NCBI GenBank assembly: GCA_018402485.1
Contig: JAGYIY010000001.1
Span: 776,001 to 840,000, forward strand
Direction: 5' to 3'
Length of the DNA: 64,000 nt
Source of the DNA: Roseivirga sp.
Lineage (GTDB): Bacteria; Bacteroidota; Bacteroidia; Cytophagales; Cyclobacteriaceae
Part shown: positions 1 to 64,000 of the stretch, piece after piece
How the letters are laid out: each line of letters opens with the position of its first letter
How positions within the stretch are numbered: the stretch's first letter is position 1
Made by a program: the position numbers and the translations under genes
The notes under the pieces: model-generated
Databases searched by the model: none
Told to the model about the DNA's origin: nothing
What the model saw: only the letters and a program-made list of their open reading frames with translations

Positions 1-2839
1 GCCTCAACAATGTAAAAAGCTGACTTTCTGCACCAAAAGACTCGAAACGTGATTCTCTTTCATCGTCAAGTAAATTATCAACTTTTAAACTAAATGCATA
101 TTGCTGTTCGGCACCAAACGACTTATTGATATTTAACATGAGGTTGTTGAATGGCATGGTATAAATGTTTGGTCGATCGGCAATACCCACAAACTCCAAT
201 GTTTTGCCTTGTACATTATAAAATACGCTTAAAGAGAGTGAGTTGTCAGGTTTCTGATACGTCAAACCAGCATTGATAATGTAAGGAGCTTGTCCGGCCA
301 TTTCTCTTTCTGCATCAATGGTTTCTCCTGGTCTGGCATTGTCTTGAAAAGATTTAAGTTCGGTATTACTTCTCAGAATTTTCGAATCTACAATAGTTGT
401 ATTTCCCACAAATGTAAAATTGTTAAATACAGTACCTAAAAAATCAAGATTTTTACGTAGTTCGAATTCGAAACCCAAAACTTCACCATCACCTACGTTT
501 CGAGGTTGAAAGTTATTGGCAATTTGTACGTACTGAACCATTTCGATGGGATTATCAAAGGTCTTGTAAAAGGCGCTTACAGAAATAGATTGTGCTCCTG
601 ATAAGAATTTTTCAAAGCGGAGGTCGAAGTTATCAATACGTGTTGATTGTAAGTTACCATCCCATACTTGCTCTCCAGTAACTACATTCACATCAGGAAA
701 GAATCCTCCAATAAAAGTTCTACCGGTCAAAGGATCAAAGATATTGGCGAAAGAAGCTTCCTTCAATGATGGTCGTGCGATGGTTCGCGCATATGACAAC
801 CTTAAATTTGTATTTTCCTCTACAGCATAAATAAAATTCATTGCAGGAAAGAAATCAGTGTCGCTTAAAACCTCTTCGTTTTGAAGAACAAAAGTGCCCG
901 TCTGATCTTCTCCGGTATAGTTCTGGACATAGTTTTCGAACCTTACACCAAAGGTGGATTTCAATCTGTCTGTTAGGGCCAAATCAGTAGATACGTAACC
1001 CGCATAGGCATTTACGTTAGCGTCATATAAGTTGGTATTTCTGGGGATGAAAAGTGCATCAAATGTAACTCCATTTCTATTTTCAGGAGTCCATATATTT
1101 TCAGGCTGTAAGATATCATCTGGGTTTCCGGTGAGAACAGTACTATTGGTACGAAACTGAAAGTTTCGGATAGAAAAAGCCCTGTCTTTATAATCATAAG
1201 CCCCACCAAATTTAATTTTTGATTCTCGTCCATTAAATGAAAGTTTCTTCGTCATATCTACCTTTGAAGAAAGATTATCTTCTTCTAAATTTCTCCAAAT
1301 CCTTTCGGGTAAGCCGGACTCAGTACCAATGGTAAATTCATCGCCTCCGGAGTCGGTACGCATACGAGTGAAACGAATGTCTGGATCTTCTATGCTGGAT
1401 CGCGTAGGCGAAACTCTCCAGTTAAGTTCCCATCCACCTTCATTAAAGAAATGATCTCCCGAAAGTAGAATATTTGTAAGCTCTCTTTGATTATATTCTA
1501 AATTGTGTTGAAATCCTTGGAACACAGCTCCTTGATCACTTCCCAAATAATCGAAGATACCCGCCTTTGATTCTCCATTTTGTAGTTTGAGTAAATTAAA
1601 TCGGTATTTAGCATTTTCTCCTTTGAGAGCTAAACCTAGCAAGCCACCCAAAAGTACATTGTTGGTTCCAAAATCGCCTGATTGGTCTTCACGCAAATTC
1701 ATCTCAAATACATTGAGCTGATTGTCTTTTGCCCATCTGTTAAATTGGGCGCCTTCATAATACTGGGTTGTGTTTTTGTAATTGAGAGATGCGTTATAGC
1801 CAAAAGTGAGGTTGCCAATTTTAAACTGGTCTGCTCTGGCTAGTCCAAAGTCCATATCCATTCCGCTGCGCTGGCGCATGGCAGCAAGGTTTGTGTTAAA
1901 ACTTCTTAAAATACCCGTGTAATCAGCTGCCTTATCAGGGTTTCCAAGAGCTTCAGCCAAAAACGGTAAATCGTTACGATCTCCAGTCGGAATCTCACGG
2001 GAGCCATCGTCAAAGCCTAAAAAGTCTGTTCCACCGCCTTCATAATCAAGGTATTCGCTATTGAAGTGCATACTAGGGTTATAGCCAAGCCCCCCGGAAA
2101 TAGAAAATATTTTTTCATCTGGAAAGTCTTTGGTTTGTAGATCGACAATACCACCAGTAAAATCAGCAGCTAAGTCTGGTGTAAATGTCTTAACAATAAT
2201 GATGTTATCTAATACATTGGTAGGAAACAAGTCCATTTGAACAGTGTTTCTGTCAGGGTCTAATCCGGGAATAGTCATTCCATTGAGAATAGACTTGGTA
2301 TAGCGGTCACCCAAGCCACGGACAAAAATATATTTGCCATCTTGAACAGAAACACCTGGAACTCTTTGAGAAGCTGCGGCAGCATCACCATCACCTATTT
2401 TTTTGAAGCTTGAGGCAGATATACCATCAAATAGGTTGATGGATTTTTTTCTGGCATTCTGCAAAGCAGCATCGGTATTTCTTACCATTTCTGCGGTTAC
2501 TACAACCTCACCTAATTCAGATGAAGCTTCTTGCATGATCAGGTTATCTAATAATACTACTTTTCCCGGCGCAACATTAACATCGCTAACAACAATGCTT
2601 TGGAAAGAGACAAAAGTAGCTTTTACTGTATAGGTTCCCGGTTCTACCGAAATTTCAAACTTACCATCGAAGTCAGAGATAGCACCATTGGAAGTGCCTT
2701 CAATCAAGACAGTCACTCCGTACATGGGCTCTCCAGTATCTCCTTCGTAAACGGTGCCACGAATAGTCCCTTTTTGAGCAGTCAGTTGCACGGCAATAAG
2801 GGTGAAGAGTGTAGTAAAAAATAGATTCCTGAGTTTCAT
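1..2839 (-). CDS. TonB-dependent outer membrane receptor (3' end outside window)
   Basis: Outer-membrane TonB-dependent transporter for an unidentified substrate. Translating the minus strand from ATG 2839 gives about 946 residues without a stop up to the window edge. A signal peptide ending near LTAQ is followed by a carboxypeptidase-regulatory-like domain (GTIRGTVYEGDTGEPM, residues about 20-100), then a plug domain with RVPGVSVQDGKYIFVRGLG and LNGMTIPGLDPDRNTVQMD, then a long beta-barrel in which aromatic strands alternate with turns. The barrel motif RLSYARTIARPSLKE is typical of the large Bacteroidota receptors of this type. The gene lies 73 bases downstream of the beta-helix lipoprotein gene with a hairpin between them. 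No SusD-like gene is adjacent, so a polysaccharide utilisation locus is not supported. The barrel end and stop codon are missing. Confidence 0.93.
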   Translation of the reverse strand, partial: MKLRNLFFTTLFTLIAVQLTAQKGTIRGTVYEGDTGEPMYGVTVLIEGTSNGAISDFDGKFEISVEPGTYTVKATFVSFQSIVVSDVNVAPGKVVLLDNLIMQEASSELGEVVVTAEMVRNTDAALQNARKKSINLFDGISASSFKKIGDGDAAAASQRVPGVSVQDGKYIFVRGLGDRYTKSILNGMTIPGLDPDRNTVQMDLFPTNVLDNIIIVKTFTPDLAADFTGGIVDLQTKDFPDEKIFSISGGLGYNPSMHFNSEYLDYEGGGTDFLGFDDGSREIPTGDRNDLPFLAEALGNPDKAADYTGILRSFNTNLAAMRQRSGMDMDFGLARADQFKIGNLTFGYNASLNYKNTTQYYEGAQFNRWAKDNQLNVFEMNLREDQSGDFGTNNVLLGGLLGLALKGENAKYRFNLLKLQNGESKAGIFDYLGSDQGAVFQGFQHNLEYNQRELTNILLSGDHFFNEGGWELNWRVSPTRSSIEDPDIRFTRMRTDSGGDEFTIGTESGLPERIWRNLEEDNLSSKVDMTKKLSFNGRESKIKFGGAYDYKDRAFSIRNFQFRTNSTVLTGNPDDILQPENIWTPENRNGVTFDALFIPRNTNLYDANVNAYAGYVSTDLALTDRLKSTFGVRFENYVQNYTGEDQTGTFVLQNEEVLSDTDFFPAMNFIYAVEENTNLRLSYARTIARPSLKEASFANIFDPLTGRTFIGGFFPDVNVVTGEQVWDGNLQSTRIDNFDLRFEKFLSGAQSISVSAFYKTFDNPIEMVQYVQIANNFQPRNVGDGEVLGFEFELRKNLDFLGTVFNNFTFVGNTTIVDSKILRSNTELKSFQDNARPGETIDAEREMAGQAPYIINAGLTYQKPDNSLSLSVFYNVQGKTLEFVGIADRPNIYTMPFNNLMLNINKSFGAEQQYAFSLKVDNLLDDERESRFESFGAESQLFTLLR

Positions 2840-2863
2840 ATTTATCGAGTTGAGAGTTAAATA

Positions 2864-2895
2864 ACAAAAGGGCACCCTAATAGGTACCCTTTTGT
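2864..2895 (-). terminator. Intergenic hairpin between beta-helix lipoprotein and receptor genes
   Basis: A 13-base inverted repeat with one mismatch (ACAAAAGGG.ACC and its complement) encloses a loop of about six bases. On the minus strand the 3' arm ends in CCCTTTTGTTATTT, so it resembles an intrinsic terminator or attenuator placed after the beta-helix gene and 25 bases before the receptor start. It could let the upstream gene be expressed more strongly than the receptor. Confidence 0.6.
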
Positions 2896-2912
2896 ATAAA
2901 TATGGATCTTAA

Positions 2913-4445
2913 TTAAAAGTCATCAAGTTCTCCTGCAACATCAGCCCAAGTCCAGTTACTGAAGTCAGAAATTGTAGCACCTACAGTTGGTGTTGTTACA
3001 ATCGCTATAGAAGAAGGTAAAGGCTTTACAGTAAAGGCGTCTTGTCCTGAAGTATCTTTGAAAATATCTGCAATGGTTCTGTTACCGGCAGACAAGTGAG
3101 AAACATTGAATTCAAGATTCTCAATTTTTGTATCTCCGTTGATGTAATTGGTAGATGAACCCGTGTCGTCTAATTCAAAGTCAGAGTTTTCTTTAAAGTT
3201 AAAGAAATAGATGTTAGACATATTGACAGTTAAATTGTCTCTAAAGTCAGCATACTCACCACCTGAAGCACTAAGGCTACCTTTGATACTACCATTGGTA
3301 ATGGTATAAGTTCCTGAAGCAGAGCCTTCTGGACCATCTAGTTCAAAAGCATGATCTGAATCAGGGCCAAGAATTCCAACAATATTATTGATCGTTCCTG
3401 TCCAAGCTTGATCAAAATCAAAAGAATCATCACCTGAATTCCAAATTAGAACGTTTTCTACATTCACTGATCCGCCAAAGATTTCGATACCATCATCAAC
3501 GTTACCAATAACTTCAACGTTTTCAACAACAGTTCCTGTACCTACACCACCAAGTGTCAAACCATTGATCTCGTTTCCTTCACCAATGTTGGTTCCACCA
3601 TGACGAATAGAGATATATTTGATGATTCCTGAATTATCAGCAGCATCTGAACCACCATACAAACCTCGAGTGTCAGATGGAGGAATACCTTCAATTTGAA
3701 CGGCATCAGCATCAGCAGAAATAGGAGCTCTACCCAAAACGATTACACCACCCCAAAGACCGCTATCTGTTGGCAACAAATTAGGGCTTGCAATTTGACC
3801 CGGCTCAATCTCATCAGCAATAGATGTGAAGATGATTGGAGAGTCAGCAGTACCTTGAGCATCAAGTTTTGCACCTCTCGCAACAACAAGAACAGTAGCA
3901 TTAGCACCTGATCCTACTTGACCTTTTACTACAACACCTGGCTCGATGGTCAAAGTAGCACCATCGTTTACGTAGATTCTATCTGCTAGAATGTAAGTTT
4001 TACCCGTTTCCCAAGTTACATCAGAAGAGATTGACTCAGTTATAGTAATGACATTCACTTCAGGAAGAACAGTCATAACAGCGGTTTCATTTCCTGAGTT
4101 ACCGGCAGCGTCAGTGATTCTTAAAGTAACAGAACCTGCACCTGCAGTTGTTCCGGCAGTAAACTCTACCTCGAAGTCACCGCTGGTTGCATCAGCAGCA
4201 GGTTGAGAAGCAATGGTTGCAGAACCGTTCACGGCAGTTACACTAGCCGAAGCAAAACCTGCTTGGATAGAAGAACTGAAAGTAACAGTGACAGCAGTAC
4301 CCACTTGAACTTCAGTGGCACTAGATGGACCAGTTACACTTGGTGCAGCTAGTTGCGGATCGTCATCGTCACCACAAGAAGACACCGTAAAGATGACTGC
4401 TGTGATCAACAAGAGATTAAAAATTTGTTTTAGAGAATTTTTCAT
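2913..4445 (-). CDS. Lipoprotein with Ig-like domain and right-handed beta-helix
   Basis: Predicted surface or periplasmic lipoprotein of 510 residues. The start chosen is ATG 4445, because the longer frame would begin at a TTG nine codons earlier; from this ATG the signal peptide and lipobox (VSSCGDDDD) sit in normal positions. Residues about 35-125 look like a bacterial Ig-like fold (VTVTFSSSIQAG, ITDAAGNSG). The rest is a parallel beta-helix/pectate-lyase-like repeat region with the recurring features LTIEPGVVVKGQVG, DSPIIFTS, GVIVLGRAPI, DDGIEIFGGSVNVENV and DDSFDFD. No catalytic residues of a known lyase family could be assigned. The gene sits directly upstream of the TonB-dependent receptor, so the two may act on the same ligand or be co-regulated. 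The substrate is unknown. Confidence 0.85.
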   Translation of the reverse strand: MKNSLKQIFNLLLITAVIFTVSSCGDDDDPQLAAPSVTGPSSATEVQVGTAVTVTFSSSIQAGFASASVTAVNGSATIASQPAADATSGDFEVEFTAGTTAGAGSVTLRITDAAGNSGNETAVMTVLPEVNVITITESISSDVTWETGKTYILADRIYVNDGATLTIEPGVVVKGQVGSGANATVLVVARGAKLDAQGTADSPIIFTSIADEIEPGQIASPNLLPTDSGLWGGVIVLGRAPISADADAVQIEGIPPSDTRGLYGGSDAADNSGIIKYISIRHGGTNIGEGNEINGLTLGGVGTGTVVENVEVIGNVDDGIEIFGGSVNVENVLIWNSGDDSFDFDQAWTGTINNIVGILGPDSDHAFELDGPEGSASGTYTITNGSIKGSLSASGGEYADFRDNLTVNMSNIYFFNFKENSDFELDDTGSSTNYINGDTKIENLEFNVSHLSAGNRTIADIFKDTSGQDAFTVKPLPSSIAIVTTPTVGATISDFSNWTWADVAGELDDF

Positions 4446-4577
4446 GTTTTTGATTAGTTTAAATTTTCTCAAAACAACATGAATTATCTCACAAAGCGTT
4501 TACCCCTCTGTTAAGAATAGTTGTCATTCTGTTTAACATTAGGTTATCTAGATTAACGGAATGTTACCTCAAAAGAA

Positions 4578-5603
4578 TTAATGGTTGATTGGGATCTTCT
4601 GGAGTAGTTTTTCAATAATTTGCTCAGTGGAAATACCATCTGCTTCCGCTTCGTAATTAAGAATTATGCGATGATTTAAAACATCTTTTGCAATCTCTTT
4701 GATGTCTTCAGGTAAAACATAATCGCGCTGATTAAAGAAAGCAATGGCCTTGGCAGCCAAATTAAGGTTGATACTCGCCCTAGGAGATGCACCAAATTGC
4801 ATATAATAGGCTTCATCATTTAAGCCATACGCTTTGGGGTCTCTGGTGGCAAAAACCAATTCGATAATGTATTTTTCTAAAGATTCGGAAATGGTCACCT
4901 GATTGACTTCGTCTCGAATGGCAAAAATATCTTCTTTGGTTAGTAAGGTTTGCAACTCAGGATTGAATTTCATGTTGGCCATGCGCCTCATCACTTCCAG
5001 CTCTTCGTTTTTGCTTGGGTAATCAACCTTCACCTTCAGCATAAATCGATCTATTTGTGCTTCTGGTAAACTGTAGGTTCCTTCCTGATCTACCGGGTTT
5101 TGTGTAGCAAGTACTAAAAACGGACGGTCTAACTTGTAACTTGTTTCTCCGATGGTAACCGTTTTTTCTTGCATGGCCTCCAATAAAGCCGATTGCACTT
5201 TGGCTGGTGCGCGATTGACTTCATCAGCTAAAATGACATTGGCAAAAATGGGGCCCTTCTTTACTTCAAATTCGGCTTTCTTCTGATTGTAGATCATGGT
5301 GCCAATCAAATCGGCGGGCAATAAATCGGGGGTAAACTGAATGCGTTGGAAATCGAGTTGCAATACATTGGCAAGGGTATTCACAGTGAGTGTTTTCGCA
5401 ATACCAGGAACCCCCTCAAGCAACACATGGCCGTTGGTAAATAAACCTACCATCAAGCGATTGACCATGTAATCCTGGCCAACTACGATTTGCCCAACCT
5501 CTTTCGCTACCTGGCTGATTTTCTCCTGATGCCTTTTCTTGAGTTCGTTAGATACTGCCTCTTCCATGTTCTTGGTCTTAATTTTGTGCGCTAAGATATG
5601 CAT
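4578..5603 (-). CDS. MoxR-family AAA+ ATPase
   Basis: Cytoplasmic AAA+ ATPase of the MoxR family, 341 residues, the usual family length. Walker A is GVPGIAKT (residues 64-71), Walker B is VILADEVNRA (about 123-132), followed by sensor 1 in LVLATQNPVDQEG and an arginine-rich segment FGASPRASINL in the lid domain. MoxR ATPases are thought to act as chaperones with von Willebrand factor A proteins, but no DUF58 or VWA gene follows here: the next gene downstream is the beta-helix lipoprotein across a 132-base gap. An alternative ATG at 5567 (MEEAVSNELKK) would remove 12 residues and matches the usual N-terminus better. Confidence 0.93.
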   Translation of the reverse strand: MHILAHKIKTKNMEEAVSNELKKRHQEKISQVAKEVGQIVVGQDYMVNRLMVGLFTNGHVLLEGVPGIAKTLTVNTLANVLQLDFQRIQFTPDLLPADLIGTMIYNQKKAEFEVKKGPIFANVILADEVNRAPAKVQSALLEAMQEKTVTIGETSYKLDRPFLVLATQNPVDQEGTYSLPEAQIDRFMLKVKVDYPSKNEELEVMRRMANMKFNPELQTLLTKEDIFAIRDEVNQVTISESLEKYIIELVFATRDPKAYGLNDEAYYMQFGASPRASINLNLAAKAIAFFNQRDYVLPEDIKEIAKDVLNHRIILNYEAEADGISTEQIIEKLLQKIPINH

Positions 5604-5780
5604 TTAACTGAATCCACGGCAATCAACTTACACGAGGTTTTTCTGCATTCTTTTCGATGTTACCTCTTCCATGCAAATATGCAATAAATCAAAATACCCT
5701 ATACAAGTGCATAAAACTATTAACAAGAATTAACGCAAAATCACTTTCAACGGTCAATCTGTTTCATTTTTGTTGGGAGC

Positions 5781-5864
5781 ATGTTGGCTTGCCTTGCTCC
5801 GGTGGTAGGGTTGCTTTTTAAGGAAGGTCCACGGTTATTCGCCCTCCTTTTTTGCATCATCTAA
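5781..5864 (+). other. Possible 27-residue hydrophobic peptide ORF in a GC-richer intergenic island
   Basis: Between the divergent MoxR and unknown-protein genes, bases about 5775-5850 are clearly GC-richer than the AT-rich flanks. An ATG here opens a 27-codon frame with a mostly hydrophobic product (MLACLAPVVGLLF, then FALLFCII). It could be a small membrane peptide, a leader peptide, a structured RNA, or chance. No RNA family could be recognised. Evidence is composition only. Confidence 0.2.
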
Positions 5865-5886
5865 AATCGATTCGTATGTTTACCCA

Positions 5887-6687
5887 ATGGGGGCATTTCT
5901 GAATAGTTTGATCAGACAGCTTGGCCGCGACTCGGGCCGAGTGATTACCAATAAGGTATTTGGGGATGCCCATGCTGCACCTGTAAGGGTAATTCGTGGA
6001 GCTCAGACACCGCCTAGGGTGCAACCCAGTATTTCTGCTCAAAAACGTCAAAGAATTGCCAACAAATTTGATAATGCTCTAAATTTTGAGAGAGATGATA
6101 AGCCAGAGACTTTAGTTAAGCACTTGCTTATGGTGAGTCTTTTACTTGAGGAAGAAGTAGAATCCTTTTTGAACGATGATTATTTTTCGCCTGAGGAGGC
6201 TGAAATCGCTTTTCAAATGATTCATCGCTTTACAAAGAAAGCGGAAAGTGTAGCCAAACAGCTCTCTTTCGAGGAAGAACAAAACGCACAATGGCTTGAT
6301 AAGCTGGAACAAGTGGTGGTAAGGGCCAAGCAAGATTTCGATAAACTGCTCGACCGTGCAGCAGATTCTTGTGAGCGTATGATTCCCGTTTTAGAGCAAA
6401 AGGCAGCAGTAGAAGGTAAATTCAATTTCTTTAAATGGGTGCTTTACAATACTTTCTACATGAGAGGTTATGCTAAAACAGGACAGTTAAAAACAGTAAA
6501 TACAGTGTTGGCCAACCTTCTCTTACCCGGCACCCAAGTGCTTATGTTTGCCATTGGCCTTTTGAGTAGCCCATTCGAATACATGAAATATAGAAAAATA
6601 AGGAAGACCCATCACCAGCAAATAGTAATAGAAAAAAAGCGTGCTGTAGAGTTACGAGCTATTGCTGGTGAAATAGCCATTGAATAA
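5887..6687 (+). CDS. Conserved-looking protein of unknown function with one hydrophobic segment
   Basis: A 266-residue protein not recognised as any named family. Residues about 60-185 are charged and probably helical (RDDKPETLVKHLL, EEEQNAQWLDKLEQVV, FDKLLDRAADSCERM), compatible with coiled coils. Residues about 208-229 form one hydrophobic stretch (ANLLLPGTQVLMFAIGLL), followed by a basic tail (YMKYRKIRKTHHQQ), so the bulk would be cytoplasmic if it is membrane-anchored. The upstream ATG at 5876 is in another frame and closes quickly, so 5887 is the start. It is transcribed away from MoxR. Codon use and base composition resemble the housekeeping genes, unlike the AT-rich block that follows. 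Confidence 0.75.
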   Translation: MGAFLNSLIRQLGRDSGRVITNKVFGDAHAAPVRVIRGAQTPPRVQPSISAQKRQRIANKFDNALNFERDDKPETLVKHLLMVSLLLEEEVESFLNDDYFSPEEAEIAFQMIHRFTKKAESVAKQLSFEEEQNAQWLDKLEQVVVRAKQDFDKLLDRAADSCERMIPVLEQKAAVEGKFNFFKWVLYNTFYMRGYAKTGQLKTVNTVLANLLLPGTQVLMFAIGLLSSPFEYMKYRKIRKTHHQQIVIEKKRAVELRAIAGEIAIE

Positions 6688-6720
6688 TCCTCTTTGGATG
6701 AAATTTGTTTTCAGGCAAAA

Positions 6721-6969
6721 TCAGTTGATAGTATCCAGTTCATTTAAAATTTTAGTTCTCATTTCTTCAACATCTATCTCTTTTAATTTTAGCTCAAGAA
6801 AAGTGTAAATATCTTTCTGTCCAGCTTTCATACCTTCGATGGAAAAAATTTCATAAAATGTTAACGTCTCTAGAGATGAGTTAATCAACGATGCTGAAAT
6901 ATTGATGAAAGATAGATAGCTTAAAGAGTATATTGCAAATATTAAGATTCTATTGAAAAACTTTTTCAT
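6721..6969 (-). CDS. Small membrane-anchored or exported protein, unknown
   Basis: An 82-residue product with an N-terminal hydrophobic segment (FFNRILIFAIYSLSYLSF) and a charged C-terminal half (FLELKLKEIDVEEMRTKIL). Its ATG overlaps the stop of the NlpC/P60 gene in an ATGA arrangement, which implies translational coupling and supports it as a real gene. No family recognised. It could be a partner or immunity-like protein for the peptidase, but that is only a guess from position. Confidence 0.6.
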   Translation of the reverse strand: MKKFFNRILIFAIYSLSYLSFINISASLINSSLETLTFYEIFSIEGMKAGQKDIYTFLELKLKEIDVEEMRTKILNELDTIN

Positions 6970-7646
6970 TTGATGATTGACCTTCCTTTCACAAACTTTT
7001 GTTTCCAGTATCTTCCAACGTCATCTATAGATATTCTTCTTCCTGATCTCGGAGCATGAATAAACATGTCGTCTCCTGCATAAATACCAACATGTTGAAT
7101 TGCATATCCGTTATGACTGAAAAACATTAAATCACCAGGTTTTAGTTGATCATAGTTCACAAGTATTCCCCCACCATTTGCGAATTGATTTTTCGAACCA
7201 TTTGGTAAATTATAATTGATGGATTTCTTGTAAACGTAACTCACATAGCCTGAGCAATCGAAACCAGTTTTTGGATCTTTAGACCCAAAAGCATATGGGA
7301 TACCGATGTATTTTTGGCTTTCATCTAATATCTTTTTTCTGCCCTCAGGAATGTTTGTCAAATTGACACTATTTGTTTTCTCAACATTCTTTGTTTTTGA
7401 TAGAGAGTTTTTTGTTGAAACAGCTCCGTTAGATGACTTTTCAATAATTTTCATTTTTAAGTTGCCTGCTTCATCCAAATATTTTTTTGTGTTATTCGCT
7501 AATTCATTTATATCGAGTTGATTAATTATGCTTAGAGCAGAATTATTAAATTTGTATGCATTAATCTGAAACTGTATCTCTGGAACTATAAAATTTAGAA
7601 ATAAAACAGAAGTAACAATATTTATAAAAACCACACTTTTCTTCAT
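6966..7646 (-). CDS. NlpC/P60 cell-wall endopeptidase, membrane-anchored
   Basis: A 226-residue protein with an N-terminal hydrophobic anchor or uncleaved signal (VVFINIVTSVLFLNFIV), a Ser/Lys/Asn-rich linker to about residue 100, then a C-terminal NlpC/P60 domain. The catalytic cysteine is Cys131 in FDCSGYVSYVY, the conserved histidine is His185 in QHVGIYAG and the third polar residue is His197 in MFIHAPRSG. Enzymes of this family cleave peptide crosslinks or stems of peptidoglycan, usually D-gamma-Glu-meso-diaminopimelate bonds. The upstream region 7647-7781 is extremely AT-rich. The gene is the first of a coupled pair with the 82-residue protein. Confidence 0.9.
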   Translation of the reverse strand: MKKSVVFINIVTSVLFLNFIVPEIQFQINAYKFNNSALSIINQLDINELANNTKKYLDEAGNLKMKIIEKSSNGAVSTKNSLSKTKNVEKTNSVNLTNIPEGRKKILDESQKYIGIPYAFGSKDPKTGFDCSGYVSYVYKKSINYNLPNGSKNQFANGGGILVNYDQLKPGDLMFFSHNGYAIQHVGIYAGDDMFIHAPRSGRRISIDDVGRYWKQKFVKGRSIIK

Positions 7647-7781
7647 ATTAATGTAATATTTATCATTATGAAACTTAAAAATATATATATTTAAAATCTA
7701 TTAATTATTATTTGTAAGAGATTTTTGTTTTATCCGTCAAATAAATTTAAATAGAATATGTCAATTTATAATTTTATCTGT

Positions 7782-9290
7782 TTAAAACCTTGCAGACCTG
7801 TTAAAAGCTAAATTATAATTTAGACCAAAACCGAGCGTAAAATAATTCTCATTCTTGAGATTTGTTAAAAGGTCTGCACTAATAAAAACGTTTAAATAGT
7901 TAATTTTGCCAAATTTCTCTGTCAATTTATCAGTGCGCAAAAGCCCAAATTTTGTAGAGATTAGCTTTAAGTCATCAATACCTAAATCAGTTTGTGCAGG
8001 TCCATAATTAAATTCGAATGGCCCTAAAATAAGACCAGCTTGTAGGCTGGTAAAATTTTTTATTGGATTGGAGATGTCATCAACATTTTTCATTTTTAAA
8101 AATGTGTTGGCATAAGACACATATCCAAATGAGACGCCTATACGCTTGGAGGGATCGGAAATGAAATGTTTCAATCCCACGTGATAAGATGGTAATACAT
8201 GCTCAAAATCTAGTCCCTCACCCAACTGATTTAAATTAATTGTTCCATTGGTATTGGGAAGCGCTAGGTATGGTGCGTTAACATTCAAACCAATAAATAA
8301 CGTGCTCTTAGCTAGTCCTCTTCTGCGTGCCAGAACATTTTGAAACTGTTCTATTTTCTTTTGATTATTTGAATAATAACTGATTTTATCAAAATTGTGA
8401 ATCAGCTGATCTACTTCTTTTGTTTGATCTCTTTTCCTAATAAGTTTCCGGATTTGGGATTCTTGTTGTTGGCTATAAATACTCAGTGCTTTGTAGTATT
8501 TATCTTTAAATTCATTCAGCCTTATTTGTTGTGTGGGTGATAAATTGTCGAATCTATAGGCTGCGATTAAGGTTTCAACCTCAGCGTATTGCTGATTACT
8601 CAAAAAACGCTGAAGGTCAACTAATTTGTTATCAAAATTTGATAGTATTTGCACTTCGAGCTTATCGAAAGTTCCAAGTATTGTAGTTATTTGATTAATG
8701 ATTCGACTTCTTTCCTCACTAGAAATGGTATTTGCACTAGCAATAAAATTCATCCCGTTGGTAATGCTATAATACTCTTTTTTAAGATCTCTGAGACGAG
8801 TAAAGATATCTTCTGAGTTTTTGTTTCTAAAAGCGTTATTTAATTTTTGAGTCAATCCTTCAAATACTTTTGACTTTACATTCAAGGAACTCATTAAATC
8901 ATTTTCGAAATCTTTTTTGTTGACAATACACTGAACATAATAGTTGCTCCCAGAGCGACAATAAACCCAATCAGGGTTGTTAATAACTGCCGATGAAGTA
9001 ATGTAAGCATCTGTACTGTTTATGGAAGTGTATTCGCCAACATTTCCTTTCACCGTATTTTGTGAACTCTTCAATGATATTACAGATATGCTCGTCGTTA
9101 TTTGATTGACCAAGTCACGTTTCAGTTCAATCTTTTCGCTCTCATCAAGGTTCCTTTTCTTAAAGGTAGATTTTTTTATTTTCTTCGTTACAAAATAATG
9201 TGAAGAGGTGTTGTCAAAACAAGCTACTTGACCCGATACCGAATAGCTTAGTGCCCAAAATACTGTAAGTAAAAAGACAAACCTTTGCAT
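7782..9290 (-). CDS. Exported protein: LPP20-like domain, coiled coil, outer-membrane barrel-like C-terminus
   Basis: A 502-residue protein with a signal peptide ending near SVSGQ. Residues about 35-140 resemble the LPP20/FlgT-N type fold (DLVNQITTSISVISLKSSQ, YYVQCIVNKKDF). Residues about 140-330 are charged and helical, probably coiled coil. The last 170 residues alternate polar and hydrophobic positions like beta-strands (GLKHFISDPSKRIGVSFGYV, FTLGFGLNYNLAFN) and end in phenylalanine, as in outer-membrane barrel proteins. Its start overlaps the stop of the LPP20-like lipoprotein gene (TAATG), so the two are coupled. The assignment of each domain is by eye and the function is unknown. Confidence 0.7.
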   Translation of the reverse strand: MQRFVFLLTVFWALSYSVSGQVACFDNTSSHYFVTKKIKKSTFKKRNLDESEKIELKRDLVNQITTSISVISLKSSQNTVKGNVGEYTSINSTDAYITSSAVINNPDWVYCRSGSNYYVQCIVNKKDFENDLMSSLNVKSKVFEGLTQKLNNAFRNKNSEDIFTRLRDLKKEYYSITNGMNFIASANTISSEERSRIINQITTILGTFDKLEVQILSNFDNKLVDLQRFLSNQQYAEVETLIAAYRFDNLSPTQQIRLNEFKDKYYKALSIYSQQQESQIRKLIRKRDQTKEVDQLIHNFDKISYYSNNQKKIEQFQNVLARRRGLAKSTLFIGLNVNAPYLALPNTNGTINLNQLGEGLDFEHVLPSYHVGLKHFISDPSKRIGVSFGYVSYANTFLKMKNVDDISNPIKNFTSLQAGLILGPFEFNYGPAQTDLGIDDLKLISTKFGLLRTDKLTEKFGKINYLNVFISADLLTNLKNENYFTLGFGLNYNLAFNRSARF

Positions 9291-9832
9291 TAATTTTTAC
9301 TCATTTCTTCATCAAAAATGGCTCTGAATGCATCTCTATTGATCCTGATATTCTCCTTTGTTTTATCTTCAATAAGATCTGAGTAATCTGTAATCACGTC
9401 GTCGATGGAGAGTTCAATTGTCGTATAATAGTTATACATGCCAGTGGCTCTATCCATAGTGGTTTTGGAACAAATAGTTTTGACCTTTGTAAGGTTAAGT
9501 GTAGCCACCTGTCGTCCAATTTGCTCAGTTATTGATGTGAATTCCCCTTTCGTTCCTTCAGATACATTCGACGAGTATCTTTCAGAAACCACCTTGACTT
9601 TATTCTCAATATTTAAAGCTAATCGTTGTACCGCTTCAGCTTCTGCATCTTGCAGCGCACCGCTTGGGTTATTGGATATGCCTCTCCCAAAAGCTCTAAA
9701 ATAATTTTTATTTGATTGATATTCCTTGCCCTGACATGGAACATACACATCAACCTGTCCGGTTGGTGTTTTAATACTGCTGCACGATACAATAAAAAGG
9801 GCTAGTATTGATACATAGAGTAATTTTTTCAT
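9290..9832 (-). CDS. LPP20-family-like lipoprotein
   Basis: A 180-residue lipoprotein with lipobox LFIVSCSS near residue 17. The body contains the pattern of the LPP20 family: FRAFGRGISNNPSGALQDAEAEAVQRLALNI split over residues 46-76, then a long variable hairpin, and YTTIELSIDDVITDY near residue 140. Proteins with this fold occur in outer-membrane assemblies and surface structures, but no reaction is known. Its stop overlaps the start of the 502-residue barrel-like protein, suggesting both are made together and perhaps form one envelope complex. Confidence 0.8.
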   Translation of the reverse strand: MKKLLYVSILALFIVSCSSIKTPTGQVDVYVPCQGKEYQSNKNYFRAFGRGISNNPSGALQDAEAEAVQRLALNIENKVKVVSERYSSNVSEGTKGEFTSITEQIGRQVATLNLTKVKTICSKTTMDRATGMYNYYTTIELSIDDVITDYSDLIEDKTKENIRINRDAFRAIFDEEMSKN

Positions 9833-9993
9833 ATACTTTCAATTTAGATGATTTAAAGTAATGATTAATTCTTTCTTTAAAAAAAGGAAATTAGGTAAAA
9901 ATGTAGTTACATATTTTTACTTAACCATTGGTCACCATATGCGAAAGCCTCATAGATTAGTACCATAAAGTTTTTCATATAATTCTGATTGCT

Positions 9994-12900
9994 TCAATAA
10001 TTAATGTAAAGCTCTCCTTTGATTTTTTTTAAATCTGTTTTTGTTTCAAACTGTAGATAGTAAAAATATATACCTGCTGGTAAAAGTTCATTTTGTTGAT
10101 TTTTTCCTTCAAAGTACTTTCCGTTTTGACCGTAATTATCGGCTTCATAAACGGTTTGCCCCCACCGATTAAAAATAACAAGTTTGTTTTTGGGATATAA
10201 TTTTATGTTAGATATGACTAATTTGTCGTTTAATCTGTCCCCATTTGGGGAGATGGCATTATGTACAATAACTTCACATACTGCAAGGCTTGGAATAACC
10301 TCCAAACGAGTTAAACTTTTACAGTCTGCTTTGTTATCATAGAGCGCAGCATAAAAGGCTACCCCCTTTTTTAAGGGTGTATCTTTTGAAAGAACTTCTC
10401 CTCCATTTGGGCTGTTATACCACTCCAAAGTGAATCCCTGCGTGTCTACTTCTATATCTGCCAATGTCGCTTCTTGGGCTATGCAGAATACTAAATCAGA
10501 TGTAATCAAAGAGGGTGTTGGTACAGCATTGATTATTACCTCGACCTCCAGCCTCTGTAAACTTTCACAGCCATCTACAGTCTGTGTAGCATAAATCAAT
10601 TGCCCATCAGTAAGCGATACAGAATTATTCATTAGGGTGCCTCCATTTGCAGAGTCGTACCACTTGATATTTTCGCCTGTGGCTTTTAAATCTGATATCG
10701 TTGCCATATTGCAAAACGATTGCTCAGTATCACCTATTGGAGCAGTTGGAGCTGTAGCCTCAATGGTGATATATTCTCTACAAGTGATGCCATTGGTGGT
10801 AACATCTACCCAATACTCGGTAGTTTCAGTTGGACTTATCGAAATGGTTTTTGTAGTATCGTTTGTGGACCAAAGCACTTTATCAAAGGCTGTTGAATTT
10901 TTTATTTCGAAGAGTTCGAAAAATAAGTTGCCATAGTTATCACTGTAACGTGAATCTGTAAAACAAAACTCTTCTCTACCTCCCTCCCCTTTGAAATAAA
11001 AATAGTAATCTCCTTTTGAATTATAGACATCTGGGGAGGGTCTATGTGGAGAACTTCCCTTGCAAATACCACCATATCGACTCCAACCCCACCTTATTTC
11101 TGGAATTAATTGATTCTTATTAGTAGTATTAGGCAACCAATAAGCTGCATCTCGGGAGTCACCATTTGCCCCTCCCCAAGGTCCACCACTAACTTTTAAC
11201 ATATATTCAGTATCGACTGTAGTAATTGAGGTTGAATAATTAAAAGCATTGTTAAAATTCATAGTAAATGATTCAATAAATATTGTATCACCAATACTGT
11301 TAGTAGTTTCATTATCAATAGAAAGGGATACCCTATCCCCAGCACAGACTTTTGTAGCTGATGTTGTAATGGCTATATCCTGTATATCAACAGTTACTTT
11401 CAATCGATCTGTACTTTCACAACCATTAACGGTTTGTGAAGCATAAACCACTTGACTATCTGAAAGTGCTGCAGTAGCAGCTAATAAGTTCCCTTCTGTA
11501 GCCGCATCGTACCATTGGATATTTTCACCCGTAGCACCTAAGTCTGCTAGTATAGCCGCTATACAAAAGGTTTGCAGAGATTCACCCGTTGGAGCCGAAG
11601 GCGCTGTAACCTCAATGGTGATATACTCTCTACAAGTGACGCCGTTAGTGGTTACATCTACCCAATACTCGGTAGTTTCAGTTGGTTTTACAGAAATCGT
11701 TTCTGTGGTAGCTCCTGTGGACCAAATAATACTTGATTCATCGATAAAGCTTTGCTCGTAAATTGTAGGATCTATTTCCATGATAGGAACCATATTAGAA
11801 TAGCAAGAACCATTAGATGCATTATTACTAAGGTTATTCCAAGTATTATAGCCAAAGGAGCAACCTCTAATGATTTGAACATAAGGCTCTCCAAATGGTC
11901 CATTGTTGGGTTCTCCGGGTCTCCAATTAGTGTAAGCTATGTCAATACAATCCAACCATCTGAATTCACCTGATTCAGGATCTCGAAACATACCTATCCA
12001 AATGTTATTATTAGTGAGATTACTAACAAAACTATTTTCTTCTTCATTGTTTATACACACCAAATATCCTCCATTTTCACGCGCGATTCGTTCACCGTCC
12101 GTCCATGTTGTTGGTGAATTGTATACATAGTAGTAATGGCCGTTAAAGTACCCCCCATAAGTGAAGCCAGAAATTTCTTCACCAAATGGTATATCGGTTA
12201 AGGTTATATCCATATCGCAAATGGTAGGCTTTTGATAGTCAAGCGTAATTGTAACCTCTTCACCTGAACAAATCTTTGTGTCACTAGAAGTAATATGAAC
12301 ATCGGGAATGGCAATAGTTATGTCTAGTCGCTCTGTACTTTCACAACCATTAATGATTTGTGAAGCATAAACCACTTGACCATCTGAAAGCGCTGAGTTA
12401 GCATCTAATAAGTTGCCTTCAGTAGCTGCATCATACCATTGTATGTCTTCTCCAGTGGCCACTAAATCATCGACTTTGGGGGTAGTACAAAAGGTTTGCA
12501 GAGCGTCACCTTTTGGAGCTTTTGGAGCAGTCACATCAATGGTGATATATTCTCTACAAGTGACACCATTGGTGATAACATCTACCCAATACTTTGTAGT
12601 TTCAGTCGGGCTTACTGAAATGGTTTTTGTTGTTTCGCCAGTGGACCATAGATAAGCCGCGGGCTTAGCATTGAAAATACTTAAGACCTCATTGTCAGAA
12701 ACAGGTCTGTTCCAAACAATAATGTCATCCAATTTTCCTTTCCATTTATCATTACCACCGGTCTTTTGCCCTATATTGCCAGGTTCTTTGGAATAATCTA
12801 TTCCTCTTAATGCATCTAGCAATCCTTGATTGGTATTAGTACCACTATTAGCAAGCTGACCATCTATAAATAATGCTGAGGAACCGGTTGAAAAATCTGC

Positions 12901-13470
12901 CCTAAACAGGGCATGGTGCCAAGCCTCTGTTGGAACTGGGTTTACTCCACTCCATGCTCCTAAGCCACCTAATCCATTGCCAGGTGAAACGACATACCCA
13001 ATCTTACCATTTTGAACCATAAGATGAATACCCTTATTATTCTGATCTGTTTGACCTACATAAAACATTCTTGGGTTCGCATTATAACTACTGGTTAAAT
13101 AAAACCAGACCGAGACAGTTATCCCATCGGTGAAATTTATGTAGGATTCAGAAGTCTCAAAGGTCATTGACGAAGAGCCATCAAATGAATGTGCATTATT
13201 TGATGTACCATTTCTGTCAGCAGTGAGTGTTGCACCGCTATTTGTCAGCGTATTTCCATTTCCACTCTCGTCTTCAATATTCTCATTAAAGGGCCAATAA
13301 CTAACTAAGCCTTGTTGTGGTATGTCATTTATTGAAACACTAAGAATCGCTTCATTTTCAGTACAGATTTCGGTTTTGGTAGATTTAATTGAAAACCAGG
13401 AACAGTCATCACTAGCCTGAGAATAACCTACGATTGTAAGGAGCATGAAACAGATGAAAAATTTTTTCAT
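9994..13470 (-). CDS. Large T9SS-secreted protein with LamG-like and C-type lectin domains, CHU_C sorting domain
   Basis: A 1158-residue secreted protein. After a signal peptide (LLTIVGYSQAS), residues about 54-262 form a LamG/concanavalin-like domain (GLVSYWPFNENIEDESGNG, AWHHALFRADF, GKLDDIIVWNRPVSDNEV). Residues about 435-570 form a C-type-lectin-like domain containing WRPGEPNNGP near 515 (the EPN signature of mannose-type calcium sites) and a YNTWNNLSNN segment near 543. Three Ig-like modules of the type common in gliding-bacteria proteins follow the pattern LQTFC, GEDIQWYDAATEGNLL, VVYASQ, NGCES. The last 90 residues (AISPNGDRLNDKLVI, VIFNRWGQTVYE, LPAGIYFYYLQF) are a gliding-motility-associated C-terminal domain, which directs secretion by T9SS as a type B signal. 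It is divergent from the giant SprB-like gene. Likely role: surface carbohydrate binding or adhesion. Confidence 0.92.
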   Translation of the reverse strand: MKKFFICFMLLTIVGYSQASDDCSWFSIKSTKTEICTENEAILSVSINDIPQQGLVSYWPFNENIEDESGNGNTLTNSGATLTADRNGTSNNAHSFDGSSSMTFETSESYINFTDGITVSVWFYLTSSYNANPRMFYVGQTDQNNKGIHLMVQNGKIGYVVSPGNGLGGLGAWSGVNPVPTEAWHHALFRADFSTGSSALFIDGQLANSGTNTNQGLLDALRGIDYSKEPGNIGQKTGGNDKWKGKLDDIIVWNRPVSDNEVLSIFNAKPAAYLWSTGETTKTISVSPTETTKYWVDVITNGVTCREYITIDVTAPKAPKGDALQTFCTTPKVDDLVATGEDIQWYDAATEGNLLDANSALSDGQVVYASQIINGCESTERLDITIAIPDVHITSSDTKICSGEEVTITLDYQKPTICDMDITLTDIPFGEEISGFTYGGYFNGHYYYVYNSPTTWTDGERIARENGGYLVCINNEEENSFVSNLTNNNIWIGMFRDPESGEFRWLDCIDIAYTNWRPGEPNNGPFGEPYVQIIRGCSFGYNTWNNLSNNASNGSCYSNMVPIMEIDPTIYEQSFIDESSIIWSTGATTETISVKPTETTEYWVDVTTNGVTCREYITIEVTAPSAPTGESLQTFCIAAILADLGATGENIQWYDAATEGNLLAATAALSDSQVVYASQTVNGCESTDRLKVTVDIQDIAITTSATKVCAGDRVSLSIDNETTNSIGDTIFIESFTMNFNNAFNYSTSITTVDTEYMLKVSGGPWGGANGDSRDAAYWLPNTTNKNQLIPEIRWGWSRYGGICKGSSPHRPSPDVYNSKGDYYFYFKGEGGREEFCFTDSRYSDNYGNLFFELFEIKNSTAFDKVLWSTNDTTKTISISPTETTEYWVDVTTNGITCREYITIEATAPTAPIGDTEQSFCNMATISDLKATGENIKWYDSANGGTLMNNSVSLTDGQLIYATQTVDGCESLQRLEVEVIINAVPTPSLITSDLVFCIAQEATLADIEVDTQGFTLEWYNSPNGGEVLSKDTPLKKGVAFYAALYDNKADCKSLTRLEVIPSLAVCEVIVHNAISPNGDRLNDKLVISNIKLYPKNKLVIFNRWGQTVYEADNYGQNGKYFEGKNQQNELLPAGIYFYYLQFETKTDLKKIKGELYINY
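10520..12660 (-). repeat. Three dispersed near-identical DNA blocks encoding Ig-like modules
   Basis: Blocks near 10761-10860, 11613-11710 and 12537-12636 share most of their bases (each contains ctctacaagtga and acatctacccaatac), together with adjacent matching segments for the QWYDAATEGNLL part. They encode the same junction between consecutive modules (TEYWVDVTTNGVTCREYITI). Spacings are about 852 and 776 or 924 bases depending on pair, so the copies are separated by other domains. Confidence 0.8.
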
Positions 13471-13760
13471 TCTGGCGTTGGTTTAAAATGAATAAACTAG
13501 GAAAAATCGCAATTTTAATTTTCAAGGTTAATAAAACCAATAATGATCGTACAAATTCGATTGGCTTAACTAATTGACTGTTGCCTCTTGGAATTAAGAC
13601 ACATAATGAAAATTATTTTATAGCTTTACATTGTTTGAAATCACAACCAATTTAGTTGACTAAGCTAAATGAATAAAAGGTAATTAGGTAATCTGTGTAA
13701 TGTTACCGATTTTCCTTAAAATAAGAAGTCAAATCAATGGTTGTTTTATAACTTGGGCTC
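13471..13760. promoter_or_regulatory. Divergent AT-rich promoter region between two T9SS cargo genes
   Basis: This 290-base stretch lies head to head between the 1158-residue and 3747-residue cargo genes and should hold both promoters. It is strongly AT-rich. No convincing TAnnTTTG element or operator could be fixed, so only the position supports the call. Confidence 0.4.
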
Positions 13761-16700
13761 ATGACGTCGTGTATCAGATATTTGACAGTATTTTTTCTGT
13801 CATTTTTTTTGTTATCCATTCAAACTTTCGGGCAAGAAATTGAGCTTATATCATTCAAATCTGAAGGTAACTATTTTCCTGGGGGTTCTATTTCTATTTT
13901 ATTTGAGCCAAAAGGGGTTTTCCCAATTGACAATGTCTTTAAGTTGGAGCTGTCTGATGAAACAGGAGACTTTACCTCATCCACTGTTTTAGCCACAGCT
14001 GAGGAGTTTTTTATTCCGATTCTGAATGGAATTATTCCAGAAGGAACACCACAGGGTAATGCCTACAAGCTAAGAATAACTTACGATACACCTGAAGGAC
14101 CTAGGGATTTCTATGATATTCCGGATTCATTTTCTATTGCGGCTCCACCGTCATCCTTTGACATTCCTTTTATAGAACCATTACAGCAGGGTATTGATTT
14201 TTCTTGTCTGAATGATCCAAATTCAAATAATAATCGAACAAATTACTTTTTTGGTAGTTTGAAACAGGACTTTGAAGGTGCATTAGAGGATAGCTTAGAA
14301 ATTTATCCAGTGAATAACACTTGGGGAAATTCTGAAATAACCATGTATTCATTAAATGATCAGAACCAATGGGTTGCTCAAAACCTTGATATAGAAGAAC
14401 CCTTTGTGAATGTGGAATTGTTCTACATTCCTGAAAATACAGCTGTTGGTTATCATTTAATAGAATTTATCAAAGAAGTAGAGGGTAGAGTTTTAACCTA
14501 CAGCTTTCTTTTCAACTTTAATACGGGAAACGCAGGGTTTGCGAATTTAACGAATGAAAGTGTTTGTGTAGGTTCGGATGTAAGTTTTGAAGTAGCCTTA
14601 CAAGGCATAAGTAAAAATTATCCTGGTTCGTTATATACTATTGATTATGGAGATGGTTCTGATGAAGAAATTTATACCCATGCTCAATTGCTTGCAAACT
14701 CTGTTCTTTCTCATACTTTTGAGAATTCCAGTTGCAGTTCCGATGAGGCCGTAACTGATGATGACAATAAAAAGGGTTTCAAAGTAGAATTCTACCTTCA
14801 AAATAAAGGATTAAGTGGTATATGCGATGACTACAGCCGAAATGGAAGTATAAAAACCACAACTGTAAATACTAGTATTGCTCCTCAAGCAGATTTTTCT
14901 ACCGAACCGGTTATCTGTGAAAATACCGTATTAAGGGCTACAGACAATTCCTTAGCTGGTGAGTATGGCGAAGAGAGTTGCTTGACTGACTATTTGAAAG
15001 AGTGGTTTGTTACTCCTCCAGGAGGTAAAAAAGTACGTATTAATCCGGATAATGAAGTTTTTGCGCAATGGATTGATGATAATGGCGACTTACAAATCCC
15101 TGCTCAATCTGTGAATCCTGGTTGTTGGCAAATCGAATTACAAGTTAGTAATCCAAGTACTGCTGGTTGTGATGTCTCAGATAATATTATTAAAGAAGTC
15201 TCTGTAGAGCTAACACCCGAGCCTTCTTTCACTTTCGCTCCGTCGTCTCCAGTATGTGAAGGCACAGAGATCAATTTTACCAATACTTCAAACCTTGTTC
15301 AAAATAGCTCACTTGAATGCCAAAACCCAACCTATGAGTGGGAGTTAAGCCCAATAAATGGCACTCCAGCCACTTCTGATGGATATTCATATACGCAAGG
15401 AACAACATCAGAATCTATCGATCCTGTCATTCAGTTTACTCAAGCTGGAAGCTATAATGTTGTTCTTTCTATCACCAATAGTTGTGGTACGTTTTCTTCT
15501 GATCCACAACGCATTGATGTATCTGGTGCGCCGAACGTGCTTTTTGAGACAGATGAACTCGCGGCTTGTCAAAAAGAACCGGCATCATATGATTTAGACT
15601 TTAATGCTTCACCCCAAAGACCTACTTTTGGAACTCCTCCTTTTGAACCTGATGACTTATTGTGGGAAGTTTTTGAAGCTGATGAAGTGACGCCAACGCC
15701 ATCGGCTAATTATGAATTTGTTAGTCCAACTAATTCAGCAAGTCAATATCCAACCATTAGGTTCAAAGCATTTGGTGAGTATAAAGTGAAAGTGACCGCA
15801 AATAATAACTGTGATGCGCAGGATGCTTTTTTTACCTTTAACCTTAAGCAAGAACCTGAGATTACTAATACAGACTTAATTCAAACCATTTGTTCAGGCG
15901 AAACTACATCGGATATTAATTTAACTTCCAACATGGCAGGAAGTACATTCACATGGACAGTAGCTTCGGTGTCAGGCTTAAGTGGCTACATTGAAGATGG
16001 ATCCGGTTCAACAATTCCAGCAGCGACCATTTTGAACTCTACCAATGAACCCTTAGAATTGGTATATGAAGTAGTAGCCACAAATAACGGATGCGATAGT
16101 GAGATTAAGGAATTTAGAATAACCGTTAACCCTACTCCAGAGATAGAGGATATATCTGAGCAGGTATGTAGTGGAGATACCTTCACAGTGACTCCATTAG
16201 ATGGTGGAGGGGTTAGTAGTTCAGATATTGTACCAGCTGGTACGACCTACACCTGGACGGTTGTAGATAATCCTGCTGTAGATGGTGAGTCTGCTGAGTC
16301 AGGACAGACAGAGATTAGTCAGACCTTAATCAATACGACTAATGAGGCTCAAGATGTGATCTACACCGTTATACCTACATCTGGATCAGCGGGTAATTGT
16401 CAGGGTCAGCCATTTACGCTTACGGTAACAGTGAATCCTACTCCAGAGGTTGAGGCAACACCAGCTTCTCAGGAGATTTGTTCTGGGGATGAAACAGGCA
16501 TAGTGTTAACGACACCTACAACAGGGACAGAAGCAATAACATACAGTTGGACAGCAACAACAAGTAGCGCAGACATTACTGGCTTTACAGATCACGCTGA
16601 CAAAACCCTTGCAGAAATCAGACAGCTCTTAACCAACGATGGGACAAGTCCTGGTGTTGTGACCTATACAATTACCCCACATATCGGTAATTGTGTTGGA

Positions 16701-19700
16701 ACACCGATTGATGTTGCTGTGACAGTGAATCCTACTCCAGAGATAGAGGACATATCTGAGCAGGTATGTAGTGGAGATACCTTTACAGTGACTCCAGTAG
16801 ATGGCGGTGGGGATATAGTACCGCCTAATACGACCTACACCTGGACGGTTGTAGATAATCCTGCTGTAGATGGTGAGTCTGCTGAGACAACGGGTCAGAC
16901 AGAGATTAGTCAGACCTTAATCAATACGACTAATGAGGCTCAAGATGTGATATACACGGTTATACCTACATCTGGATCAGCGGGTAATTGCGAGGGTCAG
17001 CCTTTTACGCTTACGGTAACCGTGAATCCTACTCCAGAGGTAGAAGCAACACCAGCCTCTGAGGAGATTTGTTCTGGGGATGAAACAGGTATATTGTTAA
17101 CGACACCTACAACAGGGACAGAATCAATTACATACAGTTGGGTTGCAGCAATTACAACGGTACCAGATGGAGGAACGATTACAGGCTTCACAAATCAAAG
17201 TCCTAGTGCTTTGGATGAGATCAGACAACCCTTAACCAACGATGGTACAAGCCCTGGTGTTGTTACTTATACAATAACCCCACATATCGGTGATTGCGTT
17301 GGAACACCGATAGATGTTGCTGTGACAGTGAATCCATTTGGTCAGGTTGATCCTATTGTAGATCAAGTGGTGTGTAGTGGAGATGACACACAAGAAGTAG
17401 TGTTTACTACTCAAAATTCAGGAGGTACAACAAGTTACTCTTGGGTTATGGATACAGATATCGGTGCTGGATTGTCTGGCTCTGGTGATCTTCCAGCATT
17501 TACTACAGTGAATGCAACTAACGTACCAATAGTGGCTACCGTAACAGTAACGCCAACACTCAACAATGGCGGAGTAAGTTGTGCAGGGCCACCAGAAACT
17601 TTTACCATCACCGTTAACCCTACTCCAGAGATAGAGGATATATCTGAGCAGGTATGTAGTGGAGATACCTTCACAGTGACTCCATTAGATGGTGGAGGGG
17701 TTAGTAGTTCAGATATTGTACCAGCTGGTACGACCTACACCTGGACGGTTGTAGATAATCCTGCTGTAGATGGTGAGTCTGCTGAGTCAGGACAGACAGA
17801 GATTAGTCAGACCTTAATCAATACGACTAATGAGGCTCAAGATGTGATCTACACCGTTATACCTACATCTGGATCAGCGGGTAATTGTCAGGGTCAGCCT
17901 TTTACGCTTACGGTAACAGTGAATCCTACTCCAGAGGTAGAGGCAACACCAGCCTCTCAGGAGATTTGTTCTGGAGATGAAACAGGCATAGTGTTAACAA
18001 CACCTACCACAGGAACAGAACCGATTACATACAGTTGGGTAGCGGCAATAACCACATCGCCCAACGGCGGAACGATTACAGGCTTCTCCGACCAAAGTCC
18101 TAGCGCTCTAGATGAGATCAGACAACCTTTAACTAATAATGGGACAAGTCCTGGTGTTGTGACCTATACAATTACCCCACATATCGGTGATTGTGTTGGA
18201 ACACCGATTGATGTTGCGGTGACAGTAAATCCATCTGGTCAGGTTGATCCTATTGAAGATCAAGTGGTGTGTAATGGAGAGGAGACAGAAGAGGTGATAT
18301 TCACTACCCAAAAAGGAGGTACAACAAGTTATTCTTGGGAGATGGATATAGATATTGGTGCTGGATTGTCTGGCTCTGGTGATCTTCCAGCATTTACTGC
18401 AGTGAATGCGACTAACGCCCCAATAGTGGCTACAGTAACGGTAACCCTTACGCTTACAAATGGGGGAGGAGGCTGTGCAGGTCCACCAGAAACTTTTACC
18501 ATTACCGTGAATCCTACTCCAGAGGTAGAAGCAACACCAGCCTCTGAGGAGATTTGTTCTGGGGATGAAACAGGTATATTGTTAACGACACCTACAACAG
18601 GGACAGAATCAATTACATACAGTTGGGTTGCAGCAATTACAACGGTACCAGATGGAGGAACGATTACAGGCTTCACAAATCAAAGTCCTAGTGCTTTGGA
18701 TGAGATCAGACAACCCTTAACCAACGATGGTACAAGCCCTGGTGTTGTTACTTATACAATAACCCCACATATCGGTGATTGCGTTGGAACACCGATAGAT
18801 GTTGCTGTGACAGTGAATCCATCTGGTCAGGTTGATCCTATTGTAGATCAAGTGGTGTGTAGTGGAGATGACACACAAGAAGTAATATTCACTACTCAAA
18901 ATTCAGGAGGTACCACAAGTTATTCGTGGGTAATGGATACAGATATCGGTGCCGACCTGTCTGGCACGGGTAATCTTCCGGCGTTTACAACAGTGAATGC
19001 GACTAACGCTCCAATAGTGGCTACCGTAACAGTAACGCCAACACTCAACAATGGCGGAGTAAGTTGTGCAGGGCCACCAGAAACTTTTAGCATCACCGTT
19101 AACCCTACTCCAGAGATAGAAGATATATCTGAGCAGGTTTGTAATGGAGATATCTTCACAGTGAAACCAGTAAATGGTGAAGGGGGCAATCCAGACATAG
19201 TACCAGCAGGTACGACTTATATTTGGACAGTTGTAGATAATCCGAATGTAGATGGCGACGAGGATGAGTTAAACCCTCAGACAGAGATCAGTCAGGCACT
19301 GATTAATAACACGAATACACCTCAAGATGTGACTTACACGGTTACACCTAGATCGGGATCAGCGGGTAATTGCCAGGGTCAGCCTTTTACGCTTACGGTA
19401 ACCGTGAATCCTACTCCACAGGTAGAAGCAACACCAGCCTCTGAGGAGATTTGTTCTGGGGATGAAACAGGCATAGTGTTAACGACACCTACAACAGGGA
19501 CAGAAGCAATTACATACAGTTGGACAGCAACAACAAGTAGCGCAGATATCACAGGTTTAAAAGATCACACTGAGAGAACACTTTCAGAAATCAGACAGCT
19601 CTTAACCAACGATGGGACAAGTCCTGGTGTTGTGACCTATACAATTACCCCACATATCGGTAATTGTGTTGGAACACCGATAGATGTTGCTGTGACGGTG

Positions 19701-22700
19701 AATCCTACTCCAGAGATAGAGGACATATCTGAGCAGGTATGTAGTGGAGATACCTTTACAGTGACTCCAGTAGATGGCGGTGGGGATATAGTACCGCCTA
19801 ATACGACCTACACCTGGACGGTTGTAGATAATCCTGCTGTAGATGGTGAGTCTGCTGAGACAACGGGTCAGACAGAGATTAGTCAGACCTTAATCAATAC
19901 GACTAATGAGGCTCAAGATGTGATATACACGGTTATACCTACATCTGGATCAGCGGGTAATTGCGAGGGTCAGCCTTTTACGCTTACGGTAACCGTGAAT
20001 CCTACTCCAGAGGTAGAAGCAACACCAGCCTCTGAGGAGATTTGTTCTGGGGATGAAACAGGTATATTGTTAACGACACCTACAACAGGGACAGAATCAA
20101 TTACATACAGTTGGGTTGCAGCAATTACAACGGTACCAGATGGAGGAACGATTACAGGCTTCACAAATCAAAGTCCTAGTGCTTTGGATGAGATCAGACA
20201 ACCCTTAACCAACGATGGTACAAGCCCTGGTGTTGTTACTTATACAATAACCCCACATATCGGTGATTGCGTTGGAACACCGATAGATGTTGCTGTGACA
20301 GTGAATCCATTTGGTCAGGTTGATCCTATTGTAGATCAAGTGGTGTGTAGTGGAGATGACACACAAGAAGTAGTGTTTACTACTCAAAATTCAGGAGGTA
20401 CAACAAGTTACTCTTGGGTTATGGATACAGATATCGGTGCTGGATTGTCTGGCTCTGGTGATCTTCCAGCATTTACTACAGTGAATGCAACTAACGTACC
20501 AATAGTGGCTACCGTAACAGTAACGCCAACACTCAACAATGGCGGAGTAAGTTGTGCAGGGCCACCAGAAACTTTTACCATCACCGTTAACCCTACTCCA
20601 GAGATAGAGGATATATCTGAGCAGGTATGTAGTGGAGATACCTTCACAGTGACTCCATTAGATGGTGGAGGGGTTAGTAGTTCAGATATTGTACCAGCTG
20701 GTACTCAATATACTTGGACGATCAAAACGGATAATCCTGATATAGAAGGTCAATCAGCTGAGACTAACCCACAGAATAGTATATCTCAGACCTTACGAAA
20801 TAAAACGATTGTTGATCAGGTCATCGTTTATGAAGTGACTCCTACATCAGGTTTATGTGTGGGAGTGCCATTTGAGCTAACCGTTGAGGTTAGCCCTGCA
20901 CCACAGATAAAAGATGTTGAAGATCAGGTGATTTGTAGTGGCGATACCTTCATAGTAATTCCTACAAATAGCGGTGGGGACATAGTACCGACCAATACAA
21001 CTTACACTTGGACAGTTGTAGATAACCCTAATGTGACAGGCGAAAGTAATGAGTCAACGAGTCAATCAGAGATCCGTCAGACGCTGACTAATAACACGAA
21101 TACACCCCAAGAAGTAATCTACACGGTAGTGCCGGTAACTGGCGCGGGTTGTGAAGGGGATACCTTTACGGTAACAGTCACCGTTAAGGATCTAATTGTC
21201 ATCAGCGGTGATCCAAATGATTACAATGGTTTTGGTATATCTTGTCACGGTGCGGATGATGGATTTATTGAGCCCACCATCACTGGAGGAAAACTGCCTA
21301 CAGATGATCCAAACTATGTTTACAGTTGGTCTGGTCCTAATGGGTATACGGCAACCAGTAAAGACATTTATAATTTAGCACCAGGGACCTATTCACTTAC
21401 AGTAGGTGATGGAGAGAATATTTGCCAACAAGCAAGCACTTTTGAGATTACAGAGCCCGACCCGATTACGGTTCAAGGGGATTTATCAGAATATAACTCT
21501 TTTGAGATTAGCTGTAATGGAGAAAGTGACGGTTCAATTACCCTTGCTGTACAAGGGGGTACAGGCCCAGGCACTTATCTCTATACTTGGTCGGCCTCTA
21601 ATGGAGGAGCCATACCAATAGGTCAGGAAAATGCAGCCAACTTAACAGGCATTCCCGCAGGAGATTATGAAGTGAGCGTAACAGACCTTAATAATTGTAC
21701 ACCCATTGTTGTGCAATATACCCTTACACAGCCCGACCCTATCACCCTTTTGGAAGAAACCAATACCCGTGTAAATGTACTTTGTTATGGAGAGGCTACA
21801 GGGAGCATTAGGGTAGTAGCAGCAGGTGGTTCTCCGGGATATGTCTATACGCTCAATGGGCAATCTTTTGACGGAGAGAATGTAAGCCGCCAATCGGAGC
21901 TTAAAACCAGTAACATACATACCTTTGAAAATTTGTTGGCGGGGGAATACGTATTATCTGTGGTTGACTTGAATGCCTGTCAAACCACCTTGCCATCGAT
22001 AGCCATTACACAGCCCAATGCCCCATTGCAAACGCAAAATATACTGCTTTCAGATTATAATGGCTTCAACGTAAACTGCTTCGGTGATGCCAATGGTTCT
22101 ATCAGTTTAGAAGTGACTGGCGGGGTGGCGCCTTATCAATATGCATGGGAGGGCCCCAATGGCTTTACCTCAACTAGCCAAAATATTCAAGGAATAGAAG
22201 CAGGAAATTACGAGCTAACAGTTACCGACAGTAACGAATGCGTGTATGTAGAAAACATTGAAGTAACCAGTCCTGAAGAAATTACGCTCGACGCCACTCC
22301 ACAGAATGTGCTTTGCGGTGGTGCAGGTGATGGTAATATCTTTATCAACAGCATTACAGGAGGGACAGGCTCGTACGTATTTGTTTGGATAAAGGATGGT
22401 GAAGGAGAGATCAAACGAACCTTCGCGCCAGAAGACCTGACAAATATTGGCCCAGGCAGTTATGTGCTGATTGTAACCGACGAAAATAATTGTAACAAAG
22501 TATATAGCTATGAGATTACGGAACCTGAGCCATTGATCATCAATGTTGATAATCAGTTAGATATACAATGTTTTGGAGAAGACGATGGACTTATTGAGGT
22601 GGATATAAAGGGGGGTACAGCCCCTTATGTGTACAACTGGAGCGGGCCAGATGGCTTCAGTTCTTCAAATGAGGATATCTACGATTTATTTGCCGGAACT

Positions 22701-25004
22701 TATGTGCTGGAAATCACTGATGCCTTGCAGTGTACACAACAGATTTCCATTGCACTCTCCCAGCCTACAGAGATATTGATTAACCCGGTGGTGACCAATG
22801 TTACTTGCTTCGAAGGTACAGATGGTGCCATAGACCTTACGTTAGAAGGAGGTGTCGCACCTTATCAATTGACTTGGTCTGGTCCGGATGGATTCACATC
22901 TACAAATGAGGACTTAGCAAACCTTAAAGCAGGAGTTTATGACTTAGCCGTACTTGATGAAGCAAATTGTACGCGTCTATTCACAATAGAAGTTCAACAG
23001 CCTGATGAATTGGAGATAGATGCCCTTGTTTCAGACTATAATGGTTTTAACATTGGTTGTAAAAATGGAAATAACGGGTTCATTGACATCACAATGTCAG
23101 GCGGCAATGGCGACTACAAATATTTTTGGGAAGGGCCCCTTGGTTTCAGAGCGAACACGGAAGATGTAAACCTTTTGACAGCCGGTCTTTATAACTTAAC
23201 TGTTGTAGATATGGAGGGATGTAGTATATCGGAATCCTTTACATTAACAGAACCGAATGAGCTTCTTCTTACTGAAGATGACCTTGACATCGTTGATGTC
23301 TCTTGCTTTGGAGGGAATAACGGGATGATTACGGTCAATATCCGCCAAGCTTCGGCTGCACCTTATACCTATGTGCTTCAGGGAGTAGACATTAATGGTG
23401 TCCCTTATCAGCGTACCGAAACACGAGATGATCTTATTTACTCCTTCGATGATTTAAGAGCGGGGATTTATGAGCTTTCCGTTTCTGATGCTAATAACTG
23501 TTCTTTGACAGAACTCACGGGGCTAGAGATTCAACAGCCAGATGCAGCGCTTTCTGCCGATATAATCAAATCAGATGTGAGATGTTTTGGTGCTAATGAC
23601 GGGGCGATACAAATACTTCCTACAGGAGGAACGGCCCCGTATAACATTCAATGGAACATGGGTTCTCGTGCTTTCGACCTCAATAACTTGTCTCCAGGTA
23701 CTTATACTGCTACCCTCTTCGATGCCAATGGTTGTGAGTTTCCTCTTGCTATAGAAGTTTTGGAAGCGCCTGTATATGCATTTAACGAAGTCGTTAATGA
23801 CATCTCATGCAATGGACAACAAGATGGATCTATTGAATTGAACATCATTGGTGGGGAACAACCCTTGGAGATTCAATGGGTGCATGGTCCACAAGAACCC
23901 AATCTCTACAACCTAGAAGCGGGCATTTATGAGGTAACGGTCACAGATGCTATTGGTTGTGTGATTACAGCAAGCTATGCCATTAATGAGCCGGCAGCCT
24001 TATCCATGAATGCTACGGTTACTAACGCTCTGGATTGTGAGGAGGTATCCTCTGGTAATATTGCTATTTCTCCGGTGGGAGGTACCCCTCCTTATACATA
24101 TGAATGGAGTAATGGTACAAACAACCAAAACTTGGTGGGAGTTGGCCCAGGAACCTATAGCTTAAAAATTACAGATGAACGAGCGTGTACCATCATCAGA
24201 AGTTTTGAAATACAAAGACCCCAAGAAATAGAAGTGAGAACGGAAATAAATTCCACTAGGGTGTGCGAGCCTAGAAGGTTAGAAACGGTCTTTGCAACAG
24301 AGGTTACTGGAGGCATAGCCCCTTATACCTTGGAATGGAGCAGGGGTAATGTCGAAGATGAAGGGTCTGTTATGCAAACAGAAGAGTTAGGAGTATTCTT
24401 CCTTTATGTTACCGATAGCCGAGGATGTAAAAAAACGTTTACTTATGAGGTAATTGATTCAGATCCTCTTATTCCTGATTTTGCTTACGATGCTGAACCG
24501 ATAGAAACAGGAGATCGATTTGTCATCAATAATCCAATCAGTTTTACCGATTTATCGGAAGGAACTTTTATTGAACAACGCTGGGACTTTGGTGATGGCG
24601 GTTTTTCTTTGGAGCAAAACCCTACGCACACGTTCACTGCAGCTGCCGATTTTGAGGTGGTGCTCTATTTAACCGATGAGACAGGATGCATTGTTGAAAA
24701 AAGAAGAACGATAAAAATCGAGGAAGGATATAGGGTAATGATGCCAAATGCCTTTACACCGAATGGTGACGGACGCAATGACTTCTATGCACCCAGTTTC
24801 TTGGGCTTCAGAGAGATTACTTTCTTGGTTTATAACACTTGGGGCGAGCTAATATATGCTTCAGATGATCTTCAGCTCAAGGGGTGGAATGGTGAAGCCA
24901 AAAATGAAGCGGCAGAGAATGGTAATTATATTTACAAGTTCATTGGAATTAGTCATCTCGGTATTAAAGTGGAGTTAGAAGATAATTTTGTATTGATTCG
25001 TTGA
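13761..25004 (+). CDS. Giant SprB-like T9SS surface adhesin
   Basis: A 3747-residue secreted protein. A signal peptide (SFFLLSIQTFGQ) is followed by residues about 26-790 with several PKD-like/Ig-like segments (DFSTEPVICENT, SFTFAPSSPVCEGTEINF). Residues about 790-2476 hold 17 modules of about 100 residues, each starting near NPTPE or NPxGQVDP and containing an ICSGD or VCSGD motif. Residues about 2477-3560 hold 12-13 SprB-type repeats with the pattern CFGxxDGxI, GGxxPYxYxWxGPxGF, LxAGxY. A PKD domain (WDFGDGGFSLEQNPTHTF) lies near 3610, and the final 85 residues (MPNAFTPNGDGRNDF, YNTWGELIY, NGNYIYKF) are a gliding-motility-associated T9SS sorting domain. SprB of Flavobacterium johnsoniae is a mobile cell-surface adhesin used in gliding; this protein shares its repeat type and its downstream partner. 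It may serve gliding or attachment. Confidence 0.93.
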   Translation: MTSCIRYLTVFFLSFFLLSIQTFGQEIELISFKSEGNYFPGGSISILFEPKGVFPIDNVFKLELSDETGDFTSSTVLATAEEFFIPILNGIIPEGTPQGNAYKLRITYDTPEGPRDFYDIPDSFSIAAPPSSFDIPFIEPLQQGIDFSCLNDPNSNNNRTNYFFGSLKQDFEGALEDSLEIYPVNNTWGNSEITMYSLNDQNQWVAQNLDIEEPFVNVELFYIPENTAVGYHLIEFIKEVEGRVLTYSFLFNFNTGNAGFANLTNESVCVGSDVSFEVALQGISKNYPGSLYTIDYGDGSDEEIYTHAQLLANSVLSHTFENSSCSSDEAVTDDDNKKGFKVEFYLQNKGLSGICDDYSRNGSIKTTTVNTSIAPQADFSTEPVICENTVLRATDNSLAGEYGEESCLTDYLKEWFVTPPGGKKVRINPDNEVFAQWIDDNGDLQIPAQSVNPGCWQIELQVSNPSTAGCDVSDNIIKEVSVELTPEPSFTFAPSSPVCEGTEINFTNTSNLVQNSSLECQNPTYEWELSPINGTPATSDGYSYTQGTTSESIDPVIQFTQAGSYNVVLSITNSCGTFSSDPQRIDVSGAPNVLFETDELAACQKEPASYDLDFNASPQRPTFGTPPFEPDDLLWEVFEADEVTPTPSANYEFVSPTNSASQYPTIRFKAFGEYKVKVTANNNCDAQDAFFTFNLKQEPEITNTDLIQTICSGETTSDINLTSNMAGSTFTWTVASVSGLSGYIEDGSGSTIPAATILNSTNEPLELVYEVVATNNGCDSEIKEFRITVNPTPEIEDISEQVCSGDTFTVTPLDGGGVSSSDIVPAGTTYTWTVVDNPAVDGESAESGQTEISQTLINTTNEAQDVIYTVIPTSGSAGNCQGQPFTLTVTVNPTPEVEATPASQEICSGDETGIVLTTPTTGTEAITYSWTATTSSADITGFTDHADKTLAEIRQLLTNDGTSPGVVTYTITPHIGNCVGTPIDVAVTVNPTPEIEDISEQVCSGDTFTVTPVDGGGDIVPPNTTYTWTVVDNPAVDGESAETTGQTEISQTLINTTNEAQDVIYTVIPTSGSAGNCEGQPFTLTVTVNPTPEVEATPASEEICSGDETGILLTTPTTGTESITYSWVAAITTVPDGGTITGFTNQSPSALDEIRQPLTNDGTSPGVVTYTITPHIGDCVGTPIDVAVTVNPFGQVDPIVDQVVCSGDDTQEVVFTTQNSGGTTSYSWVMDTDIGAGLSGSGDLPAFTTVNATNVPIVATVTVTPTLNNGGVSCAGPPETFTITVNPTPEIEDISEQVCSGDTFTVTPLDGGGVSSSDIVPAGTTYTWTVVDNPAVDGESAESGQTEISQTLINTTNEAQDVIYTVIPTSGSAGNCQGQPFTLTVTVNPTPEVEATPASQEICSGDETGIVLTTPTTGTEPITYSWVAAITTSPNGGTITGFSDQSPSALDEIRQPLTNNGTSPGVVTYTITPHIGDCVGTPIDVAVTVNPSGQVDPIEDQVVCNGEETEEVIFTTQKGGTTSYSWEMDIDIGAGLSGSGDLPAFTAVNATNAPIVATVTVTLTLTNGGGGCAGPPETFTITVNPTPEVEATPASEEICSGDETGILLTTPTTGTESITYSWVAAITTVPDGGTITGFTNQSPSALDEIRQPLTNDGTSPGVVTYTITPHIGDCVGTPIDVAVTVNPSGQVDPIVDQVVCSGDDTQEVIFTTQNSGGTTSYSWVMDTDIGADLSGTGNLPAFTTVNATNAPIVATVTVTPTLNNGGVSCAGPPETFSITVNPTPEIEDISEQVCNGDIFTVKPVNGEGGNPDIVPAGTTYIWTVVDNPNVDGDEDELNPQTEISQALINNTNTPQDVTYTVTPRSGSAGNCQGQPFTLTVTVNPTPQVEATPASEEICSGDETGIVLTTPTTGTEAITYSWTATTSSADITGLKDHTERTLSEIRQLLTNDGTSPGVVTYTITPHIGNCVGTPIDVAVTVNPTPEIEDISEQVCSGDTFTVTPVDGGGDIVPPNTTYTWTVVDNPAVDGESAETTGQTEISQTLINTTNEAQDVIYTVIPTSGSAGNCEGQPFTLTVTVNPTPEVEATPASEEICSGDETGILLTTPTTGTESITYSWVAAITTVPDGGTITGFTNQSPSALDEIRQPLTNDGTSPGVVTYTITPHIGDCVGTPIDVAVTVNPFGQVDPIVDQVVCSGDDTQEVVFTTQNSGGTTSYSWVMDTDIGAGLSGSGDLPAFTTVNATNVPIVATVTVTPTLNNGGVSCAGPPETFTITVNPTPEIEDISEQVCSGDTFTVTPLDGGGVSSSDIVPAGTQYTWTIKTDNPDIEGQSAETNPQNSISQTLRNKTIVDQVIVYEVTPTSGLCVGVPFELTVEVSPAPQIKDVEDQVICSGDTFIVIPTNSGGDIVPTNTTYTWTVVDNPNVTGESNESTSQSEIRQTLTNNTNTPQEVIYTVVPVTGAGCEGDTFTVTVTVKDLIVISGDPNDYNGFGISCHGADDGFIEPTITGGKLPTDDPNYVYSWSGPNGYTATSKDIYNLAPGTYSLTVGDGENICQQASTFEITEPDPITVQGDLSEYNSFEISCNGESDGSITLAVQGGTGPGTYLYTWSASNGGAIPIGQENAANLTGIPAGDYEVSVTDLNNCTPIVVQYTLTQPDPITLLEETNTRVNVLCYGEATGSIRVVAAGGSPGYVYTLNGQSFDGENVSRQSELKTSNIHTFENLLAGEYVLSVVDLNACQTTLPSIAITQPNAPLQTQNILLSDYNGFNVNCFGDANGSISLEVTGGVAPYQYAWEGPNGFTSTSQNIQGIEAGNYELTVTDSNECVYVENIEVTSPEEITLDATPQNVLCGGAGDGNIFINSITGGTGSYVFVWIKDGEGEIKRTFAPEDLTNIGPGSYVLIVTDENNCNKVYSYEITEPEPLIINVDNQLDIQCFGEDDGLIEVDIKGGTAPYVYNWSGPDGFSSSNEDIYDLFAGTYVLEITDALQCTQQISIALSQPTEILINPVVTNVTCFEGTDGAIDLTLEGGVAPYQLTWSGPDGFTSTNEDLANLKAGVYDLAVLDEANCTRLFTIEVQQPDELEIDALVSDYNGFNIGCKNGNNGFIDITMSGGNGDYKYFWEGPLGFRANTEDVNLLTAGLYNLTVVDMEGCSISESFTLTEPNELLLTEDDLDIVDVSCFGGNNGMITVNIRQASAAPYTYVLQGVDINGVPYQRTETRDDLIYSFDDLRAGIYELSVSDANNCSLTELTGLEIQQPDAALSADIIKSDVRCFGANDGAIQILPTGGTAPYNIQWNMGSRAFDLNNLSPGTYTATLFDANGCEFPLAIEVLEAPVYAFNEVVNDISCNGQQDGSIELNIIGGEQPLEIQWVHGPQEPNLYNLEAGIYEVTVTDAIGCVITASYAINEPAALSMNATVTNALDCEEVSSGNIAISPVGGTPPYTYEWSNGTNNQNLVGVGPGTYSLKITDERACTIIRSFEIQRPQEIEVRTEINSTRVCEPRRLETVFATEVTGGIAPYTLEWSRGNVEDEGSVMQTEELGVFFLYVTDSRGCKKTFTYEVIDSDPLIPDFAYDAEPIETGDRFVINNPISFTDLSEGTFIEQRWDFGDGGFSLEQNPTHTFTAAADFEVVLYLTDETGCIVEKRRTIKIEEGYRVMMPNAFTPNGDGRNDFYAPSFLGFREITFLVYNTWGELIYASDDLQLKGWNGEAKNEAAENGNYIYKFIGISHLGIKVELEDNFVLIR
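16122..17609 (+). repeat. Super-repeat unit 1 (five modules, A-B-A-B-C)
   Basis: A 1488-base unit inside the giant adhesin gene. The five modules begin with PEIEDISEQVC (A), PEVEATPAS (B) or GQVDPI (C). Its first 290 bases (16122-16411) are identical by eye to the start of unit 2 (17610-17899). Confidence 0.88.
16725..17731 (+). repeat. Copy 1 of a 1007-base perfect direct repeat
   Basis: Line-by-line comparison finds no difference between this segment and 19698-20704, at a constant offset of 2973 bases. It covers the A-B-C modules at the end of unit 1 and the start of the next A module. Confidence 0.88.
17610..19094 (+). repeat. Super-repeat unit 2 (five modules, A-B-C-B-C)
   Basis: A 1485-base unit following directly on unit 1. 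Its third module is C-type where units 1 and 3 have A-type. Bases 18504-18822 (319 bases) are identical by eye to 17019-17337 in unit 1. Confidence 0.87.
19095..20582 (+). repeat. Super-repeat unit 3 (five modules, A-B-A-B-C)
   Basis: A 1488-base unit. Its first A module is diverged (VCNGDIFTVKPVNGEGG), while its last three modules are part of a block identical to unit 1. A further partial A module starts at 20583 and diverges after 20704. Confidence 0.87.
19698..20704 (+). repeat. Copy 2 of a 1007-base perfect direct repeat
   Basis: Identical by eye to 16725-17731. The base just before the repeat differs (g against a at 19697/16724) and the sequence diverges immediately after 20704, which fixes both ends. 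Confidence 0.88.
21190..24450 (+). repeat. Array of 12-13 SprB-type protein repeats
   Basis: Protein-level repeats of about 80-95 residues, each with a Cys near its start (SCHGADDGFIEP, VNCFGDANGSI, VRCFGANDGAI, ISCNGQQDGSI) and an AGxYxLxVxD ending. Unlike the upstream modules, these are well diverged at DNA level. The last copy (RVCEPRRLETVF) is degenerate. Confidence 0.88.
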
Positions 25005-25008
25005 TTAC

Positions 25009-26034
25009 ATGAAAGGTATCAAATTTATTCTTGGTTTATGTTTAATGTTAAGTATAAATCTATCGAAAGCGCAAGATGTTCAGTTCTCTCAGTTTTATGC
25101 AGCGCCTTTATATTTGAATCCTGCTTTTACTGGATCCACAGAAAGAGGGAGGGCAGGGTTAAACTTTAGAAGGCAATGGCCTGCACTTAATCATTCCTTT
25201 ACTACCGTGTCTGCATTTTCAGATTACCACCTGAATAACTTAAATAGTGGCATAGGCTTTATTTTAAATCAACACAAAGAAGACTTCTTAGGTTTTCAAT
25301 CCACAGAGGTAGGTTTATTGTACGCTTATAAATTGAAATTAACGGATGCACTTGTGTTAAGGGCAGGTATTCAAGGTTCACTATTTAATAAAAATATAAA
25401 TTTTGAAAACCTTGTTTTTGGCAATCAGATAGATATTGTCAACGGACAAGTAATTGGAGCTAGTGGAGAGGTTTTTAATGTAGATGCGAATAGTTCTTTT
25501 CTAAGTCTTTCATCTGGTTTACTGTTGTATACTAATAATTTTTGGTTTGGAGGTAGTGTGCATCACATCAATCAGCCCAGCCAATCATTTATAGATGGAA
25601 ATAGTGTACTCAAAAGAAAGTATTCATTTCACATGGGTTATAAGTTTAGCCTAGCTAGTGGCGGTAGATTGAGAAGTTTATCATATCAGTTTCAAGAAAG
25701 ATCATTGAGTCTAGCCGTTAACTATAAGAGACAAGGTGGGTTTTCGCAATTTGATTTTGGGGCTCAGTTGTATTTGCAACCGTTGGTTTTCGGCTTGAGC
25801 TACCGCGGATTACCCTTTAGCCCTTTGGAGAACCTTTTCAATAGCGATGCCCTTATTACCCTGGTAGGGGTAGAACTCAATCAGAATGTTTCAATGGCCT
25901 ATAGTTATGATTTTACCATATCAAAACTCGCCAATGCATCTGGTGGTGCACACGAAATTTCCTTGACCTTTAGGTTTGGTAAGGTTTCCAGACGATCTAG
26001 AAGAGATACCATCCTGCCCTGTTTTAAATACTAA
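25009..26034 (+). CDS. PorP/SprF family type IX secretion outer-membrane protein
   Basis: A 341-residue outer-membrane protein with signal peptide (LMLSINLSKAQDV) and the family hallmark right after it: QFSQFYAAPLYLNPAFTGS, then RAGLNFRRQWPAL. The remainder alternates as beta-strands (LSLAVNYKRQGGFSQFDFG, FGLSYRGLPFSP). PorP/SprF proteins are partners of individual T9SS cargo proteins; SprF is needed to place SprB on the surface of Flavobacterium johnsoniae. The start lies 4 bases after the stop of the giant adhesin, so the two form one transcript, and by position this protein is its dedicated partner. Confidence 0.95.
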   Translation: MKGIKFILGLCLMLSINLSKAQDVQFSQFYAAPLYLNPAFTGSTERGRAGLNFRRQWPALNHSFTTVSAFSDYHLNNLNSGIGFILNQHKEDFLGFQSTEVGLLYAYKLKLTDALVLRAGIQGSLFNKNINFENLVFGNQIDIVNGQVIGASGEVFNVDANSSFLSLSSGLLLYTNNFWFGGSVHHINQPSQSFIDGNSVLKRKYSFHMGYKFSLASGGRLRSLSYQFQERSLSLAVNYKRQGGFSQFDFGAQLYLQPLVFGLSYRGLPFSPLENLFNSDALITLVGVELNQNVSMAYSYDFTISKLANASGGAHEISLTFRFGKVSRRSRRDTILPCFKY

Positions 26035-26203
26035 CCAAAAACCAATATTTATTGTCCACAATAATTCTTTCATTTAGAAAATAGATCTACGATGAAAAGA
26101 GAGCAGTTAAATCTCTATGATAGAAGGTGACGCGCCAGGCACGAAAGCACCAAAATGAGCTTCGAGAAAAAGTAAGAAGAGGAGGTCAAATAGGTGGCGA
26201 AAA

Positions 26204-27865
26204 TTAAAAACAGTATGCTTCGTCAATAACTTCAAAAAACTCATTCACAGTTCCTGCTATCTCAACAGTAGTTTCCTTCTGATTTTCACCATAGTTTATT
26301 TTGAGCAGATATTTTTTGCCTACCTCAACCCCCATAAGAGAACATGAGGCAGCAGTGAGAGATTGTAAACTAGCATCATAGTCCCAAGTTAAATTAGTGC
26401 CCACGCGCCATGGGGTACCTGGTGCCGCACCTACTTCCCTGTAAATGATAGAAGATGCGGGCAAATCGGTTATACCAATTTTATCGCTTGGGTTTGGACA
26501 GCGTACATTTAATTGAAGCCTAGCATCTATTAAATTCGTTGGAGGTGTAGGCAAGTCAATGCTTGGATTAGACGTGTTGCAGAAGTCTATATTGGTCTCA
26601 TATGTTGTAAAAGGGAGCTTTACGCGAACCGTCTTAACCCCTCTAGTGACATTTCTAAATACAAGGCTGTTTTCATTAGACTGTAAGTCTGCACTTCGTT
26701 GAAAGCCTTTTTCAAATATTTCGACATTAATTTTACCACTATTGTTGTTTCTTACGATAGATAGAGAAGAAGTACAAGGTTGCTCCAAAAAATACACCAA
26801 TGCTAGTGTCTTAAATAATGTGCCACTCAAAAGGTATCTAAGGTTTACCCTACCATCGGGAAGCTGCGCAATTTCTGGTACTGTATATAAAATGAATCTT
26901 TCTCCAGTGGTAGGAGAGATGTATGCTAGTCTCAATATTTGCAGAAGCTCATTATAGGTAGATGCATTTAAAATAAAGTTGATGATGTATTCATCATTGT
27001 CAGAAGAACTTGCACTTTGGTTATTGGGTGTACTTGGTAACTGTTGATTTGCCTTGCCAGTGCCATTATTCATTGTATTTTGAATCGAAATCGCTTCTTT
27101 GTTATCATCGCTTTTAATGGTCAAATCAATAGCCCCTAGCATAACTAAAGCGCTGTCCCCTTCATTGGATAGCAAATTGTTCGGTACGGCATTTACGGTA
27201 AAAGGCGCTGTTCCATTATAATAAATGGCTTCGGCCATTAAAGTGCCTGTAAGCGCGCTACCGTTTTCGGCAAAAAAAGTAGAACCTGCCTTTATGCTTA
27301 CAGAAATGTCTGTTTCTTGACTAGCACTTGATGGCTCACTAGAGAAATTCAGGTTAAACGCCTCATCTGTTAGTCCATTGGCATCAGTTGATGACAAGTA
27401 GGTATTGGTAATTTGAATACCTTCTGGTGGGTTATTCGTATCAATCAACTCGATAGAAAAGCTATTATTACCCGCTTGCGAAATAGCTAGACGCTCGGTA
27501 GAGGGGAGATAGCCTTCGGCAGATATTTGAAGATCAATTTGAACAGGGCTTTCTCCATCGGGGGTAATATTATTCATTAGCCCGAAGTTAAAAACCCCTG
27601 TTTCTGTTTCAGCCGAGGTTATCGGATCGCTATACATGTCTATGATGCTATTGGATTCTGCACCAGTAAAGCGAAGTGATACGGTAGAACGAACAAGCTC
27701 TCCCGTTTTGGCATCGGTAATCAGTACAGTGCCAGTAGTTTGAATGGAATCTAAGCCGATGACAACACCAAAATTCTCTATGGCTTCTTCAAATTGGGAG
27801 GTATCACAGGCAGTGATGCCGGTAAGCAATAAAAAGAATAGAAGGAGGCGACTTTTTAATTTCAT
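26204..27865 (-). CDS. Lipoprotein of unknown function
   Basis: A 553-residue lipoprotein with signal peptide and lipobox (LLTGITACDTS, Cys20). Residues about 40-135 look like a carboxypeptidase-regulatory-like or Ig-like beta domain (TGTVLITDAKTGELVRSTVS, ISAEGYLPSTERLAI). The middle (about 170-320) contains SFFAENGSALTG and repeated beta patterns, and the end (about 425-553) is another beta-rich segment. No family or catalytic motif recognised. It starts 12 bases after the stop of the outer-membrane protein gene upstream, so the two are probably one operon. Confidence 0.72.
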   Translation of the reverse strand: MKLKSRLLLFFLLLTGITACDTSQFEEAIENFGVVIGLDSIQTTGTVLITDAKTGELVRSTVSLRFTGAESNSIIDMYSDPITSAETETGVFNFGLMNNITPDGESPVQIDLQISAEGYLPSTERLAISQAGNNSFSIELIDTNNPPEGIQITNTYLSSTDANGLTDEAFNLNFSSEPSSASQETDISVSIKAGSTFFAENGSALTGTLMAEAIYYNGTAPFTVNAVPNNLLSNEGDSALVMLGAIDLTIKSDDNKEAISIQNTMNNGTGKANQQLPSTPNNQSASSSDNDEYIINFILNASTYNELLQILRLAYISPTTGERFILYTVPEIAQLPDGRVNLRYLLSGTLFKTLALVYFLEQPCTSSLSIVRNNNSGKINVEIFEKGFQRSADLQSNENSLVFRNVTRGVKTVRVKLPFTTYETNIDFCNTSNPSIDLPTPPTNLIDARLQLNVRCPNPSDKIGITDLPASSIIYREVGAAPGTPWRVGTNLTWDYDASLQSLTAASCSLMGVEVGKKYLLKINYGENQKETTVEIAGTVNEFFEVIDEAYCF

Positions 27866-27877
27866 AAGCTTTTCATT

Positions 27878-28603
27878 TTACAAAGGGGTCATTGGTGACT
27901 TATTCCATTTGTTTATGATACGTATAGATAAACCTAACTTTAATACGGGAAACCAAGGAAACTCATCAAGTGCTTCTTGAAAGTTAATGACATGATCTAC
28001 CGTCGGTGCTACCAACCCTTCACCAATCATATCAAGTGTCGGGTTACCGCTATACATCAACCCTAGCGATATGTTCAACTTAACGGCAGAGCCTTCTGCC
28101 ACTGGATTACCAAAGCCAAAGCCAATATAAGGCATCAATTTGTTGGGATAAGTTAACGTTAAATCTAACCCTCCTAAGCGGTCGGGATCTAACCTTTTTT
28201 CATTACTTAGACCTTCATTTAAAATGAATGGTTCATTGAACTGGCTTTGGGCAGTGATAAGAAAATTCTGCGAATACAAACCTGCACTTAATTTCAAACC
28301 CTTTTTGAAAGGATAGAAATCCGCTAATAATGAAAAATTTCGTTGACTAAAGTTTCCTGAATAAATGACAGATGCTTGATTCTCTTCGTAATCACCACTG
28401 ACGCCAAATTCAAAAGTATTATAAGCTATTTGTACATTTAATTTGTTGGTAATGCTTGTTGTAACATCAACACCAATGCCGACGGTTCCTGCATTCAAAC
28501 CCAAAGAGACCCCCCTACCGGGCATAAAAGTTTGTGCCTTAATACTTCCAGTTAACAGGAGCACTAAGGTGACTACCATGATGCAGTTTCGTTTTAAATG
28601 CAT
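27878..28603 (-). CDS. Probable outer-membrane beta-barrel protein, unknown
   Basis: A 241-residue protein from ATG 28603; the longer frame opens at a TTG fifteen codons earlier and would bury the signal peptide. The signal peptide is MVVTLVLLLTGSIKAQ. The mature part alternates as strands (VSLGLNAGTVGIGVDVTTSI, NFSLLADFYPFKKGLKLSAG, YIGFGFGNPVAEG), as in small outer-membrane barrels. The annotated tail (FPVLKLGLSIRIINKW) is strand-like. It is the first gene of a pair with the lipoprotein downstream, suggesting an outer-membrane protein/lipoprotein complex. Confidence 0.7.
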   Translation of the reverse strand: MHLKRNCIMVVTLVLLLTGSIKAQTFMPGRGVSLGLNAGTVGIGVDVTTSITNKLNVQIAYNTFEFGVSGDYEENQASVIYSGNFSQRNFSLLADFYPFKKGLKLSAGLYSQNFLITAQSQFNEPFILNEGLSNEKRLDPDRLGGLDLTLTYPNKLMPYIGFGFGNPVAEGSAVKLNISLGLMYSGNPTLDMIGEGLVAPTVDHVINFQEALDEFPWFPVLKLGLSIRIINKWNKSPMTPL

Positions 28604-28915
28604 TTTAATTTTCAACTTAAACAACAATATCCCCTGCAAATAAAGCAAATTATACGCAATAGATTAAATGAATGTGTTTTTTATTTCTGGTAAAAAAACC
28701 AAAGTCAGCAACTGATCACCCAGCCGACCTAAGAAAGATAATAGCCCTCCAAGTTTAAAACACCAATGAAAGAAGTCAAGGGTTGAGTTTAGGTTAAAAA
28801 AACATAAATCAACCTTTTCACGTTTTGGAATCCGCAAAAAAGTATGAGATTTGGAAAAGAATTCTAACACAGGATTTACGCTTTGGACGGAGTGAATCCA
28901 CTGACCCTAAAATAC

Positions 28916-30529
28916 ATGAAAAAGACCCTTCTATTGATTTGTTTTTGCTTTAGTTTTGCAGCGTTTGCTCAGCAAGCTGGGGCTCCTCCACAAAATTGGT
29001 TCAATCTAGACCCCGAGCTAGATTCGGTAATGGGCGTAAGCACAGAAAGAGCCTACGCATTTCTCAAAGGAAGACCATCTAAAAAAGTAATTGTTGCCGT
29101 AATAGATTCAGGCATTGATATAGAACATGAGGATTTAAAAGGCGTTGTTTGGACGAATAGCGATGAAATACCAGGAAATGGCATAGACGATGATAACAAT
29201 GGGTATGTGGATGACATCTATGGATGGAATTTCATTGGAGGAAAAGATGGCACAAACGTGGGCAAAGACACCTACGAGCTCACCAGAGAATACAAAAGAC
29301 TACTAACCAAATACGAAGGTCTGACTTCAGAAACCATTCAAAAAGATAATCAAGAGGAGTTTGCCTATTGGCAACAAGTTCAAAAAGATTTTGAAAAAAC
29401 CTATAATGCCTCAAGCCAGCAAGCAATGATGCTCAGCAATATTGAGCAGCAAATTCGTAGGTTCAACAAGCTTTTTGAGGCCTATCTGAATGACGATGAA
29501 ATTACCTATGAAGACTTACAAAAAATAGATTCAGAAGATGAAGTCATCAATCAGGGTATGTCTGTGTTGAATAACATTTACCAAATGACAGATCAATCTT
29601 TGACGATGGATACCCTCATTTATTTCTTGAGTCAAGATATGGAGCGTTTGATGAACGAAACCCAATATGCTTACAGTTTAGATTTTAACACCAGAGAGAT
29701 TGTTGGTGATGATCCAAATCGGTTAGATGAAGTCGGCTATGGAAATAACGATGTAATTGGAAAAGGGACAGACAATTTTCATGGCACACATGTTTCCGGC
29801 ATTATTGCTGCTATGCGTGCCAATGGAATAGGTATTGATGGTGTTGCGGATCATGTAGAAATCATGGCCATTCGTGCAGTACCTGATGGTGACGAAAGAG
29901 ATAAGGACGTAGCAAATGCCATTCGCTATGCAGTAGATAACGGAGCACAAATTATCAATATGAGCTTTGGGAAAAGCTATTCTCCGCATACCGAGTATGT
30001 GTACGAAGCGATTGAGTATGCAGCGGAAAAAGGGGTATTGCTGGTTCATGCGGCAGGAAACTCTGCTGAGAATATTGATGAAGCCAGTAATTTCCCTAAC
30101 GACAAGTTTGGTAAGAAAAAAGATTGGCCACATTGGATTGAAGTAGGAGCCTCCTCTTGGGGCTCAAATGGAGTTTATGTGGGTGCTTTCTCCAATTATG
30201 GAGAAAACTCGGTAGATGTTTTCGCCCCCGGAGTAGCCATCTATTCCCTTGGCCCAGATAATGAGTATAGAAATGCACAAGGAACAAGTATGGCCGCTCC
30301 CGTTACTGCAGGGGTAGCCGCAATGCTTTTGTCTTATTTTCCAGACCTATCGGCTGAACAAGTGAAAGATATTTTAATGAAAACCGCTAAAGGAGTAGAT
30401 AATAAGGTAATTATGCCGGGCACAGGAGAAGAGGTGAAATTTAAGAAACTTTCTGTATCCGGAGGGATCATCAATGCATACGAAGCTGTGAAAAGAGCTG
30501 ATGCTATGAAGATCAGAAGCCGCAATTGA
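28916..30529 (+). CDS. S8 family (subtilisin-like) serine protease, exported
   Basis: A 537-residue secreted serine protease. The start chosen is ATG 28916 (MKKTLLLICFCFSFAAFAQQ, a clear signal peptide); the longer frame starts at TTG 28883, which falls in a probable promoter element. The catalytic triad is visible: Asp64 in AVIDSGIDIEHED, His289 in FHGTHVSGIIAA and Ser458 in GTSMAAPVTAG, with the oxyanion Asn in HAAGNSAEN. The Asp-to-His spacing of about 225 residues reflects a helical, charged insertion (about residues 115-260), a feature of Bacteroidota S8 enzymes. No T9SS C-terminal domain is present, so it is probably periplasmic. No propeptide inhibitor domain is obvious. Confidence 0.95.
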   Translation: MKKTLLLICFCFSFAAFAQQAGAPPQNWFNLDPELDSVMGVSTERAYAFLKGRPSKKVIVAVIDSGIDIEHEDLKGVVWTNSDEIPGNGIDDDNNGYVDDIYGWNFIGGKDGTNVGKDTYELTREYKRLLTKYEGLTSETIQKDNQEEFAYWQQVQKDFEKTYNASSQQAMMLSNIEQQIRRFNKLFEAYLNDDEITYEDLQKIDSEDEVINQGMSVLNNIYQMTDQSLTMDTLIYFLSQDMERLMNETQYAYSLDFNTREIVGDDPNRLDEVGYGNNDVIGKGTDNFHGTHVSGIIAAMRANGIGIDGVADHVEIMAIRAVPDGDERDKDVANAIRYAVDNGAQIINMSFGKSYSPHTEYVYEAIEYAAEKGVLLVHAAGNSAENIDEASNFPNDKFGKKKDWPHWIEVGASSWGSNGVYVGAFSNYGENSVDVFAPGVAIYSLGPDNEYRNAQGTSMAAPVTAGVAAMLLSYFPDLSAEQVKDILMKTAKGVDNKVIMPGTGEEVKFKKLSVSGGIINAYEAVKRADAMKIRSRN

Positions 30530-30723
30530 TGGTTGATGTTTTTTATGCGAAGAGTATGTGAACAAAAAAGACGGTTAATTAAAGTTAAATTAATCTACTT
30601 GATGTAACCTTTGAAGCCGATTGGTGGTCTAATCTATAAGACTTTCGTAGGGGATCCCCCTCAAAAGAGAAGAGGTTGTATATACAACCCATTTTTCATA
30701 CAGTTAGTAGTTTATTTGTTCAA
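30530..30723. other. Intergenic stretch with two short palindromes
   Basis: Between the S8 protease gene and the terminator. It contains ggggatcccc (30650-30659) and ggttgtatatacaacc (30674-30689), the latter followed by cattttt. The second could be an extra transcription stop or a binding site. Nothing else was seen. Confidence 0.4.
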
Positions 30724-30752
30724 CCCGAGGAGTAGTTAACCTCGGGTTTTTT
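30724..30752 (+). terminator. Intrinsic terminator after the S8 protease gene
   Basis: Perfect 7-base stem cccgagg/cctcggg with a 9-base loop, followed by six T and then ATTTT. Its T-tract touches the stop codon of the convergent small membrane protein gene. Confidence 0.88.
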
Positions 30753-31248
30753 ATTTTAAGGGAGTGGTATGTTGAAGGGTTGTCTCGTAAAAATAATGTA
30801 GCCTAAACATTTGTTCTGCACCTACTTTTTGCCCTGTTTGAGCAACCAAATAAAGGATGAATGCAAGGCTGGCAAAAACGGGGATAGTCCATAAAATGGG
30901 TGCTGGTTTATCTAAGATCCACTGCGAAAAACCATATACTCCTGAAAATAAGCTAAGCATGCTTAAAGTAGCGTAACCCATAAAAAAAACCGCCCATATA
31001 CTTGGTTTTGGTCCGTAAAGTCCGCGCAAAGTCGTTCCTCCCTCTTCCCTTTTTTCGCAAGTAATGGTCAATTGTGGTGACCAAAAGTGACGTTCCTGAG
31101 GAGAGATTTTGAGCACTACATAAGATTCACTTACGAGTCCTACAAAAACTTTGCTGCTTTTTAAGGCCTTATCAAATAAGCCTTGAAATTCCTCAGGAGT
31201 TAGATTTAGCTCATCTTTGAATCGCGGTCTTAGCTTAAAACTCGACAT
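30751..31248 (-). CDS. Small membrane protein, unknown
   Basis: A 165-residue protein with a soluble N-terminal part (RFKDELNLTPEEFQGLF, YVVLKISPQERHFWSP) and two predicted membrane helices (AVFFMGYATLSMLSLFSGVY, about 89-108, and ILWTIPVFASLAFILYLVAQ, about 118-137). The C-terminal tail is soluble. No family recognised. It is divergent from the DegT aminotransferase gene and convergent with the protease gene. Confidence 0.7.
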   Translation of the reverse strand: MSSFKLRPRFKDELNLTPEEFQGLFDKALKSSKVFVGLVSESYVVLKISPQERHFWSPQLTITCEKREEGGTTLRGLYGPKPSIWAVFFMGYATLSMLSLFSGVYGFSQWILDKPAPILWTIPVFASLAFILYLVAQTGQKVGAEQMFRLHYFYETTLQHTTPLK

Positions 31249-31310
31249 AGTTAGTTGCTTAAAAAATAAGGCAGGTAAATTAGCAAAAAGAAAACAATCC
31301 TAAGCGGCAT

Positions 31311-31318
31311 TAGCTTTG
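31311..31318 (+). promoter_or_regulatory. TAnnTTTG promoter element for the DegT aminotransferase gene
   Basis: TAGCTTTG matches the Bacteroidota -7 consensus. It overlaps the TTG at 31316 that opens the longest frame, which argues that translation begins at ATG 31343 and not at the TTG. No clear -33 element was found. Confidence 0.55.
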
Positions 31319-31342
31319 CTATGTGTTCAGAACCTAACAAAA

Positions 31343-32455
31343 ATGAAAAAGCAAATGCAAGTACCTTTTGTCGATTTATCCAAAACCCATAAGGCCCTGG
31401 AAGAAGAACTTAAACAGACTTTTCAACAAGTACTTCAGGCGTCTTACTTCATTTATGGCCCCCAAGTGACAGCATTCGAAAAACAGTTTTCTGAAACCCT
31501 AAACACCCCTTATACTTTGGCAGTGGGCAACTGCACCGACGCCTTGCATGCTGTATTGAAAATGTTGAATATAAAAGCTGACGACGAAGTGTTAGTTCCT
31601 GCACTTAGTCGGATGACAGATGCAGAGGTAGTGTCCGAATTAGGGGCGAAACCTATTTTTGTTGATGTCAATGAAATGGGTTTAATGGATGTTGAAATAG
31701 TAGAAAATTACATCACCCAAAAGACAAAGGCTATCATTCCAGTTCACCTCTATGGGCAAATGGTTGAAATGGGTGAACTCATGCTAATCGCAAAGAAGCA
31801 TGGGCTTTTTGTAATTGAAGATTGCGCACAAGCACATCTGGCAAAGCAGAGTAATCAATTCGCAGGAACTTTCGGAGATGCTGCGGTATTTAGTTTTTCT
31901 CCCACGAAAAACCTGGGGGCTTTAGGCGATGCAGGAGCCATTGTTACTTCTGATAAAGCACTCTACACGGCATGTAGGAAATATGTTAACCATGGGGCAT
32001 CCGATAAGCATAGCCATGAGTTTCCAGGCGCAAATAGTCGCATAGACTCGCTTCAGGCGGCAATTCTTTCCTTAAAACTTCCGTACTTAACCGAGTGGAA
32101 TGAACAGAGAAGGCAAGCGGCAAACTATTACAATAACCACTTTTCAAAGCAGCTAGAGATTCAATTACCCAAAGTTGGAGAAAAAAATGAACACGTTTTT
32201 AATGTTTACCAAATTCAAACGCCGCAAAGAACTGAGCTTAAAAAATTCCTTAAGGGGGAAGGTATTCAAACCCAAGTTCATTACCCCAAGGCTTTGCCCT
32301 TCACCAAAGCCTATTCAAGTCTTAAACATACGGCAATAGATTTTCCTAGGGCCTACCGATATCAGGAACAAACCCTGTCAATACCACTTTTTCCCGGCAT
32401 TAGCGAAGCGCAACAAGCACATGTCGTCCAATGCGTGAATGAATATTTTAGTTAA
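31343..32455 (+). CDS. DegT/DnrJ/EryC1/StrS family PLP aminotransferase
   Basis: A 370-residue PLP-dependent sugar aminotransferase or related enzyme. Fold-type I features are all present: GNCTDALHAVLKML (cofactor phosphate loop), IPVHLYGQMVEM, VIEDCAQAH (Asp contacting the pyridine nitrogen) and the Schiff-base lysine Lys189 in SFSPTKNLGALGDAGA. The family makes amino sugars for surface polysaccharides. One usual segment differs: the family's common PTFIATAEA-type substrate loop reads ALSRMTDAEVVSELG here. The start at ATG 31343 (MKKQMQVPFVDL) is preferred over TTG 31316. No other sugar-nucleotide genes are adjacent, so the product sugar cannot be named. Confidence 0.93.
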   Translation: MKKQMQVPFVDLSKTHKALEEELKQTFQQVLQASYFIYGPQVTAFEKQFSETLNTPYTLAVGNCTDALHAVLKMLNIKADDEVLVPALSRMTDAEVVSELGAKPIFVDVNEMGLMDVEIVENYITQKTKAIIPVHLYGQMVEMGELMLIAKKHGLFVIEDCAQAHLAKQSNQFAGTFGDAAVFSFSPTKNLGALGDAGAIVTSDKALYTACRKYVNHGASDKHSHEFPGANSRIDSLQAAILSLKLPYLTEWNEQRRQAANYYNNHFSKQLEIQLPKVGEKNEHVFNVYQIQTPQRTELKKFLKGEGIQTQVHYPKALPFTKAYSSLKHTAIDFPRAYRYQEQTLSIPLFPGISEAQQAHVVQCVNEYFS

Positions 32456-32462
32456 TCTAGGG

Positions 32463-34556
32463 TTAAGATATCCTTCCCCAATTCACCACATTTTTACGGA
32501 GTGAACGGATATGACGATCAATATTCATGTGCTCTGGTCGCTGAAGCTGTGGGTCTCTTTCTAGCACATCGCTAGCCGCATTTCTGGCTAACTGAAGAAT
32601 TTTGCTGTCTTTGGCAATATCGGCTATCAACAGGTCGAGCACGCCACTCTGCTGCGTGCCGGTGAGATCTCCGGGGCCACGAAGTTTCAGGTCGACATCG
32701 GCAATTTCAAAACCATTGTTGGTTCTCACCATGGTATCAATCCGTAGTCGGGCTTCTTTGCTCAATTTATAGTCAGTCATTAAAATACAATAGGATTGCT
32801 CTGCGCCTCGTCCTACGCGTCCGCGCAACTGGTGTAATTGGGCAAGTCCAAACCTTTCGGCGTTTTCTATTACCATTACCGACGCATTGGGAACATTCAC
32901 CCCAACTTCAATCACAGTTGTGGCAACCATGAGTTGGGTTTCATGTCGTACAAAGCGTTGCATTTCAAACTCCTTGTCCTGTGGTTTCATTTTACCATGG
33001 ACAATACTAATGTGCTGATCTGGAAATGCCCTGCGAACGCTTTCATAACCGTCCATAAGATCTTTCAAGTCCATTTTTTCCGACTCTTCAATTAAGGGGT
33101 AAACCATGTAAATTTGTCTGCTTTTGATAATTTCTTTCCGCAGAAAACCAAATACTTGAAGGCGTTTACTATCATATTCGTGTATTGTTTTGATGGGTTT
33201 ACGTCCTGCTGGTAACTCGTCGATAACGGACACATCCAAATCACCATAAAGGGTCATGGCTAGGGTACGTGGTATAGGTGTGGCTGTCATGACAAGAATA
33301 TGCGGGTAGGCACTTTTATTTTTGGCCCATAATTTGGCCCTTTGAGCTACACCGAAACGATGTTGCTCGTCGATCACAGCAAGGCCTAAGTTTTGGAAAG
33401 CTACTTTATCTTCTATCAGTGCGTGGGTACCTACCAGAATTTTGAGCGTACCATTTTCTAGTTGTTCATGCAGTATTTTACGCGCCGATTTTTTGGTAGA
33501 TCCCGTTAGTTTGCCAATTGAAATACCCAAGGCATCTGCGTGTTTCTTCAATCCTTCAAAATGTTGTTCCGCCAAAATCTCAGTTGGAGCCATCATAGCG
33601 CATTGTGCTCCAGAGCTTACTACAATTAACATGCTGATGAAAGCGACAATGGTTTTTCCTGAGCCAACGTCTCCTTGCAAGAGGCGATTCATTTGTCGAC
33701 CGGATTTCATGTCTTCATAAATTTCGCGTATCACACGTTTTTGAGCGCCTGTTAGATCGAAAGGAAGGTGATCCGTATAAAATTTTGTTAATAATCCTGT
33801 TTGACTAAACACGGCGCCTTGGAATTTTTCAATGCGAGCTATTTTTAGTTTCAGCAAGCGCAACTGAATAAAGAATAGCTCTTCAAACTTTAAACGGAAC
33901 TGTGCCTTTTGCAAGAGTTCCATATTAGATGGAAAGTGAATATGCCACAAGGCAAATCGCTTTTCAATCAAAATAAATTTCTCCAAAAATTCATCGGGTA
34001 AAGTTTCAGAAATGCGGTCTTCGCAAACAGCTAGCACTTGTCTCACCATTTTGGAAATGGCTTTAGAATCGATGTACTTGGCTTTTAGTTTTTCCGAGGT
34101 ATGATATACGGGTTGAAGAAACCCTGCTGTTTCGTTTTGTGTTGTGAGCACCTCTACTTCAGGGTGGGCCATGTTAATTTTCCGCCCAAAACGCGCTGGT
34201 TTACCAAAAACTACGTAGTCAACACCCATCTTGAGCTTATTTACAACCCAATTGATGCCCTTAAACCAGACCAATTCAATGTCGTCTGTACCATCGGAAA
34301 ACTGAATGACCAGCCGTCTCTTACCCCCCTCTCCAATGGTTTCCATTTTGCGAATGCGCCCTTTGATCTGCACAAATGGCATGTCTTCGTCAATGTCTTC
34401 AATGCGCTGAAACTTGGTGCGGTCTTCGTAACGAAAAGGGTAATATTGAATAAGATCGCCATAAGTAAAGAGGCCTAATTCTTTATTGATGTGAGCCGCT
34501 TTTTGCGGCCCAACACCCTTTAAAAATTCAATTCCGGTTTCAAAAAAATTGGCCAT
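32463..34556 (-). CDS. recG: ATP-dependent DNA helicase RecG
   Basis: A 697-residue helicase, the standard length. An N-terminal wedge/OB domain (FVQIKGRIRKMETIGEGG) is followed by the helicase core with Walker A (GDVGSGKTIVAF), the DEQH-type motif II (AVIDEQHRFGVAQRA), motif III (VMTATPIPRTLAMTL) and motif VI (QLRGRVGRGAEQSYC). RecG remodels stalled replication forks and branch-migrates Holliday junctions. It ends 7 bases from the convergent DegT gene and starts 9 bases from the end of gldD, so it is probably the last gene of the mutY-ssb-gldE-gldD-recG transcript. Confidence 0.98.
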   Translation of the reverse strand: MANFFETGIEFLKGVGPQKAAHINKELGLFTYGDLIQYYPFRYEDRTKFQRIEDIDEDMPFVQIKGRIRKMETIGEGGKRRLVIQFSDGTDDIELVWFKGINWVVNKLKMGVDYVVFGKPARFGRKINMAHPEVEVLTTQNETAGFLQPVYHTSEKLKAKYIDSKAISKMVRQVLAVCEDRISETLPDEFLEKFILIEKRFALWHIHFPSNMELLQKAQFRLKFEELFFIQLRLLKLKIARIEKFQGAVFSQTGLLTKFYTDHLPFDLTGAQKRVIREIYEDMKSGRQMNRLLQGDVGSGKTIVAFISMLIVVSSGAQCAMMAPTEILAEQHFEGLKKHADALGISIGKLTGSTKKSARKILHEQLENGTLKILVGTHALIEDKVAFQNLGLAVIDEQHRFGVAQRAKLWAKNKSAYPHILVMTATPIPRTLAMTLYGDLDVSVIDELPAGRKPIKTIHEYDSKRLQVFGFLRKEIIKSRQIYMVYPLIEESEKMDLKDLMDGYESVRRAFPDQHISIVHGKMKPQDKEFEMQRFVRHETQLMVATTVIEVGVNVPNASVMVIENAERFGLAQLHQLRGRVGRGAEQSYCILMTDYKLSKEARLRIDTMVRTNNGFEIADVDLKLRGPGDLTGTQQSGVLDLLIADIAKDSKILQLARNAASDVLERDPQLQRPEHMNIDRHIRSLRKNVVNWGRIS

Positions 34557-34565
34557 GGAATGAAA

Positions 34566-35147
34566 TTAATATTTCCATTCGAAAGAATTAAGCATTTCTA
34601 TAATATCTCGCTTAATGTACTCGATAATTGGCGCCAAAGAGTCATTTTTTTGTGCTGTGTTAAAATACAGAGCACCCCGAAAGAAATGATTGGTGCTATC
34701 AGATGTAAAAAACTGAAATGGTGTAGGTACCTCCCCTTCTAACTCACTGATACTGGCCACTTGCTGGTTAGGAATTTGAATGAGGCTTTCCTCAATGGAA
34801 TAGGCTTTGGAGTTATGCTTCATGGTAAGCTCAAAGGCCTCATTGAGTAATATTTCTGGTTTATTGTTAGGATCTTTCAGGCTTTTATAAGTAAGCTGAA
34901 CAGTGGCATCAAAGTCTGGATACGCTAAATTGAACCAATACCTTTCATTCTCCGGAAGCTTATCTTTTATCAGTTGTGCATGTTTGGAATAACGAAATTG
35001 AAAAGGAAAGGTATCGGGTAAGGCCATGTAAGCCTGTTCGGGTAGGTCAATGCGGTTATATCCTTTGGGCTTGGGCAAGTAAACCTCTTCGCAGGCCAGC
35101 ACAAGGCAGAAAAGAACAGATACAATATAAACCAACTGGTTTTTCAA
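34566..35147 (-). CDS. gldD: Gliding motility lipoprotein GldD
   Basis: A 193-residue lipoprotein with lipobox near VLACEE (Cys19) and the GldD hallmark YLPKPKGYNRIDLPE directly after it. Further family features are FPFQFRYSKHA, RYWFNLAYPDFDATVQLTYK and PFQFFTSDSTNHFFRGALYF. GldD is required for gliding and T9SS function in Flavobacterium johnsoniae, though its exact role is unclear. It starts at TTG 35147, five bases after the gldE stop, as in the usual gldE-gldD pair. Confidence 0.96.
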   Translation of the reverse strand: MKNQLVYIVSVLFCLVLACEEVYLPKPKGYNRIDLPEQAYMALPDTFPFQFRYSKHAQLIKDKLPENERYWFNLAYPDFDATVQLTYKSLKDPNNKPEILLNEAFELTMKHNSKAYSIEESLIQIPNQQVASISELEGEVPTPFQFFTSDSTNHFFRGALYFNTAQKNDSLAPIIEYIKRDIIEMLNSFEWKY

Positions 35148-35152
35148 TAGGC

Positions 35153-36511
35153 TTAGGCTTCTTCTGGTTGAATGAGTACACGCACACGTTTGATTCGTCT
35201 GGCATCTACAGCTACAATAGTAAATAGAAAACGATTAAAACGTATCTTTTCGCCTGCATTGGGTAATTTATTACTGATTTCCAGAATCATACCCCCCAAA
35301 GATTCGCTCTCCCCTTTTACTTCATCAAAGGTATACGGCTCTATGCCAATAATTTTGCAAAAATCATTCAGACTTGTTTTCCCTTCAAAAATGTACGTGT
35401 TTTTATCTAGCTTGTTGTAAGCTACTTCTTCATCATCATATTCATCATTGATTTCGCCCACAATTTCCTCAATAATATCTTCTAGCGTAATCAAACCTGA
35501 AGTACCCCCATATTCATCAACAATAATGGCCATATGAACACGCTGTTGTTGAAAATCTTTCAGCAATGCATCTACTTTTTTGTTTTCAGGCACAAAAAAG
35601 CCAGGTCTTAGTAGTTTTTGCCAAGCAAAGTTTTCGTCTTTGTGAATATGATCGATTAAATCTTTGATGTACAAAACACCTTCAATTTTATCGATGGTCT
35701 CGTTATAAACAGGAATGCGAGAAAAACCACTTTTGTTGATTCTGTCCATCAATTCGTGAAAGTCTAACTCAAGGTCTACGGCCGTAATGTCTAATCGAGA
35801 CTTCATAACTTGACGAACCGATAAGGTACTGAAGTTGACAATGCCTTTAAGAATGCCTTTTTCTTCATCGGTTGTTTCTTCGCCTGTTGTTAATTCCAAA
35901 GCCTGATTTAATTCGTCCACGGTAATATTTCGGCCTTTTTTGTCTACATTTTTTTCGATGAAGTTGGTGAAGAAAAGTAAAACCACCGCTATTGGTCGTA
36001 CTATTTTTTCCAAAAAGACCAGAGGAAGGGCTGTAAACTGAGCGAATTTTACGTTGTGCTGATTCGCCAAATTTTTGGGTACCACTTCGCCAAAAAAGAG
36101 AATGATAAATGTAACAATAGCAGATAAAGCAATGATAATTACGCCTTCTGGAGTTTTGGACCCCACTAAGGTCCATGTAAAAAAGGTAGAAAGTGTAACA
36201 ATGGCAATGTTGACCAAATTGTTCATAATCAATATGGTGGCCAACAGTTTGTTCTTATGTCGTAGTAAACCCAGAATGGCTTTATTTTGCTTGTTAGTCT
36301 GATCAATTTCAAGCTCATTGATATGCCCCTCGTCTAGAGAAAAGAAGGCAACTTCTGAACCTGAAATCATTGCCGAAAGAAAAATGAGAACCACAAACAA
36401 AGCAATATTAACCACTAGGTAAGGCGTGGAGAGCTCTACAAATTGCAATAAAAGGCTAAAACTGGGTTCAGGGTCGTCTGATGGTAATTCCAAGGTTGTG
36501 GGTTTAGTCAA
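35153..36511 (-). CDS. gldE: GldE, CNNM/CBS-domain membrane protein
   Basis: A 452-residue inner-membrane protein. The N-terminal CNNM/DUF21 domain (about residues 30-205) has four hydrophobic segments and the motif SGSEVAFFSLDEGHINEL. Two CBS domains follow (VRQVMKSRLDITAVDLEL, VPENKKVDALLKDFQQQ, about 215-345) and then a transporter-associated CorC/HlyC domain (about 360-445). GldE is partly redundant in gliding but accompanies gldD in Bacteroidota. It opens with a TTG codon at 36511 just after ssb; the nearby ATG is out of frame. The order mutY-ssb-gldE-gldD supports the name. Confidence 0.94.
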   Translation of the reverse strand: MTKPTTLELPSDDPEPSFSLLLQFVELSTPYLVVNIALFVVLIFLSAMISGSEVAFFSLDEGHINELEIDQTNKQNKAILGLLRHKNKLLATILIMNNLVNIAIVTLSTFFTWTLVGSKTPEGVIIIALSAIVTFIILFFGEVVPKNLANQHNVKFAQFTALPLVFLEKIVRPIAVVLLFFTNFIEKNVDKKGRNITVDELNQALELTTGEETTDEEKGILKGIVNFSTLSVRQVMKSRLDITAVDLELDFHELMDRINKSGFSRIPVYNETIDKIEGVLYIKDLIDHIHKDENFAWQKLLRPGFFVPENKKVDALLKDFQQQRVHMAIIVDEYGGTSGLITLEDIIEEIVGEINDEYDDEEVAYNKLDKNTYIFEGKTSLNDFCKIIGIEPYTFDEVKGESESLGGMILEISNKLPNAGEKIRFNRFLFTIVAVDARRIKRVRVLIQPEEA

Positions 36512-36517
36512 ACATTT

Positions 36518-36967
36518 TTAGAACGGAAGGTCATCCTCTTCTTGCGAAATATCACTCACCGGACTTTCTTGAGGTGTGGAAGAATTTGTAGCGGTAGAAG
36601 ATGAGGCTTGCCCACCGTCGGAAGATTTCTCTGAATTGTTGCCACTAAGTAAGGTCAACTCTCTGCCAACTACCTCAGTAGTATATCTTTTATTACCGTC
36701 CTGATCGTCCCAAGAACGGGTAGTTATTTTTCCTTCGATGTAGACCTGATCACCTTTTTTCATGTATTTTTCGGCAATTTCTGCCAAGGGTGTCCATAAG
36801 ACAACATTGTGCCATTCGGTATTCGTTACCCTATCACCTTGCTTATTCTTATAAATTTCATTCGTTGCAATGGAAAAATTAGCAACTGCACGACCATTAT
36901 CCAAATGACGAACCTCTGGGTCTTTACCTAAATTCCCTAATAAAATGACTTTGTTTACACCTGACAT
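36518..36967 (-). CDS. ssb: Single-stranded DNA-binding protein
   Basis: A 149-residue protein with an OB fold (residues 1-105: VNKVILLGNLGKDPEVRHL, ATNEIYKNKQGDRV, TEWHNVVLW, VYIEGKITTRSW), a Ser/Thr/Asn-rich linker and the acidic tip SQEEDDLPF that recruits partner proteins in other bacteria. It binds single-stranded DNA as a tetramer during replication and repair. It lies between mutY (37 bases upstream) and gldE (6 bases downstream). Confidence 0.97.
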   Translation of the reverse strand: MSGVNKVILLGNLGKDPEVRHLDNGRAVANFSIATNEIYKNKQGDRVTNTEWHNVVLWTPLAEIAEKYMKKGDQVYIEGKITTRSWDDQDGNKRYTTEVVGRELTLLSGNNSEKSSDGGQASSSTATNSSTPQESPVSDISQEEDDLPF

Positions 36968-37004
36968 AACAATACAATTTTCGACTCGCTACAACATTAG
37001 GTAG

Positions 37005-38063
37005 CTAATATACATTATTTTTCAAAAAATTCTGAATCAAAATGGGTTTTGGCAAATCATGTAAGGCTTCAATGGTCTGTTTTTCTGCCTTCCAATTTTT
37101 TTGCAATTGTACAAAGGTATCTAAATCTTTGACCTCTATTCTATAAAACCGTGCAAAGATGTGTTGATGTGTCAAAATGTGTTTGAGAAGGTCAGAGCAA
37201 GCATTGACCAACGTTCCTTGTGGTAATTCGGCTCTTTTCAATACTTTTTCAACACTTTCCGCATCTTTAGATTCCATCAATGGAAACTGATATAATCCCT
37301 GCCAAATATCTTTCCCTCTCCTTTTTTGCATCAAAACTTGCTTTTGGTATCGAAATAGAAAGTAGTGAAAATATCGATTTTTGGTCTTTACTTTTTTTGA
37401 TTTAAGCGGGAGTTCATTTATTTTATTCTCGTTGAAGGCGTAACAAAAACCATGCATAGGACAAATACCACAAGCAGGAGATTTAGGCGTGCAATGAATA
37501 GCACCAAAATCCATAATAGCTTGATTAAACGTAGCTGGTTCTGTTGTGTGAATCAAGTGGTTGGCAAAATCTTGAAAGATCTTCTGACTTTTAGTGTCGG
37601 AAATATCATTTTGAATGCCAAAAACGCGACTGAGCACACGGTACACATTGCCATCTACCACAGCAATTTTTTCATCGAAGGCGAAAGAAGCAATGGCAGC
37701 AGCTGTATAAGGCCCAATTCCTTTGAGTTTCAATAATTCTTTGGCAGTTTTTGGAAATTCACCTTGAAAATCTTTGGAGATCGTGTGCGCACATGCATGA
37801 AGATTGCGGGCTCTCGAATAGTAACCTAAGCCTTGCCAAAGCCTTAGAACTTGTTCTTCTGTAGCTTGAGCTAAGGCAAAAACATTTGGGAAAGCTTCTA
37901 TAAACCGGTTGTAGTAAGGTAAACCCTGCCGAATGCGTGTTTGCTGCAAGATAATTTCGGATAGCCAAATGAGGTATGGGTCTTTGGTGTGTCGCCAGGG
38001 GAGATCCCTCTGCTGGTGTTCATACCACCTCACCAACTCCACGATAAATACTTTTTTCTCCAA
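37005..38063 (-). CDS. mutY: A/G-specific adenine glycosylase MutY
   Basis: A 352-residue glycosylase that removes adenine mispaired with 8-oxoguanine. It has the family start (WYEHQQRDLPWRHTKDPYLIW), the catalytic Glu in SEIILQQTRI, the helix-hairpin-helix KGIGPYTAAAIASFAF, the catalytic Asp in VVDGNVYRVLSR, and four cysteines of the iron-sulfur cluster (C-x6-C-x2-C-x5-C in CTPKSPACGICPMHGFC). The C-terminal 125 residues are the Nudix-like 8-oxoguanine-recognition domain. The start is a TTG; it is divergent from the HU gene. Confidence 0.97.
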   Translation of the reverse strand: MEKKVFIVELVRWYEHQQRDLPWRHTKDPYLIWLSEIILQQTRIRQGLPYYNRFIEAFPNVFALAQATEEQVLRLWQGLGYYSRARNLHACAHTISKDFQGEFPKTAKELLKLKGIGPYTAAAIASFAFDEKIAVVDGNVYRVLSRVFGIQNDISDTKSQKIFQDFANHLIHTTEPATFNQAIMDFGAIHCTPKSPACGICPMHGFCYAFNENKINELPLKSKKVKTKNRYFHYFLFRYQKQVLMQKRRGKDIWQGLYQFPLMESKDAESVEKVLKRAELPQGTLVNACSDLLKHILTHQHIFARFYRIEVKDLDTFVQLQKNWKAEKQTIEALHDLPKPILIQNFLKNNVY

Positions 38064-38137
38064 TGTCTTTGTTTCTTAATCTTGTGGGTGAGAGGGATTA
38101 TTTTTCTCTAATACTTTTTTAATTAGCCCTTTACTCT

Positions 38138-38145
38138 TATTTTTG
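38138..38145 (+). promoter_or_regulatory. TAnnTTTG promoter element for the HU-family gene
   Basis: TATTTTTG matches the Bacteroidota -7 consensus and would start a transcript with a leader of about 50 bases before GTG 38205. The -33 region is only T-rich. Confidence 0.45.
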
Positions 38146-38204
38146 CAGGCCAAATTAACTGGGAATAAGATTATTACCCAATTTAACAACTAAAAATAAA
38201 TACA

Positions 38205-38507
38205 GTGACGAAAGCAGATGTTATCAATCAGATTTCAGAGAAAACAGGTATAGACAGGTCTGATGTTACTACAACTGTTGAGACTCTTTTTGCGGTAGTA
38301 AAAGATTCTATGGCAGAGGGTGAAAACATTTACGTAAGAGGGTTTGGTAGTTTTGTGAATAAAAAGAGAGCGAAGAAAATTGCTCGTAATATTTCCAAAA
38401 ACACGGCCATCATTATCGATGAGCATTACGTGCCAAGCTTCAAGCCTTCGAAAATGTTTGTTGAGCAGGTTAAAAGCAGCCCCAGAGTGGAGGCGGCAAA
38501 TAAATAA
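38205..38507 (+). CDS. HU/IHF-family DNA-binding protein
   Basis: A 100-residue nucleoid protein with a GTG start. It has the family features TKADVINQISEKTGI, the beta-arm core IYVRGFGSFVNKKRAKKIARN and the end VPSFKPSKMF. HU/IHF proteins bend DNA as dimers. The gene heads a transcript with the TPR protein 15 bases downstream and is divergent from mutY, a linkage widely seen next to ssb-gldE-gldD in Bacteroidota. Confidence 0.96.
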   Translation: MTKADVINQISEKTGIDRSDVTTTVETLFAVVKDSMAEGENIYVRGFGSFVNKKRAKKIARNISKNTAIIIDEHYVPSFKPSKMFVEQVKSSPRVEAANK

Positions 38508-38522
38508 AGGTTAAATACCTAC

Positions 38523-39338
38523 ATGAAAAAAAGTCAGGTTGTCATTATATTAATAGGCATCGCACTCGTTTTTGGATTATATACCTTACCGAGGGTGGTT
38601 GTTGATAATGAGAGTGACAATGCAGATGCTTTTTTAGATGAGGAAGTACCGAGCGGTGTTGTTGACCATAGTTCGAGTATTCCCGTCGAGATAGAACCGC
38701 TCATCGCTAATTTAAAGGCGAAACTTTATGTGAATGATAAAGTACAAGAAAGCGAAGAGACGTTAGACTCTTTGATGATTGTATTTGCAAGTATAAACCA
38801 ATATGATAGTGCTGCGTATTATGCAGAGCAGTATGCGTTGGCATTTCAAAGTACAAAATACTGGCAGAAGGCTGGTGATGCATATTTTGAGGCATTTTCA
38901 TTTGCCTTAGATGAGCAAAAAGTAAATTTTTTAGGAGAAAAATCTCGAGAGGCCTACGAAAAAGTGCTCTCTGTTGATCCGGATAACCTAGACGCTATGC
39001 ATAATGTGGCGTTGACCTATGTCTCTTCAGCAGCTCCCATGAGGGGCATCATGATGCTAAGAGAAATCATAGCCAAAGATCCGGCCAACAAAAAAGCATT
39101 GATGAGTATGGGCCGAATGTCAATACAAACCGGTCAGTTCGAAAATGGAATTGAAAGATTTGAAACGCTCGTGGAAAATTATCCTAATCACGTAGAAGGA
39201 AACTTCTTTCTTGGGGTGTGCTATTTCGAAAATGGAGATTTGGTAAAAGCCAAAGCACAATTCAACAAAGTGAAAACATTAGATGCTAGTGAGCAGGTAC
39301 TAACAGCTGCTGATGAGTATTTAGAAAGAATTAAGTAA
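38523..39338 (+). CDS. Membrane-anchored tetratricopeptide-repeat protein
   Basis: A 271-residue protein with one N-terminal membrane anchor (VVIILIGIALVFGLYTLP) and tetratricopeptide repeats in the rest (YEKVLSVDPDNLDAMHNVAL, LREIIAKDPANKKALMSMGR, FETLVENYPNHVEGNFFLG). The repeats should project into the periplasm and bind partners. It lies between the HU gene and the 29-residue basic protein gene in the same direction. Confidence 0.9.
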   Translation: MKKSQVVIILIGIALVFGLYTLPRVVVDNESDNADAFLDEEVPSGVVDHSSSIPVEIEPLIANLKAKLYVNDKVQESEETLDSLMIVFASINQYDSAAYYAEQYALAFQSTKYWQKAGDAYFEAFSFALDEQKVNFLGEKSREAYEKVLSVDPDNLDAMHNVALTYVSSAAPMRGIMMLREIIAKDPANKKALMSMGRMSIQTGQFENGIERFETLVENYPNHVEGNFFLGVCYFENGDLVKAKAQFNKVKTLDASEQVLTAADEYLERIK

Positions 39339-39359
39339 AACATTTAAAAAACATTAATT

Positions 39360-39449
39360 ATGCCGTGCGGTAAAAAAAGAAAAAGACATAAGATTTCGAC
39401 TCACAAAAGGAAGAAAAGACTTAGAAAGAACAGACACAAGAAGAAGTAA
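39360..39449 (+). CDS. 29-residue basic protein of the AURKAIP1/COX24 type
   Basis: ATG 39360 opens a 29-codon frame starting MPCGKKRKRHKIST and ending RLRKNRHKKK; over half the residues are Lys, Arg or His. The same kind of tiny protein is widely annotated in Bacteroidota as an AURKAIP1/COX24-domain protein, related to the C-terminal part of mitochondrial ribosomal protein mS38, which points to a role on the ribosome. The short A-rich spacing after the TPR gene and a terminator overlapping its stop codon support a real last gene of the transcript. Confidence 0.88.
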   Translation: MPCGKKRKRHKISTHKRKKRLRKNRHKKK

Positions 39450-39476
39450 CCTAATGTTTAGGTTACCTCTTTTATT
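39446..39476 (+). terminator. Intrinsic terminator overlapping the stop codon of the 29-residue gene
   Basis: Perfect 9-base stem gtaacctaa/ttaggttac with a 3-base loop, followed by CTCTTTTATT. The 5' arm contains the TAA stop. Confidence 0.85.
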
Positions 39477-39516
39477 GATTTAAACAGTTCTATTCTTCAC
39501 TTAAACTTCTACTACA

Positions 39517-41073
39517 TTGAGCAATGAATTAATTATCAATTCAACTCAAGAAGGAAGTCGGATAGCCCTTTTAAGAGATAAAAGACTCGTTGAATTTCAT
39601 CATGACAATGATGCTAATAAATTCAAAGTGGGTGACATTTATCTTGGAACAGTAAAGAAAATTGTTTCTGGATTAAATGCAGCTTTTATCGATATAGGAT
39701 ATGAAAAAGATGCCTTCCTGCATTACCTCGATTTGGGGCCGCAGGTAGAATCACTGAATAAATACACTAAGAATGCACTTACAAGCAAGCACATCTCTGG
39801 TGGTTTATCAAATTTCAAACTCCAAAAAGACATTGATAAGCTTGGCAAAATGAATCAAGTTCTGACCAAAGGTCAGAAAATATTGGTTCAAGTTGTTAAA
39901 GAACCGATCTCTACAAAAGGACCCCGACTCACTTGTGAGTTGTCCATCGCTGGAAGGTACATGGTATTGGTACCCTTCTCAAACGCCATCAATATTTCAA
40001 AGAAAATTGCTGATGGTGAAGAGCGCAAAAGATTAATGCGCCTGATATCTTCTATTAAGCCAGAAAATTTTGGTGTCATTATTCGAACAGTGGCTAAAAC
40101 CAAAAATGTAGGTGAGCTTGATAAAGACTTACGCAACTTGGTTGAATCCTGGAAATCAGGCATCCAAAAGCTGCATACAGCACAACCTAGAGATAAAGTA
40201 ATCGGTGAAATTAGTCGAGCATCTTCAATGTTGAGAGATATCTTAAATGAGTCTTTCGATAGCCTTGTGACAGATGACCAACAGATTCACGATGAAATTA
40301 AAACCTATTTGAACAAGATTGCCCCTGATAAAGAAGGTATTCTGAAAATGTATAGTGGCAAAGCCAAGCTGTTTGAGGCCTATGGTATTGAAAAACAGGT
40401 TAAGTCATTGTTTGGACAGTCTGTAAGTCTACCTAAAGGTGGCTACCTTATCATTGAGCATACCGAGGCTTTACATGTAATCGATGTAAACTCGGGCAAT
40501 AAGTCCAATGCCGGTGACGACCAAGAGGCCACTGCCACAGCAGTAAATATGGAGGCAGCCAAGGAAATTGCCCGCCAACTGCGTTTACGAGACATGGGAG
40601 GTATCATCGTAATCGATTTTATCGATATGCGAAAGGCTGAAAATAAGAAGAGTCTTTACCAATACATGAAGGAGGTGATGGCAGACGATCGTGCGAAGCA
40701 CACCGTTTTGCCAATTACTAAATTCGGCCTAATGCAAATTACCCGACAGAGGGTAAGGCCTGAAATGAATATTGTAACCCGTGAAGCGTGCCCTTCTTGT
40801 AACGGAACAGGTAAGGTAACTCCAACCATTTTAGTCTCCGACCAAATTGAAAAGAATCTCGAGTTTGTCCTCAGTTCTCAAAATCAAAAAAACATTACCA
40901 TTGCTTTGCATCCGTTCTTGCATGCCTATTTTACAAAAGGCGTGTTTTCGAAAAGATGGAAATGGTATAGAAAATTCAATACTTGGGTAAAAATGGAAAA
41001 AGATAGCTCTCTGGGCCTATCCGATTACGTTTTCTACAACAAGCAAGGGGAAGAAATCGAAATGGAAGCCTAA
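39517..41073 (+). CDS. rng: Ribonuclease G (Rne/Rng family)
   Basis: A 518-residue endoribonuclease involved in RNA processing and decay. An S1 RNA-binding domain (VGDIYLGTVKKIVSGLNAAF, GYEKDAFLHYLDL, about residues 35-125) is followed by the RNase E/G catalytic core with the two metal-binding aspartates (HVIDVNSGNK and IVIDFIDMR) and the zinc-link CPSCNGTGKV. The large C-terminal scaffold of RNase E is absent, which supports RNase G. The start is TTG 39517, where the sequence becomes SNELIINSTQ, the usual N-terminus in relatives. Confidence 0.95.
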   Translation: MSNELIINSTQEGSRIALLRDKRLVEFHHDNDANKFKVGDIYLGTVKKIVSGLNAAFIDIGYEKDAFLHYLDLGPQVESLNKYTKNALTSKHISGGLSNFKLQKDIDKLGKMNQVLTKGQKILVQVVKEPISTKGPRLTCELSIAGRYMVLVPFSNAINISKKIADGEERKRLMRLISSIKPENFGVIIRTVAKTKNVGELDKDLRNLVESWKSGIQKLHTAQPRDKVIGEISRASSMLRDILNESFDSLVTDDQQIHDEIKTYLNKIAPDKEGILKMYSGKAKLFEAYGIEKQVKSLFGQSVSLPKGGYLIIEHTEALHVIDVNSGNKSNAGDDQEATATAVNMEAAKEIARQLRLRDMGGIIVIDFIDMRKAENKKSLYQYMKEVMADDRAKHTVLPITKFGLMQITRQRVRPEMNIVTREACPSCNGTGKVTPTILVSDQIEKNLEFVLSSQNQKNITIALHPFLHAYFTKGVFSKRWKWYRKFNTWVKMEKDSSLGLSDYVFYNKQGEEIEMEA

Positions 41074-41100
41074 AATAAGACCATTTTTAAAACATGTTTG

Positions 41101-41134
41101 AAAAAGTGAATGTCTATTGATGTTCACTTTTTTT
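41101..41134. terminator. Bidirectional intrinsic terminator between rng and the outer-membrane protein gene
   Basis: Stem aaaaagtgaa/ttcactttttt with T-tracts on both strands, placed between two convergent genes. Confidence 0.88.
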
Positions 41135-41139
41135 ATGGT

Positions 41140-41805
41140 TTAAAACGTAATGCCAAGTTCTAAACTGATCAAATTGTTTTTAATACTGATGTCATCGCTA
41201 AGCCCGGTCGTTTCTTTTACTTGATTTAAAAAGCCAAGAGAATAACCTGTTGTTAGAAAAATATTTGTGTTTACACCAACCGCTCTTTCGATACCTACTC
41301 CAAAATTACCAGATAAATCAAATCTTTTAAAGGCTGTGATTGAGGGATTGGTCAGCTCATCATTTGTGCTGTTCAGCCTTACTTCTGGTGTAACTCCAAA
41401 ATTCACAAAGAGCTTAGTGTCTAAAGATATTTCATTGGTGTATAGCTTCAGTAGCAATGGGAGTTGTAAAAATTCATGGTCGTATGACTCAAAAACAGGA
41501 GCTACTAAATAACTGAGATTTCCCATTTCAACAACAGAAAATTGAGTTTTCTTCGAAGCATAATTAAGACCTGCGCTGAAAAAGTAGTTCTCAGCAAAAG
41601 GAATATCTATAAATGCCCCAAGCATAAAACGCATAGCTGAACCGTCTCTTTCAATGCTCGTAGCATTACCTTCTACATCAGTTGTAGCAAAGGACAACAT
41701 CGGGGCAACCTTTATACCTATGCGATAATTGGAAGAAGTTTGTGCCGTTGCGGCTGTTGCCAACGTTAAACTAAATACTACGACAAGAAAAAAGAGATTT
41801 TTCAT
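41140..41805 (-). CDS. Outer-membrane beta-barrel protein (porin-like, small)
   Basis: A 221-residue protein from ATG 41805, with signal peptide LATAATAQ. Strand patterns (YRIGIKVAPMLSFATTDVEG, FSAGLNYASKKTQFSVVE, FGVGIERAVGVNTNIFLTTG) and the closing SLELGITF ending in phenylalanine are typical of the small outer-membrane barrels common in Bacteroidota. An alternative ATG at 41814 adds three residues. No partner gene is adjacent: it is convergent with rng and divergent from the gldB-like gene. Confidence 0.85.
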   Translation of the reverse strand: MKNLFFLVVVFSLTLATAATAQTSSNYRIGIKVAPMLSFATTDVEGNATSIERDGSAMRFMLGAFIDIPFAENYFFSAGLNYASKKTQFSVVEMGNLSYLVAPVFESYDHEFLQLPLLLKLYTNEISLDTKLFVNFGVTPEVRLNSTNDELTNPSITAFKRFDLSGNFGVGIERAVGVNTNIFLTTGYSLGFLNQVKETTGLSDDISIKNNLISLELGITF

Positions 41806-41849
41806 ATAGGTCAAAATAAATAAATAGATTTGCCATTTGCTAAATCAAT

Positions 41850-43139
41850 ATGAAATATAACCCTTTTATATGCCTTCTGCTGCTATTTGCTATGGTTTCT
41901 TGCAAAGAAGATGACAGCTGTGGAAATCAAGAGGTCTTCGATCCGACAAGCGTTGGTTTTGCCTACGAAAATCTAACGCACGAACTGTATCAAATTCAAA
42001 CAAGCACCGAGCTTGACGGCTTTTTCCAAGAGCATCCTGTCGTAAAGGATCAGTTTTTTGGTTTTGCCAATCTCCAGTCAGAAGAAGATTTTTTTAATGA
42101 AATATTAAATTTTACGCAAAGTCCAGTGGTCAAAGATCTCTATGGATTATCAAGTTACGCTGCCTTTGAAAGTACCTTAGACCAAAACCGTAGTCTTAGA
42201 GAGTTTTTAACTTTTTTATGGATCAATAAGAACCCAGACAAGACCGATCAAGACATCTTTGAACTCATTAGTAAATCTCAAGTTACCCAGCAAACTAGTG
42301 TGAGAGAGATCGCTCAATATTTAGCGCAAAATCAACAGGAGAGGTCTTATTATGAGGTTATTTTTGACTTTATATCAGAAGAACAGGCACTAAAAGAAAA
42401 TTTTGAAATCTTAAAAAATCCTGGTGTAGATACCATTTACTACGAAATTCTTCAAGTCTTTGACGTAGACGCCCTAGCCTTTGAAATTGGGAGGGCATTT
42501 GCCAATGTTCAGAAGAATTTTCCAGATTTTGCGCCACCAAAAGTGAAGTTTGTTTATTCCGCATTTGGCAAGGATATGTACCTAACAGATTCTACTTTGG
42601 TGATCGGGTTAGATTACTATTTGGGGGAGGGTGCAACCTATCGACCCAATATCTATGATTATTTACTGACCCGAATGAGGCCTGAATATATCATACCACA
42701 AGTGGTGCAATATGTTTCCTTGGCCTATAACCCCTCATCTACATTGGGAGATACCATGCTCGATGAAATGATATACCATGGAAAGGCCTTAGCTTTTACC
42801 CAAACAATTTTACCATGCACCGCTGATAGCATTATTATGGGCTACAGCCAGCAAGACTTTGCGAATGCCTCGGTGAGTGAGGCAGTAATTTGGTCGCATT
42901 TTTTGGAGAATGAGTTGGTCTATGAAGAAAACCCAAACCTGATTACCAAATACGTAGATGAAAGACCGAATGTACCTGAAATCGATCCGCGCTGTCCTGG
43001 ACGAATTGGGCGGTACATTGGTTGGCAAATGGTTAAAAACTATTTAAAAAATGAGAAAGCCGACCTGAAAGAGCTGTTGATAGAAAGTAATAGTCAGCAT
43101 GTACTCAGGCGGTCTAAATATAATCCCCGCTTGCCGTAA
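41850..43139 (+). CDS. gldB: GldB-like gliding motility lipoprotein
   Basis: A 429-residue lipoprotein with lipobox AMVSCKED (Cys18). The C-terminal 220 residues carry the GldB pattern: a long FPDFAPPKVKFVYS segment, LVIGLDYYLGEGATYRPNIYDYL split over residues 251-273, RMRPEYIIPQVVQYVS, LDEMIYHGKALAFTQTILP and IGRYIGWQMVKNYLKNE. The core is related to zinc-peptidase-like folds, but no HExxH motif is present. GldB is essential for gliding and T9SS in Flavobacterium johnsoniae. This protein is about 100 residues longer than typical GldB; the extra N-terminal half (about 25-170) is helical and repeats motifs such as QSPVVKDLYG. The family call is strong, the symbol less so. Confidence 0.82.
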   Translation: MKYNPFICLLLLFAMVSCKEDDSCGNQEVFDPTSVGFAYENLTHELYQIQTSTELDGFFQEHPVVKDQFFGFANLQSEEDFFNEILNFTQSPVVKDLYGLSSYAAFESTLDQNRSLREFLTFLWINKNPDKTDQDIFELISKSQVTQQTSVREIAQYLAQNQQERSYYEVIFDFISEEQALKENFEILKNPGVDTIYYEILQVFDVDALAFEIGRAFANVQKNFPDFAPPKVKFVYSAFGKDMYLTDSTLVIGLDYYLGEGATYRPNIYDYLLTRMRPEYIIPQVVQYVSLAYNPSSTLGDTMLDEMIYHGKALAFTQTILPCTADSIIMGYSQQDFANASVSEAVIWSHFLENELVYEENPNLITKYVDERPNVPEIDPRCPGRIGRYIGWQMVKNYLKNEKADLKELLIESNSQHVLRRSKYNPRLP

Positions 43140-43512
43140 AGAAAAATACAGGAATCTGTTTACATTGAAATTTTTCTTACAGTGGTTTTTCTAGTGCATT
43201 GGGTTGGTTTTTAAGAGATGCAGAAAGGGGCTATTTCCAATTAAAGATGTTAACCGAAAGGTAAAATAGTCTGCTTGTATAGCCAGGGTTTATAAACCAA
43301 AAAAGCCCTTTGTTCTAAAACAACAAAAATCAAGGAACCGCTTTGTCTACAAGCATCTATTTTGGCCATTATGGAGGCACAAAGGAGTGGTAAACGAACT
43401 AAAGCATATGAGTGGTGGCTTAAGAAACTGATGAACACTATTTACAAATAGGATGAATGGCTCGGTATATTCAAAAGACTCTAAGGAATAAACGAAATCA
43501 TACTATGATTTT
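43140..43512. other. Intergenic stretch after the gldB-like gene
   Basis: This 373-base gap between convergent gldB-like and nth genes holds an inverted repeat agaaaaat/atttttct (43140-43177), a weak terminator candidate for the gldB-like gene. Around 43291-43440 the plus strand has a stop-free run of about 50 codons including an ATG at 43372 (EAQRSGKRTKAYEWWLKK); it could be a gene remnant but has no recognisable family. Nothing else seen. Confidence 0.4.
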
Positions 43513-44166
43513 TTATTTTGAATTGCCGTCGGTTTGCTCATAAAATTTGCAAAAGTGCGACAACCTGCAGGAACTGCATTTGGGCTTTCGTGCCTGACAA
43601 ACATATCTTCCATGTAAAATGAGCCAATGATGAGCTTTTGGAATAACTTCCTTGCTCAGATGTTTCACCAGCTGCTTTTCTACAGCCAAAGGTGTTGGGC
43701 TATTTTTGTTCACCAGACCCAATCGTTTGGAAACACGAAATACATGAGTGTCAACAGCCATGGCCGGCTGATTCCAAATCACAGAAGAAATGACATTTGC
43801 TGTTTTGCGTCCAACTCCAGGTAATTTCTGTAAATCTTCGATGGTTTCAGGAACCTCACTACCAAAATCTTCTACTAGCATTTTACCCATCCCAATCAAA
43901 TGCTTGGTTTTGTTATTCGGATATGAAACGGATCTGATGTAAGGAAATAATTCTTCGAAAGTTGTTGCTGACAGATGTGCAGGTGTAGGGAAATCTTTAA
44001 AAAGCTGAGGCGTAACTTTATTGATGCGCACATCTGTACATTGTGCACTCAGAGCTACGGCCACCAAGAGCTGAAAGGGAGATTCATAATGCAATTCCGT
44101 TACAGCTTCAGGTTGGTTTTCGCTGAAGTAATTTACAAAAGCCTCATAACGCTCTTTTCTTGTCAT
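43513..44166 (-). CDS. nth: Endonuclease III
   Basis: A 217-residue DNA glycosylase/AP lyase for oxidised pyrimidines. It has the helix-hairpin-helix LPGVGRKTANVISS with the catalytic lysine, the catalytic Asp in AVDTHVFRVSKRLG, LSAQCTDVRINKVTP near the start, and the C-terminal iron-sulfur cluster cysteines spaced x6-x2-x5 (CQARKPKCSSCRLSHFC). It lies 13 bases after the small gene downstream of the sigma factor and may share its transcript. Confidence 0.97.
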   Translation of the reverse strand: MTRKERYEAFVNYFSENQPEAVTELHYESPFQLLVAVALSAQCTDVRINKVTPQLFKDFPTPAHLSATTFEELFPYIRSVSYPNNKTKHLIGMGKMLVEDFGSEVPETIEDLQKLPGVGRKTANVISSVIWNQPAMAVDTHVFRVSKRLGLVNKNSPTPLAVEKQLVKHLSKEVIPKAHHWLILHGRYVCQARKPKCSSCRLSHFCKFYEQTDGNSK

Positions 44167-44179
44167 TCCGCTAAAATAC

Positions 44180-44416
44180 TCATTCTGTAGAATGCAGCGA
44201 ATAAGATTTTGAATAAGTTAAAATAGCATCTACCGTTTTTTGCGATGGATTCATGCCTACAAGATCTAATTGCTCAAGTAGTTCTTTGAAGGTTTCGTAG
44301 GTTTCTTCTAGTAACTCATCGAAAAGGAAAGAGCTGGTTAAAGCTTGTTTTTCTTCCTCGGTGGCTTCATTATATAGTATGCGTAAGATGTCATTTGGGG
44401 TAGAAGTTTTGATCAT
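44180..44416 (-). CDS. Small acidic helical protein overlapping the sigma factor gene
   Basis: A 78-residue product from ATG 44416 (TTG 44422 would add two residues). It is acidic and helical (ILRILYNEATEEEKQALTSS, LLEETYETFKELLEQLDLVG). Its start lies 26 bases inside the end of the sigma-factor gene in another frame, so the two are translationally coupled. Position suggests a modulator of the sigma factor, but it has neither a zinc-finger nor a membrane segment like classic anti-sigma factors. Confidence 0.7.
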   Translation of the reverse strand: MIKTSTPNDILRILYNEATEEEKQALTSSFLFDELLEETYETFKELLEQLDLVGMNPSQKTVDAILTYSKSYSLHSTE

Positions 44417-44990
44417 AGGCAATGTTTTTTTGTTCCATTTTTTTACGAATGTTAATCAAAGCGTAGCGCATACGGCCCAAGGCAGTGTTGATGCTCACAC
44501 CAGTGGCATCAGCGATCTCCTGGAAGCTCATTTGCATGTAATGCCGCATCATTAGCACCTCTCGCTGCGCATCCGGAAGCTCCTTTATAAAGCCTCGCAA
44601 TAGCGCATTAATATCTTCTTGAATTTGATGAGACTCATAAGAATCCTCAGAAAATTCGATGCTATTAAAAATGTTGCTGCCATCCTCCATCACAATGGTC
44701 GGATAACGCTTGGCTTTGCGAAAGTGATCTATGGCCAGATTGTGCGCAATGCGCGAAACCCATGGTAAAAACTTACCTTCTTCATTATACCTACCCGACT
44801 TAATGGTGTGAACGACTTTAACAAATGTTTCTTGCATCAAATCTTCAGCCAAATACTGATCTTTCACAATCATGTAAATGGTGGTATAAATTCTCTTCTT
44901 GTGACGATTGACCAATATGGCAAAAGCCCCTTCGTTACCTTTTTTGTATTGCGATATTAACTCACTATCGCCAATAGCATATTTTCTCAT
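44391..44990 (-). CDS. RNA polymerase sigma factor, ECF type
   Basis: A 199-residue sigma-70 family factor with only regions 2 and 4. Region 2 reads AILVNRHKKRIYTTIYMIVK, YLAEDLMQETFVKVV, FLPWVSRIAHNLAIDHFRK; region 4 reads LPDAQREVLMMRHYMQMSFQE then IADATGVSINTALGRMRYAL. ECF factors respond to envelope or starvation signals. No transmembrane anti-sigma gene is adjacent; only a 78-residue soluble protein overlaps the 3' end. The order with nth downstream looks like one transcript. Confidence 0.95.
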   Translation of the reverse strand: MRKYAIGDSELISQYKKGNEGAFAILVNRHKKRIYTTIYMIVKDQYLAEDLMQETFVKVVHTIKSGRYNEEGKFLPWVSRIAHNLAIDHFRKAKRYPTIVMEDGSNIFNSIEFSEDSYESHQIQEDINALLRGFIKELPDAQREVLMMRHYMQMSFQEIADATGVSINTALGRMRYALINIRKKMEQKNIAYDQNFYPK

Positions 44991-45230
44991 TTTTAGTAGT
45001 GTTAGGTTAACGTAGAGGTCTATATCATATTGTATGGGTTAGATGTGAAATTCATTTTTTTCAAAGTGATGATTATAAAACGGGTTAAGCGGCCTAAAGC
45101 TTTTTCAACCATTTGAGTTTCTACCCTCATCATTACCAGGAATTCAAAGCAACAACAATAATGCCAAAGCACCAAACGGTCTTTTATACTTATTGCCCAA
45201 GTTACCTTAACATTTAAAGGTGAGGCCTGT
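44991..45230. other. Divergent intergenic region between sigma factor gene and uvrA
   Basis: AT-rich region with no gene. The right end runs into a TAnnTTTG element next to uvrA. No operator palindrome, such as a LexA box, could be recognised. Confidence 0.4.
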
Positions 45231-45238
45231 TATCTTTG
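45231..45238 (+). promoter_or_regulatory. TAnnTTTG promoter element immediately before uvrA
   Basis: TATCTTTG ends 7 bases before the uvrA ATG, so transcription would begin at or very near the start codon, giving an almost leaderless mRNA. The -33 region has no clear TTTG. Confidence 0.55.
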
Positions 45239-45245
45239 TATCCTT

Positions 45246-48062
45246 ATGCTAAAAACAACCCAAATCCACGATGCCCCTATCGATCAGCTAGACCCTAAGC
45301 AATTTATCATCATCAAGGGGGCACGAGTAAACAATTTAAAAGGGGTGGATGTGGCGATTCCTAGAAATAAATTGGTGGTCATTACCGGACTATCAGGTTC
45401 TGGTAAATCTTCTTTGGCCTTCGATACACTCTTTGCTGAAGGACAACGCATGTATGTTGAAAGTCTGAGCAGTTATGCCAGACAGTTCTTGGGTAGAATG
45501 GAAAAACCTGAAGTAGACTATATTCGGGGCGTTTCCCCAGCTATCGCCATAGAGCAAAAAGTGAACACAAGAAACCCTCGTTCCACCGTAGGTACATCCA
45601 CAGAGATTTATGATTATCTCAAACTGCTTTTTGCCCGAATAGGAAAGACCATCTCCCCATTAAGTGGTAGGGAAGTGAAGCGCGATAGTGTAACAGATAT
45701 TGTTTCATTTATACTGAACCAAACTGAAGAGACACGGGTAATGATTCTTTGCCCATTGGTTCGAAAAGAAGGGCGTAGCATGAAAGATGAACTAAACATC
45801 TTGCTGCAAAAAGGGTATACTCGGGTACGATATGAGAAGACCCCACATTTTATTGAAGATTTGCTTGAAAAATCAGATGAACTGAGCGAGAACCAAGTGG
45901 AAGTCTTGGTAGATCGAGCAGTAATTCAGTCAGATGAAGATACACGTTTTCGACTATCAGACTCTATTCAAACGGCACTTTTTGAAGGAGAAGGCACTTG
46001 CTTGGTAGAATTTTCGGAAGAAAAAAGGCACACTTTCTCAGATCGTTTTGAAGAAGATGGAATGGCTTTCGAGGAACCTTCCGTTAACCTATTTTCCTTC
46101 AACAACCCTTTTGGGGCATGTAAAACATGTGAAGGTTTTGGTAAAATTCTAGGCATTGATCCGGATCTGGTTATTCCAGACCCAACCTTATCTGTCTTCG
46201 AAGGGGCAATTGCGCCTTGGCGTAGTGAGACCATGAGGAAGTGGCTGGATCCGCTACTGAAAAATGGAATTCATTTTGATTTTCCCATTCATCGTACTTT
46301 TGAAGAGCTTAGCGAAGAGGAAAAAAAACTTTTATGGAACGGAAATAAGTATTTCAAGGGGCTCGATGCATTCTTTACATATTTGGCATCTAAGACACAT
46401 AAAATTCAATATCGGGTGATGCTCTCGCGATACCGTGGCAAGACGTATTGTCCTGATTGTAAAGGAACGAGGCTCAGAAAAGATGCCAACTATGTCAAAG
46501 TAGGTGAGAAATCCATCAGCGACTTAGTTTTAATGCCGATTGATCAATTGTATGAATTTTTCTCAAAAATTGAGTTAAATACTTACGAAGAAAAAGTAGC
46601 CTCTAGATTGCTACGCGAAATCACAAACCGGATAGACTACCTGCTCAAAGTGGGTTTAGGTTACCTCACACTGAATCGGCTTACCAATAGCCTTTCAGGC
46701 GGGGAATTTCAACGGATTAAATTGGCTACCTCATTGGGCAGTGCCTTGGTAGGCTCCATGTATATTTTGGATGAACCCAGCATAGGCTTGCACCCCAGAG
46801 ATACAGAGCGGTTGGTTTCCGTATTGCGGGCCCTGCGCGATTTGGGAAATACAGTAATTGTGGTGGAACATGAAGAGAAAGTAATGAAATCCGCAGACCA
46901 AATCATTGATATAGGCCCCGACGCGGGGGCGCATGGAGGAAAACTTGTTTTTCAAGGAACCATGCAAGATTTGATTGAACAAGGAGAATCGCATACCGCT
47001 CGTTTTTTAAGGGGGGCCTCTATCATGCCCATTCCAGAGCGTAGGCGACAATGGAAAGGCAGTATTCTGGTGAGGGGAGCGGAGCATCATAATTTAAAAC
47101 GTATCAATGTGGCTTTCCCTTTGGGAGTTCTTACGGTTGTTACCGGTGTTAGTGGTTCAGGAAAATCTACCCTTATTAAAAATATTTTGTACCCTGCACT
47201 AGGAAAAAGGCTGGGAACCGTAGGCGATTTAACAGGCAAAATGCAAGGTATTGATGGGGACCTTCGTAAAATCTCTCAAATTGAATTAATTGATCAAAAC
47301 CCTATTGGTAAGTCCTCACGCTCGAACCCGGTTACCTACGTAAAGGCATACGATGCCATTCGACAATCATTTACGCAGCAACCGCTAGCCAAACAGAGAG
47401 GGTATAAACCAGCTTTTTTCTCTTTCAACGTAGATGGAGGCCGATGTGAAACTTGTCAAGGCGAGGGTGTGGTTAAGATAGAAATGCAGTTTATGGCTGA
47501 CATTTTTTTGACTTGTGAAAGCTGTAAAGGACAGCGATTTAAACATGAGATTTTGGAGGTAACCTACCAGAATAAAAATATTGCTGAGGTATTGGACTTA
47601 ACCATAGATGAAGCCATGGGCTTTTTTGAGAATGATAAACCGGTTTTGTCTAAGTTAGCCCCACTTCAAGATGTTGGTTTGGGCTACATTCGTTTAGGGC
47701 AATCTTCAAATTCCTTAAGTGGTGGTGAAGCCCAAAGGGTTAAACTGGCTTACTTCTTAGGCAAGGGAAAGTCGAAAGCTAATGAACATATCTTGTTTAT
47801 TTTTGATGAACCTACCACCGGGCTGCATTATCATGATATAAGTAAGCTCATGTATGCTATCAATGCTTTAATTGAGCAAGGAAACTCGGTCTTAATCATT
47901 GAACACAATACTGAGGTAATGAAGGCTGCAGATTGGATCATAGATTTGGGGCCTGAGGGAGGAGAGAAGGGTGGGCAAGTATGTTTTGAAGGGACACCCG
48001 AAGATATGATCAAGCTCAAAGACAACCACACAGCCCATTACCTAAAGGATTGTTTTTCTTAG
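45246..48062 (+). CDS. uvrA: Excinuclease ABC subunit A
   Basis: A 938-residue damage-recognition ATPase of nucleotide excision repair, full length. It has two ABC ATPase modules with Walker A motifs (TGLSGSGKSSLAFDTLF and TGVSGSGKSTLIKNIL), signatures (NSLSGGEFQRIKLATSLG and NSLSGGEAQRVKLAYFLG), and zinc-binding CxxC pairs (CKTCEGFGKILG, CPDCKGTRLR, CETCQGEGVVKIEM, CESCKGQRF). It acts with UvrB and UvrC, which are not in the window. A promoter element lies directly in front of the ATG. Confidence 0.99.
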   Translation: MLKTTQIHDAPIDQLDPKQFIIIKGARVNNLKGVDVAIPRNKLVVITGLSGSGKSSLAFDTLFAEGQRMYVESLSSYARQFLGRMEKPEVDYIRGVSPAIAIEQKVNTRNPRSTVGTSTEIYDYLKLLFARIGKTISPLSGREVKRDSVTDIVSFILNQTEETRVMILCPLVRKEGRSMKDELNILLQKGYTRVRYEKTPHFIEDLLEKSDELSENQVEVLVDRAVIQSDEDTRFRLSDSIQTALFEGEGTCLVEFSEEKRHTFSDRFEEDGMAFEEPSVNLFSFNNPFGACKTCEGFGKILGIDPDLVIPDPTLSVFEGAIAPWRSETMRKWLDPLLKNGIHFDFPIHRTFEELSEEEKKLLWNGNKYFKGLDAFFTYLASKTHKIQYRVMLSRYRGKTYCPDCKGTRLRKDANYVKVGEKSISDLVLMPIDQLYEFFSKIELNTYEEKVASRLLREITNRIDYLLKVGLGYLTLNRLTNSLSGGEFQRIKLATSLGSALVGSMYILDEPSIGLHPRDTERLVSVLRALRDLGNTVIVVEHEEKVMKSADQIIDIGPDAGAHGGKLVFQGTMQDLIEQGESHTARFLRGASIMPIPERRRQWKGSILVRGAEHHNLKRINVAFPLGVLTVVTGVSGSGKSTLIKNILYPALGKRLGTVGDLTGKMQGIDGDLRKISQIELIDQNPIGKSSRSNPVTYVKAYDAIRQSFTQQPLAKQRGYKPAFFSFNVDGGRCETCQGEGVVKIEMQFMADIFLTCESCKGQRFKHEILEVTYQNKNIAEVLDLTIDEAMGFFENDKPVLSKLAPLQDVGLGYIRLGQSSNSLSGGEAQRVKLAYFLGKGKSKANEHILFIFDEPTTGLHYHDISKLMYAINALIEQGNSVLIIEHNTEVMKAADWIIDLGPEGGEKGGQVCFEGTPEDMIKLKDNHTAHYLKDCFS

Positions 48063-48234
48063 AAATCGCGGGTTTAATACCTAGCATTCTGCTTTTTTTG
48101 GTGCTATTTGAAGTCATCAGGCGGCTAATGATAACATTAAGTTAATCCTTCATCAATCGTCAAATGAATATTTTCTGCGACTTTTACTCACCTGAAAAAG
48201 GGTATAAACCGATTAGCGAAACAAATACACAATT

Positions 48235-49362
48235 GTGGCGAGAAACAAAAAGGCAGAAAAAGGAGGTTTAAATCTTAACATTTTAGATTTTTTTGTAAGC
48301 GAGAAGTATTTTCTCTTATTCGTGGTTTTAGGTATTATAGTGGCACAAGTTTCTGTGGGCTACGGACAAGCGGCCATGTGGGTTGGCTTCTTTTTTGCTG
48401 CCTACGCTGCAGTTGCCAATGATAGTATTCAATCTTTAGGTACATTTATTGAAAGTAATTCAAAGCGGAAATGGTGGGTGCTGTGGCTTTTTGTTGGTTC
48501 CATATTTTTAGTGACCGTAAGTTTTAGTTGGGTCTATTTTGATGGGGATGTAACTTATCAGCGGCTTTTAGATGATAATGGCGTTACCAAGTATCCTCAC
48601 CCCGAAAATTTTAGCTTTTTTCAAATCATTGCGCCTCTTGTACTTCTCATCCTGACTCGGTTGAGGATGCCCGTATCAACCACCTTTTTACTTTTAAGTG
48701 TTTTTAGTTCTGACTCTAGTGGTATTACTGCTGTTATCGGTAAAAGTTTGTCTGGCTATGGTATGGCCTTCATTCTCTCTTTTTTAATCTGGTATTTTTC
48801 TTACAACCTGATTAAAAAGTACTTTAAATCTAGAAAAACACATCGTGCTTGGACCATCGTTCAATGGACAGTTAGCGGATCACTTTGGGCGGTATGGCTG
48901 ATGCAAGATGGTGCCAATATAGCTGTCTTTTTACCTAGACAACAATCGGCTTGGCAATTCGCAATTTTTGCCGGTACCATCTTTTTAGGTCTCGGTTTAT
49001 TGTTTTACCAAAGAGGGGATAAAATCCAAAAAGTAGTGAGTGAGAAAGTCAGGATATCAGACGTTAGGGCTGCTACTTTGGTTGATTTCACCTATGTGCT
49101 TCTTTTGATTTATAAATTATTCATTAGCACCGTGCCATTGAGTACCACTTGGGTATTTTTAGGCATCATTGGAGGGAGAGAGATTGCTGTAAGTTTGGCG
49201 AGAAATAAACTAGGAAACCGTCATAAAAAACTATCTCTCAAAATGATAGGCAGAGATGTAGGTTCGGCTTTGATTGGCTTGATTATTTCTGTCACCCTAG
49301 CCATGGGTGCGAATGAAGGCATTCGAGAGGAAGTGAACAAATTATTTTTTAACTGGTTTTAG
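48235..49362 (+). CDS. Divergent PiT-like inorganic phosphate permease
   Basis: A 375-residue membrane protein with about nine hydrophobic segments. Two short motifs match the PiT phosphate transporter signatures: AVANDSIQSLGTFIES corresponds to the GANDVANSFGT motif, and MPVSTTFLLLS corresponds to PVSTTH. These lie in one copy each, and other parts are poorly conserved, so substrate and ion coupling are unsure. The start is GTG 48235. Its 3' end overlaps the convergent EamA transporter gene by 4 bases. Confidence 0.72.
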   Translation: MARNKKAEKGGLNLNILDFFVSEKYFLLFVVLGIIVAQVSVGYGQAAMWVGFFFAAYAAVANDSIQSLGTFIESNSKRKWWVLWLFVGSIFLVTVSFSWVYFDGDVTYQRLLDDNGVTKYPHPENFSFFQIIAPLVLLILTRLRMPVSTTFLLLSVFSSDSSGITAVIGKSLSGYGMAFILSFLIWYFSYNLIKKYFKSRKTHRAWTIVQWTVSGSLWAVWLMQDGANIAVFLPRQQSAWQFAIFAGTIFLGLGLLFYQRGDKIQKVVSEKVRISDVRAATLVDFTYVLLLIYKLFISTVPLSTTWVFLGIIGGREIAVSLARNKLGNRHKKLSLKMIGRDVGSALIGLIISVTLAMGANEGIREEVNKLFFNWF

Positions 49363-50213
49363 CGAGTAGCTTTTTGTTTTGCCTGAAATAGCGCGCCTAG
49401 AATGTTCGCACCAATTATTAAGCAAGCCCCTGAAATTTTGGCAAGCGTCATGGATTCTCCTAAAAATAATGCACTCGAAATCATGGCTATGGGGGTTCCG
49501 AGATAAAATATCAAGCTGGTATGCGCAGTGGGGAGCAGTGTAGTTGCCCTGAGCCATAAGGTGTGAGCACCAACAGTACAAACAAATCCTAAAATCAGCA
49601 AATAACCCCAATCTAATTGACTGAGACTCCATTCCGTTTCTCCCATAAAGATCAAGAATACAGGCAGGGCAAAAGCATATTGCCCAAAGGCTCTGTTCAT
49701 TGCATCAATTTGGTAATATTGTTGCTGAACAAAGGGTAAAAGGGCAAAGAAAAAGGCACTGGCAAGCCCTACTAAGATGCCGGTTGTCAAATCATTGGTC
49801 AGGTCAAAGTCTGGCAAAATCAAATATACACCAGCCAGTGCTAGAACGGTGGTGCCCAAGTTGGCCCATGTAGGGCGAGTTTTTTTGATCAAGACATTGA
49901 GGTAAATCATATGTATTCCAAAAGAAGATACACTAAGAATGGCCATGGAAGGAGTAGAAAGTTTTACACTGATAAAATAGGTTAGCCAGTGTACCCCAAA
50001 AAGGAAGCCAATCAGTACCAAAGCTTGCCATTCCTTTCTTTTGAGCTGGTGCAGCTGTTTATTTTTAGCCAGAAAGTAGAGAAAAGAAGTGCCTATCACC
50101 AGGCGTACGATACCTATGGTTACTGCATTTGCAGAAACTTCTTTGATGAAAATGGGTGTTATCCCAAAAAGGAAAACGGCCAATAGCCCTTCCTTATAGT
50201 GTGATGGCATCAT
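49359..50213 (-). CDS. EamA/DMT-family transporter
   Basis: A 284-residue inner-membrane protein with ten hydrophobic segments in two EamA halves (GITPIFIKEVSANAVTIG in the first, LLPFVQQQYYQIDA and LPTAHTSLIFYLGTPIAMIS in the second). Members export metabolites such as amino acids or nucleobases; the substrate cannot be told. A second ATG at 50210 is equally possible. Convergent overlap of 4 bases with the PiT-like gene. Confidence 0.92.
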   Translation of the reverse strand: MMPSHYKEGLLAVFLFGITPIFIKEVSANAVTIGIVRLVIGTSFLYFLAKNKQLHQLKRKEWQALVLIGFLFGVHWLTYFISVKLSTPSMAILSVSSFGIHMIYLNVLIKKTRPTWANLGTTVLALAGVYLILPDFDLTNDLTTGILVGLASAFFFALLPFVQQQYYQIDAMNRAFGQYAFALPVFLIFMGETEWSLSQLDWGYLLILGFVCTVGAHTLWLRATTLLPTAHTSLIFYLGTPIAMISSALFLGESMTLAKISGACLIIGANILGALFQAKQKATR

Positions 50214-50339
50214 TTCATACAGGTATGGGTAGCGCGGTTAACCTTTACAAAAAAGCATAAATTCAGCATTTACAATGGTAAAATCATAAGCAGACTTGCT
50301 GTGCGAAACTTTTTGCTTCTCAACCCAATTCCTTGGTTC

Positions 50340-52871
50340 TTACTGTCCAACAAGGAATAAAGCATTGGCTACCATTAGTTTTCCATTTTCCCAAAAGGCA
50401 CGAAATAGAGGATTGTCTGCCATATAAACGACGTTACCTCTCCCTACATTATCGACGCCAAATACCATGGATTTAACCAACGAAGATTTTGCCTTTTCTC
50501 CTGCCACTCCCGCCACATGAGCTTGGTCATTTTCAATGATTCCAACATTCCAACCATTGGGTAAATAGGCATATCGCGAACGACTTCTCTTTAGTGTGAA
50601 ATAGTGATTGGGATAACCAAATGCTAGTGGATGGCTGTTGTCGAATTTAAGCTTAAAAATGGCTCCCGGTAAGCGAGAATCTTCAAATTGATTATTTCTT
50701 TCTGCATAAGATGTCAATGCTCTTTTTTCTTTATCCTCTTCACTTTCTTGTGTAAGCTCCTTCTGTTCTTCATCGTTGGCATAGCGTTTCAGACTAAAAC
50801 CGTTTTTACCAACAAAGCTATTCATTGCACCCTCGGCGGCAATGATTTTCCCACCACTTCTCAACCAATCGGTTAAAGCTTTCATGCGGTTTTCATTGAG
50901 TAGGCTACCATAACCACCTGATGCCATATAGATGACATCATAGTCGTCTAAATTTACTCTTCCAAAGTCTTCCACATTCACCATGGTTATGGGGTAGCCA
51001 AGCTCTTGCTCCATAAAGTACCAAAACTCACCAAAACCCAAAGAGGAAACCCCTCCACCACGTAAGGCTAAAATTCGTGGAGGCTTCAGGAAAGACACAT
51101 TATTCGAACCAAAATCCTTTCCACTATCTACAAAGCTGGTAGGGGTAGTAAACAGCTCACGTCTAAATTTTTCAGCCGCATTTGTAACGATTTGATCAAA
51201 TTCATCGCCCATATGTTGATTGCCTTTCCGCGTGATGATCAAAGTACCTGGCTTAAAAGATTGACCATTAACCTGAAAAGGAGAGTTGGCAAGACGAAGC
51301 TTAATATCTGCTTTGAACAATTCAGCCAAGAATTTGGCATCTTCTAGGCTTTCCCAATTGGCCAAATAGGCTGCTGCTTTGCTATCTACGGCTGGTACAA
51401 CATATTCCTCCGTTCTTTGCTCCAATGGCTCTACAGTTATTTGTGATGTTGTAGCGAAAGAATTGAGGTCAAACATATAGGGTATTGACCAAGCGGTAAT
51501 ATCATAGGTATTGGTCGTACTCGCATAAGTACTAGGCTCGAAAAGTGCTTGTACTAAAACCCCTTTCGGTTGGTATGCGCTAATCAGTATGTCGTCAGAA
51601 TCAACCGAAAAATCAATATTTTTTTGTGTTTGGAAATCAAAGCCTTCAAGGGTTTTACGTTCACTTCCTGTACCGTAAATAATTTTTTGTTTGTCCAGAA
51701 AAGTCAGCAATTGCTTAAGCTTATCCGGATGATTGTCTGCCTTTACCACATAGGTTTTGTAAGTAGCTTTTGGGTCACTACGGGCCTTATCAAAATAAGC
51801 TTGAAACTCATCAACCATTTTTTCAGAATATAAGGAAGCAATCTCCACGGTTGACATGCCGGTGGTATAATGATGGGCAATAGCATCGGCCAAGGTCAAG
51901 GTATCACCTTCATCTGTTAAGCTGGCCAAATCACTGCTCGCTTGCTCATAGGTCATGCCAATGGCACCGTTGTACATGGGGTACGAGTCACCATAGCTAG
52001 GGTATAGAATGTCGAAGCTTTCTTTGGTGAAGAACAACCAACCATTTTCATCAAAATATTTGGCATGATTTCTACCAATGATTTCCTGAAATTCTCTTTG
52101 CCAGTTGGTTACTTGCTCATGGATAGGTTCGGCTGCTGGGGCAAAATAATAGGGGCTATTGGTTCCTTGTTCATGAAAATCGACATGAATATGTGGCATA
52201 ATCTCGTTGTAGAGCACCATTCGCTGTTCTGACTCGGTTTGTTTTTGCCATGCCCAATCGCGGTTGAGGTCGAAATAATAATGGTTGGCTCTACCACCCG
52301 GCCAAGGTTCATTGTGTTCTGCAGCTTCAAAATGTGGGTTGGGTGTGGTGCCGGCTACTTGATTGATCCAGTTCGCATAACGATCTCTACCATCAGGATT
52401 AATACAAGGGTCTAAAATAACCACCGTGTTTTTCAGCCATTCCGCAGCTTTTCCTTGAGGTTTAGAAAGCTCATAGAGGGTTTTCATGGCGGTTTCAGTA
52501 GAGTTGGCTTCATTACCATGAACATTGTAGCTTAGCCAAACAATCCCCTTTTTATCTCCGGAAGGAGTTCCCTCCATCATACCAATCCGTTTCAGATTGT
52601 CGGTACGTATCTCTTCCCAATTATCAATATTTTCTTGGCTCGAAACATAGGCTACTATTAAAGGTCTGAGCTCATTGGTTTGACCATAATTGGCAGTTTT
52701 AACATAAGAAATGTTTGAGGCAACATGCTCAAAATAAGCCACAACCCTATGATGAGGCGTGAAGCGTTCGCCTAGCTCGTAACCTAAAAATTCGGCGGGA
52801 CTCATGACATTTTGTGCATTGACCTGAAGGGCCAAAAGTGCGAACAAGAGGGAATAGATTGTTTTTTTCAT
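50340..52871 (-). CDS. M14 family zinc carboxypeptidase with C-terminal amidotransferase-like domain
   Basis: An 843-residue exported peptidase. Signal peptide LLFALLALQVNAQ. The M14 domain (about residues 25-360) shows the zinc ligands in NVHGNEANSTETAM (His and Glu) and HVDFHEQGTN (His), the substrate-binding NPDGRDRYANWIN, and a glutamate in YEQASSDLASL near 320 as candidate catalytic base. The C-terminal part (about 590-720) has a class I glutamine-amidotransferase-like fold (YDVIYMASGGYGSLLNENR, LTDWLRSGGKIIAAEGA), lacking an obvious catalytic cysteine. No T9SS C-terminal domain is seen. Confidence 0.93.
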   Translation of the reverse strand: MKKTIYSLLFALLALQVNAQNVMSPAEFLGYELGERFTPHHRVVAYFEHVASNISYVKTANYGQTNELRPLIVAYVSSQENIDNWEEIRTDNLKRIGMMEGTPSGDKKGIVWLSYNVHGNEANSTETAMKTLYELSKPQGKAAEWLKNTVVILDPCINPDGRDRYANWINQVAGTTPNPHFEAAEHNEPWPGGRANHYYFDLNRDWAWQKQTESEQRMVLYNEIMPHIHVDFHEQGTNSPYYFAPAAEPIHEQVTNWQREFQEIIGRNHAKYFDENGWLFFTKESFDILYPSYGDSYPMYNGAIGMTYEQASSDLASLTDEGDTLTLADAIAHHYTTGMSTVEIASLYSEKMVDEFQAYFDKARSDPKATYKTYVVKADNHPDKLKQLLTFLDKQKIIYGTGSERKTLEGFDFQTQKNIDFSVDSDDILISAYQPKGVLVQALFEPSTYASTTNTYDITAWSIPYMFDLNSFATTSQITVEPLEQRTEEYVVPAVDSKAAAYLANWESLEDAKFLAELFKADIKLRLANSPFQVNGQSFKPGTLIITRKGNQHMGDEFDQIVTNAAEKFRRELFTTPTSFVDSGKDFGSNNVSFLKPPRILALRGGGVSSLGFGEFWYFMEQELGYPITMVNVEDFGRVNLDDYDVIYMASGGYGSLLNENRMKALTDWLRSGGKIIAAEGAMNSFVGKNGFSLKRYANDEEQKELTQESEEDKEKRALTSYAERNNQFEDSRLPGAIFKLKFDNSHPLAFGYPNHYFTLKRSRSRYAYLPNGWNVGIIENDQAHVAGVAGEKAKSSLVKSMVFGVDNVGRGNVVYMADNPLFRAFWENGKLMVANALFLVGQ

Positions 52872-53056
52872 GCGATTTAATTAGGAAGTGAAATTTACAT
52901 GAATTTTAGGTGCATGCAAATGTAAATCTGTGGAATGGGGCAATGTCTATAACCAATGTGGCTGTCGCAAAGCTTGTTAACAAACCATTGCAATTAGTCT
53001 TTAGACTGCACTCGTTCTCTGTTATCACCACAATATGCCTTGAGGAAGATACAAAA

Positions 53057-53530
53057 TTATTTGATCAGTCCCTTTCGTTTAAGAATGCTTTCGACAAACT
53101 TAATCTCATTGTGTGTTTTGAAAACGGAGAAAGGAAACATCATCAATTGCGCTTTGTTTACTACAAAAACGAACTGTTTTTTATCAATCCATGCTCTTTT
53201 GATTTGATCCCACTTCATGGGCATTCCTTGTTTTGAGTTGAGTTTTATTAAAATTTGTCGACTGTCAATTTCATAAGATAACTTATCAAAAAGCATCTTG
53301 CTTTGTTCAAGCTGAGTGACCCCCGCAAATTGAATAACCCAGAAAAGAACATAAAGCGTTAATGCGATGAGCGCACCAATCCACCACCAATTAGAGGGTA
53401 TTACAAATGTCATGCTTGATATGGCCAGTGCAATCAGGAGCACCCACCACTGTTCGCGCAGTACATTCTTTAAGCCCGCCCACATATAGGCCTTCTTATT
53501 AAGGGCGTACTTTTTTGTTTTCACAATCAT
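53057..53530 (-). CDS. YcxB-like membrane protein
   Basis: A 157-residue protein with two adjacent membrane helices (WWVLLIALAISSMTFVIP and WWWIGALIALTLYVLFWVI) and a C-terminal soluble part matching the YcxB pattern (LSYEIDSRQILIKLNSKQG, MKWDQIKRAWIDKKQFVFVV, LMMFPFSVFKTHNEIKFVES). The function of YcxB proteins is unknown. It stands alone between the M14 peptidase and nadC, in the same direction. Confidence 0.8.
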   Translation of the reverse strand: MIVKTKKYALNKKAYMWAGLKNVLREQWWVLLIALAISSMTFVIPSNWWWIGALIALTLYVLFWVIQFAGVTQLEQSKMLFDKLSYEIDSRQILIKLNSKQGMPMKWDQIKRAWIDKKQFVFVVNKAQLMMFPFSVFKTHNEIKFVESILKRKGLIK

Positions 53531-53635
53531 TTTGAAACTACCTTAAACACAAAATTTGAAAAGGAATACAAACATAATAATCAAAACCAAGGCATCAATC
53601 ATTAGTACCAAAAAATTCCGTTTAGTTTTTTATTA

Positions 53636-54496
53636 TCATTCTGCTTTTAAACTAATGTCTAAACTTTGAAAGGAGTGGGTTAATGCGCCCACTGAAATGA
53701 AATTTACACCTGTTTCAGCAATTGCTCTGATGGTTTGTTTGGTAATACCTCCAGAAGCCTCTGATTCAGCTCTTAGGCCAATCATGGATACAGCAGTAGT
53801 CATGTCAACAACACTCATATTGTCCAGCATAATGCGGTCAACTCCACCTACTGACAAAGCTTCTTCTACTTCAGCCAAATTTCTGGTTTCTACCTCAATT
53901 TTTAATTTTTTATCCAGATGGGCAACATAATTTTTCGCCGCATTGACAGCTTGGGTAATGCCTCCTGCAAAATCGATATGATTGTCTTTCAGCATGATCA
54001 TGTCGAACAAACCGAACCTGTGATTTTGACCTCCACCTATGGTCACAGCCCATTTTTCTAACATACGTACATTGGGGGTGGTTTTTCGCGTATCTAAAAG
54101 CTTGGCTTTGGTATGTGCTATGATGGATTGAAGTTGATTCACTTGGGTTGCAATTCCACTCATGCGTTGCAGGCAATTTAGAATCAGTCGCTCTCCTGCC
54201 AAAATAGCTCTTACCTTTCCTTTTATGGATAGTAGTATGTCTCCTTGATTTACTTGGTCTCCGTCTTTAAACCGAAAGTCTATCGTCATTTCCGGATCTA
54301 GTTGATGAAAAACAGGTTCTACAAGACCCAATCCGGCAATAATGCCTGAAGCCTTCATCAGCATGATGGCTTCTCTTTCAGCATTTTCTGGTATACATGC
54401 TATACTGGAATGATCCCCATTGCCTAAGTCTTCGGCCAAAGCTTGGCAGACAAAAGCATCAATTTTGGATGGGCTTACATAATTGGGAAGCGTCAT
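53636..54496 (-). CDS. nadC: Nicotinate-nucleotide pyrophosphorylase (carboxylating)
   Basis: A 286-residue quinolinate phosphoribosyltransferase, converting quinolinate and PRPP to nicotinate mononucleotide in de novo NAD synthesis. Key features are LAEDLGNGDHSS near the start, GERLILNCLQRMSGIATQV, LDTRKTTPNVRMLEKWAV, GGGQNHRFGLFDMIMLKDNH and VDRIMLDNMSV. nadA and nadB are not in the window. It lies 32 bases downstream of the DUF4783 protein gene. Confidence 0.98.
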   Translation of the reverse strand: MTLPNYVSPSKIDAFVCQALAEDLGNGDHSSIACIPENAEREAIMLMKASGIIAGLGLVEPVFHQLDPEMTIDFRFKDGDQVNQGDILLSIKGKVRAILAGERLILNCLQRMSGIATQVNQLQSIIAHTKAKLLDTRKTTPNVRMLEKWAVTIGGGQNHRFGLFDMIMLKDNHIDFAGGITQAVNAAKNYVAHLDKKLKIEVETRNLAEVEEALSVGGVDRIMLDNMSVVDMTTAVSMIGLRAESEASGGITKQTIRAIAETGVNFISVGALTHSFQSLDISLKAE

Positions 54497-54528
54497 GAGT
54501 CTGTAAATATCTGAAAAAACAACAACTC

Positions 54529-54951
54529 TTATTGTTCCTTGCTGAATTCTAAACGGTATATTTTTAAAATATTTTCTACCTTTTTGGCACGAACAACCAC
54601 TCTATGGGTACCACCTATTGAAGTGTAGCTACCAATGGCATAAATGATGCCTCCAGAGTCATTATTACCATCATGGATGAATTCAAAATCTGTTGCTGGA
54701 TGTTCTTGAAAAAATGTTTTTAACACCATCTCAGCCTGTTGATGGCTATAGGTGTTTTTTTTGCGATTCAATCGGATTTCTACGTTATCTTGAAGAAAGC
54801 GTGTCAACTCTTTGGCGCTACTGGCTTTAAGTGCTTTTTCAACTTCCACCAAAAAGACATCATCTTTCTTTTCCTGAGCGTTGGATTGACCAAAGGGCAG
54901 TAAAAACAATGCCATAAAAACAAGAACCACAAATTTGGGTTTCAATTTCAT
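54529..54951 (-). CDS. DUF4783-type exported protein
   Basis: A 140-residue exported protein with signal peptide (FLLPFGQSNAQ) and an NTF2-like body (VEKALKASSAKELTRFLQDN, KTFFQEHPATDFEFIHDGN, VRAKKVENILKIYRLEFSK). This matches the DUF4783 family, which is common upstream of nadC in Bacteroidota. The function is unknown; it shares a transcript with nadC by direction and spacing. Confidence 0.85.
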   Translation of the reverse strand: MKLKPKFVVLVFMALFLLPFGQSNAQEKKDDVFLVEVEKALKASSAKELTRFLQDNVEIRLNRKKNTYSHQQAEMVLKTFFQEHPATDFEFIHDGNNDSGGIIYAIGSYTSIGGTHRVVVRAKKVENILKIYRLEFSKEQ

Positions 54952-55051
54952 AATTGTAGCTGCACTAAAATGATGCCAGAGGTAAGCATTACTTTTTGAA
55001 TAGGGAAGTTAAGAGAATGTTCATTCACTTACAAACCCTGTTATTAATAAT

Positions 55052-55059
55052 TATATTTG
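55052..55059 (+). promoter_or_regulatory. TAnnTTTG promoter element immediately before gpmI
   Basis: TATATTTG ends 4 bases before the gpmI ATG, so the transcript would be leaderless or nearly so. The -33 region is not clear. Confidence 0.5.
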
Positions 55060-55063
55060 CCTT

Positions 55064-56575
55064 ATGGAAAAACGCGTGCTGCTTATGATTCTCGATGGAT
55101 GGGGAATCGCTGCTGACAAAAAAGTTTCTGCAATCGACAAAGCCAATACTCCGGTTTATGATGGTTTATTGAGAAAATATGCGAATAGTAAACTGGAAGC
55201 TTCGGGTTTGGCCGTAGGTTTGCCTGAAGGACAAATGGGAAACTCGGAAGTAGGGCACATGAACATAGGTGCTGGAAGAGTGGTTTATCAGGATTTGGTA
55301 AAAATCAATAAGGCCTTGGAGGAAAATACACTCAAAGACAATGAGGTATTGCAGAAAGCGTTGGCCAAGGCCAAGGCATCGAATAGAAAGGTGCACCTAA
55401 TGGGCTTGGTTTCAGATGGTGGTGTCCATTCTCATACAAATCATTTGAAAGAACTTATGAGTATTTGTGCTGATGAAGGCATAGAAAATGTATTCATTCA
55501 TGCCTTTACCGACGGTAGAGATACTGACCCGAAAGGAGGGCAGGCTTATTTACAGGAAGTTTTAGATCATGCCAAAGAAACAACAGGTCATTTAGCTACG
55601 GTTTGTGGTAGGTATTTTGCCATGGATCGCGATAAACGTTGGGAAAGGGTGAAGAAGGCATATGATTGCCTGGTCAAAGGGGTTGGAGAGCCCTCGCACC
55701 ATATGATTGAAAGTCTTAAAAAGGCTTACAGTGAAGGAACTACGGATGAGTTTATTGAGCCCATTGTAAATGCTGAGGTGGATAGTAAAATTCAGCAGGG
55801 CGATGTGGTCATTTGTTTTAACTTTAGAACCGACCGAGGTCGACAAATTACTCAGGTGCTAACGCAAGAAGACTTTCCCGATCATGACATGAGCAAACTG
55901 GCACTTACTTATGTTACGATGACCAATTATGATCCAACCTTTAAAGGGGTTGAAGTTATTTTTGATAAGGACAATTTGGAAAACACTTTGGGTGAGGTGT
56001 TAGAAAAGTACAAGAGGAAACAAATTAGAATTGCAGAAACAGAGAAATATCCTCATGTAACATTCTTTTTTAGCGGAGGAAGGGAAGACGAATTTGAAGG
56101 CGAAAGACGAATTCTCTGTCCGTCTCCGAAAGTAGCCACCTATGACTTACAGCCCGAAATGAGCGCTCGTGATATTCAAGATGCTATCATTCCTGAAATA
56201 GAATCAAAGTCAGCGGACTTCATTTGTTTGAATTTTGCCAATCCGGATATGGTAGGGCATACAGGCGATTTTGACGCTGCCATAAAAGCCTGTGAAACGG
56301 TAGACGCTTGTGCTGGCGCTGTTTTAGATGCTGCTTTAGCCAATGATTACACATCGATAGTGATTGCCGACCATGGTAATTCGGACATGATGGTCAATGC
56401 TGATGGAAGTCCAAATACGGCACATACCACCAATTTAGTGCCTTGCATATTGGTTGACCGTGAATTAAACCCAAAGATGGCCGATGGAAAATTAGGAGAT
56501 TTGGCACCAACAATTCTAAAATTAATGGGGATTCAACCACCCAAAGAAATGACAGGAAATGTTCTGATCTCATGA
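55064..56575 (+). CDS. gpmI: 2,3-bisphosphoglycerate-independent phosphoglycerate mutase
   Basis: A 503-residue cofactor-independent glycolytic mutase interconverting 3- and 2-phosphoglycerate, full length. The metal-binding Asp is in LLMILDGWGIAA (Asp11), the phosphoserine nucleophile is Ser61 in MGNSEVGHMNIGAGR, and the second metal cluster is in LNFANPDMVGHTGDFDAA and VIADHGNSDMM. The N-terminus matches the family at ATG 55064. Its stop overlaps the start of the lipoprotein gene by 4 bases. Confidence 0.99.
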   Translation: MEKRVLLMILDGWGIAADKKVSAIDKANTPVYDGLLRKYANSKLEASGLAVGLPEGQMGNSEVGHMNIGAGRVVYQDLVKINKALEENTLKDNEVLQKALAKAKASNRKVHLMGLVSDGGVHSHTNHLKELMSICADEGIENVFIHAFTDGRDTDPKGGQAYLQEVLDHAKETTGHLATVCGRYFAMDRDKRWERVKKAYDCLVKGVGEPSHHMIESLKKAYSEGTTDEFIEPIVNAEVDSKIQQGDVVICFNFRTDRGRQITQVLTQEDFPDHDMSKLALTYVTMTNYDPTFKGVEVIFDKDNLENTLGEVLEKYKRKQIRIAETEKYPHVTFFFSGGREDEFEGERRILCPSPKVATYDLQPEMSARDIQDAIIPEIESKSADFICLNFANPDMVGHTGDFDAAIKACETVDACAGAVLDAALANDYTSIVIADHGNSDMMVNADGSPNTAHTTNLVPCILVDRELNPKMADGKLGDLAPTILKLMGIQPPKEMTGNVLIS

Positions 56576-57141
56576 GCCGATTTATAGCCATTATCTTGGT
56601 AATCTTATTGGCCTTTTCTGCCTGTCAAAAACAGAGTAAGCCTAATGTGCATCAGCAGAAACGCTACGATTTAGAGCAGGTTATTGAAGGAGAAATTAAC
56701 TATTTGCTAAGCGCAAATAAAAGGTTAGAGAAATCTTTATATAACAATGGTGAAGAGGAGAAAGTAATTCTGAACCCAGTGGATACAGCTGCCTGGCGTC
56801 AGCAATTTTCATCTCTGATTGAGGCAAATATTAACAAAGTCGCCTACCTCAATGCGTTTAAAAAGGAAGAAACATTAACAGAGGAGGGAACTCAAATCGC
56901 TTATACAGCTGTGGTAAAAGATACACCTGTGCAATTATTTGTTATGAAATACCAAAAGGATCGATTGTATGCCATTGACATTGTTTTTATGGAAAGGAAT
57001 TTGGTTTATACTCACATTAAAGAAATGACTGTTTATTTTGATCCGATAAGCCAACACATCAGTTCCTTTACCATTTCAGGGAAAGAAAAGATGATTTTCA
57101 AGTCTGCTTTTGATTATGAGGTGAAAGCCAATATAGTCTAG
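56572..57141 (+). CDS. Small lipoprotein, unknown, coupled to gpmI
   Basis: A 189-residue lipoprotein with lipobox LLAFSACQKQ (Cys16). The rest is charged and mixed helix/strand (LEQVIEGEINYLLSANKRL, VMKYQKDRLYAIDIVFME, HISSFTISGKEKMIFKSAF). No family recognised. ATGA overlap with the gpmI stop shows translational coupling, although no functional link with glycolysis is evident. Confidence 0.8.
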   Translation: MSRFIAIILVILLAFSACQKQSKPNVHQQKRYDLEQVIEGEINYLLSANKRLEKSLYNNGEEEKVILNPVDTAAWRQQFSSLIEANINKVAYLNAFKKEETLTEEGTQIAYTAVVKDTPVQLFVMKYQKDRLYAIDIVFMERNLVYTHIKEMTVYFDPISQHISSFTISGKEKMIFKSAFDYEVKANIV

Positions 57142-57152
57142 TCTTTACTTCA

Positions 57153-58082
57153 TTAAACCTGTAGTATGGCCTCTATAAAATTAAAGTTCTCTTTGTCTTT
57201 CTTGACAAGGAAAATAGGAATTTCATTACCTTCGGTAAGCAGCTTTTCCGCTACACTTCCTATCAAGATAGATGCTAGTACTGAGCGACCTTTCGAGCCT
57301 AATAGAATCATGTCTACTCCTATTTCAATCCCGGTTTTATAGATTTTATCTGCTGGGTGTATGTCATCATCTAAGGCATATGTATTTTCATAATTTACAT
57401 TTTCCACATCCATTGACTCAAAGAATCTTTCACAATCCTTTTTCGTGTTTTCTAACATTATTTCAGCAAACTCATCATAAGTTTTACCTGTTTTATAGTA
57501 ACCAGAAGGAACACGATAGACATGGTTGCTGTATAACTTTGCATTGGTTTTCTTTTGTAAATCAATACCAATTTCAAAAGCTATTTTAGAGTGTTCAGAA
57601 TAATCGATTGACACTAAAACTTTTTTCAATTGAAGGGGAGGGTTTTCCGTGACAAAAATTACCGATGATGATGTCGATTTGGCAATTTTTTTTGCGTTGA
57701 GTCCACTTCCATAAAGCTTTGATTTTTTTCCCAATAGGGTGAGGTCAATCAATTTGATTTTAGACAATTTTAAAATCTCCTCTGTAACTTTTCCTGTGAA
57801 TACATTCACATGTATTTCACATTGACTTTGAGCTGTAAAATGCTGTCCTATAGTATCATGCAAGCTTCTTTCGAGTGTTTCGTCAATGGGGGCTATCAGA
57901 TCTCCATACTTTTCTTCTATTTCTTTAGGAAGATCAAAAGAAGAAGTAATGTGTATAAAATAGACCTGCGTAATGCTAAAAGTTTCTACCACCATGGAAG
58001 CATATTTTAAAACATGCTCGTCCATTCCAGTTAAATCTAAGGCGACCATCATTCGGTCGAATTTGCTTAAGTCTTCCATCAT
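57153..58082 (-). CDS. Universal stress protein with two UspA domains
   Basis: A 309-residue tandem UspA protein. The second domain (about 152-300) carries the ATP-binding pattern G-x2-G-x9-G-S (LLGSKGRSVLASILIGSVAE) and the strand VLVSIDYSEHSKIAFEI. The first domain (about 1-148) has MVALDLTGMDEHVLKYA, but its nucleotide motif (GKKSKLYGSGLNAKKIA) is degenerate, so only one domain is likely to bind ATP. These proteins help survival under stress. A second ATG one codon in is also possible. Confidence 0.93.
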   Translation of the reverse strand: MMEDLSKFDRMMVALDLTGMDEHVLKYASMVVETFSITQVYFIHITSSFDLPKEIEEKYGDLIAPIDETLERSLHDTIGQHFTAQSQCEIHVNVFTGKVTEEILKLSKIKLIDLTLLGKKSKLYGSGLNAKKIAKSTSSSVIFVTENPPLQLKKVLVSIDYSEHSKIAFEIGIDLQKKTNAKLYSNHVYRVPSGYYKTGKTYDEFAEIMLENTKKDCERFFESMDVENVNYENTYALDDDIHPADKIYKTGIEIGVDMILLGSKGRSVLASILIGSVAEKLLTEGNEIPIFLVKKDKENFNFIEAILQV

Positions 58083-58202
58083 CTTTGCGCTATAACACTC
58101 CTAATTTATGGAATTATAATTTGATCGCGAAGCACCGCTTGTTTTTTAGCTTTGCACTTGGTGTTTTCTTTAGTTTCTTTGCACTGCACTAAATCTCCTA
58201 TC

Positions 58203-58526
58203 GTGTCGAACCCCAATTTTATTGAACGCTTACAAAAGAAATGGCAATTGAAATCTATCTTCCAAACCATGATGGTACTCATTGTTTTTGCCTTTACCGG
58301 TAGTACAGTTCTATTTCTTAAACCGTTTATTTTTGAATGGATAGGTTTAGATCATTTATCTATGCCGGTAAAAATCTTGATGTACATTGTTTTGGTCATG
58401 CCACTTTATCAAATTCTGATTTTAATCTACGGCTTTTTATTCGGGCAGTTTGCTTTTTTTCTCAGGTGGGAAAAGCAATTTCTCAATCGCTTGGGGAGCT
58501 TGTTTAAAGGACGAAAAAATAACTAA
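58203..58526 (+). CDS. Small two-helix membrane protein (DUF6787-like)
   Basis: A 107-residue protein if it starts at GTG 58203 (SNPNFIERLQKKW); the longer frame from 58152 adds 17 residues that look non-native. Two membrane helices (FQTMMVLIVFAFTGSTVLF and IYIVLVMPLYQILILIYGFL-like, about residues 25-43 and 64-88) are followed by the aromatic/basic tail FAFFLRWEKQFLNRLG. The layout resembles the small Bacteroidota DUF6787 proteins, an assignment from memory and not certain. It lies upstream of the Fur-family gene. Confidence 0.7.
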   Translation: MSNPNFIERLQKKWQLKSIFQTMMVLIVFAFTGSTVLFLKPFIFEWIGLDHLSMPVKILMYIVLVMPLYQILILIYGFLFGQFAFFLRWEKQFLNRLGSLFKGRKNN

Positions 58527-58580
58527 AGTAAGAACTTAACAGAAACGATACCTGTTGCATCACTAAAAATAAAGTTGATT

Positions 58581-58994
58581 ATGGAAAAAGAGGTTCAGGT
58601 CATTTTGAAGGAACATTCGCTGAGGCAAACCAACAGCAGAGCGGATATTGTTTCCTTTTTTCTTAAGCATAAAAAAGCCATTTCTCATAGCGATATCGAG
58701 TCGCAACTTGGTGGAAAATATGACCGTGTTACCATTTACCGTACATTGAAATCTTTTATTGATAAAGGGTTAATTCACCAGGTGTTGGATGATGGACAAT
58801 CTACGCTCTACGCGCTATGCAGCGATTGCACAACTTTGGAACACCAACACAATCATATTCATTTTAAATGTCTGAAATGTGAAGAAACGGTATGCTTAGA
58901 AGGAGTAACCATTCCCAAAGTTCAGCTTCCTGAAGGCTTTGAGGTTGAAGATAGTAATTTTCTGATTACAGGGGTCTGTAGAAACTGTACTTAG
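58581..58994 (+). CDS. Fur-family transcriptional regulator
   Basis: A 137-residue metal-responsive repressor from ATG 58581 (TTG 58575 is two codons earlier). The winged helix covers residues about 1-80 (LRQTNSRADIVSFFLKH, ISHSDIESQLGGKYDRVTIY, RTLKSFIDKGLIHQV). The C-terminal dimerisation domain has CLKCEETVCLEG and GVCRNCT, four cysteines likely to hold structural zinc, and the histidine-rich EHQHNHIHF for metal sensing. The target metal is not decided; Zur-like zinc sensing is possible. It overlaps the convergent 77-residue gene by 4 bases. Confidence 0.94.
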   Translation: MEKEVQVILKEHSLRQTNSRADIVSFFLKHKKAISHSDIESQLGGKYDRVTIYRTLKSFIDKGLIHQVLDDGQSTLYALCSDCTTLEHQHNHIHFKCLKCEETVCLEGVTIPKVQLPEGFEVEDSNFLITGVCRNCT

Positions 58995-59224
58995 TATTCA
59001 AAAACAGGCTCTTTTTTTATTTCATCTTTTTGACCTGTTGGTTCGTTTGGCCAAACAATTCCAGGTGGTAAATCGATAACAGGAGGCTGTTCTAATGCAC
59101 TCTGACCACCTTCATCATCATTTCCAGTATTTTTCTTTCCTGAGCGCATTAAGCGAACACTCAAATAAATTAATAGCAGGTATGTAATACTGCTTAAGAA
59201 AAGGTCATAGTAAATCGAACTCAT
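58991..59224 (-). CDS. Small single-helix membrane protein, unknown
   Basis: A 77-residue protein with one N-terminal membrane helix (LFLSSITYLLLIYLSVRLM) and an acidic, proline-rich tail (DLPPGIVWPNEPTGQ). No family recognised. It follows the NhaD-type antiporter gene by 36 bases in the same direction; on that basis it may be a small partner of the antiporter. Confidence 0.62.
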   Translation of the reverse strand: MSSIYYDLFLSSITYLLLIYLSVRLMRSGKKNTGNDDEGGQSALEQPPVIDLPPGIVWPNEPTGQKDEIKKEPVFEY

Positions 59225-59260
59225 ACTGTTCTAATATACTGTGAACATACCCCTTTTGTT

Positions 59261-60775
59261 TTACAGGTAAAAGAAAATGAGCCAAACAATGATGAATAAG
59301 GGGATTAAAAAAGGAATAGAATAGCGAATGATATATCCAAAAAATGAAGGCATGTGTATTCCTGTTTGCTCAGCTATTGATTTCACCATAAAGTTGGGGC
59401 CATTGCCTATATAGGTCATTGCACCAAAGAAAACAGAGGCAACAGCAATGGCTGTGAGTTTCATAATAGACCCATCGTAAACACCACCGTTGGCGTAGTC
59501 TTGCACTTGCGCAACCACACTTATATCAGCGCCCTGAGAGGCCATAGCCGCGGCAAGGAAATTAAGGTATGTAGGCGCATTATCCAGGAAGCCTGACAAT
59601 AAACCCGTACCCCAATATAAAGTATTGGCGCTTATCAAAGCAGCTCCTGATTCTGACTTAGCGAATTCAGAAACAAGTTCCAGGGCCGGCATCATCGTAC
59701 CAAAAATACCAATGAAGATGAATGCTACTTCACGAATGGGTTCAAAATTAAATTCGTTTCCGGATAGGGCTTTTTTACTGGCAAACTTAAACGAGAAAAG
59801 GCCAACTGAAAACATAATGATTTCACGTAAGAAGGAGAACTTCTGACCGTCATACACAATTGCAGGGACACCCTCAATTACATTAGGATCTAAAAATACA
59901 GAGCCTATGACCACAGCTAACCAGAAAAAATTTTTTGCCCCTACAATGCTGATTTTATTAGAATAAGTGGCCGAAGCTTCTTCCAAGGAGATGTTTTCAC
60001 TACCTCCGTTTCTTTTATCATAAAAGTAAAAGAGGGTAGCCAAAATGGTTATCGCAAAAGCCCATGGAACAAAGTTGTGTATCAACGTCCAGGTAAAAGG
60101 TACACCTTTAAGAAAACCTAAGAATAAAGGCGGGTCACCAATGGGCGTAAGTGAACCCCCAATGTTACTTACCATGAATATAAAAAATACAATGTGATAA
60201 GGTCTGATGCGATCCTTGTTTAACCGTATAAAAGGCCTAATCAAAAGCATGGAAGCTCCTGTTGTCCCGATCAAATTAGCCACCATAGCGCCAATCACAA
60301 GCAGACCTACGTTTGCACCTGGGGTGGCTCGTTTATCCACGCTGATCATAATGCCTCCAGAAGCAATGTATAAAGAGGAAAGCAAGGCAATAAATTGCAA
60401 GTATTCGGCCAATGCATGAATGGGCGCATGAATGTTATCTAATCCAAAAAGGTAGTAAATCACCACAATGGATGCTAAGACCACGGCAATCAAAGGATAG
60501 TTTTTATGCCAAAAATGTTCATAGAATAAAGGCCCTGTGGCAATCATTCCTAACAATAAAACAAATGGAATAACAGACCAGCCCGGGGGCTTATCGGCAT
60601 GGTGTTCTTCTGCCTCCTCATGATCTTCTTGATGATCATCAATCGAAGCATCATCACTTTGATTGACCATTTTAATAAACGATGTCTCTTGAGAGATGTA
60701 CTCTGCTTGAGAAAACTGCGGCATGATGGCATTCAGCCAAAATAGAAACAGAAATAGTTTACCGAGTTTTTTCAT
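59261..60775 (-). CDS. NhaD-type sodium/proton antiporter
   Basis: A 504-residue inner-membrane transporter of the ion-transporter superfamily. After an N-terminal hydrophobic segment comes an acidic, His-rich loop (DDHQEDHEEAEEHHADK), then about eleven membrane helices. Family motifs are NIGGSLTPIGDPPLFLGFL, GTTGASMLLIRPFIRLN, LDNAPTYLNFLAAAM and GAMTYIGNGPNFMVKSIA. NhaD proteins expel sodium in exchange for protons, fitting a marine or saline habitat. The His-rich loop might bind metal or sense pH, which is an inference. It is transcribed before the 77-residue gene. Confidence 0.9.
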   Translation of the reverse strand: MKKLGKLFLFLFWLNAIMPQFSQAEYISQETSFIKMVNQSDDASIDDHQEDHEEAEEHHADKPPGWSVIPFVLLLGMIATGPLFYEHFWHKNYPLIAVVLASIVVIYYLFGLDNIHAPIHALAEYLQFIALLSSLYIASGGIMISVDKRATPGANVGLLVIGAMVANLIGTTGASMLLIRPFIRLNKDRIRPYHIVFFIFMVSNIGGSLTPIGDPPLFLGFLKGVPFTWTLIHNFVPWAFAITILATLFYFYDKRNGGSENISLEEASATYSNKISIVGAKNFFWLAVVIGSVFLDPNVIEGVPAIVYDGQKFSFLREIIMFSVGLFSFKFASKKALSGNEFNFEPIREVAFIFIGIFGTMMPALELVSEFAKSESGAALISANTLYWGTGLLSGFLDNAPTYLNFLAAAMASQGADISVVAQVQDYANGGVYDGSIMKLTAIAVASVFFGAMTYIGNGPNFMVKSIAEQTGIHMPSFFGYIIRYSIPFLIPLFIIVWLIFFYL

Positions 60776-60900
60776 GTTTTGAGTGAGCGTGAAGCGCCAA
60801 AATAAGTCATTCTACCCACAAATCAAACCTAGAATTTTTCAGGCTATCTCTACCGCATTTGAAGTGAATATACCTGGAAAGAATTGACAATTTAGTAAAA

Positions 60901-62001
60901 TTAGCGTAAACCAAAACCTTCCATTTGACCACTGCTGGTGTTTTTTTTGGCACCAGTCACAGAACACAATGTGTTTTCTTTTCCTAGGAAACGGAGTAGG
61001 CCCATATAGGCAAAAATTAGGGCTTCTTTGAAGGCTACGGTTTCATCATTTGGCATGTACCAAATGGCCTCGTGTTTACATCGTATACATTCCATTAAAA
61101 AATGGTTGTAGGCACCTCCGCCAGTGACCAATATTTCTACCTCTTTTCTGTTCCTGACTTGCTTTTGGATGGCTTCTGAAATGGCAATGACCATGGTATG
61201 CATTCTATCGGGAAGGCTGATATTTGCATTCCTAAGTAGGCTTTGCCAATAGGCTTGATAATCTTCGTAACCTAGCGATTTAGGATGCTTTTTTTGGAGG
61301 TATGGAATGTGGTTTAAAGCAAGCAGTAAACTTTGATTAATTTGACCACTTCTAGCGATTTTTCCAAGATCATCGTAAGCTAACCCGGCTTCTTGAGCGA
61401 GATCATTTAGCGCCATATTCACAGGACATATGTCATAGGCTATTCGTTCCCCATTGGCTTGATAAGAAATGTTGGCAATGCCACCTAAGTTCAGACAATA
61501 ATCGTAAGTCGCAAATAGATCACGGTCCCCGATGGGAACTAATGGTGCACCTTGCCCACCCAAGCTTACGTCTTGTTGCCGAAAATTAAATAGGACGGGC
61601 AGGCCGGTAATGTCATGGATTTGCTTTCCATTACCAATTTGAAGGGTAATACCTTTTGAGGGTTGATGTAGAAGCGTATGCCCATGAGAGGCGATAAAAT
61701 CAATTTCTGAATTTTTATCCAACAAGAAATCTAGGATGGAATGTCCAATAAATGCTCCGAACTCGGCATCTAGTTTTTCAATCTCATACCCGTTTAGAGA
61801 GGTACTTTTTTGGAGGAGGTCAACTAACTCGGGCTTATGCGGGTAAGTTGCGGTTTTACGAAAGGTGTATGACCATCGGTTATCCCTATTTTCAAAACGA
61901 ACCCAAGCCAAATCTAGGCCATCTAGCGATGTACCTGACATAACTCCCACTATCTGATAAACATCTTTAAATTTTTTTCTTGAGTGCATAATTGTGCTCA
62001 T
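60901..62001 (-). CDS. anmK: Anhydro-N-acetylmuramic acid kinase
   Basis: A 366-residue sugar kinase that phosphorylates and opens 1,6-anhydro-N-acetylmuramic acid, recycling cell-wall turnover products to N-acetylmuramate 6-phosphate. The ATP-binding loop is VGVMSGTSLDGLDLAWV, other family motifs are FIASHGHTLLHQPSKGITLQ, LNLGGIANISYQ, YDICPVNMALNDL and EILVTGGGAYNHFLMECI. An internal ATG at 61989 is an alternative start. No murQ or permease gene is adjacent. Confidence 0.97.
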   Translation of the reverse strand: MSTIMHSRKKFKDVYQIVGVMSGTSLDGLDLAWVRFENRDNRWSYTFRKTATYPHKPELVDLLQKSTSLNGYEIEKLDAEFGAFIGHSILDFLLDKNSEIDFIASHGHTLLHQPSKGITLQIGNGKQIHDITGLPVLFNFRQQDVSLGGQGAPLVPIGDRDLFATYDYCLNLGGIANISYQANGERIAYDICPVNMALNDLAQEAGLAYDDLGKIARSGQINQSLLLALNHIPYLQKKHPKSLGYEDYQAYWQSLLRNANISLPDRMHTMVIAISEAIQKQVRNRKEVEILVTGGGAYNHFLMECIRCKHEAIWYMPNDETVAFKEALIFAYMGLLRFLGKENTLCSVTGAKKNTSSGQMEGFGLR

Positions 62002-62036
62002 GAATCGAAATAAACCTGATATAGGCAGACAAGAAA

Positions 62037-62252
62037 CTAACGATTTTTTCTTGCCTTCATTCTTGCCGGTAGGTATTTATACCGGTAGTAACCGTAACCA
62101 ACACCTGCTGGCAAGGCAATGAGTAAATTCAATAAATTATTCTCAACCTCCATGGGTTTTTCTGCATCGAAATATGGGATGCCTACGTAAACAATGAGCC
62201 AAATTACGACCATGAATAAAATGCCTTTTAGGGCCCAATGAATTTTTGTCAT
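62037..62252 (-). CDS. Small two-helix membrane protein coupled to coaX
   Basis: A 71-residue protein with two membrane helices (GILFMVVIWLIVYVGIPYF and LLNLLIALPAGVGYGYYRY) and a basic end (LPARMKARKNR). Its ATG overlaps the coaX stop (ATGA), so it is translationally coupled. No family recognised. Confidence 0.7.
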   Translation of the reverse strand: MTKIHWALKGILFMVVIWLIVYVGIPYFDAEKPMEVENNLLNLLIALPAGVGYGYYRYKYLPARMKARKNR

Positions 62253-63016
62253 TTTCTTATGAGATTATGAATGAGTCTTAACCCTTCAAGGGTTAAGTTT
62301 TTATCTACCTTATGAAACCGAGCATGCAAAGGGTGCAATATAGAGGAAAGGCCACCAGTAGCAATAACCGTTGACGAATAACCGAGCTCTTCTTCAATTT
62401 TGTCGAGCATTCCTTCGATCATGCTTACATAACCCCAAAGAATACCTGCTTGAATAGCTTCAGTAGTGTTTTTCCCCATCTTCGAATCTGGCAGCTCAAG
62501 TGGTACATCAGGTAATTGAGCTGTATTTCCAACCAATGCCTTGATGGCTGTTTTTAATCCTGGAGCTATACTTACGCCCAAAACGGTTCCTTTGGCATTG
62601 ACCACTGTAAAGGTCAATGCTGTTCCAAAGTCGATGATAATGATATTTTTTTTGTAATGCATGAACCCAGCCACCGCATTGGCTAATAGATCGGTTCCAA
62701 TTTGATAGGGTTGTAAGGTACGAACCGGCAACTGATCGAAAATTTTTGGCTCAATAAATAGTGGTTTTCGATGAATCAAAGGTTTGGAAAATTCTGTCAA
62801 AATGGGATTGAGCTGAGGAACAACCGAAGATATGACAACAGCCTCCACATCTTCTAACTTTAGGTTGGCTTCTAAAAACTGAAGCCGAAGGAAGAGCTCG
62901 TACTCCATCTGGTTTTTTATAGGAAGCGTTTCGTATCTCCATTCGGCAATCCACTCTTGGTTTTTATAAATTCCAAAAACAATGTTGGTATTTCCGGCAT
63001 CAACAGCTAGTAGCAT
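62249..63016 (-). CDS. coaX: Type III pantothenate kinase
   Basis: A 255-residue kinase for the first step of coenzyme A synthesis. Family features are the phosphate motif LLAVDAGNTNIVFG, VVISSVVPQL, PYQIGTDLLANAVAG, IIIDFGTALTFTVVNAKG and the adenosine motif VIATGGLSSIL. It overlaps the small membrane protein gene by 4 bases and lies 17 bases downstream of the amidase gene. Confidence 0.97.
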   Translation of the reverse strand: MLLAVDAGNTNIVFGIYKNQEWIAEWRYETLPIKNQMEYELFLRLQFLEANLKLEDVEAVVISSVVPQLNPILTEFSKPLIHRKPLFIEPKIFDQLPVRTLQPYQIGTDLLANAVAGFMHYKKNIIIIDFGTALTFTVVNAKGTVLGVSIAPGLKTAIKALVGNTAQLPDVPLELPDSKMGKNTTEAIQAGILWGYVSMIEGMLDKIEEELGYSSTVIATGGLSSILHPLHARFHKVDKNLTLEGLRLIHNLIRK

Positions 63017-63033
63017 AAAAGATTGGGTCAGGT

Positions 63034-64000
63034 TTATTTAAACACGAATTCCGGGGGATGTTCTTCATCAAAATCGGTGGCACTCTGATAAGCATGAGCA
63101 ACTGCCAAAATTTTTGCCTCTTCAAATAAATTACCAATAAATGAGATGCTTGTGGGACTTCCATTTTCGGAATATCCGTTTTTAACCACTACGCAAGGAT
63201 GACCCGTTAGGTTGGTGGTGATGAGTTGGCTACCACCAAAACTAGGCGTTACGATCACGTCAAAATCCTTCATTAATTCATTGACCTGATCCACCAATTC
63301 ATACCTTACCCGATTGGCATTGATGTAATCTACGGCTGAGACAAACCGGGCACTACGAAAGGAGTTTGGCCATGCACCCCGGTCTTGCCTCACCAAAAGA
63401 GAATCTCGATTGGAGCGGGTCAGCTCATCGAATGCAGCCGCAGCCTCAGCGCTTAAAATGGCCTGCATGGCAGGAAACGGCATATCGGAAACCCATTCCA
63501 CGGGTTTTAAATCTGCTCCTAAGTCCCTCAATACATTTAGAACAGCATTGTCTTGTTTTTTTTGGCTTTCCCGATTGCGATCGAAATAAGTTTTTAGGTA
63601 GCCTATCTGCAAGCGCGATAAATCAATGTCTTCCTGAAAATTGAAAGGAGCCTCTTTTACCGTTAGGTCTTTCCCGTCAGTTCCTCGAATTACCTCAAAA
63701 ACCAAGGCTAAATCTTTTGCATTGCGTGCGATTGGCCCCACCTTATCCATGCTCCAACTTAAAGCCATTGCTCCGGCTCGACTAACCCTGCCAAAAGTTG
63801 GTCTTAATCCGCTTACACCATTCCGGGTGGAGGGAGAAACAATCGACCCTAAGGTTTCCGTTCCAAGGGCAAAGGGAATCAGACCGGCCGCGGTAGCAGC
63901 AGACGAACCTGCGCTTGAACCGCTGGCGCCTTCTTCTTTATTCCATGGGTTTCTGGTTTTTCCACCATACCAAACATCTCCCATGGCCAAAGCACCTAAG
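63034..64000 (-). CDS. Amidase-signature family enzyme (5' end outside window)
   Basis: The C-terminal 322 residues or so of an amidase-signature enzyme; the frame stays open to the window edge, so the start and the catalytic lysine are missing. Visible parts are GASGSSAGSSAATAAGLIPF with the cis-serine, the nucleophile region GTETLGSIVSPSTRNGVSGL, GRVSRAGAMALSWSMDKVGP and, near the end, VIVTPSFGGSQLITTNLTGHPC. Related enzymes hydrolyse amides of varied kinds; the GatA subunit is less likely because the C-terminus differs. It may be co-transcribed with coaX. Confidence 0.93.
   Translation of the reverse strand, partial: LGALAMGDVWYGGKTRNPWNKEEGASGSSAGSSAATAAGLIPFALGTETLGSIVSPSTRNGVSGLRPTFGRVSRAGAMALSWSMDKVGPIARNAKDLALVFEVIRGTDGKDLTVKEAPFNFQEDIDLSRLQIGYLKTYFDRNRESQKKQDNAVLNVLRDLGADLKPVEWVSDMPFPAMQAILSAEAAAAFDELTRSNRDSLLVRQDRGAWPNSFRSARFVSAVDYINANRVRYELVDQVNELMKDFDVIVTPSFGGSQLITTNLTGHPCVVVKNGYSENGSPTSISFIGNLFEEAKILAVAHAYQSATDFDEEHPPEFVFK

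Follow-up and report, generated by a model that had tools for sequence, protein, structure and literature searches.

A five-module super-repeat in the PKD-like array of a predicted giant adhesin from Roseivirga sp.

Organization of the array

The 64,000-nucleotide stretch of Roseivirga sp. DNA analysed here (the window) encodes a giant protein in which PKD-like modules are arranged as three tandem units of five, and this super-repeat is real and goes beyond the order of module types alone. We think it probable that the array grew by recombination of multi-module blocks, was partly converted afterwards, and serves as the stalk of a predicted adhesin. Cutting at a conserved TVNP border gives 18 modules, M0 to M17, of 94–102 aa (Table 1). 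An earlier note on this DNA had counted 17, which holds for M1–M17, and the total is 18 because a distant module, M0, precedes them; its order of types for M1–M17 (A B A B C / A B C B C / A B A B C / A / A') is borne out by the translation. M16 has the same initial 110 nt as M1 and M6, with a whole-module identity of 75%. The array matches the PKD-like model PF19406 at 591.5 bits (curated cut-off 25) in 14 stretches, and a genome search with this model places 14 matches in the array and none on the four C modules. The type B sorting domain passes the TIGR04131 cut-off narrowly (35.3 bits versus 35), and CHU_C scores 46.3 bits versus 27. We note that the divergently oriented minus-strand neighbour (9994-13470) encodes a second T9SS type B protein, of 1,158 aa, with laminin-G-like, C-type lectin and Ig_7 domains, and that the window also contains genes for a RecG helicase (32463-34556) and GldE (35153-36511), and a GldB-like gene (41850-43139).

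Table 1. Coordinates of the giant ORF, its array, exact repeats and the adjoining carrier gene (positions in the window)
Feature	Coordinates	Strand	Basis or remarks
Giant ORF, 3,747 aa	13761..25004	+	Unique N-terminal part, PKD-like array, SprB repeats, PKD domain, T9SS type B sorting domain
M0, divergent first PKD-like module	15849..16133	+	37-48% DNA identity to other modules
Exact 290-bp tract (M1)	16122..16411	+	Same as 17610-17899 (M6); lag 1488
Unit 1, M1-M5, ABABC, 1488 bp	16134..17621	+	Module cutting and identity table
Exact 1007-bp tract, copy 1: M3, M4, M5 and 110 nt of M6	16725..17731	+	Lag 2973
Unit 2, M6-M10, ABCBC, 1485 bp	17622..19106	+	Module cutting and identity table
Exact 319-bp tract (M9)	18504..18822	+	Same as 17019-17337 (M4) and 19992-20310 (M14); lags 1485, 1488
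Unit 3, M11-M15, ABABC, 1488 bp	19107..20594	+	Module cutting and identity table
Exact 1007-bp tract, copy 2: M13, M14, M15 and 110 nt of M16	19698..20704	+	Lag 2973
M16 (A) and M17 (A'), array end	20595..21188	+	Module cutting and identity table
SprB-repeat region	21192..24530 (approximate, from translation)	+	PF13573, 11 stretches, 314.5 bits
T9SS type B C-terminal sorting domain (CHU_C / TIGR04131)	24738..24950	+	Profile matches
PorP/SprF-family outer-membrane carrier, next gene	25009..26034	+	TIGR03519, 244 bits versus cut-off 90.55

The three strongest lags in a DNA self-match over the ORF are 2973 (0.399), 1488 (0.361) and 1485 (0.348), against a median of 0.251, and these are the offsets that had been claimed for matching copies; weaker lags are 591 (two modules, 0.328), 2076 (0.325) and 897 (three modules, 0.320). 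A simple periodicity of about 300 bases alone, which had been named as the contrary case, is ruled out by this comparison, the 1.5-kb period being the stronger. TRF, for which the longest period was 500 bases, listed no arrays in the window. Module types match at a distance of five or ten modules in 13 of 15 cases, a level equalled in 33 of 100,000 shuffles of the 15 modules and reached in 371 of 50,000 when identical neighbours are barred. The clustering of matching positions between units that had been anticipated is seen in 12 of the 15 modules, for which the nearest relative is the same-position copy. The exceptions within M1–M15 are M7 and M8, which are nearest to modules at other positions, and M11 (unit 3, position 1), which is tied, at 81% to M1/M6 and likewise to M3/M13. 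Same-position pairs are 92.6% identical at the DNA level (n=13) versus 86.2% for other same-type pairs (n=18); in a modest test with type order fixed and copies shuffled within type, the same-position identity was equalled in 237 of 20,000 shuffles. Mean module identity is 71% at lag 5 versus 35% at lag 1 (p 0.002, the lowest value that 500 shuffles allow), with 52% at lag 2, 50% at lag 3 and 35% at each of lags 4 and 6.

Exact tracts and mosaic structure

Several exact repeats lie within the array (Table 1), and the limits of 16122 and 20704 that the earlier note had given for the super-repeat coincide with their outer ends; in addition, a 122-bp exact repeat is shared by the starts of M1 and M16. 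There are no synonymous differences in M3/M13, M4/M9, M4/M14 or M5/M15, and one in M1/M6 (0.013 per synonymous site), compared with 0.15–0.43 per synonymous site in nine other same-type pairs. Outside the exact tracts, 60-nt windows are 33–98% identical between units. Between units 1 and 3 these are 72–90% identical in module 1 (only 72–75% across much of it), 85–98% in module 2, and 100% from module 3 onward; between units 1 and 2 they are 33–63% identical in module 3, where an A faces a C, and rise to 100% in module 4.

The units thus read as mosaics, a structure that fits block duplication and later copying: because exact tracts lie beside old divergence, recent copying between old units has likely involved both single modules and groups of them. 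Array growth would likely have occurred through unequal recombination involving entire blocks of several modules, followed by partial homogenization that was likely gene conversion, a process not separable from crossover in one sequence. The last large event in the window may have copied a stretch of 1007 bp or more between units 1 and 3. The single module represented by M4, M9 and M14 appears to have been shared among all three units.

Comparison with the closest homologue

The closest homologue found via the N-terminal 700 aa is P0002, a protein of 4,270 aa with 51% identity over that part, whose array consists of three tandem ABCBC units followed by A-type modules. Of the history put forward in the earlier note, unit-level duplication stands, with later local copying indicated by the exact tracts beside old divergence, but the designation of unit 2 as the altered one is not supported, as P0002 carries ABCBC in all three units. 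By parsimony with this one outgroup, ABCBC may be the older order and the ABABC of units 1 and 3 a candidate derived state. The position-3 A modules of units 1 and 3 are both inside the 1007-bp exact tract, such that one change and one copying event would suffice.

Orthology of units with P0002, position by position, is not seen in the module scores. All six B modules of the Roseivirga array score best with the second B of P0002 and all four C modules with its first C, and this convergence on single copies suggests either that position identity has been erased or that the orders evolved in parallel. The module tree has supported groups for B and for C that span both proteins (100 and 99), within which the P0002 copies group together (100 and 99) and the window copies form no supported groups of their own; the A-type modules lack a single supported group. 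Of 149 proteins typed with models from the window protein and P0002, and among those with at least six typed modules, a repeated ABCBC order was found in these two only. The gene is absent from all 18 congeners examined, and no strain series of the exact gene was found.

Block-wise length variation and assembly

Three relatives appear to differ in length by whole blocks. P0008 and P0009 share identical sequence in their initial 700 and final 1,200 aa and differ in the copy numbers of two blocks: a two-module block (205 aa) is present in two copies in P0008 and three in P0009, and a 292-aa block, read as three Ig-like modules, in two and four copies respectively. P0005 matches P0008 with 98% identity at either end and carries a single copy of each block. 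The lengths of P0005, P0008 and P0009 (3,893, 4,390 and 5,179 aa) fit these block counts exactly, and the three may represent a natural series in which length changes by blocks, with repeat collapse in the shorter assemblies a possible contributor.

Assembly also bears on the exact tracts. The source genome (2.57 Mb, 17 contigs, 84.6% complete) is likely a metagenome bin, and because it is incomplete and fragmented, the exact identity of copies could stem in part from assembly, as could the copy numbers in P0005, P0008 and P0009. The exact tracts are also longer than short reads, should those underlie the assembly. Nevertheless, we regard it as highly improbable that the exact repeats are simply an assembly artefact: beyond the tracts the three units show many differences and so are separate copies, and P0002, on another contig, also has three units. 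Moreover, an array in a one-contig genome (L040 in G124) contains exact repeats of a like kind that are longer, at 2006 and 1025 bp, indicating that such identity does not come solely from fragmented assemblies.

Higher-order units in other arrays

Arrays of at least eight modules were compared at lags of one to nine modules, up to half of the array, and the lag with the highest mean identity was taken; a higher-order unit was scored where this lag was at least two, with p ≤0.01 in 500 shuffles and identity at least 8 points above lag 1. The protein lists (30 of 30 matches, the best 120 of 1,029, and the best 120 of 881) are biased to long arrays and overlap in ancestry. With the window array as query, and itself included, 149 proteins gave 130 arrays, 27 of them with a higher-order unit: five modules in 22, seven in three, and four and nine in one each. 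A control query, L060, which has no higher-order unit itself, gave 72 arrays from 77 further proteins, and the 14 with a unit include ten of five modules, two of four, one of six and one of two. A genome sample, found with the PF19406 model from 80 regions hand-picked (non-randomly) among listed matches with long frames, yielded 35 arrays and four units, three of three modules and one of five; in this sample alone five is not dominant. The suggestion that five is an artefact of the query is partly rejected, since the L060 query also favours it, with the genome sample counting the other way.

Pooled, 45 of 237 arrays have a higher-order unit, of five modules in 33 and with five-module lengths of 434–509 aa; after clustering (25% shared 6-mers; 137 clusters), the figures are 34 with a unit and 22 with five. 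Lag 5 is also the highest, by less than 8 points, in L084, L102, L105 and L106 (p 0.028, 0.002, 0.311 and 0.371) and in L050 (p 0.138). Module spacing in the five-unit arrays spans only 87–103 aa, and a fixed DNA length and a fixed module number are not separable over this range. One array, L085 (3538-14391), from a distant genome of six contigs, has 34 modules with a clear but old five-module unit (lag 5 62% versus lag 1 43%) and a different pattern, two alike followed by three alike. In a control family, Ig_7, a small sample of 20 regions gave nine arrays of at least eight modules, with one unit of six and none of five. The six-module unit is in L162 (G357), which has 52 Ig_7 modules; at about 511 aa it is near the length of five PKD-like modules.

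Two alternatives to growth by recombination of multi-module blocks deserve weight. In the first, five is not preferred as such: two modules (AB) and three modules (ABC) were duplicated separately, and the unit of five is their by-product, as the raised lags 2 and 3 in the window would suggest; these lags are raised in P0002, P0004, P0079, P0143, P0149 and P0150 as well, and it is two- and three-module blocks that separate P0008 from P0009. However, lag 5 stands alone in P0036, P0048, P0112 and P0119, and five is ahead of two, three and four at each threshold used (4, 8, 12 and 16 points), and we consider this explanation possible but doubtful. The second, which we judge slightly less probable still, is that ABCBC is an old inherited unit, with five modules forming one repeat of a proposed stalk superhelix, the rhythm being kept by selection and conversion acting to homogenize the copies; it is compatible with block duplication. 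The three ABCBC units of P0002, the modal status of five with its narrow range of lengths, and the ten fives among 14 units obtained with a query lacking a unit are all in keeping with this reading, but the genome sample is not, and common module order is rare. Order was compared in the 231 pairs formed by 22 five-unit representatives: the best cyclic match of unit positions ranked first among 120 orders in 15 pairs (9.6 expected), and only four pairs share order by at least 9 points (P0182-P0186, P0001-P0002, P0112-P0137 and P0051-P0122). The lack of a common order in most five-unit arrays points to independent origins or to erasure of orders by homogenization, and is not proof of independence. 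The more general proposal that PKD-like giant adhesins of the Bacteroidota lock into five across lineages with unrelated orders, other registers being selected against by a superhelix repeat, seems to us unlikely to hold.

Returning to block recombination, which we favour, one consequence would be that duplication of a block lengthens the array without making neighbours of identical modules. Lag 1 is below the mean of the other off-period lags in 29 of the 45 arrays, by a mean of 1.3 points, a weak avoidance of like neighbours. Counting against such avoidance, lags 4 and 6 in the window array are as low as lag 1, and the L071 control arrays contain runs of identical neighbours.

Export and anchoring

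The predicted function of the array, from sequence features of the protein and its neighbour, is likely that of a stalk in a type IX-secreted, SprF-anchored adhesin. The T9SS translocon protein SprA is present in the genome (TIGR04189, 2413 bits versus 200), and the best match to the profile of the track protein GldJ is 183.7 bits against a cut-off of 458.2. SprF is reported to bind the C-terminal 368 aa of SprB (PMC9143113), and a Cys-X-Cys in the SprF tail to be needed for gliding (PMC12635249). The carrier encoded next to the giant ORF lacks Cys-X-Cys in its tail and has a single cysteine, Cys338 of 341, in a PCFKY end, which is possibly a variant of the GldK link. Of 15 relatives read, 10 retain this single C-terminal cysteine. 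At 41 loci of named relatives with PorP next door, none of the 39 long plus-strand frames, many of them cut by the flank, has two or more PKD-like modules. Export by the T9SS and retention at the outer membrane by the adjoining PorP/SprF protein would together make the array the determinant of how far the N-terminal part reaches.

Discussion

Multi-domain duplication units, familiar from eukaryotic proteins such as nebulin (PMC1553488), can now be placed in giant surface proteins of bacteria. One period is preferred within the protein sets that were searched, and there are signs that length changes block by block. A real preference for five would connect recombination, the geometry of the fibre and the length of the adhesin in a way open to testing. 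Assemblies built from short reads may give wrong lengths for such genes.

The window protein resembles the PF19406 (PKD_5) arrays of Bacteroidota, which are of the same module family and occur in giant proteins that in many cases carry a T9SS sorting domain; it departs from these arrays generally in having three module types in a five-module super-unit. With the SprB-SprF system of Flavobacterium johnsoniae it shares SprB repeats, a type B sorting domain, a PorP/SprF gene directly downstream and SprA in the genome, but differs in the one-cysteine carrier tail and in the PKD-like array ahead of the SprB part. Similarity to the Aureispira GhpA grappling hook (PDB 9flp, 9flw and 9fls) is at middling Z scores common to many Ig/PKD-like folds, and no GhpA chains are among the sequence matches. 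Five-module units in PKD-like adhesins were not found in the titles and abstract openings listed by searches of the open-access PMC literature. The nearest parallel is nebulin, in which autocorrelation of this type revealed a seven-domain duplication unit (PMC1553488); the portion of that paper drawn on here mentions bacterial Ig-like repeats and gives no such unit for them. A fixed multi-domain unit is common to both, whereas the window array is bacterial, has five modules to the unit and contains long tracts of exact DNA identity. Multi-domain duplication units are therefore already known, and what is apparently new is a preference for units of five modules among PKD-like giants of bacteria.
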